Notes under the pieces: model-generated
What the model was told of the DNA's origin: nothing
The model's input: the letters and a program-made list of their open reading frames with translations, nothing else
Databases searched by the model: none
From: a virus
Virus record (IMG/VR): IMGVR_UViG_3300030333_007172
Location: 19,194 to 83,193 of that record
Strand: one strand, 5' to 3'
Length of the DNA stretch: 64,000 nucleotides
Shown here: piece after piece, positions 1 to 64,000 of the stretch
Position numbering within the stretch: position 1 is the first letter of the stretch
Layout: every line of letters starts with the position of its first letter
Translations under genes and position numbers: made by a program

Positions 1-1286
1 ATATTTTTATGAAATTGATAAGCAATAGCATCAACCATACCAAAAGCATCATCTAATAGATCTTGACCCAGCTGTTTTCCTTGATCGCTTAAAATTTTTC
101 CTACACAACTTAGTGCTTTGTCGCCATCAGATGCCTCAGCATCAGCATGTCCAAAATTAACTTTTTCTACTATTGCCGGATATGTATAGGTTTTCATAAA
201 CTCTATCCACGGGCTTGGTGTTCTTGCAGTAAGGTCAGATGACATTTTGGACAATTTAGATAAATAACCCATTATAGTAGAATTTTTATAAGGATCTTTT
301 TGTAAAAGATATTTTAACTGCGCTATATCGTAACTTTTTGGTTTAAGTCCGCAAGTTTCTGTCCATACCCGCAAGCTTAATAGCTGATAGCTGTTATTAA
401 AATTAAATTCTAATTTGCTAACTCTATCATTACTCCAGCTCCAAGTGCCGCCAATATTGCCCGTAATATTCATACCTTTTTTATTAAGCCACGCGTCTAG
501 TTCGTTGAGAACTGATAGCATCAATGACTGTCCTATCCCCCAGTGTCCGTAGCCTTCGAAGCTAAAAACTTTTTGGGTGCTATCAAAAACAAGATTACCT
601 TTATCAATTGCTCTATATACTTTGTAATATCCGTTGTACAAGTACAAGCCTTGAGAAACTATTCTAATATTATCTACTAAATCTTGAGCTAGAATCGTAG
701 TGGTATAGGCTACTTGCAAGCTTTCTTTGCTGGCAGTTTTTATATTGCCGGCCTTAGCTATATTATCAGAAGTATCTTCTTCGGAAGTTAATATTTCTTC
801 AGATTCTTCAGCATCGGGAAGTGTATTAAAAACCTCGTACGGAACCGAATATAATAATTTAACTTTAGAAAATGGACGGACATCTAAATCATATTTAGTA
901 AATTCTATCGCTTCTCTAACAAGAGATCTAGTTTCAGTTGAGTCTTTTTTGTTGAAGCCAAAAAACAAAGACGACATAGCTTCCTCTATGTAAGAAAGAA
1001 AGATCCCTGCGACATACTCGTCTTCTGCAAGTGGTGTAGTGTGGCTTACGTTTGGTGGATATAGAACAGTTTCCTTAGTGGTTATTGTAGTTTGGTACAT
1101 ACAAATTTTGCCATTTAACCACGGATCATCAGCAGCTTGAGTGCGCCAACTAGGCACAGGAGCGTTCGGGCTTGGAGTGCAAGAAGGACACTTCTTAGCT
1201 GCGGGAGTATCTATGATGTCATCGCAATGATCCGCAAGAAGGTTGCCATCCGTATCTTGATATTTTAAAAATTTAGATTCGGCCAT
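1..1286 (-). CDS. Large virion/baseplate-region protein, C-terminus cut by window edge
   Basis: An open frame runs without a stop from an ATG at 1286 to the window edge, giving 428 residues of a longer protein. The N-terminus begins MAESKFLKYQDTDG and includes a small Cys pair (KKCPSC) near residue 30. The body is rich in Tyr, Trp and Ser, as is common in phage structural proteins. I recognise no domain. It lies immediately downstream of two likely baseplate or virion genes with only 14 bases between, so a structural role is inferred from position only. Confidence 0.75.
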   Translation of the reverse strand, partial: MAESKFLKYQDTDGNLLADHCDDIIDTPAAKKCPSCTPSPNAPVPSWRTQAADDPWLNGKICMYQTTITTKETVLYPPNVSHTTPLAEDEYVAGIFLSYIEEAMSSLFFGFNKKDSTETRSLVREAIEFTKYDLDVRPFSKVKLLYSVPYEVFNTLPDAEESEEILTSEEDTSDNIAKAGNIKTASKESLQVAYTTTILAQDLVDNIRIVSQGLYLYNGYYKVYRAIDKGNLVFDSTQKVFSFEGYGHWGIGQSLMLSVLNELDAWLNKKGMNITGNIGGTWSWSNDRVSKLEFNFNNSYQLLSLRVWTETCGLKPKSYDIAQLKYLLQKDPYKNSTIMGYLSKLSKMSSDLTARTPSPWIEFMKTYTYPAIVEKVNFGHADAEASDGDKALSCVGKILSDQGKQLGQDLLDDAFGMVDAIAYQFHKN

Positions 1287-1300
1287 GTTGTACTCTATAA

Positions 1301-2341
1301 TTAGGTGGTAAAAACATTTGTACTCGCTACTCTTTTATGTCCTGTTGGTTCTATGTAATCAAGCTTAAAAACTTTCATATTTGCACGAGTCTGATGAAGA
1401 CTTCCATCGACAGAAGATAACATTCTTGCAATAACAGTGGGCGTAAGGGGTGTCGCCGGAGTTGGCAACCCAAAACCAGGCGCTGGCGCGCCAAGAAGTA
1501 CCCTATCTTGGCAATATATTAAAACCAAAGTTGAAAGTGCTCCTATTACATTTTCTAATAATCCACTTAGTTCATCAATGGCATCTTGCGTATTAAGCCC
1601 TTTGGCTACGCCCTGCAGGGCCGGCACAGTTTTTCCCGGAAGACGAACTCCTGCCGGTGAAAGACCTAGCGCAAAGTTATAATTACCATCATAATTTCCA
1701 GCAATTAACTCAATTGTAGGCGCCAAAGGAAGCGTGTCGCCTTTGGAGGAAACCTCGTGTTGACTACGAGAGCCACCTGTAACAATCTTTACTCCTTGCC
1801 TTCCAATAATTCTTACTCCATCAGCTTTTACTGCAATGGCTGAACGACCTTTTATGTCTCCAATTCTGCTACCAAAAGCACCCCCATGTTCGTTTCTGGC
1901 CAATCCAAAATCTTCATCTACATTTGACATCTGACTTATATATATTCTTGCGGCGTCGTCAACAAAACTATTATTTACTATATCTCCATCCTGTGGTCCC
2001 TCGCCAGTCGCTATACGACCTGCGTATCTTCCTACTACGATATCAATGCAACTAGAATATTGAGCACCCTTAGAGCCGTAGCCACTTAGAAGATCTGAAG
2101 GTCTATCTGTTCCAAATACTATATTAGCGCGACCATCACCAACACGAGGATTTTTAATTATTTTTTCATTAGGGGCAGCATTAAAAGATATCTCTGGCTC
2201 TTGCGGGGTAGTATGAGCTAGTCCAGAATCTTGAGGAATATAGTTATAATTTTCTACTTCTTCTGCGCGGCGACGAGCAGTTGGTATACGTCGGCGGCGC
2301 GCCTCTGAAAAACCTGAATCATTCCAAATATATCTTGTCAT
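1301..2341 (-). CDS. Probable baseplate/virion protein, unknown
   Basis: This 346-residue protein has an Arg-rich N-terminus (SEARRRRIPTARRRAEE). A glycine-rich central part carries short beta-type runs such as DIKGRSAIAVKADGVRIIG, which resemble the beta-rich segments of phage baseplate and spike proteins. A hydrophobic stretch lies near residues 260-285. No family is recognised with certainty. It sits between the peptidase-like protein and the large structural gene, and the three are closely packed and co-oriented. Confidence 0.6.
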   Translation of the reverse strand: MTRYIWNDSGFSEARRRRIPTARRRAEEVENYNYIPQDSGLAHTTPQEPEISFNAAPNEKIIKNPRVGDGRANIVFGTDRPSDLLSGYGSKGAQYSSCIDIVVGRYAGRIATGEGPQDGDIVNNSFVDDAARIYISQMSNVDEDFGLARNEHGGAFGSRIGDIKGRSAIAVKADGVRIIGRQGVKIVTGGSRSQHEVSSKGDTLPLAPTIELIAGNYDGNYNFALGLSPAGVRLPGKTVPALQGVAKGLNTQDAIDELSGLLENVIGALSTLVLIYCQDRVLLGAPAPGFGLPTPATPLTPTVIARMLSSVDGSLHQTRANMKVFKLDYIEPTGHKRVASTNVFTT

Positions 2342-2357
2342 TATTAATTATTTCTCT

Positions 2358-4070
2358 TTACAACAGAACTTGTGTGGATTCTTCCGGGGGCGCCACTAAG
2401 TGTAGATGTCCATCATGATAATAGCAATCTCGAATTCCGGGAATCATGTTGATTTCTGGCTCCGCTTCTCCATTATATATGACATCTAGAAGAAAATCTC
2501 TATTGGCAGAGGTGCCCATACTTCCGCCAGAGACTGAAATATCAAAACCAGTTCCAGCCATGTGACCTTTTGTTGGTGGATTGTTTCCATAATATTCATT
2601 AAGCACAGCTAAAGATTCTGCGCTACCGCCTTCTGCGTAATCACATTTAAGCCACTCTGTTATCCAGTTTCTGCCTCCATATAATAGCCATATGTGATAA
2701 CATTGCATTGGCATGTTGATCTTGCCGGAGGACGGGTAACGAATCCACATATCTCGAAAATGCGGGTCGGCCGCGGCTCCAGTGTTGGCTGCATCGCCAG
2801 GGGCGCGGCGCCATGAGGCGGGAACTCCGTGAGGCCAAGTATAATTGGCCCAATTTATTAATTCTTTACAATTTGTTAACGTGTTGCTTGTTTTGCCACG
2901 GCAAACATCGTCGAGCCAATCAGTGCCATTTTTTTTTGGAGGGGTTTGTAAATTAGGAGTTACTCCCTCGTTTAAATTCTCAACTGCCGATGAATAATTT
3001 TGCAGACATTTGCCCAATTGCCAATTCTTGTCAACGTTAGCATTCGTCATGCCTTCTCTAGAAGACCAGTCTCCAATCGCTTGGTACCCCCAGGAACCGG
3101 AATGATCTCCACCACCCCAAAGAGCGTTCCAAGCTCCAAAATTTCTGTTACGCAAGGTCATCATAGCGGAATCTTGAGAAGCTATGCTGCGATATCCAGA
3201 AGTTATTGTAACTTTCCACGGAGTTCCAGAAGTATAGGATATACCAGTTCTTTCCGTGGCGCCGCCAGTACAGCCACGCAAATTTTGTCCATATTTAGCA
3301 TTGTAGTGGGGCACAGTGGATACTGTTGATTCAGATAGATGTCGATTTACTGCCGCCATTACAGCATTGAGCCATGCAATTGCCCCTGGAAGAGCTTTGT
3401 GGCGGCCGGGATTTAAAATATATGGTCCGCTAATTCTCTGCAATCTACTTTCTATTGAAACAGAGTCTGTAGGTACTATTTCTCTAATTTCTCCAGTGGT
3501 TGATCTTTCCTCCCTTGGGTTAAATCCTCTGAATGCAGCCGATAAAGAAGCACAATTTGTAGTAGTAGATGCTGAAGAAATAACCGCACTGTTGACGATC
3601 CCTTTAAAAGTTCCATACTGAAGATTGAACTTAACATCGCCAGCCTCTAACTCAACCTCTACTAAGTCTCCTATTGATGGTTTTGCTCCTGTATATCCCA
3701 CTTCAGATATAAATGTTGTATGCATACTTATTAAGTCTAAGGTTGTCTGTGTGTTGACAGACGTGTCTAATCGACACGGATCGGGAAGATAGTGGTGCGG
3801 AGAGGGAAGATCTCCGCCAACAATTCTACCTTTAAATTGAAATCTAGAAACAACTGTTGCGCCATCATCATGACTTCTTCCATAAAAATCATCAATTTGG
3901 GTACTGCTCATAGGCACTGGTTCTGCCAATACAATAGCTTGAAATGTCGTTTGGCTTCCATAAACATCCATACTAATAGCATCACGAGTAGATGCATTAT
4001 TAGCTTCAGTGGCCATGTCAGGAGTTGTAAGTTCGCTAGGGTCAATATACCTTCGATTACGTCTTCCCAT
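2358..4070 (-). CDS. Baseplate-type protein with VanY/M15-like peptidase region
   Basis: A 570-residue protein. The N-terminal third (about 55-165) contains IGDLVEVELEAGD, a beta-rich stretch like OB-type baseplate hub modules. From about 285 it has ITSGYRSIASQ, the SGYRS...Q signature of VanY/M15 D-Ala-D-Ala peptidases. A later HMAGTGFDI (H503, D510) and YHDGHLHL (H555/H557) fit the zinc ligands HxxGxxxD and HxH. About 200 residues separate SGYRS from the first His, far more than in ordinary M15 enzymes, so an insertion is present. The likely role is cell-wall peptide cleavage during infection. Function is inferred from motifs and context. Confidence 0.6.
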   Translation of the reverse strand: MGRRNRRYIDPSELTTPDMATEANNASTRDAISMDVYGSQTTFQAIVLAEPVPMSSTQIDDFYGRSHDDGATVVSRFQFKGRIVGGDLPSPHHYLPDPCRLDTSVNTQTTLDLISMHTTFISEVGYTGAKPSIGDLVEVELEAGDVKFNLQYGTFKGIVNSAVISSASTTTNCASLSAAFRGFNPREERSTTGEIREIVPTDSVSIESRLQRISGPYILNPGRHKALPGAIAWLNAVMAAVNRHLSESTVSTVPHYNAKYGQNLRGCTGGATERTGISYTSGTPWKVTITSGYRSIASQDSAMMTLRNRNFGAWNALWGGGDHSGSWGYQAIGDWSSREGMTNANVDKNWQLGKCLQNYSSAVENLNEGVTPNLQTPPKKNGTDWLDDVCRGKTSNTLTNCKELINWANYTWPHGVPASWRRAPGDAANTGAAADPHFRDMWIRYPSSGKINMPMQCYHIWLLYGGRNWITEWLKCDYAEGGSAESLAVLNEYYGNNPPTKGHMAGTGFDISVSGGSMGTSANRDFLLDVIYNGEAEPEINMIPGIRDCYYHDGHLHLVAPPEESTQVLL

Positions 4071-4363
4071 TAATTATCTCCTTTTTGTATTAAATCGAAT
4101 AAGCTCTCTTTATCGCTTTCGGTTAACTCTAAACTTTCAGGATTAGATTTTTGCTTTAACGATATAATCTTAACTAACTGCTCGTTGGAGCGCTGCATTG
4201 TTTCAATGTGTTTTGCTGCAACGGGGCTTAAACTTCTATTGTGTTCAGCATCCAAAGCAATTTGATTGGCGATCTCATTTAAGAATTCTTTAGCAATCTT
4301 TCTATCATTTCGAATATTATCGAGCGCTTCAGTGATTAGTAAATCTAGACTTTTGTTACTCAC
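4070..4363 (-). CDS. Small helical protein of unknown function
   Basis: A 97-residue, highly charged, probably all-helical protein (MSNKSLDLLITEALDNIRND at the start). Its start overlaps the end of the sigma-factor gene by 4 bases, and its end overlaps the start of the peptidase-like gene. It is therefore translated in the same operon. No domain is recognised. A small assembly or regulatory partner of the late genes is possible, but this is position only. Confidence 0.6.
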   Translation of the reverse strand: MSNKSLDLLITEALDNIRNDRKIAKEFLNEIANQIALDAEHNRSLSPVAAKHIETMQRSNEQLVKIISLKQKSNPESLELTESDKESLFDLIQKGDN

Positions 4364-5070
4364 AGTAAACCATTCTCCCAGTCATTTTTAAAAGTAGAAT
4401 ACCTTTTTCTAAATTTTTTTAAAGAGTTTACTATCTGCTTAGTATTTAAGCCAGTTATTTCTCTAAGGTATAAATAAATAGCCTTTTTGTTAAAAATGTC
4501 AATATCTTCTTTTGACTCAAAAAGAATGTTAATTGCCTTATAAACTTTAAGATCGTTGTCTTTCATTTGACTTTCATCCCACGAACGTATTTCCTCATAA
4601 AACATTTTCCAGAATTCATCTTCTTCTCGTTCAGTAATATATGATTCAGTTGTAGAAAGGAATTCTTCTTCATGAGATTTTGATATATTATCAAGCTCAA
4701 CTTCACGTAAGTTTTTCTTTTGTTGTTTTTTAACCTTGTGTATAAACCAGTTTTTAGTAATCACCGAAAAATAAGAAAAAGCTTTAGACCCTTTTGACGG
4801 ATCATATTTTTCTAAAATTGTCATTAGCCAAATTTTACACTCTTCTCGCAAAGAGTCACAATTTGGAAGATTGGTAAATTTATAAGTAAAAACTATTTTA
4901 TCAACCATTTCATTAAATGCAGGTCCAATATATTCTACATACAATTGAGTACGCTCTCGCATACAATTAGACTTAGTATATTGAATTATTGCGTCTTCAT
5001 GAACTTGCGTAAAGTAATAATTCTTTTTAGCTTTGCTTCTGCGCTTCTTCGCTGGCTTCTTCGTCGTCAT
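4360..5070 (-). CDS. Late-transcription sigma factor, T4 gp55-like
   Basis: A 236-residue protein resembling the T4-type late sigma factor gp55. The N-terminus is strongly basic (AKKRRSKAKK). Residues about 90-115 read EKYDPSKGSKAFSYFSVITK, matching the sigma-70 region 2 core (KYDPxKGxxFxxYxxxxxxN) that binds the core polymerase beta-prime coiled coil and the -10 element. In T4 such a factor directs late transcription from TATAAATA promoters with the sliding clamp. It lies upstream of the structural genes, as expected. The start overlaps the preceding gene by 44 bases. No other ATG precedes the conserved part. Confidence 0.75.
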   Translation of the reverse strand: MTTKKPAKKRRSKAKKNYYFTQVHEDAIIQYTKSNCMRERTQLYVEYIGPAFNEMVDKIVFTYKFTNLPNCDSLREECKIWLMTILEKYDPSKGSKAFSYFSVITKNWFIHKVKKQQKKNLREVELDNISKSHEEEFLSTTESYITEREEDEFWKMFYEEIRSWDESQMKDNDLKVYKAINILFESKEDIDIFNKKAIYLYLREITGLNTKQIVNSLKKFRKRYSTFKNDWENGLL

Positions 5071-5389
5071 CGTTTTCTTCTTCTACGTTGCTATCTTCCT
5101 GTGTCTGCTCTGTAAGCGAATAGATATATTCAAAAGTATCCATTTGCTCATTAAACGAGACTGCGTGCTCTAATAGGTGTTGTAACGTAGGATCTCCATA
5201 AAACGTCTCTAGTTCATATACTACTTTTAAATGTGCAGTAAAACTATTGACCATTTGTTGAAAATCCCCCAACTCTTCAGAAACCGACAACAATCTTACT
5301 ATTGCGGCCCTGGCATAGACAAAAACACCTACATTAAACAACACAGACAAGGTTAAGACAGCGGACAAAATTATTTCAAGACGGCTCAT
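5027..5389 (-). CDS. Small single-pass membrane protein with acidic tail
   Basis: A 120-residue protein. Residues about 5-28 are a hydrophobic segment (LEIILSAVLTLSVLFNVGVFVYA), then a helical middle part, then a tail of about 25 Asp/Glu residues. This points to an inner-membrane anchor with a cytoplasmic or periplasmic acidic domain. It overlaps the zinc-ribbon gene and the sigma-factor gene at its two ends. The function is unknown. Confidence 0.65.
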   Translation of the reverse strand: MSRLEIILSAVLTLSVLFNVGVFVYARAAIVRLLSVSEELGDFQQMVNSFTAHLKVVYELETFYGDPTLQHLLEHAVSFNEQMDTFEYIYSLTEQTQEDSNVEEENDDDEEASEEAQKQS

Positions 5390-5639
5390 AGGTCTCCTTT
5401 TTTGCTTCTTCTTGTTGTTGCTTTAGTATCTCTTTGTTCGCTTCAATATATTCTTGTGTAAGAGCACCAATTGGTTCATCTTCATCTGCTTCAGTTTTTA
5501 TAATAATAGCAGAAGATAGCAGCTTTTGCATCTGTCCTTTGGCGCTACACAAGGTACACGTATCTATTTTTTCACTTATAAGGTGAAATATCATTTGTTC
5601 TTTTTTACAAGCATTACATTGATAGCGATATCGTGGCAT
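5376..5639 (-). CDS. FmdB-type zinc-ribbon protein
   Basis: An 87-residue protein opening with MPRYRYQCNACKKEQ and continuing to DTCTLCSAKG. This is the two-CxxC zinc ribbon of the FmdB family of putative regulatory proteins (Cys at about 8, 11, 28 and 31). The C-terminal half is acidic and glutamine-rich. It sits between two small phage genes in an overlapping operon. FmdB proteins are often called transcription regulators without firm biochemical proof, so a DNA or RNA-binding role is a guess. Confidence 0.7.
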   Translation of the reverse strand: MPRYRYQCNACKKEQMIFHLISEKIDTCTLCSAKGQMQKLLSSAIIIKTEADEDEPIGALTQEYIEANKEILKQQQEEAKKETYEPS

Positions 5640-5845
5640 TATTCCACGATGTTCTTTAGTTGCTCTTCATTTACTTCTGTATTGTCGAGCCTAACCGTAG
5701 GTGGATTTTTAACCACAAGTCCTTCCTTGTCGTTTTCCAACTTAAATCCTTTAAGCACTGGGACGATATCAGTCTGATGCATAAGTGATTCCTGAAGCGC
5801 CATCATAATTGCGCCCAGGGCTTGGTTAGATAATTGCATTTCCAT
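5639..5845 (-). CDS. Small phage protein, unknown
   Basis: A 68-residue protein starting MEMQLSNQALGAIMMALQ, with a predicted helix followed by a short polar and beta-prone tail. Its stop codon abuts the start of the zinc-ribbon gene. The type is familiar from T4-like phages of the open sea, but no function is known to me. Confidence 0.6.
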   Translation of the reverse strand: MEMQLSNQALGAIMMALQESLMHQTDIVPVLKGFKLENDKEGLVVKNPPTVRLDNTEVNEEQLKNIVE

Positions 5846-5856
5846 TATAATTTCTC

Positions 5857-6858
5857 CTATTGTTTTTCTACTTGGGTCTTTACCCAGTCATAAGTAATTT
5901 CCATTCCTTCTTGCAAAGGCTGTGATACAACCCATCCGACTTTTTCTTCATATAAAGTATTGTCAGAATTGCGACCATTTACGCCAACAGGGCATCGGTG
6001 CCCATACTTTGCTTCGAATTCTTCGCCCTGAATGTTATAAATTGACAAATCTTTTCCAGAAATATCAATAACCATTTGGGCAAAATCATTCATTGAAATC
6101 ATTTCTTCGGAACCAATATTAACTGGTCCAACAAAATCTGAATGCATTAGACGGTAAGTTGCTTCTACGCATTCATCTACATACAAAAATGATCTTGTTT
6201 GGGTTCCTGGTCCCCAAATTTCTACCGAGGATCCATCTTCTGCTTCGGCAACTTTTCTACAGAAAGCCGCAGGGGCCTTTTCGCGACCCCCAGTCCAAGT
6301 CCCACAAGGTCCAAAAATGTTGTGATATCGAGCGACTCTAACTTCTAGTCCCTTATTCCGCATAAATGCAAGGAACACGCGCTCAGAAAAAAGCTTCTCC
6401 CAGCCGTACTCTGAGTCAGGGTCTGCTGGATATGCAGAGTCCTCAACGCAGTTTGGATTGTCGGGATCTAGTTGGTTGTGTTCTGGGTACATGCATGCAG
6501 AGGACGAGTAAAATACTCTCTTGACATTTTTCTTTACAGCTTCATGCACTACATTAAGGTTAACCAATGCAGAATTGTGCATAATATCTGCGTCGTTCTC
6601 GCCTGTAAACACGAATCCTGCGCCACCCATATCAGCGGCCAATTGATAGATTTCATCCATCTCTTCATCAATTACAGCAGCGACAACATTTGGATCTCGT
6701 AAGTCTCCAAGTACAAAATCATCTGCAAACTCATGCACGGGATGAAATTCGTTCTTCTTTAGGTCAACTCCGCGCACCCAATATCCTTTGGCTTTTAAAA
6801 ATTTAACGAGGTGTCCGCCAATAAAACCACCTGCTCCGCATACTAATGCCTTCTTCAT
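5857..6858 (-). CDS. GDP-mannose 3,5-epimerase-like SDR enzyme
   Basis: A 333-residue extended short-chain dehydrogenase. The NAD-binding motif GAGGFIG lies at residues 8-14 (start MKKALVC). The active-site pair is Y151xxxK155 (SEYGWEK), preceded by the SSSACMYPE stretch. Residues 190-202 read GGREKAPAAFCRK, a signature of plant-type GDP-mannose 3,5-epimerase (GME). GME converts GDP-D-mannose to GDP-L-galactose/gulose. Related enzymes (MlghB type) epimerise GDP-6-deoxy-heptose. It heads the sugar cluster and follows a clear ribosome site. With the dehydratase and phosphomannomutase in this window it suggests a GDP-hexose or GDP-heptose pathway. Confidence 0.85.
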   Translation of the reverse strand: MKKALVCGAGGFIGGHLVKFLKAKGYWVRGVDLKKNEFHPVHEFADDFVLGDLRDPNVVAAVIDEEMDEIYQLAADMGGAGFVFTGENDADIMHNSALVNLNVVHEAVKKNVKRVFYSSSACMYPEHNQLDPDNPNCVEDSAYPADPDSEYGWEKLFSERVFLAFMRNKGLEVRVARYHNIFGPCGTWTGGREKAPAAFCRKVAEAEDGSSVEIWGPGTQTRSFLYVDECVEATYRLMHSDFVGPVNIGSEEMISMNDFAQMVIDISGKDLSIYNIQGEEFEAKYGHRCPVGVNGRNSDNTLYEEKVGWVVSQPLQEGMEITYDWVKTQVEKQ

Positions 6859-6867
6859 TTTAACTCC

Positions 6868-7641
6868 TTAAATAGTATATCCCAACAATCTTAATTCAGA
6901 TGCATACGTCTCATTAAGTTTGTCAATGTGTTTAGGATTAATCCAATCTTTCCAATTCTTTTTTTTTCCGACATATACATGTCTACCGTGCAAACCGCTG
7001 TGGTGATCGCCTTGGGAAAACTCTGTAAATGTTAATTGTAATTTAATTGCTGCTTCTTTGCCAAAGTTATTGTTCATATAACTTCTTTGCTCGTGAGTTA
7101 TTTCTACTAAATATATATCTTCAATAATATCATAAATATAATCTAAATTATCGTTAAATTTTTCATATTGCAGACAAAAAACATTCTTTTCTCCATAAAG
7201 CTCTTTATAAAGCTTAAGATATTGACTTTGGCTCATCTCGCGGCCGAGGTGCTCTAAAAGCCAATCAAAATGTTGTGCCGGCATATATTGATACATATTA
7301 TCATTATCTGGCCATGGAATCCAATAATCTGGCGCTGGTGGAAAATTGTCAACAGCCACTCTCCATCTTGACACGAGAACATCTCTAGGGTCGCGATAAG
7401 TTAGAAATACTTGTGGAGGAGCAGCAGCATTATTATTGGTTCTAAAATCAACGGGCTCGTGAGTTTTCCATGCTGTGTGGAAGAGGTGGGACAAAATTCT
7501 CCAGGCGAGAGTGGTGCCAGTTCGAGGGGAACCTGAAAGCACTACTTCTTTGTTGATGAGCGCGTCTGGTTTAATGATCGCATGCGCAATATCGTTATAT
7601 AGAAGAGTTTCGTACCCGTCAATTGTTTTCTTTTCAATCAC
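6868..7641 (-). CDS. Sulfotransferase family protein
   Basis: A 257-residue protein with both PAPS-binding signatures of sulfotransferases. The 5-prime phosphosulfate loop SGSPRTGTT lies near residue 36, and the 3-prime phosphate motif YRDPRDVLVSRWR near residue 83. The likely reaction is transfer of sulfate from PAPS to a sugar hydroxyl. It overlaps the following phosphodiesterase-like gene by 8 bases. Together with 8073-8684 and possibly 28730-29551 it implies sulfation of a glycan. The acceptor is unknown. Confidence 0.8.
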   Translation of the reverse strand: MIEKKTIDGYETLLYNDIAHAIIKPDALINKEVVLSGSPRTGTTLAWRILSHLFHTAWKTHEPVDFRTNNNAAAPPQVFLTYRDPRDVLVSRWRVAVDNFPPAPDYWIPWPDNDNMYQYMPAQHFDWLLEHLGREMSQSQYLKLYKELYGEKNVFCLQYEKFNDNLDYIYDIIEDIYLVEITHEQRSYMNNNFGKEAAIKLQLTFTEFSQGDHHSGLHGRHVYVGKKKNWKDWINPKHIDKLNETYASELRLLGYTI

Positions 7642-8083
7642 GTCTTGTTTCCATATGTTCTTGCCACAATAGGGGATAATCAGTACATATGCCTGCTATG
7701 TGTTGTGGAATGCTCCTTGGAGAACCTAGTTCTACTACAAATGCATTTTCTATAAAAATGTTAGGGTAGCACCAGATGTCTCCGCTGCTTGTTAATGTCA
7801 TTTTATCTTTTTCGTGCCAAAACCAATTTAGTTTACTGTTTTTAAACTTGACAATGCTTTCAAAATTTTTACAATGAATCCACATTTTATCATTAAAAAA
7901 TAATTCATCAACTTTATGTTGAGGTGCATCATGTCCTAAAAAATAATCATTATTTATTACCCACACATCTACTTCAACATCTAGATCCATATTGATTGCT
8001 TTTTGTATTTGTGAAGGCACATTCTCTATTTTTTCATCTGGGCCATGTAACAAGCCACGATGTGCTATAATTTTAAAAGTCAT
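7634..8083 (-). CDS. Glycerophosphodiester phosphodiesterase-like protein (short)
   Basis: A 149-residue protein. It begins with the GDPD motif IAHRG (residues 5-9), followed by an E-x-DVW acid pair near 36-40 and GHDAP near 50. This matches the N-terminal part of the TIM-barrel GDPD/PI-PLC family, which hydrolyses glycerophosphodiesters. It is shorter than a full enzyme (about 240 residues or more), so it may be a minimal form or inactive. It lies between two sulfotransferase genes with short overlaps. Confidence 0.6.
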   Translation of the reverse strand: MTFKIIAHRGLLHGPDEKIENVPSQIQKAINMDLDVEVDVWVINNDYFLGHDAPQHKVDELFFNDKMWIHCKNFESIVKFKNSKLNWFWHEKDKMTLTSSGDIWCYPNIFIENAFVVELGSPRSIPQHIAGICTDYPLLWQEHMETRRD

Positions 8084-8684
8084 ATCCGAATTCTTTTATA
8101 TCGAGTCTATAGAAGTCTGCCACAGCATAGGCCATTTTTTCATTATAATATTGTCTATAATATCTAGAATCTCGACCATGACCCATTGTTTCGTTAATCA
8201 TTCTTAATGAACCTCTTTCTTTGTTAAGAGCCGTGCAGATGTCTGTGTAAGCTTGTTCTAAGTTTTCAAATCTTCCCACATAATCAGTTTTCATTTCGCC
8301 GGCGTAAGATAAAAAATAAACTTGAGGTTTAAAAAATAAATTCTGACTCCACAAAGAATCTTTTAAGTTTAAACACAAATTTTCAAAATTTCCAAACTCG
8401 CTAACTAATAGTCGGTTTTCACAACGATGATGTCCCGAATATTGATGATTGCGCTTACGTGTAAAATCTCGCCACAGAGAAGTTAATCTATCCCATGGAT
8501 TTCTTACAATAGAGAATTTATAATAATCGATATGTTTTAAATAATCATGAGAAATAAAATGCTCTAAATTGTCATGATAAAGCGCTGGCTCCTCTGAAAT
8601 CTGAAATCCTAAAGCGTTTGTTAGTGCTTGTGAGGCTGTTTTAGGGATTGGGATGTGTATAAATTTTTCTTCATGGTTAATCAT
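8073..8684 (-). CDS. Carbohydrate sulfotransferase-like protein (Sulfotransfer_2 type)
   Basis: A 203-residue protein. HIPIPKTASQAL (about 10-22) is the PAPS loop of the Sulfotransfer_2 family (chondroitin/heparan-type sulfotransferases), and FSIVRNPWDRLTSLWRDF (about 56-74) is the second PAPS-binding motif. The predicted reaction is O-sulfation of a polysaccharide. It overlaps both neighbours by about 8-11 bases, and so belongs to the glycan operon. Confidence 0.8.
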   Translation of the reverse strand: MINHEEKFIHIPIPKTASQALTNALGFQISEEPALYHDNLEHFISHDYLKHIDYYKFSIVRNPWDRLTSLWRDFTRKRNHQYSGHHRCENRLLVSEFGNFENLCLNLKDSLWSQNLFFKPQVYFLSYAGEMKTDYVGRFENLEQAYTDICTALNKERGSLRMINETMGHGRDSRYYRQYYNEKMAYAVADFYRLDIKEFGYDF

Positions 8685-9444
8685 TATTCTTTCTCCGATA
8701 AAACTCTTCTTGTGTTATTTGACGAGGGTAATTCCATTTGGCTCCCCATAAATATTTTTCATAATTTTCAATTGTCAATAACTCTACATTGTAAAGTTCT
8801 TGCCAAAAATCTTCTATATTAATACAACCAAATATTTTCATGTCTCGATATGACAAAGTTTTTAAAACAAGAGGCGCCCACGATGGAGGCGGCACTAAAT
8901 TACTAAGGTGGTTTCTAGGTAGCTCGTGGTCTTCTAACCAGTTGTTTGCATAGTTTTGAAGCCCTCCATGATTGCAGTCCCAACGTTGCCAGCTTTTAAG
9001 CAATACATCAAGAGGTCCGTATAGAAATAAATCACCAATAAACATACTCTTTAAAGATGTCATTTCAGTTACAACCATTTTTGTACCCTCTTCCGTTAAG
9101 ATTTTGTGCATTTTATCGCAAATATTAGGAACAAGACTCGGGCAGTCTGCGCGTGATTTAAACGCATGGGTAAAGCCTTGTTGCCGGGCATGCAAGTACC
9201 CTAAATATACAAAATAGGGATGACCAGAACCAAACTGTTCTTCTCGGATTACGTGCTCCCAGTGGACAAAATCTACTTTCTCTATTGTTTTACGATGAAG
9301 TGGCAATCCGTGTCCTGTTAATATGATATAAGCCTCTGGATTTAAACGTCTAAAAGTGTCTACTGTTTTTTCTACTATATCCAGCTTTTGTTCTTGTCCG
9401 TTTCTTATCAACACATGAGTTAAAACTATACAGTTATTTTTCAT
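8677..9444 (-). CDS. WavE-like glycosyltransferase-related protein
   Basis: A 255-residue protein resembling WavE-type LPS synthesis proteins. It contains FKSRADCPS near residue 92, the K-R-x-D signature of that family, and later MFIGDLFLYG. WavE proteins act in LPS core or O-antigen synthesis and are thought to be glycosyltransferases. A second WavE-like gene lies at 12632-13432. Confidence 0.6.
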   Translation of the reverse strand: MKNNCIVLTHVLIRNGQEQKLDIVEKTVDTFRRLNPEAYIILTGHGLPLHRKTIEKVDFVHWEHVIREEQFGSGHPYFVYLGYLHARQQGFTHAFKSRADCPSLVPNICDKMHKILTEEGTKMVVTEMTSLKSMFIGDLFLYGPLDVLLKSWQRWDCNHGGLQNYANNWLEDHELPRNHLSNLVPPPSWAPLVLKTLSYRDMKIFGCINIEDFWQELYNVELLTIENYEKYLWGAKWNYPRQITQEEFYRRKNND

Positions 9445-9454
9445 ATTTTTTTTA

Positions 9455-10615
9455 TTATCCTATAGTCTTTTTCATTCGAGTCATGTGGCGGCCACCATCA
9501 AAGCTACTCTTTTTCCAAATCTTAATCATACTATCTAATTGAGCTTCGGAAACGTATTTTTCAGGAATAGCAAAGAAATTACAGCAATTGTGCCGAATGG
9601 CATACTCTGCCGTATATTCATCAATCACTAAGGCAGATCTAACGCCATCTAAGTGATTAGCTAGAATATTAACGCCCTGTCCTGTGCGACAGAATCCCAT
9701 GGCAAAATCAGAAGTTTTTTGATTCATTGCTGCAACGGCAGCACTTACATATTCATTGTAATCACAATCTTTTTTAACATATGTGCCGAAATCTATATAA
9801 GGAACATTGTTTTTTTCTAAAAGACTCTTCGCAACTTCTTTCATGCGAAAGCCTGAGTGATCACAGCACAAAGCAATTGGCTTATCGCCAAATCGGGCCG
9901 TAACATGGTTTACAAAAAACTCTAACTCAGGAGGTGTTCCAAGCACATGCATTTTTTCTACTTGTTCAATTCCCACCTGCATGTCATCAGCTATCATAAG
10001 GTTATACATTGGGCAGATATAAAACTCCCCTTTTGTTCTGATGTTGCGCGAAATCATTTCCTCTGCATATTGGACAAACATTCTTCCAGTTTTATAATAA
10101 TAAACCCCTACCGCAGCATTTTGACTTATAACATCTTTCTCAGCGGTTCTAATAGCTAAATTATTTTCATCTAACTCGACATAACTGTGTGCTGGGCTAT
10201 TAGCTTTAAAGGTCAGAATAAACCCATCTAAATCAGAAGGTATTGTAGCTGGATTAAACTGATTTTCAAAATACACATCTGGGGTATAAATTATAAGAGG
10301 CAGATCATTGTTGATGTGCTTTTTAGCTAATAAACAGGTTGACACAGAGCCGTCAGTTACTCTGTCAATGACAACAATTTTGATGTCATCGCCAAATTTG
10401 TTTCTTAAAATATCATCTATAGAGAAATTATTAATGTGTTCTAGCCTCACAGCAAAAATAATATTACACTCTGTTGTGTCAATCGACTCCATAGACCAAT
10501 CTATAATATGCTTATCCTTAGACATGATTAGCGGTTTGGGCATTGTGTACCCTTTATCTAAAAATCTTTGCGCTCTACCAGCTATCGGCAGAAGTAAATT
10601 ATACTTTTTGTTCAT
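9455..10615 (-). CDS. Sugar nucleotidyltransferase fused to RpiB-type isomerase
   Basis: A 386-residue two-domain protein. Residues 1-235 are a sugar-1-phosphate nucleotidyltransferase (LLLPIAGRAQRF...GYTMPKPLI, the G-x-G-x-R/PKPL signature). Residues 246-386 match ribose-5-phosphate isomerase B/LacAB. The evidence is CDHSGF at 251-256, Cys309 in GFCRTGQG at the usual catalytic Cys position, RHN at 341-343 and GGRHMTR near the end. The fusion could pair isomerisation of a sugar phosphate with nucleotide activation. The sugar kinase and KdsC-like phosphatase genes just downstream support a pathway such as heptose synthesis, in which GmhA normally supplies the isomerase. Substrates are inferred. 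Confidence 0.8.
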   Translation of the reverse strand: MNKKYNLLLPIAGRAQRFLDKGYTMPKPLIMSKDKHIIDWSMESIDTTECNIIFAVRLEHINNFSIDDILRNKFGDDIKIVVIDRVTDGSVSTCLLAKKHINNDLPLIIYTPDVYFENQFNPATIPSDLDGFILTFKANSPAHSYVELDENNLAIRTAEKDVISQNAAVGVYYYKTGRMFVQYAEEMISRNIRTKGEFYICPMYNLMIADDMQVGIEQVEKMHVLGTPPELEFFVNHVTARFGDKPIALCCDHSGFRMKEVAKSLLEKNNVPYIDFGTYVKKDCDYNEYVSAAVAAMNQKTSDFAMGFCRTGQGVNILANHLDGVRSALVIDEYTAEYAIRHNCCNFFAIPEKYVSEAQLDSMIKIWKKSSFDGGRHMTRMKKTIG

Positions 10616-11312
10616 TTTTTGTCCTATTAATTAATAAATTTGTGGTTTCTACCATTGCGTTTTTTGTGCTATCAATTAAACCGCGAGAATAGTAATTATT
10701 TATAGCAAAAGCAGCATATATATCACCAGCCCCATTAACGTTTAAATTTTTTAAAGGTTTTTGAGATTCTTTGTGAATTATTTTTCCTTTCTCAATGATT
10801 TCAAATCCGGCCGCATCATGCAACACTAACGGCGTTTTTAAAGTTATATTATTGTATAAAGCTTTTCTTTCTCTAGAGTCAAAGATAATTTTAGCAGATT
10901 GCATTACATGCGTGTACATTTCTCTTGATAATTCGGTACAAAAATCTATGCTATAGGGTATTTTAATTTTAGATAACTCACTATAACACTCAATGTCGTC
11001 GACATAACATACATGCAACCATGCTCCTTGATTAATCGCATTGATAGATTGTTCAGACATTATAGAAGGAGATTGATTAAGAACATAAGAAGTTCTTGTG
11101 CTAGTTGTACGGTCACTAACAATATAAGCTTTCTTTTCTCCCGTTGTAATAGGGTTCAATTTCCAATTGTTAAATTTTACTTCAAAAAAATTGGCTACTC
11201 CGCCTTGTTTTTGAACAATATTAGAACAAGAATTAGTTTCCCCTTCTTTATTTGACTCAACAAACATAATTGTATCCGAATAGTCTTTTCCAAACAAAAA
11301 TAAATCGTTCAT
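10599..11312 (-). CDS. PfkB-family sugar kinase, shortened
   Basis: A 237-residue protein with the PfkB C-terminal signature NGAGDIYAAFAIN (anion hole and catalytic Asp) near residue 205. The N-terminal half is short and diverged for the family (usually about 300 residues). A heptose- or ribose-type phosphorylation is likely. It overlaps the nucleotidyltransferase/isomerase fusion by 17 bases and abuts the KdsC-like phosphatase gene. Together they form an isomerase, kinase, phosphatase, nucleotidyltransferase set. Confidence 0.7.
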   Translation of the reverse strand: MNDLFLFGKDYSDTIMFVESNKEGETNSCSNIVQKQGGVANFFEVKFNNWKLNPITTGEKKAYIVSDRTTSTRTSYVLNQSPSIMSEQSINAINQGAWLHVCYVDDIECYSELSKIKIPYSIDFCTELSREMYTHVMQSAKIIFDSRERKALYNNITLKTPLVLHDAAGFEIIEKGKIIHKESQKPLKNLNVNGAGDIYAAFAINNYYSRGLIDSTKNAMVETTNLLINRTKNEQKV

Positions 11313-11840
11313 TTAAAATTTTTCTTTTTTGTCTAAGGCTTCAATCTCTGCCATTGTGCAATCTTTTATCTGTTTTCTTTCTAATAAAATATCAACTAAC
11401 TTGGCAATAACATTATTACCGCCATTGCGAGGAATTATATTCTGTATTGGGCAAAAATGTTTTATAATGTCGGGAGAGTCTTGGGGACAAAAAGCGTGTC
11501 CAACTAATTTCATGATAGATAAATCAAATAAGTCATCACCAATATACAACATTTCACTTTTGTTTACTTTATAAATTCTTTCAAAATCTACAACAAAATC
11601 TGCCTTATCTTTGCCTCTAGCAGAGTAAAAATCTATATTTCTATTTTCGGCCATAGCTTTATTAACACGCTCATCACCAGAAAGAAAACATACTTGTACA
11701 CCGGCGCCGCGAAGTCTTTTAATTGCTGTAAAATCTTTATCGCAATATGTTTTTGCAAATGGAATACCATCTAGTCCGTAATATTTACGACCATCGGTCA
11801 TAATTCCATCAATATCTAAAATAGCAAGCTTAACACTCAC
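11313..11840 (-). CDS. KdsC-like HAD phosphatase
   Basis: A 175-residue HAD phosphatase of the small KdsC/YrbI type, with no cap domain. The signature LDIDGIMTDGRKYY opens the protein, with the catalytic DxD (D8, D10). IGDDLFDLSIM is motif IV. KdsC hydrolyses KDO-8-phosphate, and relatives act on other 8- or 9-carbon sugar phosphates. No KdsA gene is seen here, so the substrate is open. It lies beside the kinase and isomerase fusion. Confidence 0.8.
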   Translation of the reverse strand: MSVKLAILDIDGIMTDGRKYYGLDGIPFAKTYCDKDFTAIKRLRGAGVQVCFLSGDERVNKAMAENRNIDFYSARGKDKADFVVDFERIYKVNKSEMLYIGDDLFDLSIMKLVGHAFCPQDSPDIIKHFCPIQNIIPRNGGNNVIAKLVDILLERKQIKDCTMAEIEALDKKEKF

Positions 11841-12631
11841 TTTTCCTCCAAATTAAATATAGTTTGTTTTTTTGTTTCATAATCTTCCCAATAAGTTGTC
11901 TGTAAATGTGTTGCATACTGTAACATTTGAAACCTTAGAGACGTTCTGATAGGTTTTAGATTGTGTCTTAAAAATTGTTTAGCCAGGGTAATTTCTCCCC
12001 CTTCGTATTGCATTCCCGAGCTTTCTATATAGCAATTAGAATACTTGTCCATTGCACAACTGGCACCAAAAGCAAACTGATCTTCTACGTAAGGATATCC
12101 ACCTTCCGTTATCCAATTCATTCTACAGGCGTTGTTTCCTTTGTGGTACAAATTAGTTCCCACATAAATGTTATTTTTATCACTACAGACATCTTTTAAT
12201 TCACTATTGTTTATTTTTTGTTGCATTAAAAAATCCATGCGAGAGCGAATAACAACATCATATACAAAATTGTTTTTTTGCTCAAACTCTTTTTTAAGAA
12301 GATTGGAGCGATATATTGAATAATACATAATAGCGGTTGTACGTGGGTGTATATCGTTTTGATATTGTTTACGAAAGTTCCAATCAGAATTAAAATCTTC
12401 TAATAATAAAGTAATGTTGGAATTTGGAAATATATTAGCAAACATTTTACTCTTATTATCAGAATCATCCATAATAGAAGAAGAAAATCTAGTGTTGTGA
12501 GACTCTTTATTCTCATCCCATGTATGAATAAAAATATCGCAATCTAAATCCTTACATAAATATTCATTGTAAGAAAAGCCAGAATTTTGAAAATCTCTTA
12601 TTAATCCCGAGAGACAAAGGGCTACTTTCAT
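11837..12631 (-). CDS. Putative glycosyltransferase
   Basis: A 264-residue protein opening MKVALCLSGLIRDF, with CDIFIHTWDE near residue 31. This pattern is typical of an uncharacterised glycosyltransferase-like family in polysaccharide clusters. VVIRSRMDF near residue 125 resembles an R-x-D donor-binding site. The 4-base overlap with the KdsC-like gene indicates co-translation. The donor and acceptor are unknown. Confidence 0.55.
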   Translation of the reverse strand: MKVALCLSGLIRDFQNSGFSYNEYLCKDLDCDIFIHTWDENKESHNTRFSSSIMDDSDNKSKMFANIFPNSNITLLLEDFNSDWNFRKQYQNDIHPRTTAIMYYSIYRSNLLKKEFEQKNNFVYDVVIRSRMDFLMQQKINNSELKDVCSDKNNIYVGTNLYHKGNNACRMNWITEGGYPYVEDQFAFGASCAMDKYSNCYIESSGMQYEGGEITLAKQFLRHNLKPIRTSLRFQMLQYATHLQTTYWEDYETKKQTIFNLEEK

Positions 12632-13432
12632 TTACTCATCCTCTCCCGCATAACGATCTCCGCCATTATAATATCCATCCCACCAATATTCGCAATTAAA
12701 TTTTTGCCACCACATCTTAATTCGAGGTAGTGGCCTAAAAATACTGTTTCGATGCTTTAAATAAAAATCAAGTGCCTCTTGTCGTTTGGGCGCGCCATCG
12801 AGCAAATATTCCTTCCAGTTTTCTAAATGATGTTGTGAATCTTGAAAGAATAATGCGAAATAATTTGCTCCAATATAAATTGGATTTCTTAAATGTCCAG
12901 TTTTTGTTGAAAAATCTACAGGCTCCGGCATAAGCGGCGGCTCATATGAGAGCGGCATGTTAAAAAGTTTGAACAAGTCTTCTTTGTATCCAATAAATAC
13001 ATGATCTTGAGGATGATAAGGATAGTTTATGTTGGTTGCAATAACAGCAATCTTACTACGTTGAGTTGTTCCGTCTAAACATCTTAGTGTATCTTTGTTG
13101 TCATGCTCTTTAAAGTAATTAATCCATGTTGTCAGCCCTTCCGGAGACATGATCTCATCAGAACGAATCTTAAGAACGACTTCATTAGTACATTGTTTCA
13201 AGCCGTTGCGCGAAGAAATTAGATGTAAATTTAAATTTCCGGGACCTTCGTAGTCAGGAAATTTGTTTTTTAACAAAACCACTCTCTCATCTTTTATATT
13301 TGCTTCTGTAACAGACTCACTATCCCATGTTGAAACTATTACTCTATCCACCATGGGATGATTCACATAGGAATGGGCGGCACTCACTGTCGCCGGCCAA
13401 ATTCCGCCTTGTATTATAATATCTATTTTCAT
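12632..13432 (-). CDS. WavE-like LPS synthesis protein
   Basis: A 266-residue protein. It starts MKIDIIIQGGIWPATVSAA, has VIVSTWDSE near residue 32 and EVVLKIRSDEIMSPE near residue 85. These three blocks match the WavE family of LPS core synthesis proteins. The K-I-R-S-D motif is likely the donor-binding site. It is closely packed with neighbours on both sides. Confidence 0.7.
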   Translation of the reverse strand: MKIDIIIQGGIWPATVSAAHSYVNHPMVDRVIVSTWDSESVTEANIKDERVVLLKNKFPDYEGPGNLNLHLISSRNGLKQCTNEVVLKIRSDEIMSPEGLTTWINYFKEHDNKDTLRCLDGTTQRSKIAVIATNINYPYHPQDHVFIGYKEDLFKLFNMPLSYEPPLMPEPVDFSTKTGHLRNPIYIGANYFALFFQDSQHHLENWKEYLLDGAPKRQEALDFYLKHRNSIFRPLPRIKMWWQKFNCEYWWDGYYNGGDRYAGEDE

Positions 13433-13804
13433 TTAATCTCCCTTCATAATTCGATGGCTGTCTGAATCAAAATGTTCTGTAGAAAATTCAAACAATTCTG
13501 AGTCCTCTAAGGCAACCATCTGATGGCGTAATCCGCGATAAACATGAAAGTTTTCACCAGCATTTAAAACCAGTTGATTGGCTTTTGTGATATCGTCTTC
13601 GTCTGAATAATATATCATCATTTTGCCAGATTGTAAATAAAACACTTCGTCTTTTAATTTATGAAAATGCCAAGAGCATCGTTTTCCTTGTTTAAAAAAC
13701 AAAAGCTTACCACAGTATTCATTACAATTTACAATCCAACGTTCCCAGCCCCAGCCCTTGTCAACATGCTTCATAGGCAGTATGTGTGTCTGATCTTTGT
13801 TCAT
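13433..13804 (-). CDS. Cupin-fold sugar phosphate isomerase-like protein
   Basis: A 123-residue cupin. The start at 13804 (MNKDQTHILPMKHV) is preferred to the in-frame ATG further upstream because it has a GGAG site in front and lies one base after the previous stop. WHFHKLKDEVFYLQSG gives the metal-binding H-x-H...E of cupin motif 1, and FHVYRGLRHQM gives motif 2. Similar cupins form the mannose-6-phosphate isomerase half of ManC or stand alone in capsule clusters. The substrate is inferred from context. Confidence 0.7.
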   Translation of the reverse strand: MNKDQTHILPMKHVDKGWGWERWIVNCNEYCGKLLFFKQGKRCSWHFHKLKDEVFYLQSGKMMIYYSDEDDITKANQLVLNAGENFHVYRGLRHQMVALEDSELFEFSTEHFDSDSHRIMKGD

Positions 13805-13805
13805 T

Positions 13806-14141
13806 TTACATTTTCTCCATTTGATCAAAATAATTGTCAGCAGGGAAGCCTTTATCATCGATATAAATGTCGCCGCCTGGTTTACCTAAAAACAGCCGGT
13901 GATATTTAACTCCCCAGCTTTCTAGTTGTTCCTTGGTTGGTTTTTCAAAAAATTGCCATGCAAAAGCTTGTGAGTTGTCAGATCTTCCCATTCCTCGCGC
14001 AGTTTGAAAAATTATTGTGTTTCCTTCATCGTATAATTTGTTTACAATTTTAATTCTTTCTCTTATCGGCTCAGCTTTAGAATAATCACCATCTTCAACT
14101 TTCGTGCAAATTGTGCCGTCAATGTCGAACACATAAATCAT
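13806..14141 (-). CDS. Small HAD-family hydrolase, capsule-type
   Basis: A 111-residue HAD protein. The chosen start at 14141 (MIYVFDIDGTICT) places the DxDGT motif at residues 6-10 and follows a GGAG ribosome site. IIFQTARG is motif II, and DIYIDDKG is motif IV. This minimal capless form is common in capsule clusters next to a nucleotidyltransferase and a cupin, as here. It overlaps the kinase gene upstream. Confidence 0.75.
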   Translation of the reverse strand: MIYVFDIDGTICTKVEDGDYSKAEPIRERIKIVNKLYDEGNTIIFQTARGMGRSDNSQAFAWQFFEKPTKEQLESWGVKYHRLFLGKPGGDIYIDDKGFPADNYFDQMEKM

Positions 14142-14922
14142 GATATTTCTCCACATCTTCTTTGGTTAGTGTATAAGTTCCCATGTGTGATACTGAAATC
14201 GAAGCCATTTCATTTGCAAGAGGAATTGAGTGTCTAATTCCGCCTTTTCTTAAAAATCCGTATACAAGTGAGGCCAAGAAAACATCTCCAGCGCCACAGA
14301 CGTCAAATACTTCAACTGGGCTCACAATATGATATATAACATTTTTATGTTTGGCACCGTTACTTCCTAAAGTAACGACAAACTCAGAATCATTTGGTTG
14401 TTTTTGAATTTCATTATACTCTTTTTGATTTATCTTCATAATACAGCTATAAAAACACGATAAGTCTTTCTTTTTAGAGTCTACGACGACTGGAATGTTG
14501 TTCTCTGCGCATTGTTGTGTTATAAGACGACACACTTCAGGCGAAAGAAACCCTTTATCATAATCACTAATAACCACTATATCATAATTTGTCAAGGGAT
14601 CAATTGAGCTTATTTCTAATTCTTGTGTTTTTTGTGTTTCGTTAATATCAACTCGAAGCAAGTGTTGATGAAATCGCTCATCTATATACCGGTGCTTTTC
14701 AATAGTTTCTGTATTAGTGTGATAATCAACCTCTATTCCAAACGACTGAAGGTTGGACAAAACGTTAGCAGCCATTCCTGGTCGAGAATCTCGGCGTGTT
14801 TCTTTTAAAACCGGAACGGCCGCTTCTGGGCTTAATCGACTACAGCTACCATAGTGATAAATGTCTTTGCAGCTATCGCCTAGAAGTAATGCTCTGAATT
14901 GTTTTTGTGGTTGAGTATTCAT
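14119..14922 (-). CDS. HldE domain-1-like heptose kinase (PfkB)
   Basis: A 267-residue PfkB kinase related to the kinase half of HldE/RfaE. LLLGDSCKDIYHYGSCSRLSPE lies near the start; its LSPEAAVPV stretch is characteristic of heptose-7-phosphate kinases. Near residue 213 is CGAGDVFLASL with the catalytic Asp. HldE kinase makes D-glycero-D-manno-heptose 1,7-bisphosphate. The nucleotidyltransferase half is encoded separately just upstream and overlaps this gene by 50 bases, so the usual fusion is split. Confidence 0.8.
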   Translation of the reverse strand: MNTQPQKQFRALLLGDSCKDIYHYGSCSRLSPEAAVPVLKETRRDSRPGMAANVLSNLQSFGIEVDYHTNTETIEKHRYIDERFHQHLLRVDINETQKTQELEISSIDPLTNYDIVVISDYDKGFLSPEVCRLITQQCAENNIPVVVDSKKKDLSCFYSCIMKINQKEYNEIQKQPNDSEFVVTLGSNGAKHKNVIYHIVSPVEVFDVCGAGDVFLASLVYGFLRKGGIRHSIPLANEMASISVSHMGTYTLTKEDVEKYHDLCVRH

Positions 14923-15274
14923 CTATTCTTTCAAAATATCCTAAAACTTTCGCATGCTCAGAACCAATAACAGGTTTGTCTTTCCAATCTGATCCTACAA
15001 TCATATAATCTGGTTGATAATTTGCAACCAAATTTGTCAACTCTTCGTCGCTATCAAATATGCGAACTTCATTTACCCATCGAAAGTTAAGTAAAATAAA
15101 ACGTCGGGTTTCTTGTGAATTTATTGGACGACAAAAGCCTTTTAGTTCTTTAACTCGACGGTCAGAATCAATTCCAACCATTACATGGTCGCCCATCATC
15201 GCGCAATGCTTAAGCATTCTTAAATGTCCGGGATGTATAATATCAAAACAGCCGTTGGTAAAAACTTTAACCAT
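14873..15274 (-). CDS. HldE domain-2-like nucleotidyltransferase
   Basis: A 133-residue cytidylyltransferase-fold protein. VFTNGCFDIIHPGHLRML carries the HxGH motif (H14, H17), and later residues include VGSDWKDKPVIGSE. This matches the second domain of HldE, which adenylylates heptose-1-phosphate. TagD-type glycerol-3-phosphate cytidylyltransferase is an alternative. It overlaps the kinase gene, supporting a split HldE. A second, related gene lies at 31460-31966. Confidence 0.8.
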   Translation of the reverse strand: MVKVFTNGCFDIIHPGHLRMLKHCAMMGDHVMVGIDSDRRVKELKGFCRPINSQETRRFILLNFRWVNEVRIFDSDEELTNLVANYQPDYMIVGSDWKDKPVIGSEHAKVLGYFERIDEYSTTKTIQSITSRR

Positions 15275-15288
15275 TGTATCGAAAACCT

Positions 15289-16266
15289 TTAAGTAATTTT
15301 GTCACACCAATAAGTCAAAAGATCATTGAGAGTTTGTTCCAAAGTTATTTCTGGCTCCCATCCTGTAAGTTCTTTTAGCTCTGATGAATCACCATGTTGA
15401 TAGTGAATGTCAATAGGGCGATAGAACGGCTTATGAATTTTTTGTTCAACGCCTTCAAGCCCACTCAATTCTAAAAGTATATCAGTAAAGTGTTGCATTT
15501 TATAGGGAGTGTCTCCGCATACATTAAACACTTTTCCATTACAACTATCGCGCATCATGGCCAAGTAATAAGCATTAACTGTGTCTCTTACATCCACTAC
15601 AACCCGAACTGATTCTAGATTTCCGATAAGAAGAGTCTTATCCTGCATTCCTTTCATCATTCGTGCTATCTGGAAGGCGTCAGAAGAGATAGAAAAGTTC
15701 TTTCCGCGTCTTGGCCCCGTGTGAGAAAATGCGCGCGTTATAAAGCCTTTAAGCTTACCGTTTTCCATTCTTTCTTGCATGTAAAGATCTGTCGCCACTT
15801 TCGATGCACCATATGGGTTTGCTGGAAGTAATGTGTCGTCGTGACGAATCTTGCGACCGTCCTGTCCTACGTTTCCGTATACTTCTGAGGTTGAGCAAAA
15901 CATCATCTTGCAATCAGGCTGATTATCAGTAATTGCTTGAATTAAATTAGCAGAACCCATAACGTTGTTCTCAAAAGTGCCCAACGGATCTATAAAGCTT
16001 GTAGGGGGGTGCGATTGCGCTGCTAAATGAAAAACTCCATCAAACTCGTGTTCTTGAAAAATCCTATTTAACACTCGAAAGTTAGTTAAATCTCCATACA
16101 AAAATTTAATATCGCCATATACCTCATCAGATACAATATCTCTAATGTCGTTTTCACGACCGTTGCTGCACCTTACTAATCCACTAATTTCGTGACCTTC
16201 TTTGTGTAGCAGATTTGCAAGATGGGGGCCGGCAAAGCCAGTTATGCCAGTAATTAAAAATTTCAT
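15289..16266 (-). CDS. GDP-mannose 4,6-dehydratase-like SDR enzyme
   Basis: A 325-residue extended SDR. The start at 16266 (MKFLITGITGFAGPHL) is chosen over an upstream ATG because AAGGAAAG lies just before it. GITGFAG is the NAD(P)-binding loop, CSTSEVYG holds the catalytic Ser/Thr-Glu region, and NPYGASKVATD holds the YxxxK pair. FITRAFSHTGPRRG matches GDP-mannose 4,6-dehydratase and its heptose homologue DmhA/WcbK. The product would be a GDP-4-keto-6-deoxy sugar. Confidence 0.85.
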   Translation of the reverse strand: MKFLITGITGFAGPHLANLLHKEGHEISGLVRCSNGRENDIRDIVSDEVYGDIKFLYGDLTNFRVLNRIFQEHEFDGVFHLAAQSHPPTSFIDPLGTFENNVMGSANLIQAITDNQPDCKMMFCSTSEVYGNVGQDGRKIRHDDTLLPANPYGASKVATDLYMQERMENGKLKGFITRAFSHTGPRRGKNFSISSDAFQIARMMKGMQDKTLLIGNLESVRVVVDVRDTVNAYYLAMMRDSCNGKVFNVCGDTPYKMQHFTDILLELSGLEGVEQKIHKPFYRPIDIHYQHGDSSELKELTGWEPEITLEQTLNDLLTYWCDKIT

Positions 16267-16309
16267 TTTCTTTCCTTTTTTATCAAACATATTTCGATGA
16301 ACTGTCATT

Positions 16310-17080
16310 TTAACTTATAAACAAATAGTCTTTGCGGGCTAGTCTTTGTAGCCAGCTAAAGTTTTCTTCATAACTTCTTTCGGGGTTATTTCTAGAGTAA
16401 ATTGTTGGCACACACTTCAGTTCAATTTTTTCAAAAAGATAGAACGTGGAAGTAGATACTGTATCTATTCTATCAGCTTTCTCAAAAACTTGCAACCAAT
16501 CAAATAATAAAAATTGAGGATCCATAAACATATCAACTCTTTTATAGTGAGCAGGAACATTAATTTGTTTGTTTAAGATCTCATTCCATTGTGGTGGTGT
16601 TCCAAAATTTTTATTAACAAGGTGATATGGAACATTTAATTGTAAGTGATTAAACAGCTTTTCTTCTCTCTCTTCGTTTCTTTTTAGCGTAAAATAGTCT
16701 TGCCAATTATCGTGAGTTAACGAACACATAGCAAATTTACCATGCATGTTAGCAGCATCGTGGCTATCATATTGACTTATGTGTTGTCCTGCTTTTGAAA
16801 AAAAAGATCGACGCGTGGGCACATGAATAAATTTAGGACCTTCATATACTTCTTTTAGCTCATGTGAACAGAGTTGCATGAATTCTTTTTTATATTCAAA
16901 ATCAGATTGAATATCTACAAACTCCACTCCTTCAACTTTAATGTAATCGTTAAAATAACTATACGTGTGAGAAATCGGCCATATTACACGGTGCCCCATT
17001 TGCGCAAAATGATGGGCTATTTTAGAACCCAATAAAATATCGCCTAAACCTGACGGCTGTTCAATAAAACAAATCTTCAT
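16310..17080 (-). CDS. Heptosyltransferase-like (GT9-type) glycosyltransferase
   Basis: A 256-residue protein starting MKICFIEQPSGLGDILLGS. The GLGD loop and the following helix are the hallmark of the ADP-heptose:LPS heptosyltransferase family (GT9, GT-B fold). RIDTVSTSTFYLFEKI near residue 217 fits the C-terminal donor site. It is shorter than full GT9 enzymes (about 330 residues). It fits the heptose genes nearby. Confidence 0.6.
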   Translation of the reverse strand: MKICFIEQPSGLGDILLGSKIAHHFAQMGHRVIWPISHTYSYFNDYIKVEGVEFVDIQSDFEYKKEFMQLCSHELKEVYEGPKFIHVPTRRSFFSKAGQHISQYDSHDAANMHGKFAMCSLTHDNWQDYFTLKRNEEREEKLFNHLQLNVPYHLVNKNFGTPPQWNEILNKQINVPAHYKRVDMFMDPQFLLFDWLQVFEKADRIDTVSTSTFYLFEKIELKCVPTIYSRNNPERSYEENFSWLQRLARKDYLFIS

Positions 17081-17082
17081 AA

Positions 17083-17688
17083 TTAAATTTTCTTTTTTGG
17101 AGAAATAAACAAATACCCTTCATGATCATAAATTTGCTTTATATCATGAGTGTCTGCAAATGCTCTCTGTGCAAACCCAATACCATCTGGGTGTGGGAAG
17201 TACCCTGGATAATCTTTATAGTGAGGCCATGAGTTACTGGGATATTGAAATGGCCCGTCGACGTAAATTCTTAAATCATCAATTAAAAAATAATCATTTT
17301 TAGTATCGCGGTTTTTTTTAATAATTTGTATTTCTTTTTCTAAAGGAAACTCAACATTATCATCTTCCCTATCGTGCAAAAAACGCGATCCAGGATCAGA
17401 AGGAAGATGCGCATCTAACCAAAAAAAACAAGAGTCATGTTGTGATATACTTTGTACTATTTCTTCCATTCTTTCTTCAGAGGATCCAAGCCAAAGTTTA
17501 ACTCTATCCATATGTTTATATTTTTGAGAACCAAAATCATAAAACTTTTGATTAATCTCTACAGAGTGTAATTCTAAAAATTGTTTATATGTCAAAGCGT
17601 GATCTAAACCGTAACCATTCTCTAGTCCAGTTTCTACAAAACATTGTGCATCAACCCCGCTTAAATCAAAGTGCTTTAAAATCCCCAT
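17083..17688 (-). CDS. Class I methyltransferase-like protein
   Basis: A 201-residue protein. FVETGLENGYGLDHAL near residue 17 resembles a SAM-binding loop, LHSVEINQ gives the acidic end of strand 2, and SCFFWLDAHLPSD is the strand-4 region. The type is seen in polysaccharide clusters and could methylate a sugar. It ends 3 bases before the heptosyltransferase-like gene and overlaps the start of its other neighbour by one base. Confidence 0.55.
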   Translation of the reverse strand: MGILKHFDLSGVDAQCFVETGLENGYGLDHALTYKQFLELHSVEINQKFYDFGSQKYKHMDRVKLWLGSSEERMEEIVQSISQHDSCFFWLDAHLPSDPGSRFLHDREDDNVEFPLEKEIQIIKKNRDTKNDYFLIDDLRIYVDGPFQYPSNSWPHYKDYPGYFPHPDGIGFAQRAFADTHDIKQIYDHEGYLFISPKKKI

Positions 17689-18569
17689 TATATTTGTCCT
17701 TTTTCTATCATTTTTTGCAAAAAATTAAAAATATTGTATTTTGTATAGTATAAATTTTTTGCTTCTAATACATGCGGTAAACGCTTGTCATAGTCATCAT
17801 TAGCATGAATATCTTTAATTTGCTCGACTGTTTGTTCAATTGGTCCGCTAAAATCAATTTCAATAAAAGATTTAGGAGGGTATATGTCCCCTACATTGGG
17901 ACACCCATAGTAAATTGGCACAGTATTACAAACAGTTAAATCAAAAAACTTTTCTGTTAAATAATTTTTATAGCTAGAGTTTTCTATAGCAATTGAATAC
18001 TGGTAATCAACGATGGCTTCCGATTTATTGTAAGGAGAGCCTTTATACCTAGAATCTGTTAATTGCCAACGGCGTCCATAAAAATCAATATCTAAATCAG
18101 TTTCTAATAACGCTTTAAACAAAGCATGTCTTTTTATATAGTTAAATTTATCTCCGTAATTAGATGAAATAATTGACATTCTTTTTGTTTTTTTAAAATC
18201 ATTATTTAAATAAAAGTCATAAGAATCTGTTGATTCTGTAAACATAAACATAGGGTGTTCAATTATGTTAGGTGCTCCGGGATACATACTTTTATCTTGT
18301 GCTACAACGTACCTGCAATATTTGTGTAAGTCTCTTTGCCAATTAGTAGACCACTCCGGCTCTAACATGAACCCAATCGTTTTATGTGGATTTCTGTAGT
18401 ATTTGCTATTTTTATTATTTAAAGCTCCTAATACAATTAGGTATTCATAATTTACTTCATCTAATTCAAAATAATCATTATCTGGCCAATTGCGAAAAGT
18501 TCTTAGCGCTACATTTTTATCAAAAATTTCATCCCACCAACAAACTATCCATATTTTAGTTTTAAACAT
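17688..18569 (-). CDS. GT10 fucosyltransferase-like protein
   Basis: A 293-residue protein. The C-terminal half reads YSIAIENSSYKNYLTEKFFD near residue 188, then VPIYYGCPNV. This is the FxFENS...YxTEKxxxxxxxxxVPxxxG signature of alpha-1,3/4-fucosyltransferases (family GT10), which use GDP-fucose. The enzyme would use a GDP-sugar such as those implied by the GDP-mannose-type genes in this cluster. Acceptor unknown. Confidence 0.8.
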   Translation of the reverse strand: MFKTKIWIVCWWDEIFDKNVALRTFRNWPDNDYFELDEVNYEYLIVLGALNNKNSKYYRNPHKTIGFMLEPEWSTNWQRDLHKYCRYVVAQDKSMYPGAPNIIEHPMFMFTESTDSYDFYLNNDFKKTKRMSIISSNYGDKFNYIKRHALFKALLETDLDIDFYGRRWQLTDSRYKGSPYNKSEAIVDYQYSIAIENSSYKNYLTEKFFDLTVCNTVPIYYGCPNVGDIYPPKSFIEIDFSGPIEQTVEQIKDIHANDDYDKRLPHVLEAKNLYYTKYNIFNFLQKMIEKGQI

Positions 18570-19249
18570 TAATATTTATCCCTTAAAGATGATTTAAGTC
18601 CTTTTAAATTTGGATCCCGAACTGCTGATACACTTCCATGTTCAGTAATGGCTTTGGCCCAATAAACTTCAAAATTAAGTCGCTCAAATCTGTTATTGAA
18701 TTCCCAGTCAAGAGGCTCTGTAACCCTATAGGAGCACATGCTCTTGTATAGGCGGCTAATTGCTTCTTTTTTATACATTACGGTGCACAAACCATTTGTA
18801 GCAGGATGAGATTTTTTTCCAAATATATCTCGATTATCTCCTACTCTTAAGGCAGCTTCACCCATAAAAACACAATCAAATTTTATTTTCTGTTCTTCAC
18901 ATAATGCAAGAATTTTTTTAATGTATGTAACCGGGTCTTCTTTAAAAATTACATCGTCCTCTAAAATAAGATAATACTCTCCTTCCTCTTCTTCTACAAT
19001 TTTTTTGAGAATATTTTGATATTTAATACACAAAGATGCTTCTCCGGGTTTTATTTCTCGATTGTGTTTTTTAATAAACGTTGAAGTGTCGATATAATCA
19101 TCTCTGATGGAGTCTGTCACGTCTTCTTGATCAAATTTTTCCATAAATTCATACGGAATATTTTGAAACCATTTCTCCATTTCAACAATCATATGCTTTT
19201 TGCGCTCTTCAAGCTTTGTATAATGTACTATAAAAATTTTAGATATCAT
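18569..19249 (-). CDS. GT25-type glycosyltransferase
   Basis: A 226-residue protein (start MISKIFIVHYTKLEERKKHM at 19249; an upstream ATG at 19270 would add seven residues). It matches the LPS GT25 family: a YTKLEERKKH opening, EASLCIKYQNIL in the middle and YYLILEDDVIF giving the E-D-D metal site. GT25 enzymes include LPS galactosyl- and glucosyltransferases. Confidence 0.75.
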   Translation of the reverse strand: MISKIFIVHYTKLEERKKHMIVEMEKWFQNIPYEFMEKFDQEDVTDSIRDDYIDTSTFIKKHNREIKPGEASLCIKYQNILKKIVEEEEGEYYLILEDDVIFKEDPVTYIKKILALCEEQKIKFDCVFMGEAALRVGDNRDIFGKKSHPATNGLCTVMYKKEAISRLYKSMCSYRVTEPLDWEFNNRFERLNFEVYWAKAITEHGSVSAVRDPNLKGLKSSLRDKY

Positions 19250-19938
19250 TCTTTTACACAAAAAATCCATGCAATAACAGGATAATCAAATTCATTAAAA
19301 CCAGGATTAATTAAATCTTGATAAGTAGGCCAACTTAATTCTTGAAACATTTTGACCGTGTATTCTTTATTTCCCCAGCTTCCCAAAGAAAGTATTTTAA
19401 AACCAGCGGCCTCTGCAATACAACCTAATCCAGTAGGTGTAAAGCCGCTATAGTGGTGAAAAGGTGTCATATGAGGAATATTTACAACTGGCACATTACA
19501 ATAAAAAACTCCCCCAGTTCTCAGATGAGCGTAAACATTCTTAAGGCATTGAATAGGATCATATAAGTGTTCTAAAGTTTGATTTAGCATGCAAAAATCA
19601 TAATCTTTTTCTTTTAGATTAAGATTGTGCAAATCGTTATTAATAGGATCTGCTTCATAATTAATTATTGTGCGCCCTTGTTTGTTTAAAAACTCAAATT
19701 CAGGATCGGAGTCGCCATTAAAACAAAGTAATTTATTAAAATTTAATTTGTTTGTTCTTAAAAATTCTTCAAATTCTAAAACAGCTATAACTCTTGCAAA
19801 GTCTTTTCCTTCCCATCTCCATTTATTTACATTTTTATGCATTGGCAAAGGGGTATATTTATAAGGATCAATAAGAATGTTTGTTACGTGATCCAGATAA
19901 GTTCTTTCAACATCTTTATTATTCAGATAGTTTTTCAT
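19246..19938 (-). CDS. Class I SAM-dependent methyltransferase
   Basis: A 230-residue protein. LLCFNGDSDPEFEFLNKQG is a diverged SAM loop and INYEADP its acidic strand end. FCMLNQTLEHLYDP matches the LxHVxDP motif of Methyltransf_11, and LRTGGVFYCNVP the post-motif strand. A sugar O-methyltransferase is likely from context. It overlaps both neighbours slightly. Confidence 0.7.
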   Translation of the reverse strand: MKNYLNNKDVERTYLDHVTNILIDPYKYTPLPMHKNVNKWRWEGKDFARVIAVLEFEEFLRTNKLNFNKLLCFNGDSDPEFEFLNKQGRTIINYEADPINNDLHNLNLKEKDYDFCMLNQTLEHLYDPIQCLKNVYAHLRTGGVFYCNVPVVNIPHMTPFHHYSGFTPTGLGCIAEAAGFKILSLGSWGNKEYTVKMFQELSWPTYQDLINPGFNEFDYPVIAWIFCVKE

Positions 19939-20722
19939 TTATAAATTGCCGCCACCAACTAATTTTTAACTTATTTAAATTATATTTGGTTTTTGTTACT
20001 TTTTTGTAAAAATCATTTAGTTTATTATAATCTACTTCGCTCCAGTTGTCAACAAAATAAATTGGAAGATCATCAAACTCTTTCATTTGTACAGTTCTTT
20101 TTACTATAGGAATTGTACGAAGATAGAGAGCTTCCCAAACACGATGACAATCAACACCATTGCCTCGGGGAGATATTACAAACTTATGAGAAGCTAAATC
20201 AAAATAATATTGCTCCATAGTTTTTCGTCCACTTACAGTTACCCAGTCACAATTTTTAAATTTATTCCATACAAAAGTTCTTTCATTTAATGAAGTTTCT
20301 AAATTAAAATTCATATAAACAAGCTTGTTTTTTTTAACATCATAATGATTTAGTTTATCAATTAAAGTTGCTTTCTGCAGCGCGCCGGGGACTTGAGAAG
20401 AAAATAAACCATTTTGAGATGCTGGGGAAGTTCTCAATGTCATATTTTCTAACCCTATGGGTATGGGGATAACTTTATCGCTCTTAACACTTTTGTTTTG
20501 AGCAAGCCAATAAGAACATTCGGGGCCTATTGCATAACGTTGGTTGTCGATATGATAATCACTATTATGTGTAACAAAAACATTATGATTAGTTTGAACA
20601 AACGCATTTAAATAATCAGTTTTGCAAAAAGTAGCACCAGTTTCATCACAAATATCAATAAATCGATTCCCTGTGATATATTCGTTAAAGCTAATTCTGT
20701 GATTGAGAAAATATTCTTTCAT
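19919..20722 (-). CDS. Exostosin-like glycosyltransferase
   Basis: A 267-residue protein. HKFVISPRGNGVDCHRVWEA near residue 188 and the following LRTIPIVKR match the exostosin/GT47-like C-terminal donor site (F-x-x-x-P-x-G-x-G-x-D-x-x-R-x-x-E). The role is sugar transfer to a glycan. The start overlaps the preceding gene by 4 bases. Confidence 0.65.
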   Translation of the reverse strand: MKEYFLNHRISFNEYITGNRFIDICDETGATFCKTDYLNAFVQTNHNVFVTHNSDYHIDNQRYAIGPECSYWLAQNKSVKSDKVIPIPIGLENMTLRTSPASQNGLFSSQVPGALQKATLIDKLNHYDVKKNKLVYMNFNLETSLNERTFVWNKFKNCDWVTVSGRKTMEQYYFDLASHKFVISPRGNGVDCHRVWEALYLRTIPIVKRTVQMKEFDDLPIYFVDNWSEVDYNKLNDFYKKVTKTKYNLNKLKISWWRQFINEKLSE

Positions 20723-21468
20723 AGCGTAAGTGTATCGTAAATTTTTTCTATGTAAGGTTTAAAATCATTTAATGGTCTTGGGAGGTGAATATCCACCACA
20801 TTATCACTCCACAGTAATTTGAAAAAATCAAAATTAACAATGCCTTCACGATCCAATCGACGACCGCCAATAAGTTCATTGTTTAACAAAATTTTAAGAT
20901 TTAATTCTTGTATTCTTGTAAACATAAAAACTTCATCACTAAACCAAAGTTTTTTATCTTGTAAATGAGGTGGCAATCTAAATTGAAACTTATCGGTATT
21001 AAAGTCTTTTTTAATAATTAACTCTAAAAACTCTGGCCACGAAAGCCCTAAAAACAACTTTTCATATAAAGAGCCGTAACCACAATAGTAGCATAGTGGA
21101 AACTGTCCAAACTCTCTTCTTTCAGGATTTAAATGAAAGAAAGAATCCTCAGTGCAATAAGACTCAATACGCTCTTTATTAAAGAAAGAGCGACTAACAG
21201 GAAACATATCTATATCTGACACTATGCATATTTCGTTAGAAAATTTTTGTGTGAAATATATTCTTGCTAGTTGCGCTTGCAGGTGTGTTGGATAAGCTGG
21301 TATCTTTTTAACGTAGAGTATATCATTTTCAAACGAATTCGTTTCTTTTGTGTTGCTGATTAAAATCAAACAAGGGTCTATATTTAGTCTTTTTCTCCAG
21401 ACATCGCGAGCGTATGGCCAAAAATCATAATAAAACGGGTTTTCATCACAGGATAACAAGACTTTCAT
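20719..21468 (-). CDS. Putative glycosyltransferase with DxD motif
   Basis: A 249-residue protein. After MKVLLSCDENPFYYDFWP, a CIVSDIDMFPVSR block near residue 80 supplies a DxD metal site, as in GT-A glycosyltransferases. SDEVFMF near residue 182 could be the acceptor-side acid. No named family is recognised. It overlaps both neighbours by a few bases within the glycan operon. Confidence 0.5.
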   Translation of the reverse strand: MKVLLSCDENPFYYDFWPYARDVWRKRLNIDPCLILISNTKETNSFENDILYVKKIPAYPTHLQAQLARIYFTQKFSNEICIVSDIDMFPVSRSFFNKERIESYCTEDSFFHLNPERREFGQFPLCYYCGYGSLYEKLFLGLSWPEFLELIIKKDFNTDKFQFRLPPHLQDKKLWFSDEVFMFTRIQELNLKILLNNELIGGRRLDREGIVNFDFFKLLWSDNVVDIHLPRPLNDFKPYIEKIYDTLTL

Positions 21469-22259
21469 TATACACTTAAATACCTAAAATTATTAAATTT
21501 AGACTCTCTTGGAGATAGCACCATTCTGTTAAAGTCATGCTTATAGCCATGATCGAATTCAATAATTGTTTGCCAGTCGCCGTATTTAGTGTTTTTTTGT
21601 ACATTAAACATCTGGTGTCTATTGTGCTTGTGTATCATAACAGAAAAAACAGATTGATCTTGCCTGTGTTCTCTACAAGGAGAATCGGGTCCATCCGGCT
21701 TTATTACTGTCGTGTCTGGAAGTGCCACTTCTGGGTCTAGCATATAATCATACATGTCGCTAACAAACTTGATATTATCATTAGTTTTTTTGTATACTTG
21801 AAAGCCGGCCCAATATTGAGGCATAATTTCTGCCCCAAATGAGCCCATTACTTGTAGTGATTTCTTAGTACACCAATATTGATTTGTTAATTTTGGATGA
21901 GTATAAACTAAAAATAATGATTCATCAACTAAATCGTTTTTTATCGAATCAGTCTTATTAACAAAACAATTTGCTGAATCTGAGTAAATTAGAGAATCAG
22001 AATGATTTAGAAAACAATCTGCTAACGCATATGTCTTATAGAAAAACACTCTCGGTGAGAGTGCATGTTCACAAACTTCTTTTACTGGGTACAGCTTAAC
22101 TTGTGAACCAAATATCTTACTAAATATTTCTAATTGTTCTTTTTCAGTATTAAAATAGTAAACAAACACATCCCCGTCAAACGAATTAACTTTATAACTT
22201 TGTATTAGGTTAACCGCTTGCGGGATGTAGTCTTGACTTATTACTGTGCATAAATCCAA
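21468..22259 (-). CDS. Putative GT8-like glycosyltransferase
   Basis: A 263-residue protein with GT-A features: MDLCTVISQDYIPQAVNLIQS at the start and SLIYSDSANCF near residue 88, where GT8 enzymes have a DxD. Here that reads D-S-A, so metal binding may be altered. Late motifs are QSVFSVMIHKH and NVQKNTKYGDW. Family assignment is tentative. Confidence 0.45.
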   Translation of the reverse strand: MDLCTVISQDYIPQAVNLIQSYKVNSFDGDVFVYYFNTEKEQLEIFSKIFGSQVKLYPVKEVCEHALSPRVFFYKTYALADCFLNHSDSLIYSDSANCFVNKTDSIKNDLVDESLFLVYTHPKLTNQYWCTKKSLQVMGSFGAEIMPQYWAGFQVYKKTNDNIKFVSDMYDYMLDPEVALPDTTVIKPDGPDSPCREHRQDQSVFSVMIHKHNRHQMFNVQKNTKYGDWQTIIEFDHGYKHDFNRMVLSPRESKFNNFRYLSV

Positions 22260-24254
22260 TTAAAGCGCTCTTTGTTGGGGCTGCTGCTGTTGTTGCTGGT
22301 AAATCTGCATATAATTTTGAAAAATTTCTCTTTCGTGTTCACGCTTCCAAGAATCGTGTTCTGGATTTGTTGACATGCCGGTTGGGTTAAAATAGTAAAC
22401 TCCTAATACTTCAGAGTGCTTTAAGAACTTTACTCCGCCAAACGCACATCTAAGCCAAAGATCCCAATCGCCAGCTGACTTATAATGCTGATTAAAATAC
22501 CCATGTGTATCATGTAATTCTTTGCGCCACATAGGATTGTTGTGTGGAAGATTTTGTCGTAACATAGCTTCCTTAGAAAATTGTTCAAAATGATACTGCT
22601 GACAGTTGGGTGGCACATCTTCCCAACGTACATTTGCTTCGTGAACAATGTAACTGTCATTGTATACTAGTCCCACTTCTGGGTTGGCGTATAACAACTT
22701 AGCTTGTTTCTCGTAAGCGTCTGGAGGGCGCCTATCATCACAATTTACATTGGTGACATATTCACCCGTGGCCATTTTAATTCCCATGTTCCACGTATCA
22801 TAGATGCCTGGATCTTCTTCAAGTCTCTTATAGATAATATTGTTAGGATACTTCTCCACATATTTAAGAATAACCTCTTCGTCAAACTCTTCTCCAGGAG
22901 GATTTGCATTGAGAATAATCCATTCACATTTTTCTTCAAAAATAGTTTGACGTGTAACATCTTCCATAAGTTGTTCGATATATTCATCAGCTTTAAAAAC
23001 AGAAGTAACCAAAGAAATTTTAGGCAGATCTTTAATATCTACAACTACCTCGCCCTGGATTGGTCCGGTCTGTTCTAGTACAGTATCTACAAATTGGTTA
23101 TACATGTTTTCTTCAGAAAATCGTTCTGATAATTGCGCTGCATATTCGCATGCTTGTTTTGTTTTTCCTTCAGAAACATCTAAATATGCTTTTCTAATTT
23201 GTTTTCTAGCAGATTCTACATTAGGTAAACACCACTGAGAACCTTGGGCTATAACCCCTTTCCATTCGGCAGCTTTTTCAATTTCTCCTATGGTGTATTC
23301 TACTTCATAGAAGTGAGCGTGCCCTTGTTCATCATAAAGAAAATCATTTTGTCCAGACCACCCAGGAGCGACCACTGGCAATCCGCTATAAGCGGCTTCA
23401 AAGATTGGAAGACCATAACCTTCACCATGTGTCAATGTAACAAAAGCATTAACAGAAGGGTGAATATACAAAGAGTGCATTTCTTCATCGGTCATATCAC
23501 CGTGTAGAAGATAGAGCTTACATGTATGATCTTCAAACTCTTTTAATAAATTTTTAAGATTGTTATATGTCATCTCTCTATCCATAAAACAATTTTTAGC
23601 ATGATTTGTTTTAAGAATAAGTCCTACATTTTCATTTTTAAATTCTTGCATAAAAGCTGTAATTACATTTTTAATATTTTTGCGAGGACCCATCTGGGCA
23701 ACACATAAAAAATTAAAATCGGTATCAGTTTTTAACTCTATCTCTGGCAATTCTTCTGCGGTATATCTTTTTACTGGGTAGTTGACTACTCGTATGGGTC
23801 TTGTTAGAGATAGTTTCTGAGCAGGGTTGCTTTGATTAGCATAATGTGTTTGCTCAAAAACATTTTTAGAATGTTGTGAAACAACGACCAATGAACTCAT
23901 AGTATTAGATTTAACAAGCCATTCTGGTGCTACCCGATCTGTTTCAATGCCGGCCGTATACCCAATATTAATAGGCGCTAGTGATTCCCATTCATTAGGA
24001 ATAGTTACCTGAATAGACACATCAAACTTTCCGCCATTTTGCACATAATGAACAGTTTTGCCAATTGTGCTATCAATCCATCGTCTTTCTTCTGTGTCTT
24101 CATAAATCCAAGAAGTTTGCCCCCATTGCAATGGCTGGATGAAAATATCAAAAATATCTTGTCTAGAGCGTAGACTCCGTAATGCAAATCTAGCCTGTTC
24201 TCCATATCCAGAGCGAGTCAAAATTGGACCTTTGAGTAGTATTTTTTTCTTCAT
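22260..24254 (-). CDS. Two-domain glycosyltransferase (GT4 plus GT2)
   Basis: A 664-residue protein starting at 24254 (MKKKILLKGPILTRSGYG), where ATG overlaps the previous stop as TAATG. Residues 1 to about 370 are a GT-B GT4 domain, with the FLCVAQMGPRKNI and HGEGYGLPIFEAAYSG donor-site motifs. From about 410 a GT-A GT2 domain follows (ISLVTSVFKADEYIEQLMED..., then TNVNCDDRRPPDAYE with the D-D-R metal site). A Gln-rich tail ends the protein. Such bifunctional enzymes add two sugars in succession. Confidence 0.85.
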   Translation of the reverse strand: MKKKILLKGPILTRSGYGEQARFALRSLRSRQDIFDIFIQPLQWGQTSWIYEDTEERRWIDSTIGKTVHYVQNGGKFDVSIQVTIPNEWESLAPINIGYTAGIETDRVAPEWLVKSNTMSSLVVVSQHSKNVFEQTHYANQSNPAQKLSLTRPIRVVNYPVKRYTAEELPEIELKTDTDFNFLCVAQMGPRKNIKNVITAFMQEFKNENVGLILKTNHAKNCFMDREMTYNNLKNLLKEFEDHTCKLYLLHGDMTDEEMHSLYIHPSVNAFVTLTHGEGYGLPIFEAAYSGLPVVAPGWSGQNDFLYDEQGHAHFYEVEYTIGEIEKAAEWKGVIAQGSQWCLPNVESARKQIRKAYLDVSEGKTKQACEYAAQLSERFSEENMYNQFVDTVLEQTGPIQGEVVVDIKDLPKISLVTSVFKADEYIEQLMEDVTRQTIFEEKCEWIILNANPPGEEFDEEVILKYVEKYPNNIIYKRLEEDPGIYDTWNMGIKMATGEYVTNVNCDDRRPPDAYEKQAKLLYANPEVGLVYNDSYIVHEANVRWEDVPPNCQQYHFEQFSKEAMLRQNLPHNNPMWRKELHDTHGYFNQHYKSAGDWDLWLRCAFGGVKFLKHSEVLGVYYFNPTGMSTNPEHDSWKREHEREIFQNYMQIYQQQQQQPQQRAL

Positions 24255-25519
24255 TATGCCACCTCCCACAAGTGCCAACGTTCGTATCCCGTGCGTGTAT
24301 CCCACGAGCCATGTTCTTCAATAAACGTATCTATCATTTTTACCCAATCTTCTCCAAATTTTTCAAAGTTATAATTTTTATCAACGTGTTGTCTACCTTG
24401 AATAGACATCTTTTTATAAACTTTGTCACTAACCTTAATGGCCTTTTTCAAAGTTTCTGTAAAGTCTTTCTGTGTAATTCTATCTTCGTAGATATAAGGC
24501 ACTTGCAAAGAACCAATAACTGATTTAGCAGCCGGCTCTATTCCAAATCCAAACCAATTTTCTCCATCAGTCACCTGTTCTTGTAGTCCCCCAGTCATGG
24601 TTACAATAATTGGAGTCCCACAAGCTAACGATTCCTGTGCTGAAAGTCCAAACCCTTCTGCATCTGAAATGCTAACTGTATAATCTGCAACATTATACAG
24701 CGTTGCCAGTGCCTCTGGATTTAGTTTGTTGGTAGAAAGTAAAACTTGTCCATCAGTTAACTTTAGATGCTCTATAATATGCGGCAAATCTTGTCCGTGA
24801 GCATCTCGCGCGTCTGTATGCATTAGCAGCATTGCTTTATCGTGACCAACTTCATCTAAAAATTCTTTAAACCACCAGATTAAAGTTCCACTTTGTTTTC
24901 TTCTTGCATTTCTGCTGTTAAAGAAGAATAACTTTTTCTTTCCTTTGCTTAGTTGCTTTGCAACCTCAGCTACAGCTGGATAGTTCTTGTCATTCTTTTT
25001 ATATTTATAATAATAATTAGGATCTACTGCATGTGGCAGATAATAAGATGGCACCTCCGGTGCTACTTCTTCTAATATTTTTTTAGTTACCTTTGAGATA
25101 CACACCACTTCATCTGTAGAGCTATAAAACCTAGAGTTAAAGTGAGGTGCAGGAAAATTGTCCCATACGTGATAATATACTAACGGTACCTGGGCTCTGA
25201 TTTCGTTTTCAATTTCCCAAAGCCAGCCATAAAATCTTGGATCTGTCATAAACCATACCATGTCTGGTCTCTCACGAGCCATAATAGAGCGTATTGTTTC
25301 TTGATTGCCGTACCCATCAACTGGATATATAAGCCATCTATCGCCCCACTCTTCTAATCTCTGTGGCTCGTAAGCTTTGTGTTTGACAGCACCACCTAGA
25401 CTAATAACATCATATCTGTCACTTCGCAGTAAAGCCTCAATAACATATTTTGTTTGTGTTCCTACACCCGATGGAGATAGGGGGTGATCAGACAAAGTTA
25501 AAATCTTCTTTCTTTTCAT
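24254..25519 (-). CDS. GT4 family glycosyltransferase
   Basis: A 421-residue protein. The start at 25519 (MKRKKILTLSDHPL) is preferred because TAGGAAA lies just upstream. It is a GT-B enzyme: SPSGVGTQTKYV is the N-terminal loop, LFFFNSRNARRKQ the phosphate-binding region, and DAEGFGLSAQESLACGTPII the E(x7)E donor-sugar motif. It is translationally coupled to the two-domain enzyme and is the first gene of the glycan operon. Confidence 0.85.
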   Translation of the reverse strand: MKRKKILTLSDHPLSPSGVGTQTKYVIEALLRSDRYDVISLGGAVKHKAYEPQRLEEWGDRWLIYPVDGYGNQETIRSIMARERPDMVWFMTDPRFYGWLWEIENEIRAQVPLVYYHVWDNFPAPHFNSRFYSSTDEVVCISKVTKKILEEVAPEVPSYYLPHAVDPNYYYKYKKNDKNYPAVAEVAKQLSKGKKKLFFFNSRNARRKQSGTLIWWFKEFLDEVGHDKAMLLMHTDARDAHGQDLPHIIEHLKLTDGQVLLSTNKLNPEALATLYNVADYTVSISDAEGFGLSAQESLACGTPIIVTMTGGLQEQVTDGENWFGFGIEPAAKSVIGSLQVPYIYEDRITQKDFTETLKKAIKVSDKVYKKMSIQGRQHVDKNYNFEKFGEDWVKMIDTFIEEHGSWDTRTGYERWHLWEVA

Positions 25520-25530
25520 TTGTGTGTTTC

Positions 25531-26307
25531 CTACGGACAATGTTCCGTTTTATAAAATTTACACCCGTACCCGGAGGTACAGGACAATCTATTTTTAATA
25601 TAACGCTTTTTCTTAATATTGTAAAGGGCCATATTCAAAACTTTTAACGCATTTTTAGTTTTTCTTTCACCACTGGTTACTCTAAAAAACTCTACTCTGT
25701 TGTTTTTTGCAGTTCTTTTAAGTAATGCAAAATGAGTTTCAATCGACTTAGGATCTGTTTCTGTAGCTTGCGCAAAGAAATGTTTATACAGTGTTAACTG
25801 ATAGGTTACCATTTTATCGCTTCTTTTCTTTCTATCCCATCCCCACGAACAAGTTTTCCAGTCAAAAATATGGATTTTGCCGTCAGGAGTCGCAACCACA
25901 GCATCAATAAATCCTTTAAATTTATATTCTTCTTCTCCTTCAATTGGCTCCATAAGCGGCATTTCTACGGCCAAGACTTCAAAATCATAACCAAAATATT
26001 CAACTAGCGCCTCTTCGATTTCTGGGAGGATTTTCTTACCTTGTCCCACCATGTCAGACACGAGTCTATCATCCACATCCACATCGTCGTCCAATGCAGC
26101 AATGCAATCAGCAAAATTACTAACAAAAAACTCTTCATCGTCAATCTCCTCTTTTAAAAGCTTCTTCTCACATACTGAATGGATTGCTGTTCCAAACGCA
26201 GTATATGCATTGCCTTTAAAGCCGTCAATCTTGTCTACTCTTGTTAGCTTATGGTAAAAAGCACAATGAACCCAATCTTTGAGTTCAGAATACGAAATAT
26301 GTGGCAT
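25531..26307 (-). CDS. PD-(D/E)XK nuclease, RecB/Cas4-like
   Basis: A 258-residue protein starting at 26307, five bases after a GGGAG site. The opening SYSELKDWVHCAFY, GTAIHSVCEK, GFIDAVV (D135) and FDWKT (D149, K151) form the PD-(D/E)XK core seen in RecB, Cas4 and AddB nucleases. One Cys near the start and three in the last 16 residues (C243, C249, C257) could bind an iron-sulfur cluster, as in Cas4/AddB. The spacing is looser than usual. It follows a consensus promoter (26329-26357). Confidence 0.8.
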   Translation of the reverse strand: MPHISYSELKDWVHCAFYHKLTRVDKIDGFKGNAYTAFGTAIHSVCEKKLLKEEIDDEEFFVSNFADCIAALDDDVDVDDRLVSDMVGQGKKILPEIEEALVEYFGYDFEVLAVEMPLMEPIEGEEEYKFKGFIDAVVATPDGKIHIFDWKTCSWGWDRKKRSDKMVTYQLTLYKHFFAQATETDPKSIETHFALLKRTAKNNRVEFFRVTSGERKTKNALKVLNMALYNIKKKRYIKNRLSCTSGYGCKFYKTEHCP

Positions 26308-26328
26308 GTGCACTCCCTAGTATTTACT

Positions 26329-26357
26329 AGTATATCAAGCTTGTGCTTACTTGTCAA
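26329..26357 (-). promoter_or_regulatory. Sigma-70-type promoter for the nuclease gene
   Basis: On the minus strand, TTGACA (26357-26352), a 17-base spacer and TATACT (26334-26329) form a near-consensus promoter. The start site would lie near 26322, leaving a short leader before the ATG at 26307. The -35 hexamer lies inside the end of the next gene. Confidence 0.75.
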
Positions 26358-27039
26358 GTTTATTTATGTTATGCAACATTGTTAATTTTTTATATAACTG
26401 TGGGCTTATTTTTTGTAGGTATTTGTGATCAGAGTTAACATAAAAATCTGTGAACGCTGTTGCAAAATATTCTCTTAGCGAAACTGCTGCATATGCATTA
26501 ATAAAAACACCCATACATAAAGAGCGCAGTTTTTCAATTCCTATTTTTTGAAATAAATATTCATCAAATTTTTTATTATATTCAACATCTAAAAACGGAG
26601 CTAATGGTACATTGTGTCCATTGTTTGTCAACAAACTATGCAAATGACGTCGTTTTTCTAAAAATTCATCTTTTACTTTTTGATCTCCATAGATTTCATA
26701 ACCATACACTGGCTCTAAAGAATGAGAAACTTCGTGAACTATGTCATCAAACAAGTCTGCTTCATCATCCTGGACGTTAGAAATATGCAAAATGCCATCT
26801 TTATAAAAAGCATTAATTCCTCTTTCTTCAAATTCTTCAAACCAACCAATTACTATGATCTCTAATTCAATAAGTAAATCTTCTGGAAGTCTTGCTTCCA
26901 CGTCGGCCACTACTTTTTCAACGTCAATTTCGTCGTTTATTAAATCGTCTTTGAAATATACGTGTGTGCCGCGACTTGTATAGAAATCACGATTCTGTTC
27001 CATTATCTGCGCTTGTTTTTGTTTCAAGTGTTGTAGCAT
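26347..27039 (-). CDS. HEXXH putative zinc metallopeptidase
   Basis: A 230-residue protein containing DIVHEVSHSLE (H102, E103, H106), an HEXXH zinc site. SLREYFATAFTDFY near residue 190 may give the third, Glu, ligand. This pattern is typical of phage-borne peptidases of unknown substrate. The ATG at 27039 has an AGGA site. A second possible ATG lies at 27003 but has no ribosome site. The gene overlaps its upstream neighbour by 53 bases. Confidence 0.6.
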   Translation of the reverse strand: MLQHLKQKQAQIMEQNRDFYTSRGTHVYFKDDLINDEIDVEKVVADVEARLPEDLLIELEIIVIGWFEEFEERGINAFYKDGILHISNVQDDEADLFDDIVHEVSHSLEPVYGYEIYGDQKVKDEFLEKRRHLHSLLTNNGHNVPLAPFLDVEYNKKFDEYLFQKIGIEKLRSLCMGVFINAYAAVSLREYFATAFTDFYVNSDHKYLQKISPQLYKKLTMLHNINKLDK

Positions 27040-27289
27040 CTTCTAATCCTAGTTCATAGCCGCGCAAAAAGTTTTCCTCTGCAACTGCCAAAAGAAACTC
27101 TGGAAATTCTGTTGCCATTAGTTGTGCAATCATATCTACAGTTACTTCGTCATTTTCAGGTGAAAGCTTTTCTCCCGCGTAATTTACCAAAAATTGCTTT
27201 AGTTCAGAGTTTGTCTTTACAGGCATCGCTAATGTAGGATTTGTATGGACTTGTTCTTCATTAATAATTGTATCTTTGGTTTCACTCAT
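26987..27289 (-). CDS. Small acidic protein, unknown
   Basis: A 100-residue protein, mostly helical and acidic (LAVAEENFLRGYELGLEDA near the end). It has its own promoter (27306-27334), and TAGGAG just before the ATG. It overlaps the HEXXH gene start and probably helps translate it. Function unknown. Confidence 0.6.
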   Translation of the reverse strand: MSETKDTIINEEQVHTNPTLAMPVKTNSELKQFLVNYAGEKLSPENDEVTVDMIAQLMATEFPEFLLAVAEENFLRGYELGLEDATTLETKTSADNGTES

Positions 27290-27305
27290 TTTTAACTCCT
27301 AAAAT

Positions 27306-27334
27306 AATATATCACTTATTTTTTGTTTTGTCAA
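27306..27334 (-). promoter_or_regulatory. Sigma-70-type promoter
   Basis: TTGACA (27334-27329), a 17-base spacer and TATATT (27311-27306) stand on the minus strand just before the ATG at 27289. The leader would be about ten bases, beginning close to the TAGGAG ribosome site. Confidence 0.75.
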
Positions 27335-27349
27335 ATAAACGTTTGTTTA

Positions 27350-28684
27350 TTATAATACTTTGGACGCTAGCGTTGCAATATCAGAACGTTCGCCCTTTTT
27401 AAATGTTACATGACCAGCCAGTTCTGAGTCTTTAAATTTTTCAACTGCATGTGCTAGTCCGTTAGATATTTCATTGACGTATACATTGTCAATTTGTTCA
27501 ATATCCCCTGTTAAAACAATTTTAGAGCCTTCGCCTATTCTTGTAATAATTGTTTTAATTTCATGTTTGGTTAGATTCTGTGCTTCATCTATGATAATAA
27601 AAGCATTTGCAATAGAGCGGCCACGAATATATGTAAGCGCTTCAATCTCAATCTTGCCTTTTTCAATATACATCTCAAGAGATGTTCTATCACCCATTAA
27701 AAACTTAAGGTTATCTTGAATCGGCATCAGCCAAGGAAGCATTTTTTCTTCCATAGTGCCTGGAAGAAATCCAATATCTTTTCCGAGCGGTTGCACGGGT
27801 CGAGAAACGATCAATCGTGAATATAGATTCTCGTCTGCGCGTAATCCAATAGTCTGCTGCAGACCTGCTGCTATAGCCATCAGCGTCTTTCCACTTCCTG
27901 CTCTTCCGACTAAGGAAACAATTTTTACTTTTGGATTCATTAAAAGGTCAATTGCAAACGCTTGTTCCTTGTTCCTTGACTTAATATTCCAATCTTTGAT
28001 ATCGCTATGGATTATTTTTTTCAAAGGAAGGTGGTGCCCTTGGAAGCACGCTAAAGCTGTTTTCTTAGGGTTAGCGTTAGACACCAGCAACAAATATTCA
28101 TTAAGAAACAATTCTTCAGTAATTTCATCTGGATCTAGCCTAACTTCTTCATCATTGTAAAACTGATCAATTGCTGCGTCATCAATAAGATATTCGGTAA
28201 ACCCTTGATAGAGTTCTTCGGAAGATCTAACCGCTTTATCTGTGATGTAATCTTCAGAGAGTAGTCCAATAGAATCACTGATAACTCTCATATTAATATC
28301 GCGGCTAACAATAATTGTTTTTCTGTTTGGGTTGTTTGCTCGCACGGCCGTTGCAGTCGCAATAATTGCGTGATCTGGAATTCTAACATCTAAATCAGGA
28401 GGAAACACTGCGTCTTTAAGGCATTGATAGGACATTACTTTTAAAATGCCTTTACCTTTTTCAATTCTAACCCCTGTTTCTAAATTTCCACGGTCTCTAA
28501 ATTCGTCTAAAATACGAATAATTTTTCTTGCGTTAGAACCTACAGAATCTTGTCGTTTCTTGTGTTTGTCAACTTCTTCAAGAACTTTTAATGGAATGAA
28601 AATATCGTGATTATCAAACTTAAAAATAGATTCAGCATCAGTAAGATAGACACTTGTATCTAAAACATAATTTTTTTTAGCCAT
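27350..28684 (-). CDS. phoH: PhoH-family ATPase with N-terminal PIN domain
   Basis: A 444-residue protein of the PhoH2 layout. Residues 1 to about 150 form a PIN nuclease domain (YVLDTSVYLTD, D9; DLDVRIPDHAI, D98/D104). Residues 240-440 are a PhoH ATPase with Walker A GRAGSGKT at 260-267 and Walker B IIDEAQN at 364-370. PIN-PhoH proteins are RNA helicase/ribonucleases linked to toxin-antitoxin loci in bacteria. Phage PhoH is widespread in marine phages, and its role is not settled. The first ATG is preceded by AAAGG. Confidence 0.9.
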   Translation of the reverse strand: MAKKNYVLDTSVYLTDAESIFKFDNHDIFIPLKVLEEVDKHKKRQDSVGSNARKIIRILDEFRDRGNLETGVRIEKGKGILKVMSYQCLKDAVFPPDLDVRIPDHAIIATATAVRANNPNRKTIIVSRDINMRVISDSIGLLSEDYITDKAVRSSEELYQGFTEYLIDDAAIDQFYNDEEVRLDPDEITEELFLNEYLLLVSNANPKKTALACFQGHHLPLKKIIHSDIKDWNIKSRNKEQAFAIDLLMNPKVKIVSLVGRAGSGKTLMAIAAGLQQTIGLRADENLYSRLIVSRPVQPLGKDIGFLPGTMEEKMLPWLMPIQDNLKFLMGDRTSLEMYIEKGKIEIEALTYIRGRSIANAFIIIDEAQNLTKHEIKTIITRIGEGSKIVLTGDIEQIDNVYVNEISNGLAHAVEKFKDSELAGHVTFKKGERSDIATLASKVL

Positions 28685-28729
28685 GTTGTGAAACTATAAC
28701 CTTTGTTCTATTTTAAATAGTCTCGTTTA

Positions 28730-29551
28730 TCAAATAGGGGCATAACCAAGTGGTTTTAAAGTATCCCAGTTTATATTTTCTGTAATCTCATTTATTACTT
28801 TATCACCAAGACGTTGTAGATATTTTTTATTTAAATAATAATCTTTATAATCCCAATTTTTATTTTTGTCTTTGCGATTTTGCGGAGATGGGTCACACCC
28901 ACTACGAATATTTAAAAAAGATGAATTTCTTTTAGTAAGATTGTATTTTGATTCAAATTTTTTTAAAACATCTTCATGATTAAATAATATATCTTCATAT
29001 CTTACTATTTCAACGTCTTGGTTTAACCAGTGACTATATCTTTCATTGTAACTTTGTATTGATTTTTCTAATGATCCATCCGAAATTTTTATGTCACAAG
29101 TTTGCAACGACATATCGATGTTTATTGGTTTAAAAAATATATATTTATCTGTTTCTGGGTTTTCTGTTGTTCTTGTTGCCCAGTCAAGCATACTAGATAT
29201 CCAAGCATATGGGTTTTTAATATTAATTAATGTGGTAATATTATCTGATATTGCGGCGGCCATTAATTGTTTATGGACTATATTTGGATTATGTTTATTT
29301 ATCCGCCATGGCGGCATGCCCTGTGGGTATTCATTATTGTAAAATTCTGCTTCAATTGCTTCATATGAAATAGATGATAAAGCAGGGTAATTAGGAAAAA
29401 CATATTTTTTGTATCCGTCACTGTCTGGATTTAAATCATGTTTCCAAAATAATTTTGACAATATTAAAACATCTTCAAAGTTTTCTTCTAATAAAGCTTG
29501 TGTATAATTTGTACCGCTTCTGCGTACACCATATTGGTGAAAAAATTTCAT
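28730..29551 (-). CDS. Sulfotransferase-like P-loop protein
   Basis: A 273-residue protein. The start at 29551 (MKFFHQYGVRRSGTNYTQAL) has TTAGGAG eight bases before it. The ATG further upstream would begin inside the 3-prime end of the tRNA-Thr gene. YGVRRSGTNY near residue 6 looks like the PAPS loop of sulfotransferases, and NIKNPYAWISSML near 108 like the second PAPS site. The acceptor is unknown. It is separate from the glycan operon and directly follows the tRNA. Confidence 0.6.
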   Translation of the reverse strand: MKFFHQYGVRRSGTNYTQALLEENFEDVLILSKLFWKHDLNPDSDGYKKYVFPNYPALSSISYEAIEAEFYNNEYPQGMPPWRINKHNPNIVHKQLMAAAISDNITTLINIKNPYAWISSMLDWATRTTENPETDKYIFFKPINIDMSLQTCDIKISDGSLEKSIQSYNERYSHWLNQDVEIVRYEDILFNHEDVLKKFESKYNLTKRNSSFLNIRSGCDPSPQNRKDKNKNWDYKDYYLNKKYLQRLGDKVINEITENINWDTLKPLGYAPI

Positions 29552-29563
29552 TACTTCTCCTAA

Positions 29564-29639
29564 TGGAGCCACCGAGAGGAGTCGAACCTCCGACCGGCTG
29601 ATTACAAATCAGCTGCTCTACCAACTGAGCTACGGTGGC
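29564..29639 (-). tRNA. tRNA-Thr (anticodon UGU)
   Basis: The minus-strand cloverleaf begins GCCACCG and ends CGGTGGCTCCA, so CCA is encoded. The anticodon stem GCTGA/TCAGC encloses loop TTTGTAA, giving anticodon UGU, which reads ACA. The T arm carries GGTTCGA. A/U-ending codons like ACA are common in the AT-rich left part of the window. Confidence 0.95.
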
Positions 29640-29788
29640 GTTAGTTGTTCTGTAGCATTATCTAATTTTTCTTGTATGTCTAAAATTGATCCACTATACG
29701 GCATAAGACATGCTAAAAACCACAAATACACCATTGCAGCAATCAATATTGTCATCAATGCTTGAAGTACTAAATCTCCTGTGTCCAT
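29630..29788 (-). CDS. Possible small membrane protein between the tRNAs
   Basis: An open frame of 52 residues starts MDTGDLVLQALMTILIAAMV. It has one hydrophobic helix (about 8-30) and an acidic tail. It runs ten bases into tRNA-Thr, and no good ribosome site precedes it. It could be a real microprotein or chance, so confidence is low. Confidence 0.35.
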   Translation of the reverse strand: MDTGDLVLQALMTILIAAMVYLWFLACLMPYSGSILDIQEKLDNATEQLTPP

Positions 29789-29815
29789 ATAGTAGATAGG
29801 CGAAAAAACAAAGAA

Positions 29816-29890
29816 TGGAGCGGGAGACGAGATTTGAACTCGCGACAGCCACGTTGGCAACGTGGGGCTCTACCACTGAGCTACTCCCGC
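29816..29890 (-). tRNA. tRNA-Gly (anticodon GCC)
   Basis: The minus strand begins GCGGGAGTAGCTCAGTGG and ends CTCCCGCTCCA with encoded CCA. The anticodon stem CCACG/CGTGG encloses TTGCCAA, giving anticodon GCC, which reads GGC (and GGU by wobble). Confidence 0.95.
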
Positions 29891-29896
29891 AAAGAG

Positions 29897-29925
29897 CCGG
29901 TTTTTCTGCGTCCAAGGAAAACCGG
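29897..29925 (-). other. Stem-loop between lipoprotein gene and tRNA-Gly
   Basis: CCGGTTTT and AAAACCGG form an eight-base stem around a 13-base loop. It lies 3-prime of the lipoprotein gene and just 5-prime of tRNA-Gly. No U-run follows on the minus strand, so a role in processing of the tRNA precursor is as likely as termination. Confidence 0.45.
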
Positions 29926-29967
29926 TAAACCCCCGCCTACGTGACGTTCGGCGGCCACGTATCGTTA

Positions 29968-30192
29968 TTAGTCCGACGATACAGCGGATTCACTGGTATT
30001 ATCAGTGGTCTTTGCAGGAGTCTCAGTTGTATTACTAGTAGTTGTTGTAGTGTTTTCAGTGTTACCTGTTGTATTACTAGTTGTCTCACTAGTAGTTTCC
30101 GTGGTTGTTTCAGTTTCTGCTGCAGTAGTTGTGTTTGTTTCTGTTTCGGTACAACCCGCCAAAACAGCCAACGCGATGATTGTTCTATACAT
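29968..30192 (-). CDS. Short Thr-rich lipoprotein
   Basis: A 74-residue protein. MYRTIIALAVLAGC is a lipoprotein signal peptide with lipobox LAGC (Cys14). The rest is almost entirely Thr, Asn, Glu and Ser in repeats such as TETTSETTSNTT, a disordered low-complexity tail. Phage lipoproteins often block superinfection or alter the envelope, but nothing specific is visible. Its ATG overlaps the stop of a preceding open frame (TAATG), and GGAG precedes it. Confidence 0.75.
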   Translation of the reverse strand: MYRTIIALAVLAGCTETETNTTTAAETETTTETTSETTSNTTGNTENTTTTTSNTTETPAKTTDNTSESAVSSD

Positions 30193-30407
30193 TATTTCTC
30201 CTTTTTATAATCTTGCCAATCAAGCCAAAAACCAAGAGCGACCATAAAATGCATTATGGCCGAGCTTGATAATTCTATTATATCATGGTAGTCATTAAGA
30301 TGCAAGTGGACATGTCCAACAATCCAAAAAGGAATTGCAAACTGTTGACTGTACCAAATTAACGCGAACTTGCTAAATTTAGCTGTCGACTCTTTCTGTA
30401 AGATACT
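30192..30407 (-). CDS. Possible small membrane protein with no ATG start
   Basis: An open frame runs from just after a stop (30408-30410) to a TAA that overlaps the lipoprotein ATG as TAATG. It encodes about 70 residues with two hydrophobic stretches (WYSQQFAIPFWIVG and AIMHFMVALGFWLDW) and a basic end (YKKEK). No ATG or GTG lies before the hydrophobic part. The start could be ATT, ATC or TTG, or it could be made by frameshift from the overlapping coiled-coil gene. The TAATG coupling and the sensible composition favour a real protein. Confidence 0.35.
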   Translation of the reverse strand, partial: SILQKESTAKFSKFALIWYSQQFAIPFWIVGHVHLHLNDYHDIIELSSSAIMHFMVALGFWLDWQDYKKEK

Positions 30408-30546
30408 TTACATCCTGTGCTACGGTTTCTTTAAACCGATTTGTATCGCTACGCAACGTTGATACCTCATCAACAAGTTGACTTACTCTTCTTTGTAGTT
30501 GTCCAAGTTGCGTACGCAGTTCTTTTACTTCTTTGGTGGTACTCAT
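30379..30546 (-). CDS. Short coiled-coil protein
   Basis: A 55-residue protein starting MSTTKEVKELRTQLGQLQ. Almost the whole length shows a heptad pattern of Leu/Val (QLGQLQRRVSQLVDEVSTL), so it is likely a dimeric coiled coil. GGAGAAATA lies just before the ATG, and a consensus promoter (30625-30653) stands about 80 bases upstream. Function unknown. Confidence 0.7.
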   Translation of the reverse strand: MSTTKEVKELRTQLGQLQRRVSQLVDEVSTLRSDTNRFKETVAQDVKYLTERVDS

Positions 30547-30624
30547 TATTTCTCCTTTATATTGAGCATCTATAAATCAATTCACACAATAGAAAACCTA
30601 TTGAGGAAAATATTATCAATTCTA

Positions 30625-30653
30625 AGTATAACTTATAATTCATGCGCTGTCAA
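30625..30653 (-). promoter_or_regulatory. Sigma-70-type promoter
   Basis: TTGACA (30653-30648), 17 bases, TATACT (30630-30625) on the minus strand. Transcripts would have a leader of about 70 AT-rich bases before the coiled-coil gene. The region 30547-30656 holds nothing else I can identify. Confidence 0.75.
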
Positions 30654-30656
30654 ATA

Positions 30657-30908
30657 TTATTTTTCAATCCACACGATTGCATAAGAATTGTTATTTTTTT
30701 TAAGAGCAACAAAAGTTTCGTTAATTTTATTTAATGGTATTAAATTTTCTTTTAGAATTTTTACAGCTTTTTTAGAAGAACCGGAAACCCAACTTAGTTC
30801 TTGTACTTGGCAACTTTTTTTTACTATAGCTTTGTTTTTACTTGGGTAAAAAAAATTGTTGTGTCCAATTTCTGATACGTAGCACACTGTGTTTTTAGGT
30901 AATATCAT
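30657..30908 (-). CDS. Small protein of unknown function
   Basis: The preferred start is the ATG at 30908 (MILPKNTVCYV), which overlaps the HNH stop as ATGA. An ATG at 30935 would add nine residues. The 83-residue product is basic, with a short beta-prone end (SYAIVWIEK). No domain is recognised. Confidence 0.5.
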   Translation of the reverse strand: MILPKNTVCYVSEIGHNNFFYPSKNKAIVKKSCQVQELSWVSGSSKKAVKILKENLIPLNKINETFVALKKNNNSYAIVWIEK

Positions 30909-31408
30909 GTTTTTTCCCATAAATAGTTTTTCCATAGATCATTTATTTTATTTTTTTTCACTCTTCTCAATACAGTTGGCTTAGGTTTTTGTGGAATTTT
31001 TAACAAATTCATCTTACACTCATGAAGCAAACGTGAGCCTTTTTTTTGATTACATTTTTTACATGCAGTAACAAGATTTTCCCAAGTATTTTCTCCGCCG
31101 CGTGATTTAGGTATTATATGATCTAAAGTTAATTCAAGTTCTGGAAATTTTTTAGTGCAATATTGACACTGATAGTTATCTCTCCACAGTATATTTGTGC
31201 GATTTGGTGCAAGATTATTAAAGTGGTATTTTACATATCTTTTTAATACTATAACTGCGGGCAATTTAAATGATTGTTTTGCAGATCTTATATCTGTTTC
31301 ATAGGATTCAATGGCCATGGCTTTACCAACAATGCACAACACTAAAGCTTCCAAAGAATCAATTAGTTCTAGCGGTCGAAATGCTGAATCTAATTTAAGT
31401 GATAACAT
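30905..31408 (-). CDS. HNH endonuclease
   Basis: A 167-residue protein. CQYC near residue 90, LTLDHIIPKSRGG and WENLVTACKKCNQKKG form the HNH nuclease core with a CxxC...CxxC zinc site. D-H and N are the metal and catalytic residues. A helical N-terminal part (about 80 residues) precedes it. It may be a homing-type or stand-alone nuclease. Confidence 0.85.
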   Translation of the reverse strand: MLSLKLDSAFRPLELIDSLEALVLCIVGKAMAIESYETDIRSAKQSFKLPAVIVLKRYVKYHFNNLAPNRTNILWRDNYQCQYCTKKFPELELTLDHIIPKSRGGENTWENLVTACKKCNQKKGSRLLHECKMNLLKIPQKPKPTVLRRVKKNKINDLWKNYLWEKT

Positions 31409-31459
31409 ATATATATATTTCCTGGTTGCTAAAGTAACTAGGGGTTTTTTACGTAAATT

Positions 31460-31966
31460 TTATTTCTGTGATACTCTTGGCTTTGTTCTAACTGGTGCAG
31501 TTTTTTCTGGGGAGTCAAAATCTCTTACTCTTTCTACAAGATCAGAAGAACTTGCTAATTTTTTGTCTCCGCCTACTGACCATAATAATTGAACTCCTAA
31601 ATCCTCACACACTTGCTGTTCAGGAGTATTAGTTCGTCCACGATCACCGCCATTTGCAAAATAATCAGGACGATGGCGCTGAATAGCTTCACAAACAGTA
31701 TCGTCACCATCATTAACTGAATCAACTAAAACAACTCCTTTAATAGCGTTTAAAATTTCCGCACGTTGTGAAAAGGTCATAAACACAAATCCTTTCTTTC
31801 TAAACAACCAATCATCAGAGTTGGCAATAACAATAACATCTCCGTACTCAGCTGCAGCACGAATCAATCGAATGTGTCCTGCATGAACTGGATCAAATCC
31901 TCCAGACACCATTACTGTCTTTTTGCGATTGCTGTTTGGCCAACCATCACTTCTTCCGTCACTCAT
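31460..31966 (-). CDS. Cytidylyltransferase-fold nucleotidyltransferase
   Basis: A 168-residue protein. VSGGFDPVHAGHIRLI carries HxGH near residue 32, with later ANSDDWLFRKKGF. It belongs to the same superfamily as HldE domain 2 (14873-15274) and TagD. It is separate from the sugar cluster. It could activate a sugar, polyol or other phosphate. Confidence 0.75.
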   Translation of the reverse strand: MSDGRSDGWPNSNRKKTVMVSGGFDPVHAGHIRLIRAAAEYGDVIVIANSDDWLFRKKGFVFMTFSQRAEILNAIKGVVLVDSVNDGDDTVCEAIQRHRPDYFANGGDRGRTNTPEQQVCEDLGVQLLWSVGGDKKLASSSDLVERVRDFDSPEKTAPVRTKPRVSQK

Positions 31967-32180
31967 TTGTATTTTTTCCTTTTTTAGTTTTAGTTTGTGG
32001 TGGATAATAAGATTTTACTTTAAACTTAGATCCGCCAGGACCGCATCGTTTTATTTTAACAAGTAATTTGTTATCAGTATTCATAGATAGCAAGACTGCT
32101 CTATAGCTGTCAGCCTCTTCATAAGTATCAAAGATACCTTCTTGTTTCCAACTTTTATTATTTTGTTTATTTGGATCCAT
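31959..32180 (-). CDS. Small basic protein, unknown
   Basis: A 73-residue, Lys-rich protein (MDPNKQNNKSWKQEGIFDTY at the start; end TKTKKGKNTNE). Its start is two bases after the phosphomannomutase stop, and its end overlaps the nucleotidyltransferase start. Single-strand or RNA binding is possible from the charge only. Confidence 0.5.
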   Translation of the reverse strand: MDPNKQNNKSWKQEGIFDTYEEADSYRAVLLSMNTDNKLLVKIKRCGPGGSKFKVKSYYPPQTKTKKGKNTNE

Positions 32181-32181
32181 T

Positions 32182-32979
32182 CTATCCTCCTAATTCTCTA
32201 AGAATGTAATAGTCAATAATCTCAATTGTTTCTGGTGGGCCGCTTGTTTCAAATGCACGGTCTTTAGTTTTTAAAGCTGAGAATATTTCAAAATCGTTTC
32301 CGTCTATTCCGCAGCGATCACCAACAAACCAAAAATCCCATTTACTTTCATCAAAGTGGGTCAAAGCATACGTCTTATCCCAACCAGTAGGGTAGATATC
32401 AAAAGATGTATTTCCGCCTAATTTAATTGTTAGTTCAATACCTTCTTGTACAGCAAAAAATTTTAGTTCTTTAATAAATTTATTTCTAATTTTATGCAAT
32501 TTATCTAAAGCTTTAAATTCGTCTCTACTTTCTTGATTTGCATTTCTTCCGATTGGGCACCAATTTATCATTGAGTCTCTGTTTTGCACGAAATGTCCAG
32601 AAAGAGGTATATTATATTCATTAACAAGTTCAGATTGAAATGTACAAATCATTTTCATAAGCATATTAAAATGATTCTTGCCAATTCTTTTAATCATAGA
32701 GGTAGTTGAGAGTGTTTGAAAAATAATTTCTTCATCACCATGAGGAATAATATATTCAGTGCCATTACAAGGCAATAGGTGGCAGTTATTGCGAACTATA
32801 GGATCATTTAAAACAGGCCATAATTGCTCTTTAATATATTCTACGCCTGAACCTGTAACGAAACCTATTTCTGCATGTCTTGCTAATTCTCGAAGCGCTC
32901 GCATCATTCTTTTTTGGATGGGTCTGCGAGCTTCAGTTAATGTTCCATCTACATCAAATAAAACTAAGGTTTCTTTCAA
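32182..32979 (-). CDS. Phosphomannomutase, eukaryotic-type HAD
   Basis: A 265-residue HAD enzyme. LFDVDGTLTEARRPI (catalytic D9, D11), VTGSGVEYIKEQL, NRDSMINWCPIGR and FDIYPTGWDKTY match the eukaryotic/protist phosphomannomutase (PMM) family rather than bacterial ManB. It converts mannose-6-phosphate to mannose-1-phosphate, the precursor of GDP-mannose. The start is TTG at 32979, preceded by CCGGAAG. It would feed the GDP-mannose-type genes of the glycan cluster. Confidence 0.85.
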   Translation of the reverse strand: MKETLVLFDVDGTLTEARRPIQKRMMRALRELARHAEIGFVTGSGVEYIKEQLWPVLNDPIVRNNCHLLPCNGTEYIIPHGDEEIIFQTLSTTSMIKRIGKNHFNMLMKMICTFQSELVNEYNIPLSGHFVQNRDSMINWCPIGRNANQESRDEFKALDKLHKIRNKFIKELKFFAVQEGIELTIKLGGNTSFDIYPTGWDKTYALTHFDESKWDFWFVGDRCGIDGNDFEIFSALKTKDRAFETSGPPETIEIIDYYILRELGG

Positions 32980-32980
32980 T

Positions 32981-33073
32981 TTACTTCCGGTTTAAAAAGT
33001 CAATAAAGCTAAGTGTGTATAAAAGCAAAATATACGAACAAATTGCAAGTAAACTATAAAGTATCTCTATCAT
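32981..33073 (-). CDS. Possible 30-residue membrane microprotein
   Basis: A short open frame (MIEILYSLLAICSYILLLYT) is almost wholly one hydrophobic helix with a charged end (FLNRK). It overlaps the end of the preceding microprotein and stops just before the phosphomannomutase start. Position and hydrophobic design favour a real gene, but no clear ribosome site is seen. Confidence 0.4.
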   Translation of the reverse strand: MIEILYSLLAICSYILLLYTLSFIDFLNRK

Positions 33074-33215
33074 TTTGAAAACTCATTAGATAAGTTTGCA
33101 TTTTTACGTTTAATGCTTGTTCGCGTAATTTTGTTTGTTTATGATACTGTATTAATTTAACACCAAAATAACCAAGTGTCAAGATATTTATAAAAATATA
33201 TATTGAGAGTCCCAT
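33054..33215 (-). CDS. 53-residue membrane microprotein
   Basis: It starts MGLSIYIFINILTLGYFGVK after AAGGATGGCGCT. One N-terminal transmembrane helix is followed by a basic, amphipathic tail. It lies between the VWA lipoprotein gene and the 30-residue frame. Function unknown. Confidence 0.6.
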   Translation of the reverse strand: MGLSIYIFINILTLGYFGVKLIQYHKQTKLREQALNVKMQTYLMSFQNDRDTL

Positions 33216-33232
33216 AGCGCCATCCTTTTTGG

Positions 33233-34219
33233 TTATGCGCCAGTGTCCTCATCTTCTGGAAAATAACGATAACCAATTTCTACTAAGTCATTCCCGCCTG
33301 GTATGACTGTAAAATAAATAGTATTGTCTGTAGAAGAATAGGTCCAATCGTAATTTAATGAGCCATTAATAAAAACACGGATAGAATCCTCAACTGGTTC
33401 GTAGGTTAACGGCCATGATTCTGCTGGTTCCAATCTAGAAGATGCATCATTTACGCCAGGAGACCAGTCATCAGAACAAATATCTACTATAGTGCCTCCA
33501 AAATAGTTAGTTGCCTCCATATATCTATATCCAATATTGTAGACACTAGGCGGTCTCTCGCATGCTGAATCAGCTTGTTCTACGTTTACTATGCTTGCTA
33601 TATAAGCTGAACCATTTCGTTGGGAACCAAACCACGAAGTAAATTGACTAACTAATGGAAAATAATCATCGCTTTGGTCTTCTTCGTCTGAAACAAATAC
33701 AACTAATAAAGCTGCATCTGGGCGAAGCCATGTTTGTGCATAGGTATTGTTGACTAGATATTCATAAGCTGCATCAAAGCCTTCTTCTCGGTGTCCTCTA
33801 CCCATTAAAGTATACATGTCAATGGCATCTTGAATAGTATCTCCAGGCACAAGAGGAAACTGTGCTTCAAGTGAAGCTTCTACTGGATCATTTGACATCA
33901 TTGCTAAACGCCAACCAGAGGATGGAAGCGCCAACATCATTGCTTCAATACCTGCTAACAATTCTTCGTCATAAATACTCATTGAACCGGATGTGTCAAT
34001 TACCCATATAATGTCAACACCATCAACACTTTGAGGTTGAATAAAAGAATCTATCCAAATTTCACCGGGATCAGTTGGTACTTCTTCGTATACATAAACT
34101 GGCACCTCTTGGTAAACTACCTCAGTTGACCCTCCGGTGACAATACTATAATCTGGCGAGCAGCCTGTTAAAACGGCTACTGCAAAAGCCAATAATAGTT
34201 TTACATATTTTTTTGCCAT
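33233..34219 (-). CDS. Lipoprotein with von Willebrand A domain
   Basis: A 328-residue protein. MAKKYVKLLLAFAVAVLTGC is a lipoprotein signal peptide (lipobox LTGC, Cys20). Residues about 65-230 form a VWA domain with MIDAS residues DTSGS (75-79) and an acidic cluster DEEDQ near 178. A beta-rich C-terminal part follows. It would be attached to a membrane, with the VWA domain binding a partner through a metal. Such a protein in a phage is unusual. It could modify the host envelope. Confidence 0.8.
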   Translation of the reverse strand: MAKKYVKLLLAFAVAVLTGCSPDYSIVTGGSTEVVYQEVPVYVYEEVPTDPGEIWIDSFIQPQSVDGVDIIWVIDTSGSMSIYDEELLAGIEAMMLALPSSGWRLAMMSNDPVEASLEAQFPLVPGDTIQDAIDMYTLMGRGHREEGFDAAYEYLVNNTYAQTWLRPDAALLVVFVSDEEDQSDDYFPLVSQFTSWFGSQRNGSAYIASIVNVEQADSACERPPSVYNIGYRYMEATNYFGGTIVDICSDDWSPGVNDASSRLEPAESWPLTYEPVEDSIRVFINGSLNYDWTYSSTDNTIYFTVIPGGNDLVEIGYRYFPEDEDTGA

Positions 34220-34239
34220 CCCTATTAGTACGTAGTGTA

Positions 34240-34719
34240 CTAATCGGATTCAGTCTTTTTTTGCTTCATTATAATTGAGTGTAGTTGTCCTGGCGATAGA
34301 TCTGTTTGGTTGTAAATTTTAATTACTTTCCAATCAACTACCCCTGAAATTCTAAGCGCATACGCGATCCATTCACTACAATACCACTTGTTTTTTCTTT
34401 TAATATTAAATGGCAAAAATTGTGACAGAATCATGCCGATCCAATCGTATTTACATTCTTTAGTTTCTTCAAAAAAATCTAAAATAATTTCTTTTTGATT
34501 TTCATCAATTTCAAGTGATACAAAATCCCACTTATCCAAATCAAAATCAGTTTTTGTTCTTTTGGCCACTTCACCAGTTAAAAAAGGACTAATACTAATC
34601 CAAGTATAATTGTCAGGCATAACTAACTCTGCATGGCTATACGGACTCTTTGTCCACCAACGCACAATACGGTTTTGCCAATTTCCTTTGGCTTTATAAA
34701 AAGCCACTTTAACTTTCAT
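34240..34719 (-). CDS. Permuted NlpC/P60-like cysteine hydrolase
   Basis: A 159-residue protein (start MKVKVAFYK at 34719, nine bases after GGAG). YSHAELV (His29) and KWYCSEWIAYAL (Cys114) match permuted papain-fold NlpC/P60-type enzymes of the YiiX group. Possible roles are amidase, peptidase or lipid hydrolase. The ribosome site is held in a stem-loop (34729-34767). Confidence 0.65.
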   Translation of the reverse strand: MKVKVAFYKAKGNWQNRIVRWWTKSPYSHAELVMPDNYTWISISPFLTGEVAKRTKTDFDLDKWDFVSLEIDENQKEIILDFFEETKECKYDWIGMILSQFLPFNIKRKNKWYCSEWIAYALRISGVVDWKVIKIYNQTDLSPGQLHSIIMKQKKTESD

Positions 34720-34728
34720 ATACAAAAA

Positions 34729-34767
34729 CTCCTCATTAATAACTATAACATGTTTATCAATGAGGAG
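34729..34767 (-). promoter_or_regulatory. Stem-loop covering the ribosome site of the NlpC-like gene
   Basis: CTCCTCATT and AATGAGGAG form a perfect nine-base stem with a 21-base loop. The 3-prime arm on the minus strand holds the GAGGAG ribosome site of the gene starting at 34719 and is followed by five T. It can act as an anti-ribosome-site switch or a weak terminator after the FKBP gene. Confidence 0.5.
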
Positions 34768-34790
34768 AAATATAAAATTTTATTTTTTTT

Positions 34791-35222
34791 TTAGTCTTCG
34801 ATTTCCACTACTTCAATTTCAAAATTAAGATCTTTGCCTGCTAATGGATGATTCATATCCAATGTTACATTAGTGTCTGTGTGTTCTGTAATTGTGGCAA
34901 TAAATGTTCCTGCTGGTCCAGTTCCTTGGATTGCTTGACCAACGTTAAAAACAAAATCTGGACCAAAAGCTTCTTTAGGTACAACTTGAGTTGCTTCTGG
35001 GTTGTGTGCCCCATACGCATTTTCAGAAGTTAAAGAAATTTCTTTAGTTTCTCCCTCTGTCATACCTACAATTGCTTTTTCAAAAGCCGGCAATAGTTGA
35101 CTATTTCCCACTAAAAAACTAAGTGGAGTACCTCGTGCACGAGAACTATCAAACTCAGTACCATCCAACAAAGTACCGATGTAGTGAATTTTTACGTTGT
35201 TTCCAACTTCGACTGTTTTCAT
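34791..35222 (-). CDS. FKBP-type peptidyl-prolyl isomerase, SlyD-like
   Basis: A 143-residue SlyD-type FKBP. MKTVEVGNNVKIHYIGTLLDGTEFDSS opens the fold, the insert-in-flap chaperone segment lies at about 65-125, and DMNHPLAGKDLNFEI closes it. SlyD also has a His-rich tail, which is absent here. It folds proline-containing proteins. It is next to the Hsp20 gene, so this is a small chaperone set. Confidence 0.9.
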   Translation of the reverse strand: MKTVEVGNNVKIHYIGTLLDGTEFDSSRARGTPLSFLVGNSQLLPAFEKAIVGMTEGETKEISLTSENAYGAHNPEATQVVPKEAFGPDFVFNVGQAIQGTGPAGTFIATITEHTDTNVTLDMNHPLAGKDLNFEIEVVEIED

Positions 35223-35422
35223 TATTTTTTTCCTTTATTTTTTTGTCGACTTGTGACTGCTAATTCTATTTCTTCTGTTGGTAAATCCATATCTTCTTTA
35301 AGATCTAAAAGTGCCTTTTCAATTTCATCAGTTACTTCGCAGTCAATATCCTCTTCTATCTCATATGTTTTTTCCTTAGAATAGTATATGCGATTTTTAA
35401 TATTTTGTATAAATTTATTCAT
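35222..35422 (-). CDS. Small acidic protein, unknown
   Basis: A 66-residue protein (MNKFIQNIKNRIYYSKEKTY at the start) with an acidic middle (EIEEDIDCEVTDEIEKALLD) and a basic end. It lies between the FKBP and Hsp20 genes. It may belong to the same chaperone operon. No domain is recognised. Confidence 0.55.
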   Translation of the reverse strand: MNKFIQNIKNRIYYSKEKTYEIEEDIDCEVTDEIEKALLDLKEDMDLPTEEIELAVTSRQKNKGKK

Positions 35423-35425
35423 AAT

Positions 35426-35911
35426 TTAATTAATCTCTACTGTTCTTACAACGGGTTCAGCATTTGTTGGTACAACTTTTGGCAATCTTAAAGTAAGAAT
35501 TCCGTTTTCAAAAGTTCCAGTTACCGAGGTATCATCAAGATTGTCTCCTAAACGAAACGAGCGCGCAAAAGCAGAGCGCTTAACTTCGCGCTTTACATAT
35601 TGTGCATCTTCTACGTCTGAACGTTGATTACTTTCAGCTTTAATAGTCAAAACTCCCTCAGCAATTTCTACTGAAACATCTTCTTTGGTTAAGCCTGGAA
35701 TTGCGGCCTCAATTTCAACTCTATCATCGAAATTTACAACATTGCACTTAGGATAAGAACCTTGTACAAAAAAGTCTTGTCCAAACTCCTGATGTAGTGT
35801 GGGGAACATATCACCCATCAAACTATTAAAAATTTCATCAAATGGAGTTAGGAATTCCCGCTTGGAAAGTGTACGCGCGGGATGCGCACTTCTACGAATA
35901 ATATTGCTCAT
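35426..35911 (-). CDS. Hsp20-family small heat-shock protein
   Basis: A 161-residue alpha-crystallin-domain protein. The domain spans about 50-150, with the conserved IEAAIPGLTKEDVSVEI and GTFENGILTLRLPK (the A-x-x-x-n-GvL motif). It prevents protein aggregation. It has its own promoter (35978-36005). Phage-coded small heat-shock proteins are common in T4-like cyanophages. Confidence 0.9.
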   Translation of the reverse strand: MSNIIRRSAHPARTLSKREFLTPFDEIFNSLMGDMFPTLHQEFGQDFFVQGSYPKCNVVNFDDRVEIEAAIPGLTKEDVSVEIAEGVLTIKAESNQRSDVEDAQYVKREVKRSAFARSFRLGDNLDDTSVTGTFENGILTLRLPKVVPTNAEPVVRTVEIN

Positions 35912-35977
35912 TACTATTTCTCCTTATCTTTTTTAGTATAAAGCTGTAAACAGTCGCATTGATCTGCTTACCTTATA

Positions 35978-36005
35978 AATATAACCATATTTTATTATTA
36001 GTCAA
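35978..36005 (-). promoter_or_regulatory. Sigma-70-type promoter for the Hsp20 gene
   Basis: TTGACT (36005-36000), 16 bases, TATATT (35983-35978) on the minus strand, about 65 bases before the Hsp20 ATG. Confidence 0.6.
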
Positions 36006-36026
36006 TACTTTTTTTACTTTTTTGCC

Positions 36027-36323
36027 TTACTCTAAAGGAATATCTTTAATCTGATAATGAATTTCGTTGGTTACTGGATTAATAATAATATCAACAGTAG
36101 GTGGCGAAAATTCGGTGCATCTAATTTCAGTTGTTTCATTTGTTTTTCGTACATAAAGCCTATCCCCTTCAGAAATATCGCAGGGTATTAACTCTATTGG
36201 TAAGTGGGTGTCAAATGTTCCAACATTTTCATATGCAAAAACAATATGAGCTAAATCATCCTCAACTTTATCAACTGTGCCGATAAAATTTGAAATTAAA
36301 ACCATAGTAATTATATTAAACAT
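36027..36323 (-). CDS. Small protein of unknown function (possible signal anchor)
   Basis: A 98-residue protein starting at 36323 (MFNIITMVLISNFIG) after AGAGGAAATA. An earlier ATG lies inside the tmRNA. The N-terminus is hydrophobic and may be a membrane anchor. The rest is beta-rich with TNETTEIRCTEF. It lies just 3-prime of the tmRNA. Confidence 0.6.
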   Translation of the reverse strand: MFNIITMVLISNFIGTVDKVEDDLAHIVFAYENVGTFDTHLPIELIPCDISEGDRLYVRKTNETTEIRCTEFSPPTVDIIINPVTNEIHYQIKDIPLE

Positions 36324-36338
36324 TATTTCCTCTTTAAA

Positions 36339-36729
36339 TGGTGGAGACGGCGGGAGTCGAACCCGCGTCCACAATAAGTCCAATTTTAGTCATTCACAAG
36401 TTTATTTGATTTTTGCTGAGTAACTTAATCTCATGCCGTCCGTTCTTTAAAAATCAAAAAAAACGGGGTGATTAATCAACTGGCAAGCTAAACCCTCACC
36501 CTATCCCAATTGATATGTTTTGGTAGTTATAAGATACCGCTTACTACCCTGTTGCAGTACCTGCTCAAATTGGATAGAAGGCTTTGAGCGGCCTCCCGAT
36601 TAAGCTGCTAAAGCAGCTGCTTCGAAATGGTTGTTGTTATTTGCAACTATTGTTTTTGAACTGTTAAGGTCGTATCTAACCTACTTGCACTATTCCTCTT
36701 TCTTACTCTGTCGAATCCTTTTCGTCCCC
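36339..36729 (-). ncRNA. ssrA: Transfer-messenger RNA (tmRNA)
   Basis: The minus strand begins GGGGACGAAAAGGATTCGAC and ends with a TPsiC arm (GGGTTCGACTCCCGCC), acceptor pairing and encoded CCA, giving a tRNA-Ala-like structure of about 391 bases. A resume codon GCA opens the tag reading frame: ANNNNHFEAAALAA, then TAA. The tail AAALAA fits ClpXP degradation signals. tmRNA rescues stalled ribosomes with SmpB; no smpB gene is seen here, so host SmpB would be used. The 5-prime and 3-prime ends pair GGGGACG with CGUCUCC (one G-U). Confidence 0.95.
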
Positions 36730-36733
36730 TTTT

Positions 36734-37405
36734 TTAACGTTTTACAAACGGCATAATCCATGTTTGCAATTCTTGTGCCGATGTAGCAAAAGGCTCATCC
36801 GGCACTAAATTATGTTTATCTAGTGTTGCTTGGATTTCTGGCCAAAAAATTTCTTCTCCCCAATCATGCACAGCGATACAATCACCGCTTTTTAATAGCG
36901 GCGCGTACATGTTAAATTCTCTGGCCTTATCTCCACCATCACAAAAAATAAAAGTTTTAAAATCGGCGACATTCTCAGTTATGTGTTTACGAGCTGGTTC
37001 GCTAAATATATCTTCTTGAGAAAAGTTAATATACGGAGATATCTCTGTTAATTTTTCGTACCAATGTCCACACCCTTCATGCTCTCTTTTATACCAAGTA
37101 TCTTGTGGAAAAAGTTCATAAGTTTCAAAAAACATTTTTTCAGTAACAGCAGCATAGTTTGCTAAATAAACACTTAAACTGCCTTTTTGGCTTCCTATTT
37201 CTACCATATATTCAAAATTATGCGCGTCAAAGTAATACTCAAACCATGGAATAGCTAGCCAATTTTGTGACATACCGCCTCCCATTAATTTTTGATTAAT
37301 AATAGAAATATCACCTATTGTCATAATTTTTTCTTTGTATAACTGTTTTGGAATTAACTCGCTATTTCCATGCATGTTTTGTAATAGATTTTTATCATAT
37401 TTCAT
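36734..37405 (-). CDS. Class I methyltransferase-like protein
   Basis: A 223-residue protein. MVEIGSQKGSLSVYLANYA near residue 66 is a SAM-binding loop, and KTFIFCDGGDKAREFNMYAPLLKSGDCIAVHDW near 150 is a typical Methyltransf_24 C-terminal block. The likely substrate is small or a sugar. It stops five bases before the tmRNA 5-prime end. Confidence 0.6.
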   Translation of the reverse strand: MKYDKNLLQNMHGNSELIPKQLYKEKIMTIGDISIINQKLMGGGMSQNWLAIPWFEYYFDAHNFEYMVEIGSQKGSLSVYLANYAAVTEKMFFETYELFPQDTWYKREHEGCGHWYEKLTEISPYINFSQEDIFSEPARKHITENVADFKTFIFCDGGDKAREFNMYAPLLKSGDCIAVHDWGEEIFWPEIQATLDKHNLVPDEPFATSAQELQTWIMPFVKR

Positions 37406-37620
37406 GTTGTTTTTCTTTTCTTTTTAACAATAACACCCATGGGAGTACCATCCTCAGCATCTAACCATATAGTTATTTCTTTTTTAGTTTCTTCTTTTTG
37501 AATTTTTGAATGATTGATTTCTTTTTTAGCTTTTTTTAAAGCTGCATTTTCAGAACTGTGGGAGCTAACTAAGTCACCTTGAATAAACCTTCCGTTCCAT
37601 TTATATACTTTCCAACTCAT
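37402..37620 (-). CDS. Small basic protein, unknown
   Basis: The 72-residue product is assigned to the ATG at 37620 (MSWKVYKWNGRFIQGD). It has many Lys residues and a beta-prone C-terminus (MGVIVKKKRKTT). It overlaps the regulator gene upstream by 20 bases. No domain is recognised. Confidence 0.5.
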   Translation of the reverse strand: MSWKVYKWNGRFIQGDLVSSHSSENAALKKAKKEINHSKIQKEETKKEITIWLDAEDGTPMGVIVKKKRKTT

Positions 37621-37972
37621 TTTCTCTCTCTTCGAAATAATTATCAACTTTATATCTGCTTAGAGTTTTTTTAAAATCACCGTAAGTCATTCCTAAAAAT
37701 CTTGCAGCATCTTTTTTAGAATTTGTAGTTGAGATGGCAAATTTTAAAAGTGCATCTTTAATAATAGAACTAGAGTTTCTCCAAATGTCAAATCCATATA
37801 ATCTATTTTTAAAATGCCTTGCTGATAATTCTAATTTAATAGCAATCAGATCTTCTAAAGTTAAGTTATTAATTAAAACCAATAAACTATCATTTACAAG
37901 GTTTTGATCTTCTAAATAACTTATTACACTTTTATTAATAGTAGTAGATTTATTAGCTTTCATAACTTTCAT
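37601..37972 (-). CDS. Putative DNA-binding regulator with Fis-like helix-turn-helix
   Basis: A 123-residue protein. The C-terminal part SKKDAARFLGMTYGDFKKTL looks like the Fis-type HTH (HTH_8: N-x-x-x-A-A-x-x-L-G-x-x-x-x-x-L). The upstream region has a perfect consensus promoter (37989-38017) ten or so bases from the ATG and no ribosome site. A transcription regulator of phage genes is likely. Confidence 0.55.
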   Translation of the reverse strand: MKVMKANKSTTINKSVISYLEDQNLVNDSLLVLINNLTLEDLIAIKLELSARHFKNRLYGFDIWRNSSSIIKDALLKFAISTTNSKKDAARFLGMTYGDFKKTLSRYKVDNYFEERENELESI

Positions 37973-37988
37973 ACGCTGTCACAACTTT

Positions 37989-38017
37989 ATTATAACGTTG
38001 GTGTAAACACGTGTCAA
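37989..38017 (-). promoter_or_regulatory. Perfect consensus sigma-70 promoter
   Basis: TTGACA (38017-38012), 17 bases, TATAAT (37994-37989) on the minus strand. The transcript would begin near 37981, about ten bases before the regulator ATG. Confidence 0.85.
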
Positions 38018-38024
38018 GTACTTT

Positions 38025-38798
38025 TTATAAATTTAATTCAAGATCGTTTTCATCGTCGCTAGCGCCCATATCGTTCATTTCTTGACCTTGGACTGCGCTA
38101 TCATACGCTTGATTTGTTGGTTCGTCAACTTCGGGAGTAATTTCTTTTTCAAACTTATCAAAATATAATTTTAAATTAGCAATTAAGTAATCATAAAATA
38201 ATTCTTGATCTTCAGTATTAGAAAGCAAATCGAAAGAATCTACAATACTTGTTTGAATTTTTTTGAAAGCGTTATAAGCAACATTACGACCAGTTTCATC
38301 AGCCCCTTCTAACCCAAATTCATCGCGAGGGTCTTCTTCTTCAACATCTTCATCATCAGATTTTTCAGCATCTGTACGAATATCAATAAATTTATCGTCA
38401 TCAGTGATATCAACATCGATGTCTTCTTCTAATGCGCCACTTTCATCAGCGGCCTTTTCATTAGCTTCTGCAGGAGTTAATGCTCCAATCACAGCATTGA
38501 TAATATGTGAGCGAAATGATTTTCTTTGCTCTGGATCTGTTGTAAGAAGCTTAAAATCGGTTTCTAAAACAGGAATAATCTTTTTTAAAAGATCTTCTAA
38601 CACATTGATACCAGTAGATTTGTTAGGTGTAGGCTCGTTGTCTGGAACTGTAGATTCTTTTAATAATCTTACTTCGTGCTTTAAAAGTCCACGAATTACA
38701 TCTCGCAGTTTTTCTTCATCTAATTTTTGTTTTGCCTTGACAACTTTAATTGCTCGGCGTATACTTTCTCTTAGTACTTTTTCTTCTTTTGCGTTCAT
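38025..38798 (-). CDS. Acidic helical protein, unknown (possible virion/scaffold role)
   Basis: A 257-residue protein. A basic helical N-terminus (EKVLRESIRRAIKVVKAKQK) is followed by a very acidic middle (EEDIDVDITDDDKFIDIRTD) and an acidic tail. It is co-translated with the ligase-like fusion gene. The charge pattern resembles internal or scaffold proteins, but this is inference. Confidence 0.5.
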   Translation of the reverse strand: MNAKEEKVLRESIRRAIKVVKAKQKLDEEKLRDVIRGLLKHEVRLLKESTVPDNEPTPNKSTGINVLEDLLKKIIPVLETDFKLLTTDPEQRKSFRSHIINAVIGALTPAEANEKAADESGALEEDIDVDITDDDKFIDIRTDAEKSDDEDVEEEDPRDEFGLEGADETGRNVAYNAFKKIQTSIVDSFDLLSNTEDQELFYDYLIANLKLYFDKFEKEITPEVDEPTNQAYDSAVQGQEMNDMGASDDENDLELNL

Positions 38799-40786
38799 CG
38801 AATAAGTCCCTTTTCCATAATTAGTCTCATAACTTCATCAGTGGTATTATTTTCTGCGATTCCTAAAGTTCTTTTCATTACCTTATCTTTCTTTTTGTCT
38901 TTTTTCGGAACAACGTTTCCTGAATATCCTACGTTGCTTCCGCCGGCCCCAGAAGAAATTTCGTTAAGTCCAGTATTGATTCCTAAAATAGATAGAAAAT
39001 CAAAAACATTATCATCACCAGTAAAGTCTTCTAAAAGCTCAATAGCTTCTTCATCTTCATCTGCAATCCCAAGAAGATATCGCATATCAGATGCGTGAAA
39101 TTGTCTTGGATCTTTGCCGGCGCCTTTAACGCTTGGCATTTCTTCACGAATTGGTGACTGATTTAACAAATCCATATAATAAGAGGAGTGGTTAATTGGA
39201 TCTACAGCAGAATTTTGAAGAGGAACCATTTTGACTCCCGGCTTTAAATACTTTTCAGCCGTTTGAAAACGAGCAGCATCATTACCTTTCGACGAAACAC
39301 CAAGAATTACAGTATCCCCTTCATGCAATGGACCTTCGCTACCAATAAAATCATATGTAGCTGATATCGGAGAGGCATGATCAGAAATCTGCACTTGCAC
39401 ATTTGGAAGATGAGATACTAACGACTCCCACATACGCTCAGAGTCTTCGGCAGTGATTTCTCTACCATTTGGTAATCTACGTCCGCTTTTAAGAGGTCGA
39501 GAAATTAAAACAACAACTTCATCGGCCATGTCAGAATATTTTTCAACCATTCCTAAATGTCCTCTGTGCGGTGGCTTAAAAGCGCCAGGAACAATTGCAA
39601 TTTTTTTAGCTTCTACATCAACTGGCTCACCAACTGGATCAGCATCTTCGTCATCTAAAGCCGGCTCATCTTCTTTCATTATTACTGGCTGCTGTGGTGC
39701 TTGACCAAATCCGCCACCAAGGTTACCTAAAATAAACTCTCCAGTAATCTTTACAGGATTCGGACCAAAAAGCTTATCATCACGAATAACAACACCTTCA
39801 TGGTTCATTACGTCGCCCATCGGACTCGTTAAACCTCCTAGAACTTTGTTACCTAATAATCTAGTAGCATGCATCATTACAGCACCATAAATTGCTGCTT
39901 CAGCATCATTGTCTTCAATTAAATCTACGATTGGTACTTTTTGTTGCAGAATATTCAGATAAAGTTGCTTATGAAGCGGATGAGTTTTTGATCCGTCCTT
40001 TAACTTGACTGTTTTATAACGCGGATTAGTGGCCTCAGATAACCACTCACCTAAAGACTTAGTAATCTCGCGATCATCTGAAATTTTAACAGTAAATGGC
40101 TCTGAGAGTACGTCACTGTACTCAATGTCAGCCATTTTCTCGGTCGGCACACTACCATATACCTGAAATCCTCGCTCGTTTGCAATTGGGTTAAGCTTTT
40201 TAACAAGCTTTTCCATAACACCGGGGTCATAAGGTATTTCTGTGCTCGGAGCTTTCACGCCTTCAGGACGTTCCATTCCAGGTCTTTCAATACCTTTTGC
40301 AGCCCCAGATTTACCAATTTTGTGATAAAATTGATTTAGCCCGTGAATAGCAAGGAAATTTTCATCATATTCGGTAACGTTTGTTGTCCCTTCTACATAT
40401 TCAGTATTTAAAAATCGAGAAGGATCATCCCACATGCCCAATGCAACTAACTCTGATTTTATTGAGGGTAACGCTTCGTTTAAAATTGACAACAAAGTTT
40501 TGATTGCCGGCCGCATTCCATGTCCTTCTGGAAAACGGTCATCAACGCGGGACATCGTGATTCCTTCGATGTCTATTGGTTTGAGAGAACCACGGTCTAC
40601 CGCAAATTGTTTCTGTTCATCGCCGACAACTTTAAACGATACGTTTACGCCGTCTATTTTAACCGATCCTGCCCCTTGTTTTTCTACGTAGGTCTTAGCC
40701 CTTTCAAAAAAATCAAGAAGGTCAGAGCCTGTGTTAACCCACCCTAAATCAAAAGGATGGGCCATGTGTCCAGCTGCACCACCCAT
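38795..40786 (-). CDS. Fusion of ligase-like and HxGH nucleotidyltransferase domains
   Basis: A 663-residue protein. Residues 1 to about 350 carry motifs of the nucleotidyl-ligase superfamily: KIDG at 43-46 (motif I Lys), TEYVEGT at 128-134 (motif III), EGVVIRD at 330-336 (motif IV) and PVKIT at 344-348 (motif V). After an acidic linker, residues about 395-560 form a cytidylyltransferase-fold domain (IAIVPGAFKPPHRGHLGMV, HxGH at 407-410). A disordered tail ends in RLIMEKGLIR. The combination suggests nucleic-acid end repair or nucleotide transfer. Similar proteins occur in phages but are poorly characterised. Confidence 0.6.
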   Translation of the reverse strand: MGGAAGHMAHPFDLGWVNTGSDLLDFFERAKTYVEKQGAGSVKIDGVNVSFKVVGDEQKQFAVDRGSLKPIDIEGITMSRVDDRFPEGHGMRPAIKTLLSILNEALPSIKSELVALGMWDDPSRFLNTEYVEGTTNVTEYDENFLAIHGLNQFYHKIGKSGAAKGIERPGMERPEGVKAPSTEIPYDPGVMEKLVKKLNPIANERGFQVYGSVPTEKMADIEYSDVLSEPFTVKISDDREITKSLGEWLSEATNPRYKTVKLKDGSKTHPLHKQLYLNILQQKVPIVDLIEDNDAEAAIYGAVMMHATRLLGNKVLGGLTSPMGDVMNHEGVVIRDDKLFGPNPVKITGEFILGNLGGGFGQAPQQPVIMKEDEPALDDEDADPVGEPVDVEAKKIAIVPGAFKPPHRGHLGMVEKYSDMADEVVVLISRPLKSGRRLPNGREITAEDSERMWESLVSHLPNVQVQISDHASPISATYDFIGSEGPLHEGDTVILGVSSKGNDAARFQTAEKYLKPGVKMVPLQNSAVDPINHSSYYMDLLNQSPIREEMPSVKGAGKDPRQFHASDMRYLLGIADEDEEAIELLEDFTGDDNVFDFLSILGINTGLNEISSGAGGSNVGYSGNVVPKKDKKKDKVMKRTLGIAENNTTDEVMRLIMEKGLIR

Positions 40787-41040
40787 TATGAATCCTCGTT
40801 TTTGTTTTCTTCTAAAATAGTAAGCCTTTCTTCAAGAATCTGAAGTTCATTTTGCATTTGACGTGCAGACCGGCGCGCCTCTCTAAGATGCTGTTTAGCT
40901 ATAGATAAACGTCGCTCTTCAGTCATAGACCTTGGTTTTATTCCTGCGATTATTTCCTGTAAACCCTGAAGATAAGTAAAAATACTTCTTTCTTTAGAAT
41001 TTTCATGCAAATAATCAAACCACTCTTGATTATCAAACAC
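40786..41040 (-). CDS. Small helical protein, unknown
   Basis: An 84-residue protein, largely helical (KQHLREARRSARQMQNELQI), ending in a coiled-coil-like stretch. Its stop overlaps the fusion gene start. Function unknown. Confidence 0.55.
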   Translation of the reverse strand: MFDNQEWFDYLHENSKERSIFTYLQGLQEIIAGIKPRSMTEERRLSIAKQHLREARRSARQMQNELQILEERLTILEENKNEDS

Positions 41041-41059
41041 AATGTACTCCTATTTTAGT

Positions 41060-41341
41060 TTACTTAGACTTTGTAGATTTAGCGCGGGGCTTTCGATTAG
41101 ATTTTGCCTTTGCTTTTGGCTTAGGTTCTTTTGCTGCTTCTGGCTCAGAAAGTTTTTCAGGCTCTGTGCAATCTGGCTCGTCACAGCATTCCTCTTCGGG
41201 CTCAGGCTTGGCTGCTTTGGGGCGCGCCTGTGGGGCGGGTTGAGATACTTCTTCGGCCGCCTCTGGTTCCGCTGGGGCTGACGCTTCTTTTTCTGCTGCA
41301 ACTTTTGCTAAAAGCCAATGTTTCTTCCATACTTTACCCAT
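41060..41341 (-). CDS. Low-complexity Ala/Pro/Lys protein
   Basis: A 93-residue protein starting MGKVWKKHWLLAKVAAEKEA, followed by a repetitive Ala/Pro/Glu/Lys region and a basic tail. A CC pair and one more Cys lie in the middle. Frames on the other strand and a second minus frame here look like shadows. It overlaps the metallopeptidase gene end by 8 bases. Disordered; DNA-binding is possible from the basic tail. Confidence 0.5.
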   Translation of the reverse strand: MGKVWKKHWLLAKVAAEKEASAPAEPEAAEEVSQPAPQARPKAAKPEPEEECCDEPDCTEPEKLSEPEAAKEPKPKAKAKSNRKPRAKSTKSK

Positions 41342-42488
41342 TTTTCTTCATCTCCTTGAGTCTAAGTACAAGCGCTTGAGCTAATTTTGCCGCTCTTTGC
41401 TCTTGCAATTTTCGCTCTTCGTTTACATAAGCTTTATCGCCTTTCTTTTCGCCGCGACCTTTTCCACTATGTTTAAGATCATCATCTTTCTTAGTGGTAT
41501 AGTCTTTTTCACCCTTGTGAGTCTTAGAATCATCACCTTTAGACTCGCCATCATCTTTTTTGCCAGGAGGATGACCGTGACCTTCAGCTAGCGATGCGTT
41601 TGTGACTTGAATGTCTTCTGCTGCAACGTTTTCAAGAATTGTTCCATCTGCTAACTTCATGTCGTAATGTGTAACTCGACCAAGTTCTTTATTATAATTA
41701 TGATTGACTGCTTCAGCCATTTCAACGGAGCCGTTATAAGAAACGCCACCGTGATGCACGCAATAATGATTAGGAGCAAAAACATCATCTTCAGTCTCTT
41801 CTAAAGGACGTACTCTTCGCGCAGAATCACGACCAGCAACTCTGTCGGGGGAGTCTTTTCTGCTCTTCTCATCAATTTGTTCATCTTCCTCTAAAGCACC
41901 ACCAGATTTAAGAGCTTTTTCTTCTTCATCTTCTCTTTTTTTAGTGCCTGTAAAATCGGCTGGATCTTTTTCAGAATCGGCCTCGTTTAATTTATTAAGG
42001 GAAAAACTAAAACCCCATTTTTCTGTAAGAAGAGTGTTAATCTCTCCATTTTTCCAATCTTTTGTAGACATCGAACTTTTAACTCCTTTTTGTAAATGTT
42101 CATTATAAATAGTACCTTTTATACTGTCTTCCCAATCTCTAAAAACTATTGACGCTTGGTAAGCTTCAATTTCCATATTTCTTAGATGAGAATCTTTCTG
42201 CGCATACCCTTGTTCACCCATCCCTTCTGTATTATCAAAATCTCCGTTACATTTTTGTGTATGGTGCATTAACTCGTGCGCCAACGAGCGCATAATATCT
42301 TTAGGGTGTCGATTTGTAGTATAAAGAGTGATGGCTTCATTCTCCGGATCGTAGAAACCAGTTTTGCCTAACGGATTAGCCGCGTTCTCAGCATCTTGTT
42401 TCAGAAATAACTTTGGTGGACGGTCAAAGCCCATTTTTTCTTTTGCAAAAGGCATAAATTGTTTAATTAGGGCTTTTAAATCGTTCAT
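41334..42488 (-). CDS. HEXXH metallopeptidase with long disordered tail
   Basis: A 384-residue protein. SLAHELMHHTQ (H71, E72, H75) is an HEXXH zinc site, and NMEIEAYQA (E106/E108) may supply the third ligand. From about residue 165 the chain is acidic and Lys/Asp-rich, with one beta-rich patch (HYCVHHGGVSY). Candidate LxE sites such as LLTE and SLAE occur within it. The substrate is unknown. A maturation or injection role is possible. Confidence 0.6.
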   Translation of the reverse strand: MNDLKALIKQFMPFAKEKMGFDRPPKLFLKQDAENAANPLGKTGFYDPENEAITLYTTNRHPKDIMRSLAHELMHHTQKCNGDFDNTEGMGEQGYAQKDSHLRNMEIEAYQASIVFRDWEDSIKGTIYNEHLQKGVKSSMSTKDWKNGEINTLLTEKWGFSFSLNKLNEADSEKDPADFTGTKKREDEEEKALKSGGALEEDEQIDEKSRKDSPDRVAGRDSARRVRPLEETEDDVFAPNHYCVHHGGVSYNGSVEMAEAVNHNYNKELGRVTHYDMKLADGTILENVAAEDIQVTNASLAEGHGHPPGKKDDGESKGDDSKTHKGEKDYTTKKDDDLKHSGKGRGEKKGDKAYVNEERKLQEQRAAKLAQALVLRLKEMKKNG

Positions 42489-43375
42489 GTGTCTAAAAAT
42501 ACCTCTTTTTGATTATCAGAGTACCAGATATACTCTAAATAGTTCCCAAATGGGTCTTTTACATAAACTCCAGTTGTTCCATCACGATGTTCTACTCTAA
42601 TGCCTTCATGAAGGTCTAAATTCTCTTTTTTCTCAACTAAAACTCCAAAATGTTGATGTGGATAATGTTTTTCATCAATTAGTGCAATATTTGTGTTTGA
42701 AAGACGCATTCTAATGTATTTTGGGTCTCGAAAAGTAACTTTTCCGTTTAATTGACGAGTATACCACTCTTCAGCTTCTTTCAAATTACTTACACGTAAC
42801 GCTATGTGATCAACACAGCTTTTTTTAGTGTTTTCAAAACAATTATGATGTTGCCAACATCGAGGTTCGTACAGTTCTGCGCCACCAACTGTAATTTCTT
42901 CTAAATTATCTACTTTTCTGTGTGTGTAATATGCATCTGCTCCGCAAACGGTACAAACAGCCGCACATTTCTCGATTTTAGTGGCCCAAGGAAACATTAC
43001 TTGTACTTCATCAAAAATATTACCACTAGCAGATAACTCAAGTGAAGATACTACAATGGTTTTACCAATTTTAAATAAATTGATTAAAGTTTTACCAATT
43101 CCAGGAATCATAAAGGCTTCATCAACAGCAATAACGTCATATTGCTCTAAATTACAAATTTTAGCTAAATCTTGACCACTTTCTACTAATTTTGCTTTAA
43201 TTTTTGCACCAGAATGTGTACAAATTTCAGATTCTGTGTATCGATTATCAATTTTAGGTTTAAATGCGACAATTGAACGTTTTTGATATTTATATCGTTC
43301 TAACTTTGCTAGCATTTTTGTTGTTTTAGACCCAAACATAGGGCCGCAGTAAATAATAAACTCTGGATTTTGCAT
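42485..43375 (-). CDS. tdk: Thymidine kinase fused to glyoxalase/VOC domain
   Basis: A 296-residue protein. Residues 1-190 are a type II thymidine kinase: P-loop GPMFGSKT (11-18), DEAF (about 90-93), CAVCTVCGADA and the lasso and second zinc Cys (CWQHHNC). Residues about 195-290 are a VOC/glyoxalase domain (VDHIALRVSNLKEAEEWY; GTTGVYVKDPFGNYLEYIW). Thymidine kinase makes dTMP from thymidine. The VOC partner is unexpected. The stop overlaps the next gene start as ATGA. Confidence 0.9.
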   Translation of the reverse strand: MQNPEFIIYCGPMFGSKTTKMLAKLERYKYQKRSIVAFKPKIDNRYTESEICTHSGAKIKAKLVESGQDLAKICNLEQYDVIAVDEAFMIPGIGKTLINLFKIGKTIVVSSLELSASGNIFDEVQVMFPWATKIEKCAAVCTVCGADAYYTHRKVDNLEEITVGGAELYEPRCWQHHNCFENTKKSCVDHIALRVSNLKEAEEWYTRQLNGKVTFRDPKYIRMRLSNTNIALIDEKHYPHQHFGVLVEKKENLDLHEGIRVEHRDGTTGVYVKDPFGNYLEYIWYSDNQKEVFLDT

Positions 43376-43638
43376 TATTGTTCTCTATCGTTTTCTTTGC
43401 GAGAAACCAATCGTAAACTCATGGTAAATAACTCTAATTCCACTCTTGAACCACTCAGTGGTAGAACTGTTGCTATAGAAACAACACGATTAGATTTTAT
43501 TTGATTAACTAATCGTGTAATAACTCCATAAAGATAATTCCATTGATGTTCATCGCTATTCCATGTTGACCATTCTACTATATCACCAATTTTAAAATCT
43601 TTGGAGACCAAACTACCAAAATCTTCTTTTTTATCCAC
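43375..43638 (-). CDS. SH3-like small protein (KIGDIV type)
   Basis: An 87-residue protein. DFKIGDIVEWSTWNSDEHQW and the following beta-rich stretch match a family of SH3/KOW-like microproteins seen many times in this window. Such barrels often bind nucleic acid or protein. The stop overlaps the thymidine kinase start. Confidence 0.55.
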   Translation of the reverse strand: MDKKEDFGSLVSKDFKIGDIVEWSTWNSDEHQWNYLYGVITRLVNQIKSNRVVSIATVLPLSGSRVELELFTMSLRLVSRKENDREQ

Positions 43639-43831
43639 GATAACTTACTATCCACGCACATATATTTTTAACTAGTAGTTGATTCATAAGCTCAATTGCT
43701 TGTTCTTCTGAATCATATGGCCCGTCTGCGCTCATTTTGTTCGCAGTATCTTCATAGCGGTGAACAAAATACAAAATTCTATTCGATTTCGATTGACCCG
43801 CTGCTATGTAGGTTCTCTTCGGCTTCTTCAT
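43631..43831 (-). CDS. Small protein of unknown function
   Basis: A 66-residue protein (MKKPKRTYIAAGQSKSNRIL) that overlaps the preceding gene by 53 bases and the next by 8. A helix-like stretch EEQAIELMNQLLVKN follows. Function unknown. Confidence 0.5.
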   Translation of the reverse strand: MKKPKRTYIAAGQSKSNRILYFVHRYEDTANKMSADGPYDSEEQAIELMNQLLVKNICAWIVSYRG

Positions 43832-44012
43832 TTATATCATAAATAGCACTTCCTGATGTTATGATATCGTAAGTTTTTAGTTTTTTGTTATAAACTACTT
43901 TTTGTTTGTCTTTTAAATCTAAAATTTTTCGTTGTCGTGTATTGACATTAATAATTTCAATAGTGGCCGTCAATCTTCGATGATTTCTAGATTTTTTTCT
44001 TCTGCGTCCCAT
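43779..44012 (-). CDS. Small basic protein, unknown
   Basis: A 77-residue protein with a very basic start (MGRRRKKSRNHRRLTATIEI) and an acidic end. The ATG overlaps the stop of the preceding small membrane protein (TAATG). A nucleic-acid-binding role is possible from charge. Confidence 0.55.
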   Translation of the reverse strand: MGRRRKKSRNHRRLTATIEIINVNTRQRKILDLKDKQKVVYNKKLKTYDIITSGSAIYDINEEAEENLHSSGSIEIE

Positions 44013-44164
44013 TATAATCTAAGTTTTGGCGAATCTATTATGGTAGCAGTTATTGTCGCTAATAAGGTTATTGCTGTAAACTCAAAACCAAAAATTCCGT
44101 AAAGAATCCATCCTCCTAAAATTACAGTTGTATACTTCCATACTTTTCCAAATGTAAATAACAT
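44012..44164 (-). CDS. 50-residue double-helix membrane protein
   Basis: It starts MLFTFGKVWKYTTVILGGWI. Two hydrophobic stretches make two membrane helices (YTTVILGGWILYGIFGF; TAITLLATITATI). Both ends are TAATG-coupled to neighbours, which argues that it is translated. A holin-like or other inner-membrane role is possible. Confidence 0.65.
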   Translation of the reverse strand: MLFTFGKVWKYTTVILGGWILYGIFGFEFTAITLLATITATIIDSPKLRL

Positions 44165-44460
44165 TAATTAAATCCTAAATCTAATATCTCTTCTTTGTCT
44201 ATTAATACAATTTCATTTGCGTCTACATAAATCATAACTCTTCCCTGCTCATCTTCTTCGTCGCTAACAATATATCCCTTTGTTCCTCTGCTGATTCTTA
44301 TCATTGTTTTGGTATTTGGCTGATAACACCAAATATAGCCTGAACCACGTATAAAAATTTCTGGGATTAGGTCCCCATCTTCTTCTGTGATTTTACCAGC
44401 TATCTGTTTTAATAGCTTTTTAAAAAAGTTTTTGTCGTATGTTATATTCTGTGACATCAT
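44164..44460 (-). CDS. Small protein, unknown
   Basis: A 98-residue protein with a helical start (NFFKKLLKQIAGKI) and a beta-rich acidic end (GRVMIYVDANEIVLID). It is coupled to the membrane protein at 44164. Function unknown. Confidence 0.55.
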   Translation of the reverse strand: MMSQNITYDKNFFKKLLKQIAGKITEEDGDLIPEIFIRGSGYIWCYQPNTKTMIRISRGTKGYIVSDEEDEQGRVMIYVDANEIVLIDKEEILDLGFN

Positions 44461-44495
44461 TGTAACTAGATGCCCACATATGGTTCAAACACGTA

Positions 44496-44825
44496 TCATC
44501 CTTGAAAGTACTTAGATAATGCTAGCGCGGTGGCCATCAAAAACTGAACTACTGCAAAAATAGTGATAGCTTTTGTCTTAAAAGTCTTTAAATCCTCAAT
44601 TTCTTGTATGGCTGTTTTTAATTGTGTTGGAGAAGCAATTTCATCAATTTTTTCTTTCCACTCTTTGAGATCTTGAACTCGATCTTCTTTTGCCTTTAGT
44701 TCAGTCAATTGATTTTTAACATCTTGAAGCTCTGTTCTGAGTCCTTCAATTCCGTTAGCTAAAGTCTCTAGTTGTTGTAAAACTAATCGAGAATATTGAT
44801 CCCAACTTGCATCGCCTTGTGACAT
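44496..44825 (-). CDS. Coiled-coil protein with C-terminal membrane helix
   Basis: A 109-residue protein: MSQGDASWDQYSRLVLQQLE, a long heptad-repeat coiled coil (about 20-80), and a hydrophobic C-terminal helix (TIFAVVQFLMATALALS). This build is common in phages for membrane-anchored helper proteins. Holin-like or lysis-associated functions are possible. Confidence 0.6.
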   Translation of the reverse strand: MSQGDASWDQYSRLVLQQLETLANGIEGLRTELQDVKNQLTELKAKEDRVQDLKEWKEKIDEIASPTQLKTAIQEIEDLKTFKTKAITIFAVVQFLMATALALSKYFQG

Positions 44826-44873
44826 ATTTTATCCTCCCAACACTTTATTAACTAGTAAGCAGACCTATCAAAA

Positions 44874-45563
44874 CTAACACCTAATTTCTTTTAGTCGGTA
44901 CTCGTTTTCAAATTTCTCCACTTTATAAATTACTAGTTCAAAATTATCAGGTTTAATTGAATTAATTTTTTTGTTATCGCAAACATGATTTAGAACATCT
45001 TGAATATTTTTATCAGAATCTTCGTAATACTCTATGCGAGAAACATTAGATTTGCCGTTTGGCATAATTTTGTTACTTAAAAGTCTGGCAATTATTTTAC
45101 CTTTTGACTTTCCTTCAGAGGCCATCGGTCGAACATTATTGCTATCTATGCCAATTTCATCTAAATATTTCATTATTGGCATTATAGCATCACCACGGCG
45201 CGCTGTTAAAATATATGTTTTAGAGTTCTGAGGAAAGTTACGCATTATGTCTGTTACAGCGGTAATTTCTTCAGGCTCTTTAACAACAGCAAAATCACTT
45301 AAATCAATTTGATATCCAAGTTTTTGCAAATCTTTTACAGGGTCAAACGTTTCAATGCCTTCTTTTGCTGCAGCTTGGGTCATATACTCTTCAAATTCTT
45401 TTTGGTCACTCAGGGTCGCCGCCGAACCGTCAGGCGCTTTCACACGCGTCTCAGAGCGTGTATGGGCTATTGTCTCATCAAAGTCAAAGATGCGAAGCGT
45501 GGTGATAGGTTCTTCTAGCTCTTCTCGTACAAATTCTCGCCAATTTTCAAGTAGGAGTTTCAC
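44874..45563 (-). CDS. HAD-family enzyme with capsid-targeting N-terminus
   Basis: A 229-residue HAD protein. The preferred start is GTG at 45563, giving (M)KLLLENWREFVREELEEP, the same opening as three genes further upstream; the codon overlaps the preceding stop as GTGA. IFDFDETIAHT is the catalytic DxD motif, and TYILTARRGDAI is motif II. The N-terminal peptide resembles T4 capsid-targeting sequences, cut at an LxE-like site. Enzyme substrate unknown. Confidence 0.7.
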   Translation of the reverse strand: MKLLLENWREFVREELEEPITTLRIFDFDETIAHTRSETRVKAPDGSAATLSDQKEFEEYMTQAAAKEGIETFDPVKDLQKLGYQIDLSDFAVVKEPEEITAVTDIMRNFPQNSKTYILTARRGDAIMPIMKYLDEIGIDSNNVRPMASEGKSKGKIIARLLSNKIMPNGKSNVSRIEYYEDSDKNIQDVLNHVCDNKKINSIKPDNFELVIYKVEKFENEYRLKEIRC

Positions 45564-45649
45564 CTGCAATTGCCTTCACATTTTTTAGCATTCCAACAAC
45601 TACAACTGCAGCTGCAACAACATTGTCCAAAACAAATTTCTGCTAACAT
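45560..45649 (-). CDS. 29-residue cysteine-rich peptide
   Basis: The frame begins at 45649 (MLAEICFGQC) and has nine Cys in 29 residues, at positions 6, 10, 11, 12, 14, 16, 18, 24 and 28. The stop overlaps the HAD GTG start (GTGA), a pattern typical of translational coupling. It could be metallothionein-like or a disulfide-rich peptide. No ribosome site is obvious. It lies 22 bases after the hydrolase stop. Confidence 0.5.
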   Translation of the reverse strand: MLAEICFGQCCCSCSCSCWNAKKCEGNCR

Positions 45650-45671
45650 TAATGCATAATGACGTAAGCTT

Positions 45672-46253
45672 TTAAGTATTAGCTTCATTTACAAGTTTCT
45701 CCTTTTGTTCCTTAGATAGTTCAACTCCAGACTCTGGGCTATTTTTATATTTTAAAATATTAACGTGCTTTGCTCCGTCAAACACAAAAAGCGGCATGCC
45801 TGTTCTTAAAGATAATTCAGCGCTGTGCCATAAAGGTACGAATTCGTCCGCTGTTCCATGTATGATAACACCATTAGAGAATGTTGGATTTTCAATGCCG
45901 TTAACCCACCCACGCTTCCATGCCGGCGCTACAAAAGTTACCCTAGGCTGATGGGCTGATTTAGATAGTGCAGCCAGCGCAACGGCTCCTCCGCGACTGT
46001 AAGCTATAAGATGTTCTGGCTTCACATTGTTAAGAAATTCGACAGCTTCAATTATATCTTCGTGATCGTGGTTAATTCCTCGGTCGTTTGTAAATTGAGG
46101 ACAACCTTCTTCGCCGGCTTCCCACTGATTGTCGTTGGGCGGAGTATCACACTGTGGAGATACGCGCATTTGTGTTGGATTCATTTTATACCCGTGAAAT
46201 GCGGCCGGGGCTTCTTTTAAATACTTTCGCCAATTTTCAAATAAGTGTTTCAT
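45672..46253 (-). CDS. Alpha/beta-hydrolase with capsid-targeting N-terminus
   Basis: A 193-residue protein starting at 46253 (MKHLFENWRKYLKEAPAAFH); upstream in-frame codons overlap the previous gene. The leader ends YLKE/A, a good match to the T4 prohead protease consensus. IAYSRGGAVALAAL gives a GxSxGG-type nucleophile, GTADEFVP the acid, and GAKHVNI the base of a Ser-Asp-His triad. It could be an esterase or peptidase delivered into the host. Substrate unknown. Confidence 0.75.
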   Translation of the reverse strand: MKHLFENWRKYLKEAPAAFHGYKMNPTQMRVSPQCDTPPNDNQWEAGEEGCPQFTNDRGINHDHEDIIEAVEFLNNVKPEHLIAYSRGGAVALAALSKSAHQPRVTFVAPAWKRGWVNGIENPTFSNGVIIHGTADEFVPLWHSAELSLRTGMPLFVFDGAKHVNILKYKNSPESGVELSKEQKEKLVNEANT

Positions 46254-46692
46254 AAGTCTTTCCAAATATTTCTCGACCGACGACTCCGTAATCACCGGGA
46301 CCATATTGTACTAGATAGTCGCCCGGATCGCCTTGGAGTAAATCGTCTGACCAAGATACTTTTACCTGAAATGGTTCCGACATCTCTTTAGCGAATACTG
46401 GTATGTTCTTTTTGGAAGCTGTGCCGTCGCCTAAATCATCATATGTTTGTGCAAACTTTTCTGCAGGAATGGGCCACTGTTCACCTTCGGTGCCGGTCAT
46501 GATTGCATCGCCGGCTTTCGCACCAACCGGTCCCTCCTTGGTTTCGATAGTTTCATCAGCCTTAGCATATCTAAATTCTAGCGGAATAGGTTTTTTCGCA
46601 GTCTGAAACCCGTCTTGCGATAAATCCGGGTTGTCGTCTAATCCGATGGTCTCTGTCAAATACTTCCGCCAATTTTCAAATAAGTGTTTCAT
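46237..46692 (-). CDS. Unknown protein with capsid-targeting N-terminus
   Basis: A 151-residue protein. The first 14 residues (MKHLFENWRKYLTE) match those of its neighbour base for base over most of the coding repeat, and end LTE/T. The rest has a beta-rich core (GDAIMTGTEGEQWPI; PGDYLVQYGPGDYGVV). No family is recognised. It overlaps the hydrolase gene by 17 bases and the kinase gene by 4 (ATGA). Confidence 0.65.
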   Translation of the reverse strand: MKHLFENWRKYLTETIGLDDNPDLSQDGFQTAKKPIPLEFRYAKADETIETKEGPVGAKAGDAIMTGTEGEQWPIPAEKFAQTYDDLGDGTASKKNIPVFAKEMSEPFQVKVSWSDDLLQGDPGDYLVQYGPGDYGVVGREIFGKTYETLI

Positions 46693-47705
46693 TTAAACAT
46701 AAATAGTCCAAGATCTGTAATCACAAAGTCTTTTGTGCCAGGACGCACCATCACATTTCCTGAGTGAACATCTTTGGGTTCCCACTTATGATCTCGCATA
46801 AAGTGCTTCATGGCACGAATTAGATTTTGGGCCTCTGGAAAGTTTCTTGTTACTTTATCTGTGTGTTTTCCATATTGACTATATGACGCATCGCCAGCGT
46901 GAATAGGTACAATTTGTTTATCAAAAAGTTCTTCGTACGCTTCAAGCAAAGTATTTTTTAGTGCCCATGGAAGTGAATCATAATATCCAGGATCTCGTTT
47001 TAAATATTTCATAGATTCTTCAACAGTTATATCAGCGAGTTTCTCGGGGGCTGATGTTTCTTCAATGCTTTTTTCCATAATTCTTTTAATAACTGCGTTT
47101 GGTACATTTTGTAAAATTTGGTTATAAACTTCTTGATTTCCTTGTCTTAATAACAAACTTTCGTAAAGTCCAATGCTTACTAATTCATAAACAGCTTCTG
47201 GGTCTTTTATTATTGTAGCATATTTTTTTTCACGTGGCAACTCTATATCATCAATATTTAATCGAAACAGATCTGACTTTACTCTGTCTGGCATGTTTTC
47301 GAGTAATTCCATAAATATAAAATAGTCTTTTACGGTTTCATGAATATTGTACACATCGGGCAGATACTTTGCCCACCGATCTTCAATTGAACTTTTGTTG
47401 TTCATAGCAAACTCGTAATTTTGAAATTCTCGTTTTGATAATCGAGGACCTCCGTAAAGCGCCTTGGTCACAACTTTTAACGCTAACCTTTCGCCGGTCT
47501 CTTTGTTTTCAACTAAGTAAACATCGCCCATCTGACCGCTTCCTAATTTCTTATCGAGATAGTATCCAAGTTCTGAGACTGTTTCTTTAATGCGTTCATA
47601 CTTTTCAGCTTCTACTTTATTCCAAGTTTTACCTTCCATGTCAAACATAGGTCCATCAAGATTCTCTAATAGATACTTTCGCCAATTTTCAAGTATAAGC
47701 TTCAT
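46689..47705 (-). CDS. Protein kinase with capsid-targeting N-terminus
   Basis: A 338-residue protein. After the leader MKLILENWRKYLLE (LLE/N) come a Gly loop GSGQMG (55-60), K77 in LALKVV, a catalytic loop KDVHSGNV with D312 and N317, and a metal-binding DLG (D331). This is a Ser/Thr-kinase-like fold. It has about 160 residues between the hinge and catalytic loop and ends seven residues after DLG, so the usual activation segment and C-lobe are absent or rearranged. If packaged and injected, it could phosphorylate host proteins at once, as T7 gp0.7 does after synthesis. Confidence 0.75.
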   Translation of the reverse strand: MKLILENWRKYLLENLDGPMFDMEGKTWNKVEAEKYERIKETVSELGYYLDKKLGSGQMGDVYLVENKETGERLALKVVTKALYGGPRLSKREFQNYEFAMNNKSSIEDRWAKYLPDVYNIHETVKDYFIFMELLENMPDRVKSDLFRLNIDDIELPREKKYATIIKDPEAVYELVSIGLYESLLLRQGNQEVYNQILQNVPNAVIKRIMEKSIEETSAPEKLADITVEESMKYLKRDPGYYDSLPWALKNTLLEAYEELFDKQIVPIHAGDASYSQYGKHTDKVTRNFPEAQNLIRAMKHFMRDHKWEPKDVHSGNVMVRPGTKDFVITDLGLFMFK

Positions 47706-48172
47706 TAGTCCCCACCGTATGTAATATATAGTTTCTCTTCGTTACTATAGTCATCGTATTCAATAGGCTGTACTTTATATTCTTCAGTTCTAGGATATTT
47801 GTTCTTTACTTTTTCGCTTATTGGAATAGCTTCACCATCACCATCAATTCTTACAAATGTCATATCTGTAGTTAATACAGTTTTTTGTGAGCCGTTATAA
47901 ACACTGTGTCTGCGTGCTTCTAATCGTATAATAATCGAGCGATTGCCTACACCCTTTACCTCACCATAAATTTTTATGATTTGTCCAGGACGCACAGGCT
48001 TGTTAAAAACTACTTCTGATATTCTTTTTGTTACCATACGTGGCGTATCGCATGCTTGACACGCAAATATAGCACCGGCCTCATCTAGCCAAGATAACAT
48101 TGTTCCACCAAACAAGTTTCCATGATAACCAATATTTGCAGCCTTGCAAAAATGAGTAGAAATAAGTTCCAT
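47705..48172 (-). CDS. Acyl-CoA thioesterase, YciA-like hotdog
   Basis: A 155-residue protein. HGNLFGGTMLSWLDEAGAIFA (17-37) is the hotdog active-site helix with D30, and the following KRISEVVFNKPVRPGQII matches YciA/acyl-CoA thioesterases. It hydrolyses acyl-CoA to free acid and CoA. It is rare in phages. It directly precedes the kinase gene and overlaps its start by one base. Confidence 0.8.
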   Translation of the reverse strand: MELISTHFCKAANIGYHGNLFGGTMLSWLDEAGAIFACQACDTPRMVTKRISEVVFNKPVRPGQIIKIYGEVKGVGNRSIIIRLEARRHSVYNGSQKTVLTTDMTFVRIDGDGEAIPISEKVKNKYPRTEEYKVQPIEYDDYSNEEKLYITYGGD

Positions 48173-48181
48173 ATTTATATC

Positions 48182-50632
48182 CTAAATAAAACGGCTCCAG
48201 CGTTCTCCAAGATCTTTTAGGTTATCCCAGCTGCGTTCTTTTTCAGGTGCTGCATCCGTAAGGTTTACATTGTTTCTTTGCGCTTCTTCACGTAGAGCGT
48301 CCAAGAATGCCTTTGCAATTTCGTCTTCATCATCCATCTCACCGGTAACTAATTCATAGAACTGGTCTACGGCGCTGTCAGGAGAGTCTGAGTCGACTTT
48401 GAAAGAGATTTGGTAGCGAATTTCTCCGCCAACTTCTACGGCGCTTTTATCGCGAATAGAGAGCCAATATTCACTGTCTGTGTCTTCTCTTGCGGGCCCA
48501 GTAAGAAAGCCTCTAAGACGAAGCGCGAATTCTCTTCTGTCAATTAAATCGAAAAGAATTCTCGGCTCAATACCTAAAGCTTCTGGATCAAAATCATATT
48601 CAATCGTGGCCCATGACTCGTAAGACTCTTCATAATCTCCATCATAATCCACATACCAATAATATGAACCAACCTCATTATTTTCAATTTTTCTAGCGAG
48701 ATCCATGTATACGCCACCTGACATCACACCTTCGCGCTTAAAGAACTGTTCCGCAATTTCTTGAAACGCATTGCGTTTATCATCAATAGCTGTATCAACA
48801 TTTGAACACATCTCATTAAATCCACTAGGATCAAAAACGATTTCTCCTGCAGCAATATCTGGATGTTGGAGATTTATATTACATCCCCATCGAACTATAT
48901 TGTCGCTTTTCTTGTTTATAAATCCAGAATCAGCATCAAGAAGATCTCCATAGTATTCATTAATTTCGGCTGCTACATACATTCCAGTTGGATACGAATT
49001 AGGAAGCTGTGTCCATTCATCAAGATCCCAATCAATGATTACCCTTGCAGAAGTATCAATATAAAATCCGCCATCATAATCTTCTTCAACGCGAAAATCT
49101 ACTTCTGTAGCTGCATAACGTTCGTTCCATTCGTTTTTGATATCTTCGCACTCTTCTTCCCACTGTGCACTTATATCACCTATCCAGTCGGCAGGTAGAT
49201 TGTCTTCGGTCTCTGTGTTTTGTCGTACTTGACCTGTAAAGTTTTCTTTTGGTTCACCTGTTAATTGCATTAACAATTCTTGGCGGCCTGAAAAATAACG
49301 AGTATCTTCATGAGAACCACCAAAAATCATAAAGTCATCTAAATCGATTTTACCACCAGAGCGAGGCAAGTTAGAAATTGTTTCTTCTTGATTTTCTCTC
49401 GCCCAACTTACGATCCTGTTAGTTATACCAGGGATTCCAGCGCCATAGACGCGTTTCTCGGGCACTGCAATTTCAGTTCCATCATCTTCACCGGCATCAT
49501 ATTTTTCCCAGTCGAAAAAGCGCATTTGGCGAAGTCTAAGGCGAGAAACTGGTTTCAAATCTGTTGACAATCCAATATGACTTCCGCGAGTTTCATCAGC
49601 AAATATTTCACCTTCTTGAATTTCTTGCTCAGCACTGTCAATATTACTTGTGTTGGTAGCGCTTAAAAGCTCGTCAGTTTCAACAACGTATGCTACAGCA
49701 CCGTGTCCTTGAGCTTCTGCTACTGCACATTTGTAATAACTTTGCATGCCTCCACCACGACTTGGTGGAGTGTGACACGAAATAATGTTATTAAAATCAG
49801 CCATTCGTAAAACGTCTACTGGATCTCGTGTAATAATAATAGAGTATTGGTCATTTCTAAGGTTATCAATATTATCTTTGATATATCCTGCATTTTTTTG
49901 CCAATATTCTGTTAAATCTTTAAGTATCTTTGTGTTTTCGGGCATAGCACGTGCTTTAACATCTCCTGCGTACATATCTAATTGAGAATGTAATTGATAG
50001 TATCTTTTTACTTCGCTCTCATCTAAAGCTTCTTGAACGTAATCTCCAGTAAATTGTCTTGGAGACGTCACGTGCTGTAATCCGTTTTCATGGGCCCATG
50101 ATAATACTTTTGTGTTTAGATCGTTTAGTTTTGAAGCTAAATCATATAATTTTGCAAGAAACTTACCAATTTTCATTTGAATTTTACGCGTTCTGTCAGC
50201 TTTCCATTCATTACCCATTATTCTTGCAGTCGAAGCTTCAATTGATTGGTCTTTAAACTCTCTGGTGCCAGAAACCATACCTTTTTCCCAATCTATATCG
50301 TATCCCATTTCAGATGTGAGGAAACTTACAAACTGTCCAAGCTCTGATTCTGTTTCAAGAGTTGGAAAATCAATAACGACTCGTGTTTTTCCATCAAAAA
50401 GCTTGTTAAAAGCAAGATCTTCGCCTTTCATATCTTCTAAGACATCTTCAATTGCTGCATATTCGCCCTGTGTAATTTCGCGAAGGACTGTTTCTTCCAT
50501 GGGAACACAATTGGGAACCATGCGGTCCCCTTTTTTCTTCATGCCAACTTGTTTATAGCCGTCCCAGCATTTTTCTTGCAGAACTTGTAATAATTTTGTA
50601 GCTTGATTTAAAATTTCTTCATCAGAACGCAT
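48182..50632 (-). CDS. Large protein of unknown function
   Basis: An 816-residue acidic protein. Near residue 20, CWDGYKQVGMKKKGDRMVPNC is a conserved phage Cys/Lys block, followed by an amphipathic segment (EETVLREITQGEYAAIEDVL). From about 264 to 322 it has IIITRDPVDVLRMADFNNIISCHT and later YYKCAVAEAQGHGAVAYVV, a block known from other phages but not functionally defined. Several acidic and aromatic repeats follow. It may be packaged, as its neighbours appear to be, or act as an enzyme on host nucleic acid. I cannot name it. Confidence 0.6.
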   Translation of the reverse strand: MRSDEEILNQATKLLQVLQEKCWDGYKQVGMKKKGDRMVPNCVPMEETVLREITQGEYAAIEDVLEDMKGEDLAFNKLFDGKTRVVIDFPTLETESELGQFVSFLTSEMGYDIDWEKGMVSGTREFKDQSIEASTARIMGNEWKADRTRKIQMKIGKFLAKLYDLASKLNDLNTKVLSWAHENGLQHVTSPRQFTGDYVQEALDESEVKRYYQLHSQLDMYAGDVKARAMPENTKILKDLTEYWQKNAGYIKDNIDNLRNDQYSIIITRDPVDVLRMADFNNIISCHTPPSRGGGMQSYYKCAVAEAQGHGAVAYVVETDELLSATNTSNIDSAEQEIQEGEIFADETRGSHIGLSTDLKPVSRLRLRQMRFFDWEKYDAGEDDGTEIAVPEKRVYGAGIPGITNRIVSWARENQEETISNLPRSGGKIDLDDFMIFGGSHEDTRYFSGRQELLMQLTGEPKENFTGQVRQNTETEDNLPADWIGDISAQWEEECEDIKNEWNERYAATEVDFRVEEDYDGGFYIDTSARVIIDWDLDEWTQLPNSYPTGMYVAAEINEYYGDLLDADSGFINKKSDNIVRWGCNINLQHPDIAAGEIVFDPSGFNEMCSNVDTAIDDKRNAFQEIAEQFFKREGVMSGGVYMDLARKIENNEVGSYYWYVDYDGDYEESYESWATIEYDFDPEALGIEPRILFDLIDRREFALRLRGFLTGPAREDTDSEYWLSIRDKSAVEVGGEIRYQISFKVDSDSPDSAVDQFYELVTGEMDDEDEIAKAFLDALREEAQRNNVNLTDAAPEKERSWDNLKDLGERWSRFI

Positions 50633-50633
50633 A

Positions 50634-51872
50634 TTATTCCTTCATTGATTTAGAGCCACGACATTTCCACTTTTTACGCGAAAGATCGTTTGCGCAAGGT
50701 GGATTTTTACATTTTTTAATCTTAGCAGAACGTGCGCAGTACGCATCTCCCTTCTTTGTGCCGGGTCTAATGCGGTCACCACCGCCTTTTGCTTGCCCTT
50801 TCTGTCCAAATGAACGACATTTGCCGTTTACACGCTTAGCAAAACGCTTTCCTTTAGATGGTTTGCATGGTTTTTTCTTTTTTTCGCCTAAAACAGCTGC
50901 ATGCTCTTCATCGCCTTCGCGATACATGCCAAATCTTTCTTCTGCCGTTTCCCAGCCTTTCATATACTCTAAATTATCTGGTTCTGCTGGCTTAGACATG
51001 CCCGATTGCCAATCTTTGTAGCCACGCATCACATCTTTAGAGCTAGATTCAGTTAAAACTTCATATAATTCGTTCTGAAGCATGATTTCTACGCTTTCTT
51101 TTTTAGAATTTCCCCAATTTTTAGCGCCAACCTTGCGACATTTTACTAAAGCTCCCGAAGCGTATGCACTTGGCCAAACTTTATAACGAGATCTTACCTT
51201 GTGATAACATGCATCTTTTTTACCAGAAGACTTCTTCTTTTTTTTCTTCTTTTTCTTTTCATCAAGAACTGCTTCAAGCTCTTCTCTAACCATAACAATT
51301 AACTTTTCGTTATCTTTACCATAAGTTTTGCAAGGATCTTGTCCACATCCACAATTCATACCTTCAGAAACTGCCTCTTCTTCTTTTAGTTCCTTATCGT
51401 CTGTTTGATCTAAAAGTTTTTTAATACGATCTGACTGACTTTTATGCATTTTCGATGCGCCGGCCAATTCATCAGAAATCTTTTCAAGTTCTTTTTCTTG
51501 CTCTTTTGTGTGAGCTTCAGTCATAACTATCTCTAATTCCTCTCTGACAATTTGTGAAAGTTTCATTGATATCTCCTCGTTTTTTTTCTTCTTAGCTTTT
51601 TTGCCCCATGACTTGCCTTTACCTCTTTCTTTACAGGCTCCAGGAGTAGGTCGACATGCAGGATACTTTTTTCTTTTTTCACCACCAGAACGTCCACATG
51701 ATTTGTAGCCGCCTTTTCCATCAGGTGCATTGCAATCAACCCAGCCTTTTTTCTTACCTTTGGCGCCTTTGCGTCCAAACCAGTCTCTGAGAGATGATTC
51801 TTTGCTGGATTCAGTGCCGGCTTTTTTACGTTTTTTACGTTTTTCGTCTAAATTTCCGTAAAGATCATTCAT
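50634..51872 (-). CDS. Cys/Lys-rich modular protein with three helical spacer repeats
   Basis: A 412-residue protein starting at 51872 (MNDLYGNLDEKRKKRKKAG), placed four bases after the lipoprotein stop with GGAAG in front. Cys/Lys modules (GWVDCNAPDGKGGYKSCGRS, DACYHKVRSRYKVWPSAYAS, CKPSKGKRFAKRVNGKCRSF) resemble DUF5872-type and related phage zinc- or DNA-binding modules. Between them stand three helical segments, SQIVREELEIVMTE, IVMVREELEAVLDE and IMLQNELYEVLTE, each ending in an LxE-like site. A stretch RGYKDWQSGMSKP...YMKGWETAEERF resembles RMF/CrpP. This fits a polyprotein cut into several basic peptides. Confidence 0.65.
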   Translation of the reverse strand: MNDLYGNLDEKRKKRKKAGTESSKESSLRDWFGRKGAKGKKKGWVDCNAPDGKGGYKSCGRSGGEKRKKYPACRPTPGACKERGKGKSWGKKAKKKKNEEISMKLSQIVREELEIVMTEAHTKEQEKELEKISDELAGASKMHKSQSDRIKKLLDQTDDKELKEEEAVSEGMNCGCGQDPCKTYGKDNEKLIVMVREELEAVLDEKKKKKKKKKSSGKKDACYHKVRSRYKVWPSAYASGALVKCRKVGAKNWGNSKKESVEIMLQNELYEVLTESSSKDVMRGYKDWQSGMSKPAEPDNLEYMKGWETAEERFGMYREGDEEHAAVLGEKKKKPCKPSKGKRFAKRVNGKCRSFGQKGQAKGGGDRIRPGTKKGDAYCARSAKIKKCKNPPCANDLSRKKWKCRGSKSMKE

Positions 51873-51876
51873 AACG

Positions 51877-52068
51877 TTACTCTTCCGCTCCTGTGTCTTC
51901 TTCCTCTTCGTTGGCCTCCGGAAGATCATCTAACTCTTCTTCTTCAATATCAAGATCTTCTAAAACATACTCACTATGATATCGATAGCCCTCTTCTGCA
52001 GGGTTTTTGCTGGTAGTAATACAAGATAAAAGTAATAAGCAAATAAAGTATCTCATTGTGTTAACCAT
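51877..52068 (-). CDS. Short acidic lipoprotein
   Basis: A 63-residue protein. An ATG at 52068 or 52056 begins the signal peptide (MRYFICLLLLSC, lipobox LLSC). The mature part is strongly acidic (LDIEEEELDDLPEANEEEED). The GGAG site lies very close to the first ATG, so the start is uncertain. Likely an envelope protein made during infection. Confidence 0.65.
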   Translation of the reverse strand: MVNTMRYFICLLLLSCITTSKNPAEEGYRYHSEYVLEDLDIEEEELDDLPEANEEEEDTGAEE

Positions 52069-52119
52069 TTCTCCACAATAAGTAGTCGTTTATTTAACAA
52101 AAAAGCACTAAACGTTTTG

Positions 52120-52863
52120 CTATCTGCGACAAGCGCGGTACTTATTGTCTAAGGATTCACATAATCCCGCCAATGCCAATCGCATGTCTAAATTTTGAAT
52201 AGGGGAAACCCACACCATATCTTCGACGACGACACCCCGACGACCATCTACATCAACGCCCCATAAAATACCAACAATTCTTCCCCGAGAGTCATAAATT
52301 ACTGAACCTGAAGAGCCAAAATATGCATATGTGTGCAACATTATTTGTTGTCCGGCATCTTGCATAAATTCATAACCTGCAACACTTCCTCGATAAGTCA
52401 TTAAATTATGAAAAGAAGGGAACCCTGAATAAGTAATTTGTGCTCCAACCGAAGCTACACGTGACATAGGTCTGTAGTCCATGGGCTTAATGCCGCTAAA
52501 GTCTTCGCCAAGCCATAATACAGCAATATCATGTAGAGGATCAGAATAAATTAATACAGCTGGTACGATTAGACTATTTTTTTGAATCATGTAAGTCGCA
52601 CCTATAGTTCCATCGGCAACATGTTGTGCCGTTAGAACTAAATGCATATCGCGATATTTTACAACAGAACCCGAACCATGGCCATGCGGTGTAACAACTC
52701 TAACTGCGGCTGCTCTTACATCACGCTCAACTGAACTCATCGACGATGAACTAACTTCAATTGTCCTATGATTAGAATAAGGAACTTGAATAGCTTGTGC
52801 TACAGCTGGTCCTCCATAAAAAGTAGTAAAAAAGACTGCTATTGCTGCTATAAATTTGTTCAT
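52120..52863 (-). CDS. Secreted trypsin-like serine protease
   Basis: A 247-residue protein. The start MNKFIAAIAVFFTTFYGGPAVAQA is a signal peptide (cut after AQA). The catalytic triad is LTAQH (H81), DPLHDIAVL (D112) and YFGSSGS (S185). The product would act in the periplasm or outside the cell. Few phages carry secreted trypsin-fold proteases. It may degrade host envelope proteins or aid lysis. Confidence 0.85.
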   Translation of the reverse strand: MNKFIAAIAVFFTTFYGGPAVAQAIQVPYSNHRTIEVSSSSMSSVERDVRAAAVRVVTPHGHGSGSVVKYRDMHLVLTAQHVADGTIGATYMIQKNSLIVPAVLIYSDPLHDIAVLWLGEDFSGIKPMDYRPMSRVASVGAQITYSGFPSFHNLMTYRGSVAGYEFMQDAGQQIMLHTYAYFGSSGSVIYDSRGRIVGILWGVDVDGRRGVVVEDMVWVSPIQNLDMRLALAGLCESLDNKYRACRR

Positions 52864-52910
52864 TTTTGTTTCTCCCGCCCTATAATTTAACTAGCGGTCA
52901 AAACTTTATT

Positions 52911-53084
52911 CTACTTTCTGGGCTCCATATAATGCGCACTTAAGAGCCCTATAGTAAAAGAAAAAGCATTAAAAAGAGAAAGTAATTGTAAATTATTTAT
53001 GTTACAAAACCAACCTATAGCAAACAAAAATGCATTAATTGTTATACCAATCGAGCATAATATTTCAATGTGCTTTTTTTTCAA
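52911..53084 (-). CDS. 57-residue membrane protein with TTG start
   Basis: Two tandem TTG codons follow AAGGAGGAAAGC, a strong ribosome site. The frame encodes a basic N-terminus (KKKHIEIL) and two hydrophobic helices (CSIGITINAFLFAIGWF; LFNAFSFTIGLLSAH). No ATG is needed with this site. It lies between the serine protease and a small SH3-like gene. Function unknown. Confidence 0.6.
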   Translation of the reverse strand: MKKKHIEILCSIGITINAFLFAIGWFCNINNLQLLSLFNAFSFTIGLLSAHYMEPRK

Positions 53085-53108
53085 CAAAAGCTTTCCTCCT
53101 TAAAATAA

Positions 53109-53324
53109 CTATGCCGGAGAGATCACATCTATATAATGTTTTAATATTTCTTCATGTCTTCGCCGTCTAAAAACAAAAACTTCTATGTATTCAAATAATC
53201 TAAGAGAATTATTACCTTCTGTATTAACCACAACTGCTAACTCGTTAGTCGTGTTTAGTCTAACAATATCGCCTCTTCGGATATCCCACATTTTAAATTT
53301 TACGATATCTGGTTGTTCAGCCAT
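53109..53324 (-). CDS. SH3-like small protein
   Basis: A 71-residue protein. KMWDIRRGDIVRLNTTNELAVVVN is the beta-barrel start of the KVGDLV-type family. An arginine-rich turn (VFRRRRHEE) follows. It overlaps the next gene by 25 bases. Function unknown. Confidence 0.55.
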   Translation of the reverse strand: MAEQPDIVKFKMWDIRRGDIVRLNTTNELAVVVNTEGNNSLRLFEYIEVFVFRRRRHEEILKHYIDVISPA

Positions 53325-53746
53325 TCGTGCGCCTGCTCATTAGTTTTAAATTGAGGAGACAGCGGAGCCAAAAATGTATGTGTGCCGGCTTCGGCGGCGC
53401 ACCACTGCCAACTCCAGTTTGTTTCTTTTGCATAAACAAGAGCCGCAGTAATGTTTCTTTTTGTTTTTACATTGGCCGCGCGCACGAGCCGCCCCAAGAT
53501 GTTTTTTTGTTGCTTGTGAAGCGCCTCATCCGCTTCTTGTTGTTTTTCGACTTCGCGCTCTTGTGACATATCCGCGCGCAAAATTGAAAACTCCAATCCG
53601 CGAATTTTTTCGCTAAATTTTTTCTTAACCTCCGTTTCGAAATACTCCATTACAGTATTTTCGTCATCATACATAAATTCATGAATAGGTGCTTTCGCAC
53701 GTTTACCGTTCTTAAAAATCTTATACACGTTCCAGTTATGGCTCAT
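53300..53746 (-). CDS. Protein of unknown function
   Basis: A 148-residue protein. A beta-rich start (NWNVYKIFKNGKRAKAPIHE) leads to a long helical region (KKKFSEKIRGLEFSILRADM; AADEALHKQ-like) and a Trp-rich turn (NWSWQWCAAEAGTHTF). It is GC-rich relative to neighbours and has many CpG-type codons. Function unknown. Confidence 0.5.
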   Translation of the reverse strand: MSHNWNVYKIFKNGKRAKAPIHEFMYDDENTVMEYFETEVKKKFSEKIRGLEFSILRADMSQEREVEKQQEADEALHKQQKNILGRLVRAANVKTKRNITAALVYAKETNWSWQWCAAEAGTHTFLAPLSPQFKTNEQAHEWLNNQIS

Positions 53747-54020
53747 ACGTACCTCCGTCTATTGAATGCCATTCAGTTAATCCTACTACAATTGATAGCT
53801 TGAGTCCTTCTTCCTCAATGTGATCAGGTAAAGGCACTTCAGTATCTTCAGCAGATGTAATCCAGTTAACTTCCCACCAGTATATGTCGTCCTCTACAAT
53901 ATCTATACGACGAATGCGTTGAACTAATATGGCAGAACGATTTGACACTAAGTCATGGATCATATCTCCTACACTTAGTATAACATGTTTTGCGCGAGAA
54001 TGGTACTCATTATATGACAT
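53736..54020 (-). CDS. SH3-like small protein
   Basis: A 94-residue protein. SVGDMIHDLVSNRSAILVQRI and WWEVNWITSAEDTEVPLPDH match the same SH3-like family as 54024-54269. Acid residues dominate the C-terminal half. Confidence 0.55.
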   Translation of the reverse strand: MSYNEYHSRAKHVILSVGDMIHDLVSNRSAILVQRIRRIDIVEDDIYWWEVNWITSAEDTEVPLPDHIEEEGLKLSIVVGLTEWHSIDGGTYEP

Positions 54021-54023
54021 AAA

Positions 54024-54269
54024 TTAATTAATTTTGTGGTGCTCAAATACACCCGACTCAATTATATTAACTAGTCCGTCCTCGGTCCATGGCTCTAAAC
54101 TAAATTCGCTATCGATAAAACGACCAACCCAATAGACATCCCATGCCCATAGACTACCGTAGTCGTGTTTTGACTCTTCGCCAAACAAAGAATACCGATT
54201 TACCAATACACCAACATCGCCCGTTTTAAGGTCGACAATAATGTCACCGGTTGATAATTGTGTGCCCAT
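54024..54269 (-). CDS. SH3-like small protein
   Basis: An 81-residue protein: STGDIIVDLKTGDVGVLVNRY near the start and AWDVYWVGRFIDSEFSL in the middle. It is the clearest partner of 53736-54020 (GDxIxDLxxxxxxxLVxR, then D-x-W-x-V-x-W), so the two are probably duplicates. Confidence 0.6.
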   Translation of the reverse strand: MGTQLSTGDIIVDLKTGDVGVLVNRYSLFGEESKHDYGSLWAWDVYWVGRFIDSEFSLEPWTEDGLVNIIESGVFEHHKIN

Positions 54270-54513
54270 CCTCTTTAATTAGGGATGAGATTTTAAGAAT
54301 CGTGCGTTCTTTTGACATACATTGACGAACAACGTATAAAAATTCTTCGCGAGTAAGCTCGCGATCTACTCCGACTTGACAAACGTTGCCGGGAAGATTG
54401 GTCGATTCAATGTTTATTTCGTCAGCAGTATCGGAGGTGTCGACATTAATATCATCAGCAGAAGCAGCGCATGCGGTGGCAGACAACACTATCGCAAGTT
54501 TAATACAATTCAT
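54244..54513 (-). CDS. Secreted small protein
   Basis: An 89-residue protein. MNCIKLAIVLSATACAASADD is a signal peptide (cleavage about after ASA). The mature chain has two Cys and an acidic start. It overlaps the next gene by 26 bases. Probably periplasmic. Function unknown. Confidence 0.65.
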   Translation of the reverse strand: MNCIKLAIVLSATACAASADDINVDTSDTADEINIESTNLPGNVCQVGVDRELTREEFLYVVRQCMSKERTILKISSLIKEDGHTIINR

Positions 54514-54535
54514 AGCAATTCCTTAAAGACTTTAA

Positions 54536-54712
54536 TTAGTCAATAATAACATATTGACCGTAGTTAACACGCGAGCACCAAGTAGTCTTGCCTATTTTTG
54601 GCCAAAGCACGTGCATCATGTTAGTTTCGTTATCAACGCACTTTACATAACCAAGCGAACGTTTTTTCGGACCGAGATCCTTTATAATACTACCGATATT
54701 TGCAGACTTCAT
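54536..54712 (-). CDS. SH3-like small protein
   Basis: A 58-residue protein starting at 54712 (MKSANIGSIIKDLGPKKRSL), one base after the previous stop. The earlier ATG would lie inside that gene. The I-G-S-I-I-K-D-L stretch followed by V-L-W-P-K resembles the same KVGDLV-like family. Confidence 0.55.
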   Translation of the reverse strand: MKSANIGSIIKDLGPKKRSLGYVKCVDNETNMMHVLWPKIGKTTWCSRVNYGQYVIID

Positions 54713-54713
54713 T

Positions 54714-54983
54714 TTATACCTTAATGCGGTCGATGATATAAGGGTGATGTAAAGACAGATCCTTGTACAGCTTTTTGATGATCTTCTTAGAGATGTCCGC
54801 CATCTCGTCTTTTGTAGCTTTTGCTTTGAACATTGCTTCGACTTCGGCCTCAACCGCTTTCTTTACGGCTTTCTTAAGTTCCTTATCGATTTCTTTACGT
54901 ACAAGAGACTTGATGTCTGCTTTATCCGCTTTAGTAAGTTCTTCGCGAATAAGCTGTTGTAGTAAGCGTACTGTAGTATCCAT
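54714..54983 (-). CDS. Small helical Lys/Ala-rich protein
   Basis: An 89-residue protein starting MDTTVRLLQQLIREELTKAD. The opening has a short amphipathic segment like the REEL motifs of the 412-residue protein. A Lys/Ala coiled coil follows (KELKKAVKKAVEAEVEAMFK). Similar proteins occur in T4-type phages; function unknown to me. Confidence 0.6.
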   Translation of the reverse strand: MDTTVRLLQQLIREELTKADKADIKSLVRKEIDKELKKAVKKAVEAEVEAMFKAKATKDEMADISKKIIKKLYKDLSLHHPYIIDRIKV

Positions 54984-55058
54984 GTGTATAAATAGTCCTA
55001 TATCCGGGAACTGAAGGAATATATTGCGCCACGGGCGTTTCTCTTTCTCGGCCTTTTA

Positions 55059-55274
55059 TCAATCCTTACTTTCTATATTATACACTAGATCCAATATACT
55101 TGCAAGTACTGTTATAATTCCACCTGTATCAAGCATATATACATCATACTGCCGCGTACTGCAATTGTTTTTTTGCGTAACTAGCCCTAACCGGCGCTTA
55201 TTCACTTTATCGTTATATACGTATACCCAAACTAAGTCACCTATCACATACGATCTAACTTTACGACTCCCCAT
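55059..55274 (-). CDS. SH3-like small protein
   Basis: A 71-residue protein, MGSRKVRSYVIGDLVWVYVYN, with the GDLV-type barrel start and a basic middle. It overlaps the zinc-ribbon gene by 14 bases. Function unknown. Confidence 0.55.
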   Translation of the reverse strand: MGSRKVRSYVIGDLVWVYVYNDKVNKRRLGLVTQKNNCSTRQYDVYMLDTGGIITVLASILDLVYNIESKD

Positions 55275-55497
55275 CTTCGTACGTTATCTCTATGCGACCA
55301 TCGGACCTTCTGGTAACTTTCCCTTTCCATGTACACCACCGCCTATTATCCCCTACATCGAATATCTGAGTCGCATGTATTGACTGCGAACACTCAGCAT
55401 GTCCCGTACTACCGTAGCACATCCAATGTACCTTCGCTCCACACAGGGGACACAGGTAGAATTCGCGGTTAAACTGCCATAGTTTTTTTCTAGCCAT
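55261..55497 (-). CDS. Small zinc-ribbon-like protein
   Basis: A 78-residue protein. FYLCPLCGAKVHWMCYG gives a CxxC and one more Cys; further Cys near 36 and 55 could complete a zinc site. A Trp-rich turn (RRWCTWKGKV) follows. The region between this gene and 56310 is largely without genes. Confidence 0.6.
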   Translation of the reverse strand: MARKKLWQFNREFYLCPLCGAKVHWMCYGSTGHAECSQSIHATQIFDVGDNRRWCTWKGKVTRRSDGRIEITYEDGES

Positions 55498-55635
55498 CCT
55501 GTTGTAACTATAATCTCAGAAATTTTTACCGGCGGTTTTTTTGAGTACCGTAGTATCTCAAATTTTTTCAGCGATATCGTGAAGAGGCCAGGCGCGCCCA
55601 CAGCGCCATACGCAATCTGTCGGGACATACATTCC

Positions 55636-55660
55636 GGGTAGGGGGGTAGGGGGTACCCCC
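55636..55660 (+). other. G-tract and GGGGGTACCCCC palindrome
   Basis: GGGTAGGGGGGTAGGGGGTA runs into a perfect 12-base palindrome GGGGGTACCCCC (55649-55660). The G-runs could form a quadruplex. It marks the left end of the repeat-rich spacer and stands out from the AT-rich sequence next to it. Confidence 0.5.
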
Positions 55661-55680
55661 ACCTGCTGTCACATTAAATG

Positions 55681-55803
55681 TTATTTATTTCTGTAACATT
55701 TGTATACAACTTTTGTATACAATATTGCTACAAACATTCCCCAACAAATAGCCATCTCTCCTTTCTCTATTACTTTATTTATTTGTTTTAGTCTCGCACA
55801 CAT
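55681..55803 (-). CDS. 40-residue membrane microprotein
   Basis: The ATG at 55803 follows a strong AAGGAGGTG ribosome site by about eight bases. The frame encodes MCARLKQINKVIEKGE, then a hydrophobic stretch (MAICWGMFVAILYT) and a basic end (KCYRNK). Two of the GTATAC palindromes lie inside it. A membrane peptide is likely if it is made. Confidence 0.5.
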   Translation of the reverse strand: MCARLKQINKVIEKGEMAICWGMFVAILYTKVVYKCYRNK

Positions 55804-55820
55804 TTCTGTCACACCTCCTT

Positions 55821-56083
55821 GTTACACTAGCGTTACATAACAGTGTATACATTTGTATACATTTAACGTAACAATGCCGCGCAGTACAGCGATTATTTGT
55901 TAACAAAAGTTTAACGCACCTGTATATGTTTTGATACATATATGTTTTCATACGTATACATTTTGATATGTATATTTTATTATACTCTCGGCCAATAACG
56001 TTACATTATGTTACATTAAGGCGAACCTTAACTAAGTTGTTGATATTATTAACGTTACAGATCCGCCTGTAACACAGGTTACA
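55821..56083. repeat. Cluster of GTATAC and GTTACA/TGTAAC motifs in the spacer
   Basis: GTATAC occurs at 55845, 55855 and 55954 here, and at 55702 and 55715 in the microprotein. GTTACA or TGTAAC occurs at 55821, 55832, 56000, 56010, 56054, 56068 and 56078, plus one at 55692. Most are followed by AT-rich runs such as ATTTAA. Such short repeats are typical of binding sites at an origin or a regulatory hub. About 450 bases (55860-56309) hold no convincing gene. Confidence 0.55.
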
Positions 56084-56140
56084 CGCCCACAATGCTGTCG
56101 CATGCTTACGTAACGCCGTGAATATGTCAAAAGATTGTGC

Positions 56141-56169
56141 TTGACAGTGCGTGTGTGTCTATGTATAAG
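56141..56169 (+). promoter_or_regulatory. Plus-strand sigma-70-type promoter
   Basis: TTGACA (56141-56146), 17 bases, TATAAG (56164-56169) on the plus strand, against the direction of every gene nearby. Transcripts would run toward 56310 and read antisense into the right-hand genes, or form a short RNA. The sequence following has no plausible gene. Confidence 0.5.
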
Positions 56170-56309
56170 GCCCCAACGCAACAACCAACAAAAAACAAAA
56201 CATTATTACGGCATAAACAAACGCAGTTTCCATACACTAACTAGCACAATACCACCACATTCCACTCTGATCCACTTTATACCACTTTTATACACAATGA
56301 AACAACACG

Positions 56310-56537
56310 TTACTCCTTATCTTTCATAGAGGGAAATAACTTATCCGCTCTAACCTTCTTGTATTCACCTTTACCATCAATAAAGATATAGTAATCATAA
56401 AAGTAATCATCAACTAACACTTCCAATACTAGAGCCTGATATGTATCATCCTTTAATGCATTTATATCTGGGAAGGGAATATATGTTACCCAATCATCTA
56501 TAGAATACTTGTATTCTTTTGTATCAGTCTCGGCCAT
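56310..56537 (-). CDS. SH3-like small protein
   Basis: A 75-residue protein: YKYSIDDWVTYIPFPDINAL and later YYIFIDGKGEYKKVRADKLF, a diverged version of the same beta-barrel family. It is the first gene to the right of the spacer and overlaps its neighbour by one base. Function unknown. Confidence 0.55.
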   Translation of the reverse strand: MAETDTKEYKYSIDDWVTYIPFPDINALKDDTYQALVLEVLVDDYFYDYYIFIDGKGEYKKVRADKLFPSMKDKE

Positions 56538-56872
56538 TAATATCCATCGGTATCCGACGTTACACGCAGATCCAAAACTCCCGGCGGAACTTCGCCAGAC
56601 ATGATACCGCCATGCTTCGCGATAACAAGTGATACAGTTTTAGATGGTACATAACCATAAACTGTTTTAGTCGGGTCATCTGCGACCTCTGCGTATTGGA
56701 TTAACATCTCCTCATATTGAGACGGATAACCAACCTCCACCATGCGATAAGGACCGTGCTCATCGCGTGGCTCGCAATAATGTGTCGGTCCTGCTTGCAC
56801 GCTCATAGTGAAGCCATCTGCACATTCAACGCGCGATCTCTTCTTCATTGCTCCGAACAAGTTACTAAACAT
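56537..56872 (-). CDS. Small protein, unknown
   Basis: A 111-residue protein, MFSNLFGAMKKRSRVECADG, with a mid-protein Tyr-rich beta region (YRMVEVGYPSQYEEMLIQYA). It overlaps the SWIM gene by 8 bases. Function unknown. Confidence 0.5.
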   Translation of the reverse strand: MFSNLFGAMKKRSRVECADGFTMSVQAGPTHYCEPRDEHGPYRMVEVGYPSQYEEMLIQYAEVADDPTKTVYGYVPSKTVSLVIAKHGGIMSGEVPPGVLDLRVTSDTDGY

Positions 56873-57182
56873 CTTTTACCTCCTTCTTGATATTCTCGAT
56901 GTGTTTACATTTGCGCCGCCAGCCAAAGCCGGGACACGTGCAGGTATAAGCGCCCGCCTTCGCTGTGACTGTGTATTCGTTGCCCTTGCTACCCTTGACT
57001 CGCCAGGAGCCAGCAGAGGCGTCTGACGGGCTCTCACGATGTTTAACAACCATATACTTAGGAAGGTCATCGAACGTGGTGTCAGAAGGCACAGGAATCC
57101 ATGTGCCACCGCTGATCGCGTATCTCTGTCCACTGCCTGCGGTCGCCAGCATAGGCGGCCATTCTACTTCTACAGGGTTCAT
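56865..57182 (-). CDS. SWIM zinc-finger-like protein
   Basis: A 105-residue protein. YTCTCPGFGWRRKCKHIEN has the CxC...CxH pattern of a SWIM finger (C81, C83, C92, H94). SWIM domains bind DNA or protein. It overlaps the next gene by 4 bases. The G+C-rich codon use differs from the left part of the window. Confidence 0.65.
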   Translation of the reverse strand: MNPVEVEWPPMLATAGSGQRYAISGGTWIPVPSDTTFDDLPKYMVVKHRESPSDASAGSWRVKGSKGNEYTVTAKAGAYTCTCPGFGWRRKCKHIENIKKEVKDV

Positions 57183-57376
57183 GCGTCCACCGCTGGCATA
57201 AGCTGACAGTAAACGACGAGCATTAAATCCTGTGCTGCCTTTACGCTGGTCTTGTCATCACTGAGGGACGCTGTGTCTTTAATCTGTTGATACAGGGCCA
57301 GACTCGCGACCACATTTTCACATGCGAACTGACTTTGCTCCATTGGGGTTGATCCTGATACATCTTGATATTGCAT
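57179..57376 (-). CDS. Small protein, unknown
   Basis: A 65-residue protein starting at 57376 (MQYQDVSGSTPMEQSQFACE) after AGGAGAAGAG. A TATAAT box lies upstream at 57404-57399 with an extended TGT. The mostly helical product overlaps the SWIM gene by four bases. Function unknown. Confidence 0.6.
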   Translation of the reverse strand: MQYQDVSGSTPMEQSQFACENVVASLALYQQIKDTASLSDDKTSVKAAQDLMLVVYCQLMPAVDA

Positions 57377-57413
57377 TACTCTTCTCCTGTTAATACATAT
57401 TATAACATAATCC

Positions 57414-57662
57414 CTAACGACCATTTGTCAAGGTTATGTGAAGTGGTTCCAAATACATGCTATGGAACTGTAGCGATACGCCGTTAGTCATAAGCACGAT
57501 CCATACGTTTGTCCTTTCTGGCTCTCTCGATGAATAATGTACCATCGCACGCACAGGCGCAACGAGGATCCCGCTCCGCGATGGCGGCATGCGATCATCG
57601 TGCGTTGTATCTTTAATACGCACGAGATCACCGATCTTAAATGTCCTCTGGATCGTATCCAT
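57414..57662 (-). CDS. SH3-like small protein (KIGDLV type)
   Basis: An 82-residue protein. TFKIGDLVRIKDTTHDDRMP, then GILVAPVRAMVHYSSREPER and a NVWIVLMTNG turn. This is a full example of the family, with a basic loop between strands. Function unknown. Confidence 0.6.
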   Translation of the reverse strand: MDTIQRTFKIGDLVRIKDTTHDDRMPPSRSGILVAPVRAMVHYSSREPERTNVWIVLMTNGVSLQFHSMYLEPLHITLTNGR

Positions 57663-57918
57663 CTTTAGGTCCGACGTTGTAAAACCATTCGTCTACTGTG
57701 AACTCAGGCGCAAACTCGTCCATCTCCTCAAGTGTCAGCCTGTATGGACGTTGAAGATCGTCGCTGAAGCTGTGAACGATACCCTTCAATAGTTTAAGCA
57801 TGCGATCAATCTGCTCCCGCTCGGCCAACTCTGCCGCAATCTCGGCGGCCTCCTCTTTCGCTCGCTTGTCTGCTTCTTTTCTGGCGCGTAACGCGCACAA
57901 ACTAACTAACTCACCCAT
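57637..57918 (-). CDS. Charged helical protein, unknown
   Basis: A 93-residue protein beginning MGELVSLCALRARKEADKRA, with a Lys/Ala/Glu coiled-coil-like stretch (KEEAAEIAAELAEREQI), then an acidic C-terminus. It overlaps the SH3-like gene by 26 bases. Function unknown. Confidence 0.55.
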   Translation of the reverse strand: MGELVSLCALRARKEADKRAKEEAAEIAAELAEREQIDRMLKLLKGIVHSFSDDLQRPYRLTLEEMDEFAPEFTVDEWFYNVGPKDGYDPEDI

Positions 57919-57928
57919 AGTTTAACCC

Positions 57929-58231
57929 CTAAAACGGCATTTCAAAGCTGAAAGGGCTGGCCTCCCAGACTTTCGTATGCATCACACACACGCCTGGAAC
58001 TCGCTTTGCGCGTCCGACGTGACAGGACGTGGTTTGAGAGTGATAACCTCCTCCACCTGCTGTATAATCGCCCACAATGCACACACCAGCATGGGATCGC
58101 TGTCCAATCTTGAGCCCATAGCTAAACAAAGCACCCGCGCCATCTGCAATAAGCGTATTGCGATGATTACGCGCGGTATTCCCTTCTGCCCATGCCTTGA
58201 CCACTTGATCGTTTGTCATAATCTTAAACAT
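57929..58231 (-). CDS. Small conserved-type phage protein, unknown
   Basis: A 100-residue protein with MTNDQVVKAWAEGNTARNHR near the start and GDYTAGGGGYHSQTTSCHVG in the middle, followed by KVWEASPF. The two motifs recur in phages and plasmids, but I know of no function. It ends one base before the 270-residue gene. Confidence 0.55.
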   Translation of the reverse strand: MFKIMTNDQVVKAWAEGNTARNHRNTLIADGAGALFSYGLKIGQRSHAGVCIVGDYTAGGGGYHSQTTSCHVGRAKRVPGVCVMHTKVWEASPFSFEMPF

Positions 58232-59044
58232 TTATACCCTCGCCTTCTTAATGTGTCGCTCTTCAATGAGCATGGTTTCGACTGCCCCCATAGGCAGAAC
58301 TTTGTACATCTTTGCACCCTTGGCCGCACTCACAACTTGTTCGGTTGTGGAGATCACAACGCAGGGTCGGTTTGCTGCCGCTCTACGCGCCTTTGAGGGC
58401 GCTCCTGGGCGCATCATGACCAAAGACCCTGCTGCGTACTTGGGAGCGTCCAGAGTGGCAGCGATAACCTTTTGTGCATACTTGTTATGCACCATCTTGT
58501 TGAACTCTCGCTGTGAGGGCACAAAGGATGGATCGGTCAAGATTGACGTAGCCAGCCGATTGAAATAACCAGCATGCTGGTAGTACCCGGCAGCGATCTT
58601 GGCAACATCACGCGCAGAAGCCCCGCGAGCACCCGGCTCATCGTAACGGCTACTCCACAAAGCCCGATCACGAAGCGATTCATCATTATTACGCTCCTCA
58701 ATCTGCCCAAGGATCTCACGTTGACGCGCGGAAAGCTCCCGGCCAGTCATGACTTGGCTCTGTAGGCTGTTGATAAAGCCGCGATCCCATGACTTTTCCT
58801 CTGTACGCTCACACACAGCGTTCAGACGCTCAAGCATGGCTTGACCCTTGGAGGCATTGGCCGCGAGGTTCTCAGGACTATAACGCTCCTCAAGCTGCTT
58901 TACACAGCGTGCTCGGCCTTGGGTCAGCTTGCCGCTGCGATTGTAGTAGCCAAGCAGCGACTCAGCGAACGTGCGATCACGAGAGCCGCACGCAGGGTTG
59001 TCGATGATAGCCTGAAGCCGGTCGCGATAAGTAAGACGAGCCAT
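58232..59044 (-). CDS. Repeat protein with helical modules and SH3-like end
   Basis: A 270-residue protein. Two helical modules look alike: SRDRTFAESLLGYYNRSGKL and SWDRGFINSLQSQVMTGREL, followed by a third helix-rich part. The C-terminal 70 residues read YAAGSLVMMRPGAPSKARRA, then CVVISTTEQVV, like the KVGDLV family. Promoter P1 (59076-59129) stands just upstream. Function unknown; nucleic-acid binding is possible. Confidence 0.6.
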   Translation of the reverse strand: MARLTYRDRLQAIIDNPACGSRDRTFAESLLGYYNRSGKLTQGRARCVKQLEERYSPENLAANASKGQAMLERLNAVCERTEEKSWDRGFINSLQSQVMTGRELSARQREILGQIEERNNDESLRDRALWSSRYDEPGARGASARDVAKIAAGYYQHAGYFNRLATSILTDPSFVPSQREFNKMVHNKYAQKVIAATLDAPKYAAGSLVMMRPGAPSKARRAAANRPCVVISTTEQVVSAAKGAKMYKVLPMGAVETMLIEERHIKKARV

Positions 59045-59075
59045 GTGTAGAACCTCCTTCGTTCTTTACACAGTA

Positions 59076-59129
59076 AATATATCACATCTGAGTTAAACAA
59101 TCAACTAAATCTTGTCAAGAGAATGTCAA
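59076..59129 (-). promoter_or_regulatory. Early-type promoter P1 with TTGACA tandem
   Basis: On the minus strand: TTGACA (59129-59124), five bases, TTGACA (59118-59113), eight bases, TTGATT (59104-59099), 17 bases, TATATT (59081-59076). The two distal hexamers are spaced by eleven bases centre to centre, one helical turn. It drives the repeat-protein gene. The distal copy overlaps the gene ending at 59126. Confidence 0.7.
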
Positions 59130-59428
59130 ATGTCCTCGACATCCTTGCATTTCTCTCTTTCAAGCTCCGCAATGTCCTCGGCCAAGTCCTCAAGCGTCAA
59201 CTTGCGAGTTTTACGCAGCTTGTTAGCCGCTCGATCGAGGCGTCCCCACCGACGAGACTTAGGGGGATGCTCGCATAGGTGGAGATGCTCGATTCCCAGG
59301 GCTGTGAGGCGTCTGAGGCTGTTCTGAGTCACCTTGAGGGTGTCAGGCTTAGTCAAGACCGTCTCGCGCCCTGAGAGGCGTCCTGCGGCGTCTAACTCGA
59401 CGTGGGTTTTACTGACGTAATACTTCAT
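59126..59428 (-). CDS. Small protein of unknown function
   Basis: A 100-residue protein starting MKYYVSKTHVELDAAGRLSG, with a basic helical end (DRAANKLRKTRKLTLEDLAE). It lies just downstream of the metallopeptidase/VWA gene and would share promoter P2. Function unknown. Confidence 0.5.
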   Translation of the reverse strand: MKYYVSKTHVELDAAGRLSGRETVLTKPDTLKVTQNSLRRLTALGIEHLHLCEHPPKSRRWGRLDRAANKLRKTRKLTLEDLAEDIAELEREKCKDVEDI

Positions 59429-59440
59429 AATCTTCTCCGG

Positions 59441-60721
59441 TTAGTCGATGGCGATAACGCGCTCATTGGTCTGGAAGTAAGGACGCGCAGCGTGCTCCTT
59501 AGTGGTCATCCACATACGCTGACACCGGCTGTTAATAGGCTTAGGAGCCATCATATCGGTGAGAACGATGTGACCATCGAAGCCGCCCTCGTTGACGAAC
59601 TTCGTGGGAGCGTTGAAGCAAGTGCCTCCGCAAAGGACACGCTCGGTCTTGCGATTCTGCCCTTTCTTCCAGACATATACCTTGTTCTCGTCAACCCGAG
59701 TGTCGAAAGGCACGACGGTAAACTCGGCAAACTCGGCCAGCTTGTTCAACTCCGAGAAGAACGCAGTAAGCATGCGATCATCCACCGATCCGCTTTGGTC
59801 GATGCTCACAGCAATGCGAGCGTGACGGGTTACGCGCTTACCAGGGTGGATGCGAGGGAACCGCTTGTTGACACGTCGAGGCGTTGACCGGCGGTCAGAC
59901 CGCTGAGTGGTCTTAACAAAATAACGCATCACCTTGCGCCAATCCACATGAGTAGACAAGCGATCCATGATGTCCTTCCGCATGCCAGAAGACACGGATC
60001 CCCAGTTGTTAGCTTTCTGGGCCTCCTCTGCTGCCTCTTTGATAGCTTCCTTGAGACGCTCCTTGGCAATCTCCTCAACAGTGCCCTCGCCCTCGCCAAA
60101 CTCTTCGTGCGAGTCAAAGGAGTCCATGCCACCGAACGGATCGCCTTGTCCTGGCTGTCCTTCGCCGGGTTCACCTTGACCTTGGCCGCCCTCGCCTTCC
60201 TGCTCTTCCTGCTCCTTCTGCATGTCCTCCAGAGCGCCGAGATACCACTCGTAAGTCTTCCCGCTCGGGAGATGGGCGAATGGTCCCTCGCCAGGAACAC
60301 AGCCTTGCATGGGCTCACCAAGGGAGCCGGTTGGAGGGCCAGGATCGGACGCGCAGGGCAGCTTGCCCTTCATCTCTGGCAGTCCGTTGATGGCAAGGTC
60401 CATCGCGATATTATCAATGCGACGAATGCCCTCGGTCGGCTTGCGTCCGGTCACATGCTCAAAGATGATGTGATAGAACTCATGCATGAGCACGCCAAGT
60501 TTGTGCTCATCTTTTAACGCACCCATGAACTCAGGGTTATAAAGAAGCTCAAACTGAGCGCGTTCAGGATTGATGCGAACACCAGCAGTCGGCAGCGAAG
60601 TGGTGGGCGTCTTGTCAATCTTCCGCGACAGCGCGGCAAAGAAGGGCTCGCGCATGAGAAGACGCGCGGTGTGCATGTTCAGATTGAACGGGGCGGGCGT
60701 GATGGGTTTGTCGTCGGACAT
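59441..60721 (-). CDS. Metallopeptidase/VWA-like protein (DUF2201 type)
   Basis: A 426-residue protein starting at 60721 (MSDDKPITPAPFNLNM), after GGAGAG. VLMHEFYHIIFEH (H80, E81, H84) and NIAMDLAIN (D107) form a zinc site. A Gly/Gln/Glu-rich disordered middle part follows. The C-terminal VWA-like domain has SIDQSGSVDD (308-312 DQSGS). This layout (DUF2201) is usually next to a MoxR ATPase, as here, with which it is thought to work as a complex. Function in the phage is unknown. Confidence 0.85.
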   Translation of the reverse strand: MSDDKPITPAPFNLNMHTARLLMREPFFAALSRKIDKTPTTSLPTAGVRINPERAQFELLYNPEFMGALKDEHKLGVLMHEFYHIIFEHVTGRKPTEGIRRIDNIAMDLAINGLPEMKGKLPCASDPGPPTGSLGEPMQGCVPGEGPFAHLPSGKTYEWYLGALEDMQKEQEEQEGEGGQGQGEPGEGQPGQGDPFGGMDSFDSHEEFGEGEGTVEEIAKERLKEAIKEAAEEAQKANNWGSVSSGMRKDIMDRLSTHVDWRKVMRYFVKTTQRSDRRSTPRRVNKRFPRIHPGKRVTRHARIAVSIDQSGSVDDRMLTAFFSELNKLAEFAEFTVVPFDTRVDENKVYVWKKGQNRKTERVLCGGTCFNAPTKFVNEGGFDGHIVLTDMMAPKPINSRCQRMWMTTKEHAARPYFQTNERVIAID

Positions 60722-60744
60722 GAATCTCTCCTGATTACTATAGT

Positions 60745-60799
60745 AATATAGCACACTGCGAGGGAAATCGCAAGGCCAGGGTTGTCAAGAAGTTGTCAA
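60745..60799 (-). promoter_or_regulatory. Early-type promoter P2 with TTGACA tandem
   Basis: On the minus strand: TTGACA (60799-60794), five bases, TTGACA (60788-60783), nine bases, TTGCGA (60773-60768), 17 bases, TATATT (60750-60745). It drives the metallopeptidase/VWA gene. The -10 is preceded by TGC, an extended -10. Confidence 0.7.
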
Positions 60800-60802
60800 A
60801 GG

Positions 60803-61024
60803 TTATGACAAGTTGAACTCGCACCGGATCTGAGTCTCGGGAAACCATCGAGTTATTCCAGATGCGGGCTCTATAAGCCTGTAGAGGCGTCTAGTGCCCT
60901 TCTGAGTGCCATAGCGGGGCTTACCCGTGTCTGACACCTCAAGGACGAGCCAGGGGCGATTTACGCCCCCAGCTTCAGCGATGACATGAGGGACTACCAT
61001 GTCCCCCACTTTCAAGTCGCGCAT
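60803..61024 (-). CDS. SH3-like small protein (KVGDMV type)
   Basis: A 73-residue protein, MRDLKVGDMVVPHVIAEAGG, followed by a PWLVLEVSDTG strand, a basic loop and RWFPETQIRC. It is a clear family member. Its stop lies just before the tandem TTGACA element of P2, and it overlaps the AAA gene by one base. Confidence 0.6.
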   Translation of the reverse strand: MRDLKVGDMVVPHVIAEAGGVNRPWLVLEVSDTGKPRYGTQKGTRRLYRLIEPASGITRWFPETQIRCEFNLS

Positions 61025-62109
61025 TATTGCGAGCCTCCGAGAATCTCAACAAGGTGCTCGCTGACGCGGCGACCATCGGGAGTCTCAGCCTTGTGGAGCG
61101 CGACAACATTCTCAATGTTATCGGAGTCACCCAGGACGGTCCACAGCTTCATAGCAACCTCAGAGGGCAGACTGACGAAGTAAGCAGCGAGGTTAGCCAC
61201 CTGAGTCTCGTTGAGAGTCTCCTTGAAAACCTCGGATGCCTCCATCTTCTCGATCATGGCCGCATGGTCATTGATGCCCCACTGTGCAGTCTTCTCAATC
61301 TCGCCTGCGTCAAGCAAGTCCTCGACAGTCACCTGCCACTCGTACTTCTCAACGAAGTCCTTGAGCGAAACAGCAGCTTCAAAGCCAACAAACGCGGTTG
61401 CGAGGTTGAACAGCAGGTCACCGTTCTGGCTGTCCTGCGTGAAAACGCCCGTAGGAACTACGGTATCGTTGAACCGCTTCCAGCTACGACGGGAAGGGTA
61501 AACCTTGTTAGGCTCAAACTCACCTTGGTGCTCAAGGTGCTGACGGTTCTGATTGATAAAATCCCAAAGGATACCATCAACCTCGGACTTGGCCCAGTGC
61601 AGCCAATCTTCAGTGGAAGGCTCCACGTCGAAGACGGTCCAGCGGTCAAGCTCGGCAGGGTCCATCTCGCCCACCTGATATTGAGCGCCATGCTCGCCAC
61701 CGTTGACAGCAGCGAGGATCAGCGTACCAGGGTGCAAGTGCCACCCGTTGATCTTGCGGCTGTCGGTAAGCTCAAAGAGCCCCTGACGGACTTCCATAGT
61801 CGCGCGGTCAACCTCATCCAAGAAGAGGACCACAGCCTGCTCACAGGCAGTCACAAGCCAGTCTGGAGCGTTCCAAGTGGTAGCCTTGCGACCGCTGATA
61901 GTCGTCTCAGCGGTATCGGGCAGACCAAGAAGATCACCCTCGGTCATCTGAGAAGCGCGGCGCTCCACAACGGGGAGCCCAAGGCTATCGGCAGTCTGAT
62001 AGACCACCTGAGACTTACCGACACCGTGACGGCCGCGAATAAGGACCGGCAACTTAGCCGAGAGGATGTGAGGGACGGTAGCGAGAAAGGTCTTGAAGTC
62101 GACAGCCAT
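61024..62109 (-). CDS. MoxR-type AAA+ ATPase
   Basis: A 361-residue protein. Walker A GRHGVGKS (26-33), Walker B ending VVLFLDEVDRA (about 92-103), and conserved RASQMTEGDLLGLPD between them, all as in the MoxR/AAA_5 group. It forms a ring and remodels partners. The metallopeptidase/VWA gene two genes away is a likely partner. It has its own promoter P3. Confidence 0.85.
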   Translation of the reverse strand: MAVDFKTFLATVPHILSAKLPVLIRGRHGVGKSQVVYQTADSLGLPVVERRASQMTEGDLLGLPDTAETTISGRKATTWNAPDWLVTACEQAVVLFLDEVDRATMEVRQGLFELTDSRKINGWHLHPGTLILAAVNGGEHGAQYQVGEMDPAELDRWTVFDVEPSTEDWLHWAKSEVDGILWDFINQNRQHLEHQGEFEPNKVYPSRRSWKRFNDTVVPTGVFTQDSQNGDLLFNLATAFVGFEAAVSLKDFVEKYEWQVTVEDLLDAGEIEKTAQWGINDHAAMIEKMEASEVFKETLNETQVANLAAYFVSLPSEVAMKLWTVLGDSDNIENVVALHKAETPDGRRVSEHLVEILGGSQ

Positions 62110-62161
62110 GAAAGCCTCCAGGGGGTAGAATGGCGAGGGTGTATCCCCCGCTCACATTATA

Positions 62162-62228
62162 AATATAGCACAGGGGTGGTTAAAGGTCAAGGAAAATGTT
62201 GTCAAGAAAATGTCAAGAGATTTGTCAA
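62162..62228 (-). promoter_or_regulatory. Early-type promoter P3 with three TTGACA copies
   Basis: On the minus strand: TTGACA (62228-62223), six bases, TTGACA (62216-62211), five bases, TTGACA (62205-62200), nine bases, TTGACC (62190-62185), 17 bases, TATATT (62167-62162). It drives the MoxR-type gene. It is the only copy with a third distal hexamer. Confidence 0.75.
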
Positions 62229-62476
62229 GCGACTTCTGTGAACACGAACTCATCCCAATCAAAGATCATGTCAATCGCATCACACGCCACGTGGCCTTGC
62301 TCGGTCAGATCCCAGTCGCCCTCGGTGCGGGCAAACTCGCCATCGTCCCACGTAGCCAGACCAGCGAGCACAAGGACATCCACGATGTTAGGATCTGCCT
62401 GCAACTCGCCGCAGTGCATAAGAGTGTGCCACTCTTGTTCTGTCAAGCGAAACTCTTTAAGGTCTTGTACATTCAT
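62225..62476 (-). CDS. Small acidic protein, unknown
   Basis: An 83-residue acidic protein starting MNVQDLKEFRLTEQEWHTLM, with a predicted helix-turn region (MHCGELQADPNIVDVLVLAG) that resembles a small winged-helix fold. Its stop overlaps the distal TTGACA of P3. It would share promoter P4. Function unknown. Confidence 0.5.
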   Translation of the reverse strand: MNVQDLKEFRLTEQEWHTLMHCGELQADPNIVDVLVLAGLATWDDGEFARTEGDWDLTEQGHVACDAIDMIFDWDEFVFTEVA

Positions 62477-62496
62477 AATAGTTTAACTCCTCTATC

Positions 62497-62715
62497 TCAA
62501 CCGCAGCAGGGTGCTTGGGTCCAGTTGTGAAACTGCCAGTCAGAAATCAGACGGTCCTTACACAACGAATCGGTCCAGTTGTTCCATGCCTCGCGACGAG
62601 CGGGCCAATCGGGCTCGCCGTCCTGCTCAAAGTGCTCCTGAACCATAGGCAGGATGTCAGCTTCAAAGATGGCGCAGGCGTCTGCGTGAAGGATGGGGTT
62701 GGCAATGTCTCTCAT
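62497..62715 (-). CDS. Small acidic protein, unknown
   Basis: A 72-residue, Trp- and acid-rich protein (HADACAIFEADILPMVQEHF; WPARREAWNNWTDSLCKDRL) with three Cys. GGAGCCCACTG precedes the ATG. Promoter P4 stands just upstream. Function unknown. Confidence 0.55.
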   Translation of the reverse strand: MRDIANPILHADACAIFEADILPMVQEHFEQDGEPDWPARREAWNNWTDSLCKDRLISDWQFHNWTQAPCCG

Positions 62716-62745
62716 CAGTGGGCTCCTTTGCTCGATGATGATGGT

Positions 62746-62800
62746 ATTATCTCATAAGCGAGAGTGAAAGTCAACAGGAAAGTTGTCAAGAAAATGTCAA
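62746..62800 (-). promoter_or_regulatory. Early-type promoter P4 with TTGACA tandem
   Basis: On the minus strand: TTGACA (62800-62795), five bases, TTGACA (62789-62784), nine bases, TTGACT (62774-62769), 17 bases, GATAAT (62751-62746). It drives the two small acidic genes. The distal copy overlaps the stop of the zinc-knuckle gene. Confidence 0.7.
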
Positions 62801-63657
62801 GAAGCGTAAGCGTCCTTTGGAAGCCCCAAATCGTCGCGGATAGCCTGATGCCAGTCGTCATCAGCCCACTTGTATACCCAGGGGCGCTCTTGCTTGGTAT
62901 CGAAAACCTCCTTGATAGTTGGCATATCATCCATCCAGCCATCAGGAGGAGAAGGCACAATACCACTCGGGAGGATCTTATAACTGCTATGCTCCGCAAC
63001 CGACAGCGGCAACGCGGCCATTCCACGTCGATGATAGCCGGTGACGCCCTTCATGTCATCGGATGTCTTCATTACGAAGACAGATGCATCGGGATTGTGC
63101 GCGTCGACGCTGAACCACTCAATAGAGCTAACGAGCCCGGTCAAAGTATAAGTACCATACCCTCCCTCTGGAAGATAGCCGCGCTTCTCTGTGATAGCCA
63201 GTGAGCCGATGCCGATCCCAGAAGCTACAGCCTTCTCCAGCCATTCGGCGCGTACTCGCTTGGTGCGCTCCACGAAAACCTTGTAGTCGTTCTTAGCGTT
63301 CTGACAAACGCGGCGTGTATGCCCTGTGCGCCCACAATAGCCGCACGTCACTTTCTTCATGCGCTCGGCTTTAGCTGCCTTGTTCGTGACCTTCTTGCCG
63401 GTGGCAAGGTCGATCTTCGTGCGCTTGAGATATGCCTTCCGCGCCTCATCGGCTTTGTTCGTATGATAGTTGATATTCCACTCGCGATCCTCGCTGCGAT
63501 TCTTCAACTCCTCGTCGGTCATGGTGCGGTAACGCTCAACATAACGCATTTGGCGCTCATAAGATTGCTTCAACTCTTGCGTGAGTTGAGGGCAGGCGCG
63601 GCGGTTGTGGCCAGTTTGGTAGCAGTGCGAGCAACGAACGGTTCCATTATAAGACAT
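62797..63657 (-). CDS. CCHC zinc-knuckle protein
   Basis: A 286-residue protein starting at 63657 (MSYNGTVRCSHCYQTGHNRR) after AAGGAGAG. Two CCHC knuckles are present: C9-C12-H17-C22 and C105-C108-H113-C118 (CGYCGRTGHTRRVC). Such knuckles bind single-stranded RNA or DNA. Between them lies a charged coiled coil, and the C-terminal half is Trp- and Gly-rich. It could bind early mRNA or phage DNA. Confidence 0.75.
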   Translation of the reverse strand: MSYNGTVRCSHCYQTGHNRRACPQLTQELKQSYERQMRYVERYRTMTDEELKNRSEDREWNINYHTNKADEARKAYLKRTKIDLATGKKVTNKAAKAERMKKVTCGYCGRTGHTRRVCQNAKNDYKVFVERTKRVRAEWLEKAVASGIGIGSLAITEKRGYLPEGGYGTYTLTGLVSSIEWFSVDAHNPDASVFVMKTSDDMKGVTGYHRRGMAALPLSVAEHSSYKILPSGIVPSPPDGWMDDMPTIKEVFDTKQERPWVYKWADDDWHQAIRDDLGLPKDAYAS

Positions 63658-63683
63658 AGATTTCTCTCCTTGATTACCCATAT

Positions 63684-63738
63684 AATATAACACAAGTAGG
63701 CGCGGTTTACAAGCCTAAAGATGTCAAGAACTTGTCAA
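63684..63738 (-). promoter_or_regulatory. Early-type promoter P5 with TTGACA tandem
   Basis: On the minus strand: TTGACA (63738-63733), five bases, TTGACA (63727-63722), nine bases, TTGTAA (63712-63707), 17 bases, TATATT (63689-63684). It drives the zinc-knuckle gene, with about 20 bases from start site to ATG. The TTGACA copies lie at or within the 3-prime end of the upstream gene. Confidence 0.7.
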
Positions 63739-63918
63739 GAGTTTAAGAAAGCAGTGATGTTCAGTAGTTACGCGCGTGTCTGCCCACATCACCCGATAGG
63801 ATCGACCGGCGGCGCTCGACGTATCACACTCCGAAAGTATAACGCCAGGGTTAGCGTAGCCCTCTGTGGCCGTGTGAAAGAACGCTGATTCAAACTTTAC
63901 CAGATCACCGACTTTCAC
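63724..63918 (-). CDS. SH3-like small protein (KVGDLV type)
   Basis: A 64-residue protein with GTG start at 63918: (M)KVGDLVKFESAFFHTATEGY, then NPGVILSECD and a YRVMWADTRV strand. It is one of the clearest family members. The GTG overlaps the stop of the partial gene at the window edge. Function unknown. Confidence 0.65.
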   Translation of the reverse strand: MKVGDLVKFESAFFHTATEGYANPGVILSECDTSSAAGRSYRVMWADTRVTTEHHCFLKLLTSS

Positions 63919-64000
63919 TGATCACCTCCAGCCAGCGGCAAGGCTCCCACGATGCCTCTGCATCGGTGGCCCAATATACTAGGACTCGCGGCGTCCCTGT
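63905..64000 (-). CDS. C-terminal end of a small protein, cut by window edge
   Basis: The last 31 residues of an open frame that continues beyond the window, ending VLVYWATDAEASWEPCRWLE and VISESR. The V-Y-W and W-E-P-C turn looks like the C-terminal strands of the SH3-like microproteins. It overlaps the next gene by 14 bases. Confidence 0.5.
   Translation of the reverse strand, partial: TGTPRVLVYWATDAEASWEPCRWLEVISESR

Follow-up and report, generated by a model that had tools for sequence, protein, structure and literature searches.

A short N-terminal leader common to unrelated proteins of uncultured T4-like phages is very probably a capsid-targeting sequence

Four neighbouring genes of a marine T4-like virus raise the question of why an HAD-like protein, an alpha/beta-hydrolase-like protein, a PGDYG-domain protein and a Ser/Thr-kinase-like protein should all begin with variants of one peptide, K-[HL]-[LI]-[FL]-E-N-W-R-[KE]-[YF]-[LV]-x-E. 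The genes lie in a stretch of 64,000 nt (the window) covering positions 19,194-83,193 of record IMGVR_UViG_3300030333_007172, itself 98 kb long. The original prediction, made from the window alone, was that these otherwise unrelated proteins share a leader ending in VRE, LKE, LTE or LLE that directs them to the capsid. All four leaders were located on the minus strand with the endings as described, and the capsid-targeting interpretation was supported in every computational test run, including a match to four key residues of T4 IPIII. Positions are collected in Table 1.

Table 1. Features of the window, with positions counted from its first letter.
Feature	Gene or region	Leader or tag position	Strand	Leader or tag	Remarks
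Leader-bearing cluster	44874..47705		-		four genes, overlapping or adjacent, same direction; ORF positions
HAD-like protein	44874-45563/45569	45522..45563	-	MKLLLENWREFVRE	start most likely GTG at 45563
Alpha/beta-hydrolase-like protein	45672-46253/46304	46212..46253	-	MKHLFENWRKYLKE	start most likely ATG at 46253
PGDYG-domain protein	46237-46692	46651..46692	-	MKHLFENWRKYLTE	Pfam PGDYG, E=3.5e-19, firm
Ser/Thr-kinase-like protein	46689-47705	47664..47705	-	MKLILENWRKYLLE	
816-aa protein	48182..50632	48185..48211	-	LGERWSRFI	neighbour of the cluster; C-terminal tag, L-G-E directly before W
Thymidine-kinase-like protein	42485-43375				apparent fusion to a glyoxalase-like C-terminal domain (by eye)
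tmRNA gene	36339-36729				predicted
HSP20-like protein	35426-35911				near the tmRNA gene (by eye)
FKBP-type isomerase-like protein	34791-35222				near the tmRNA gene (by eye)
Sugar-nucleotide/glycosyltransferase-looking genes	6868-25540				long run, judged from N-terminal sequences only
Region of rising G+C	56001-64000				about 0.32-0.41 to 0.50-0.54; many short genes, several with a VGDLV-type start

Two gene starts are corrected here. The HAD-like protein most likely starts at a GTG, since its homologues begin at the same alignment column and other GTG-started leaders of the form VKLL.ENWRK exist, and the hydrolase-like protein most likely starts at an internal ATG rather than at 46304. The HAD-like protein has no significant Pfam match, and its assignment is based on an FDFDET motif and on the alignment of homologues, with weak additional support from a fold search. 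In its structure model the leader forms a separate low-confidence helix and the folded domain begins at residue 24; the model matches HAD phosphatases (the Legionella effectors Ceg4 and Lem4) at a TM of about 0.4, which is too weak for a substrate to be assigned. The matches of the hydrolase-like protein to Abhydrolase_6 (E=4.8e-4) and of the kinase-like protein to Pkinase (E=2.9e-5) both fall below the Pfam cut-off but are meaningful by E-value, and the latter protein also matches a PHROG of T7 gp0.7-type kinases (E=1.8e-4). The structure model of the kinase-like protein is of low confidence (pLDDT 54) and was therefore left out of the functional reading. PDB sequence searches with the HAD-, kinase- and hydrolase-like proteins returned weak matches or none.

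Pattern scans of viral contigs indicate that the leader, whose general 14-residue form is MK-[LH]-[LI]-[FLM]-E-N-W-R-[KR]-[FY]-[LIV]-x-E (written out, MKLLLENWRKFLNE), is common in uncultured T4-like phages. An ATG-anchored pattern matched at least 119 stretches, as opposed to 11 for a codon-permuted decoy of the same composition, none of which was an in-frame gene start. When the start-codon anchor was omitted, all 77 distinct occurrences (79 newly fetched loci among the matches listed) were still N-terminal, and across seven genomes, i.e., six large leader-bearing phages and the window's own record, the looser motif E-x-W-[RK]-x-[FYW] occurred 37 times within the first 40 residues and nine times elsewhere. 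Run against 257 Gb of cellular genomes, the same pattern matched 80 stretches, of which five are in-frame genes; the full leader is in none of these stretches, whereas it was present in 131 of 149 from the viral contigs (among the matches listed). From its exclusively N-terminal position together with the decoy and cellular controls, the leader is a phage N-terminal element. A Mariprofundaceae MAG that contributed four contigs to the cellular scan was considered as a link to a host and rejected, the three contigs with a readable frame (L224, L249 and L289) carrying a different, dispersed repeat coding for MLYEKVPENWRRY that is unrelated to the leader. No cultured phage with the leader was found by short-peptide tblastn, a weak test with so short a query; immuto and Mel-JY01, the nearest relatives in culture among those examined, are without it, and none of six ENWR-type peptides was found as a phage leader in the literature searched, as judged from titles.

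The proteins behind the leader are highly diverse, which answers one of the checks proposed with the original prediction: once the leader was removed, 169 proteins fell into about 99 unrelated clusters at a BLAST threshold of E<1e-4 (among the matches listed). Their Pfam domains include NUDIX, protein kinase, zeta toxin, AAA_33, tRNA-ligase CPD, DUF192, M23 peptidase, RNase T, 5'-nucleotidase, SET, C5 DNA methylase and ATP-dependent DNA ligase; HAD proteins are also represented, and PHROGs add 5'-3' deoxyribonucleotidase, polynucleotide kinase and serine-threonine kinase. Several further proteins start with YHAT or YHYT motifs that by eye recall ADP-ribosyltransferases. That the four window proteins have their leader in common by accident or by common descent is ruled out for practical purposes, since the protein bodies are unrelated by BLAST and Pfam and neither the decoy nor the cellular controls yielded the full leader.

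A second alternative places the signal in the DNA, the 5' repeat being a recombination or regulatory element and the peptide its by-product. The leader DNA is indeed nearly identical in some genes of the window, and synonymous codon identity is slightly higher within contigs than between them (0.60 vs 0.53, permutation p=0.003), so that some recombinational spread of the leader is likely. Against a cassette of this kind, the frame and the residues it encodes are conserved but codon choice is free, with every one of the six Arg codons and six Leu codons in use at conserved residues, which indicates that selection acts on the peptide; moreover, the spacing between leader and cleavage site is kept in frame, and shorter leaders in the same enzyme families retain the peptide core alone (MLKKWKQFLSE on a HAD protein; MPMKYSWKGFLGE and MNKWKQFLTE in NUDIX proteins). 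A pure DNA repeat is rejected on the varying codons, and a DNA-level element in the broader sense is very improbable.

What the peptide may do is suggested by comparison with phage T4, in which capsid-targeting sequences of IPI, IPII, IPIII and Alt are cut by gp21 (Mullaney and Black; reviewed in PMC9026906). According to the same review, gp21 cleavage follows [LI]-x-E, and residues 4 and 7 of IPIII govern targeting while residues 8 and 10 govern processing. The N-terminus of IPII and IPIII is MKTYQEFIAE (AF158101), and IPIII residues 4, 7, 8 and 10 correspond to W, F/Y, L/I/V and E of the leader when the two peptides are aligned at their last E. The shorter HAD and NUDIX leaders cited above retain these core positions alone. 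The two peptides thus have the initial MK, the aromatic-x-x-F-[IL]-x-E spacing and the key residues in common, and both are short N-terminal peptides on unrelated proteins with an [LI]-x-E cleavage site, a predicted one in the leader, but the leader has 14 residues instead of the 10 of T4, with an added conserved E-N-W-R-[KR] block, and it precedes about 99 families over many phages, whereas T4 has four such proteins. Although the pattern first searched for did not include the L-x-E site, [LIV]-x-E stands at the exact expected offset in 135 of 176 leaders and one residue further on in 12 more, leaving about 16% without it at either place (all among the matches listed). Among the same matches, the W and F/Y positions are nearly invariant, and beyond the search pattern 156 of 176 leaders have [LIV] and 144 of 176 have E two positions further on. 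Taken with the genomic evidence that follows, these agreements in key residues and spacing make it most likely that the leader is a capsid-targeting sequence of T4 type, extended to 14 residues.

This reading is further supported by the genomes that encode the leader. Of the 18 leader-bearing records that reach 119 kb or more, 17 encode a protease of the gp21 family (PF03420, S77) (12/12 in a first set and 5/6 in a second, from which a 359-kb record was left out because its match is a 25-residue chance ORF), and this family exceeds the cut-off in one of 29 arbitrary viral contigs, which are smaller. The prohead protease gene that the original prediction had proposed to look for elsewhere in the genome is found in nearly all of the large relatives and is absent from the window's own 98-kb record, in which no S77 match and no capsid gene was identified. 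That record is probably a fragment: it carries gp25-like and baseplate-wedge proteins, and since the wedge matches T4-like isolates such as Flavobacterium phage immuto, the head genes probably lie on the missing part. The leader-bearing relatives have the head and tail genes of T4-like myoviruses, and an HK97-type capsid and protease system is ruled out by the lack of any PF05065 match in 30 leader-bearing records. In each of the nine gp23-like capsid proteins whose N-terminus is intact, L-L-[RK]-E is conserved directly before the mature domain, as part of a motif (LLENQA.[EQ]LL[RK]E) that takes the place of FGSFLTE in T4 gp23. In the head operon of one relative (G013), a leader protein, MKLLLEHWNRYLQE, is encoded two genes ahead of gp21, and the gene that follows gp21 carries WRTFLNE near its N-terminus.

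The leader is partly hydrophobic and predicted to be helical, as might be expected of a peptide directed to the tail, a membrane or another phage structure outside the head. Such a destination is improbable, given that the charged N-W-R-K core is unlike a signal peptide and that the E-terminated site, the four residues in common with the T4 sequences and the co-occurrence with S77 indicate the prohead. Outside T4, the nearest likeness is with the ejection-protein propeptides of phiKZ and SPN3US (PMC5694885), which are likewise N-terminal, removable and cut after glutamate by a gp21-like protease, and which in SPN3US include an identical N-terminal 15-mer on gp53 and gp54; however, these propeptides mostly exceed 100 residues, whereas the leader described here is short and common to many families.

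By analogy with T4, we infer that late in infection the leader would dock the newly made enzyme onto the prohead core, and that a gp21-type (S77) protease would then cut after [LIV]-x-E and remove the leader, so that the freed enzyme would remain in the head during DNA packaging. Our confidence in leader-directed targeting and cleavage is high. The timing is consistent with the distribution of an 8-mer, ACTATTTA, which looks like a late-promoter element of this phage group: in five of six large genomes (L140-L199) its frequency upstream of genes is raised 15-26-fold, and the genes it precedes include those for sheath, tube, a gp22-like scaffold and other structural proteins. Of 140 leader genes, 25 have it within 75 nt, as opposed to 1.4% of random windows (13-fold), a bias that late expression of many leader genes, during head building, would be expected to produce. 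In the window it occurs eight times against 4.3 expected, which is not a significant enrichment.

The last step would be ejection, in which enzyme and genome would enter the next host together, and the enzyme could act there ahead of phage gene expression. That injection is the purpose of most of the cargo is somewhat favoured, at clearly lower confidence than targeting and cleavage. Some of these proteins (DNA ligase, nucleotidase) are not obviously useful in the first minutes of an infection. The leader might instead be a core-assembly tag only, docking proteins to the prohead core whose cargo would mostly be structural or lost at maturation. Tag-like motifs do also occur on proteins of the head operon, gp22-like scaffolds of leader phages end in RW.FLAGI, and in T4 the core proteins gp22, gp67 and gp68 undergo degradation. 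Much of the cargo, however, consists of host-directed or nucleic-acid enzymes (kinase, SET, DNA methylase, RNase T, zeta-like) and not of scaffold, and the same arrangement delivers T4 Alt and IPs according to PMC9026906, so that a role in assembly alone appears unlikely, although it is the most serious of the alternatives. If delivery by the leader is correct, a sequence tag reveals which of the thousands of unknown proteins in uncultured T4-like phages are carried in the head and work from the onset of infection, and the capsid-targeting idea grows from four proteins in T4 to about a hundred families. Proteins for early host takeover or anti-defence could be sought among them, and the leader itself would be directly usable to load proteins into phage heads.

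A counterpart of the leader can be recognized at the other end of some proteins. W-[RKS]-x-[FY]-[LIV] lies within a few residues of the C-terminus in 23 of 2,229 ORFs, against 0.67 expected, and the 23 form seven clusters, the largest being a family of proteins near 800 aa, to which the 816-aa protein of the window belongs. The gene of this protein is separated from the leader cluster by a leaderless 4HBT thioesterase gene, and its three closest relatives retain the tag at their C-terminus and have leader genes next to them. Both ends can be marked in a single protein, as in one encoded at 169337-170818 of G014, which has ENWRKY at the N-terminus and ENWKKFIS at the C-terminus, and in an 1134-aa protein (L038) with WRSYLNE and WRKFIKE at its two ends. 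In 11 of the 23 cases an [LIV]-x-E stands no more than 14 residues ahead of the C-terminal tag, against a background of 14%, an excess that is suggestive at most since the proteins concerned are related to each other. It is tempting to propose that W-x-x-[FY]-[LIV] is a prohead-loading tag that may work at either end, with [LIV]-x-E after it at the N-terminus and often before it at the C-terminus, that would be removed from both by the same protease, and with which a large group of uncultured marine phages would load an interchangeable set of dozens of enzymes, each predicted to reach the host together with the DNA, a tentative generalization to which we give slightly less than an even chance. 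PMC9026906 offers a precedent in the C-terminal processing of T4 Alt, in which a C-terminal peptide is removed by the prohead protease; in contrast, a W-x-x-[FY]-[LIV] motif at both N- and C-termini is not described in the sections of that source drawn on here.

Two other motifs were observed at N-termini. That of the 816-aa protein, EKCWDGYKQVGMKKKGDRMVPNCVP, matches several PHROGs at very different profile positions, which suggests a second portable motif. Finally, two hypothetical proteins of Flavobacterium phage immuto (NC_055915; L295-L298) carry a different leader, MKKQILSEQF[KR]RMQ[FK]LAGIITES, possibly an equivalent tag in phages of Bacteroidetes.
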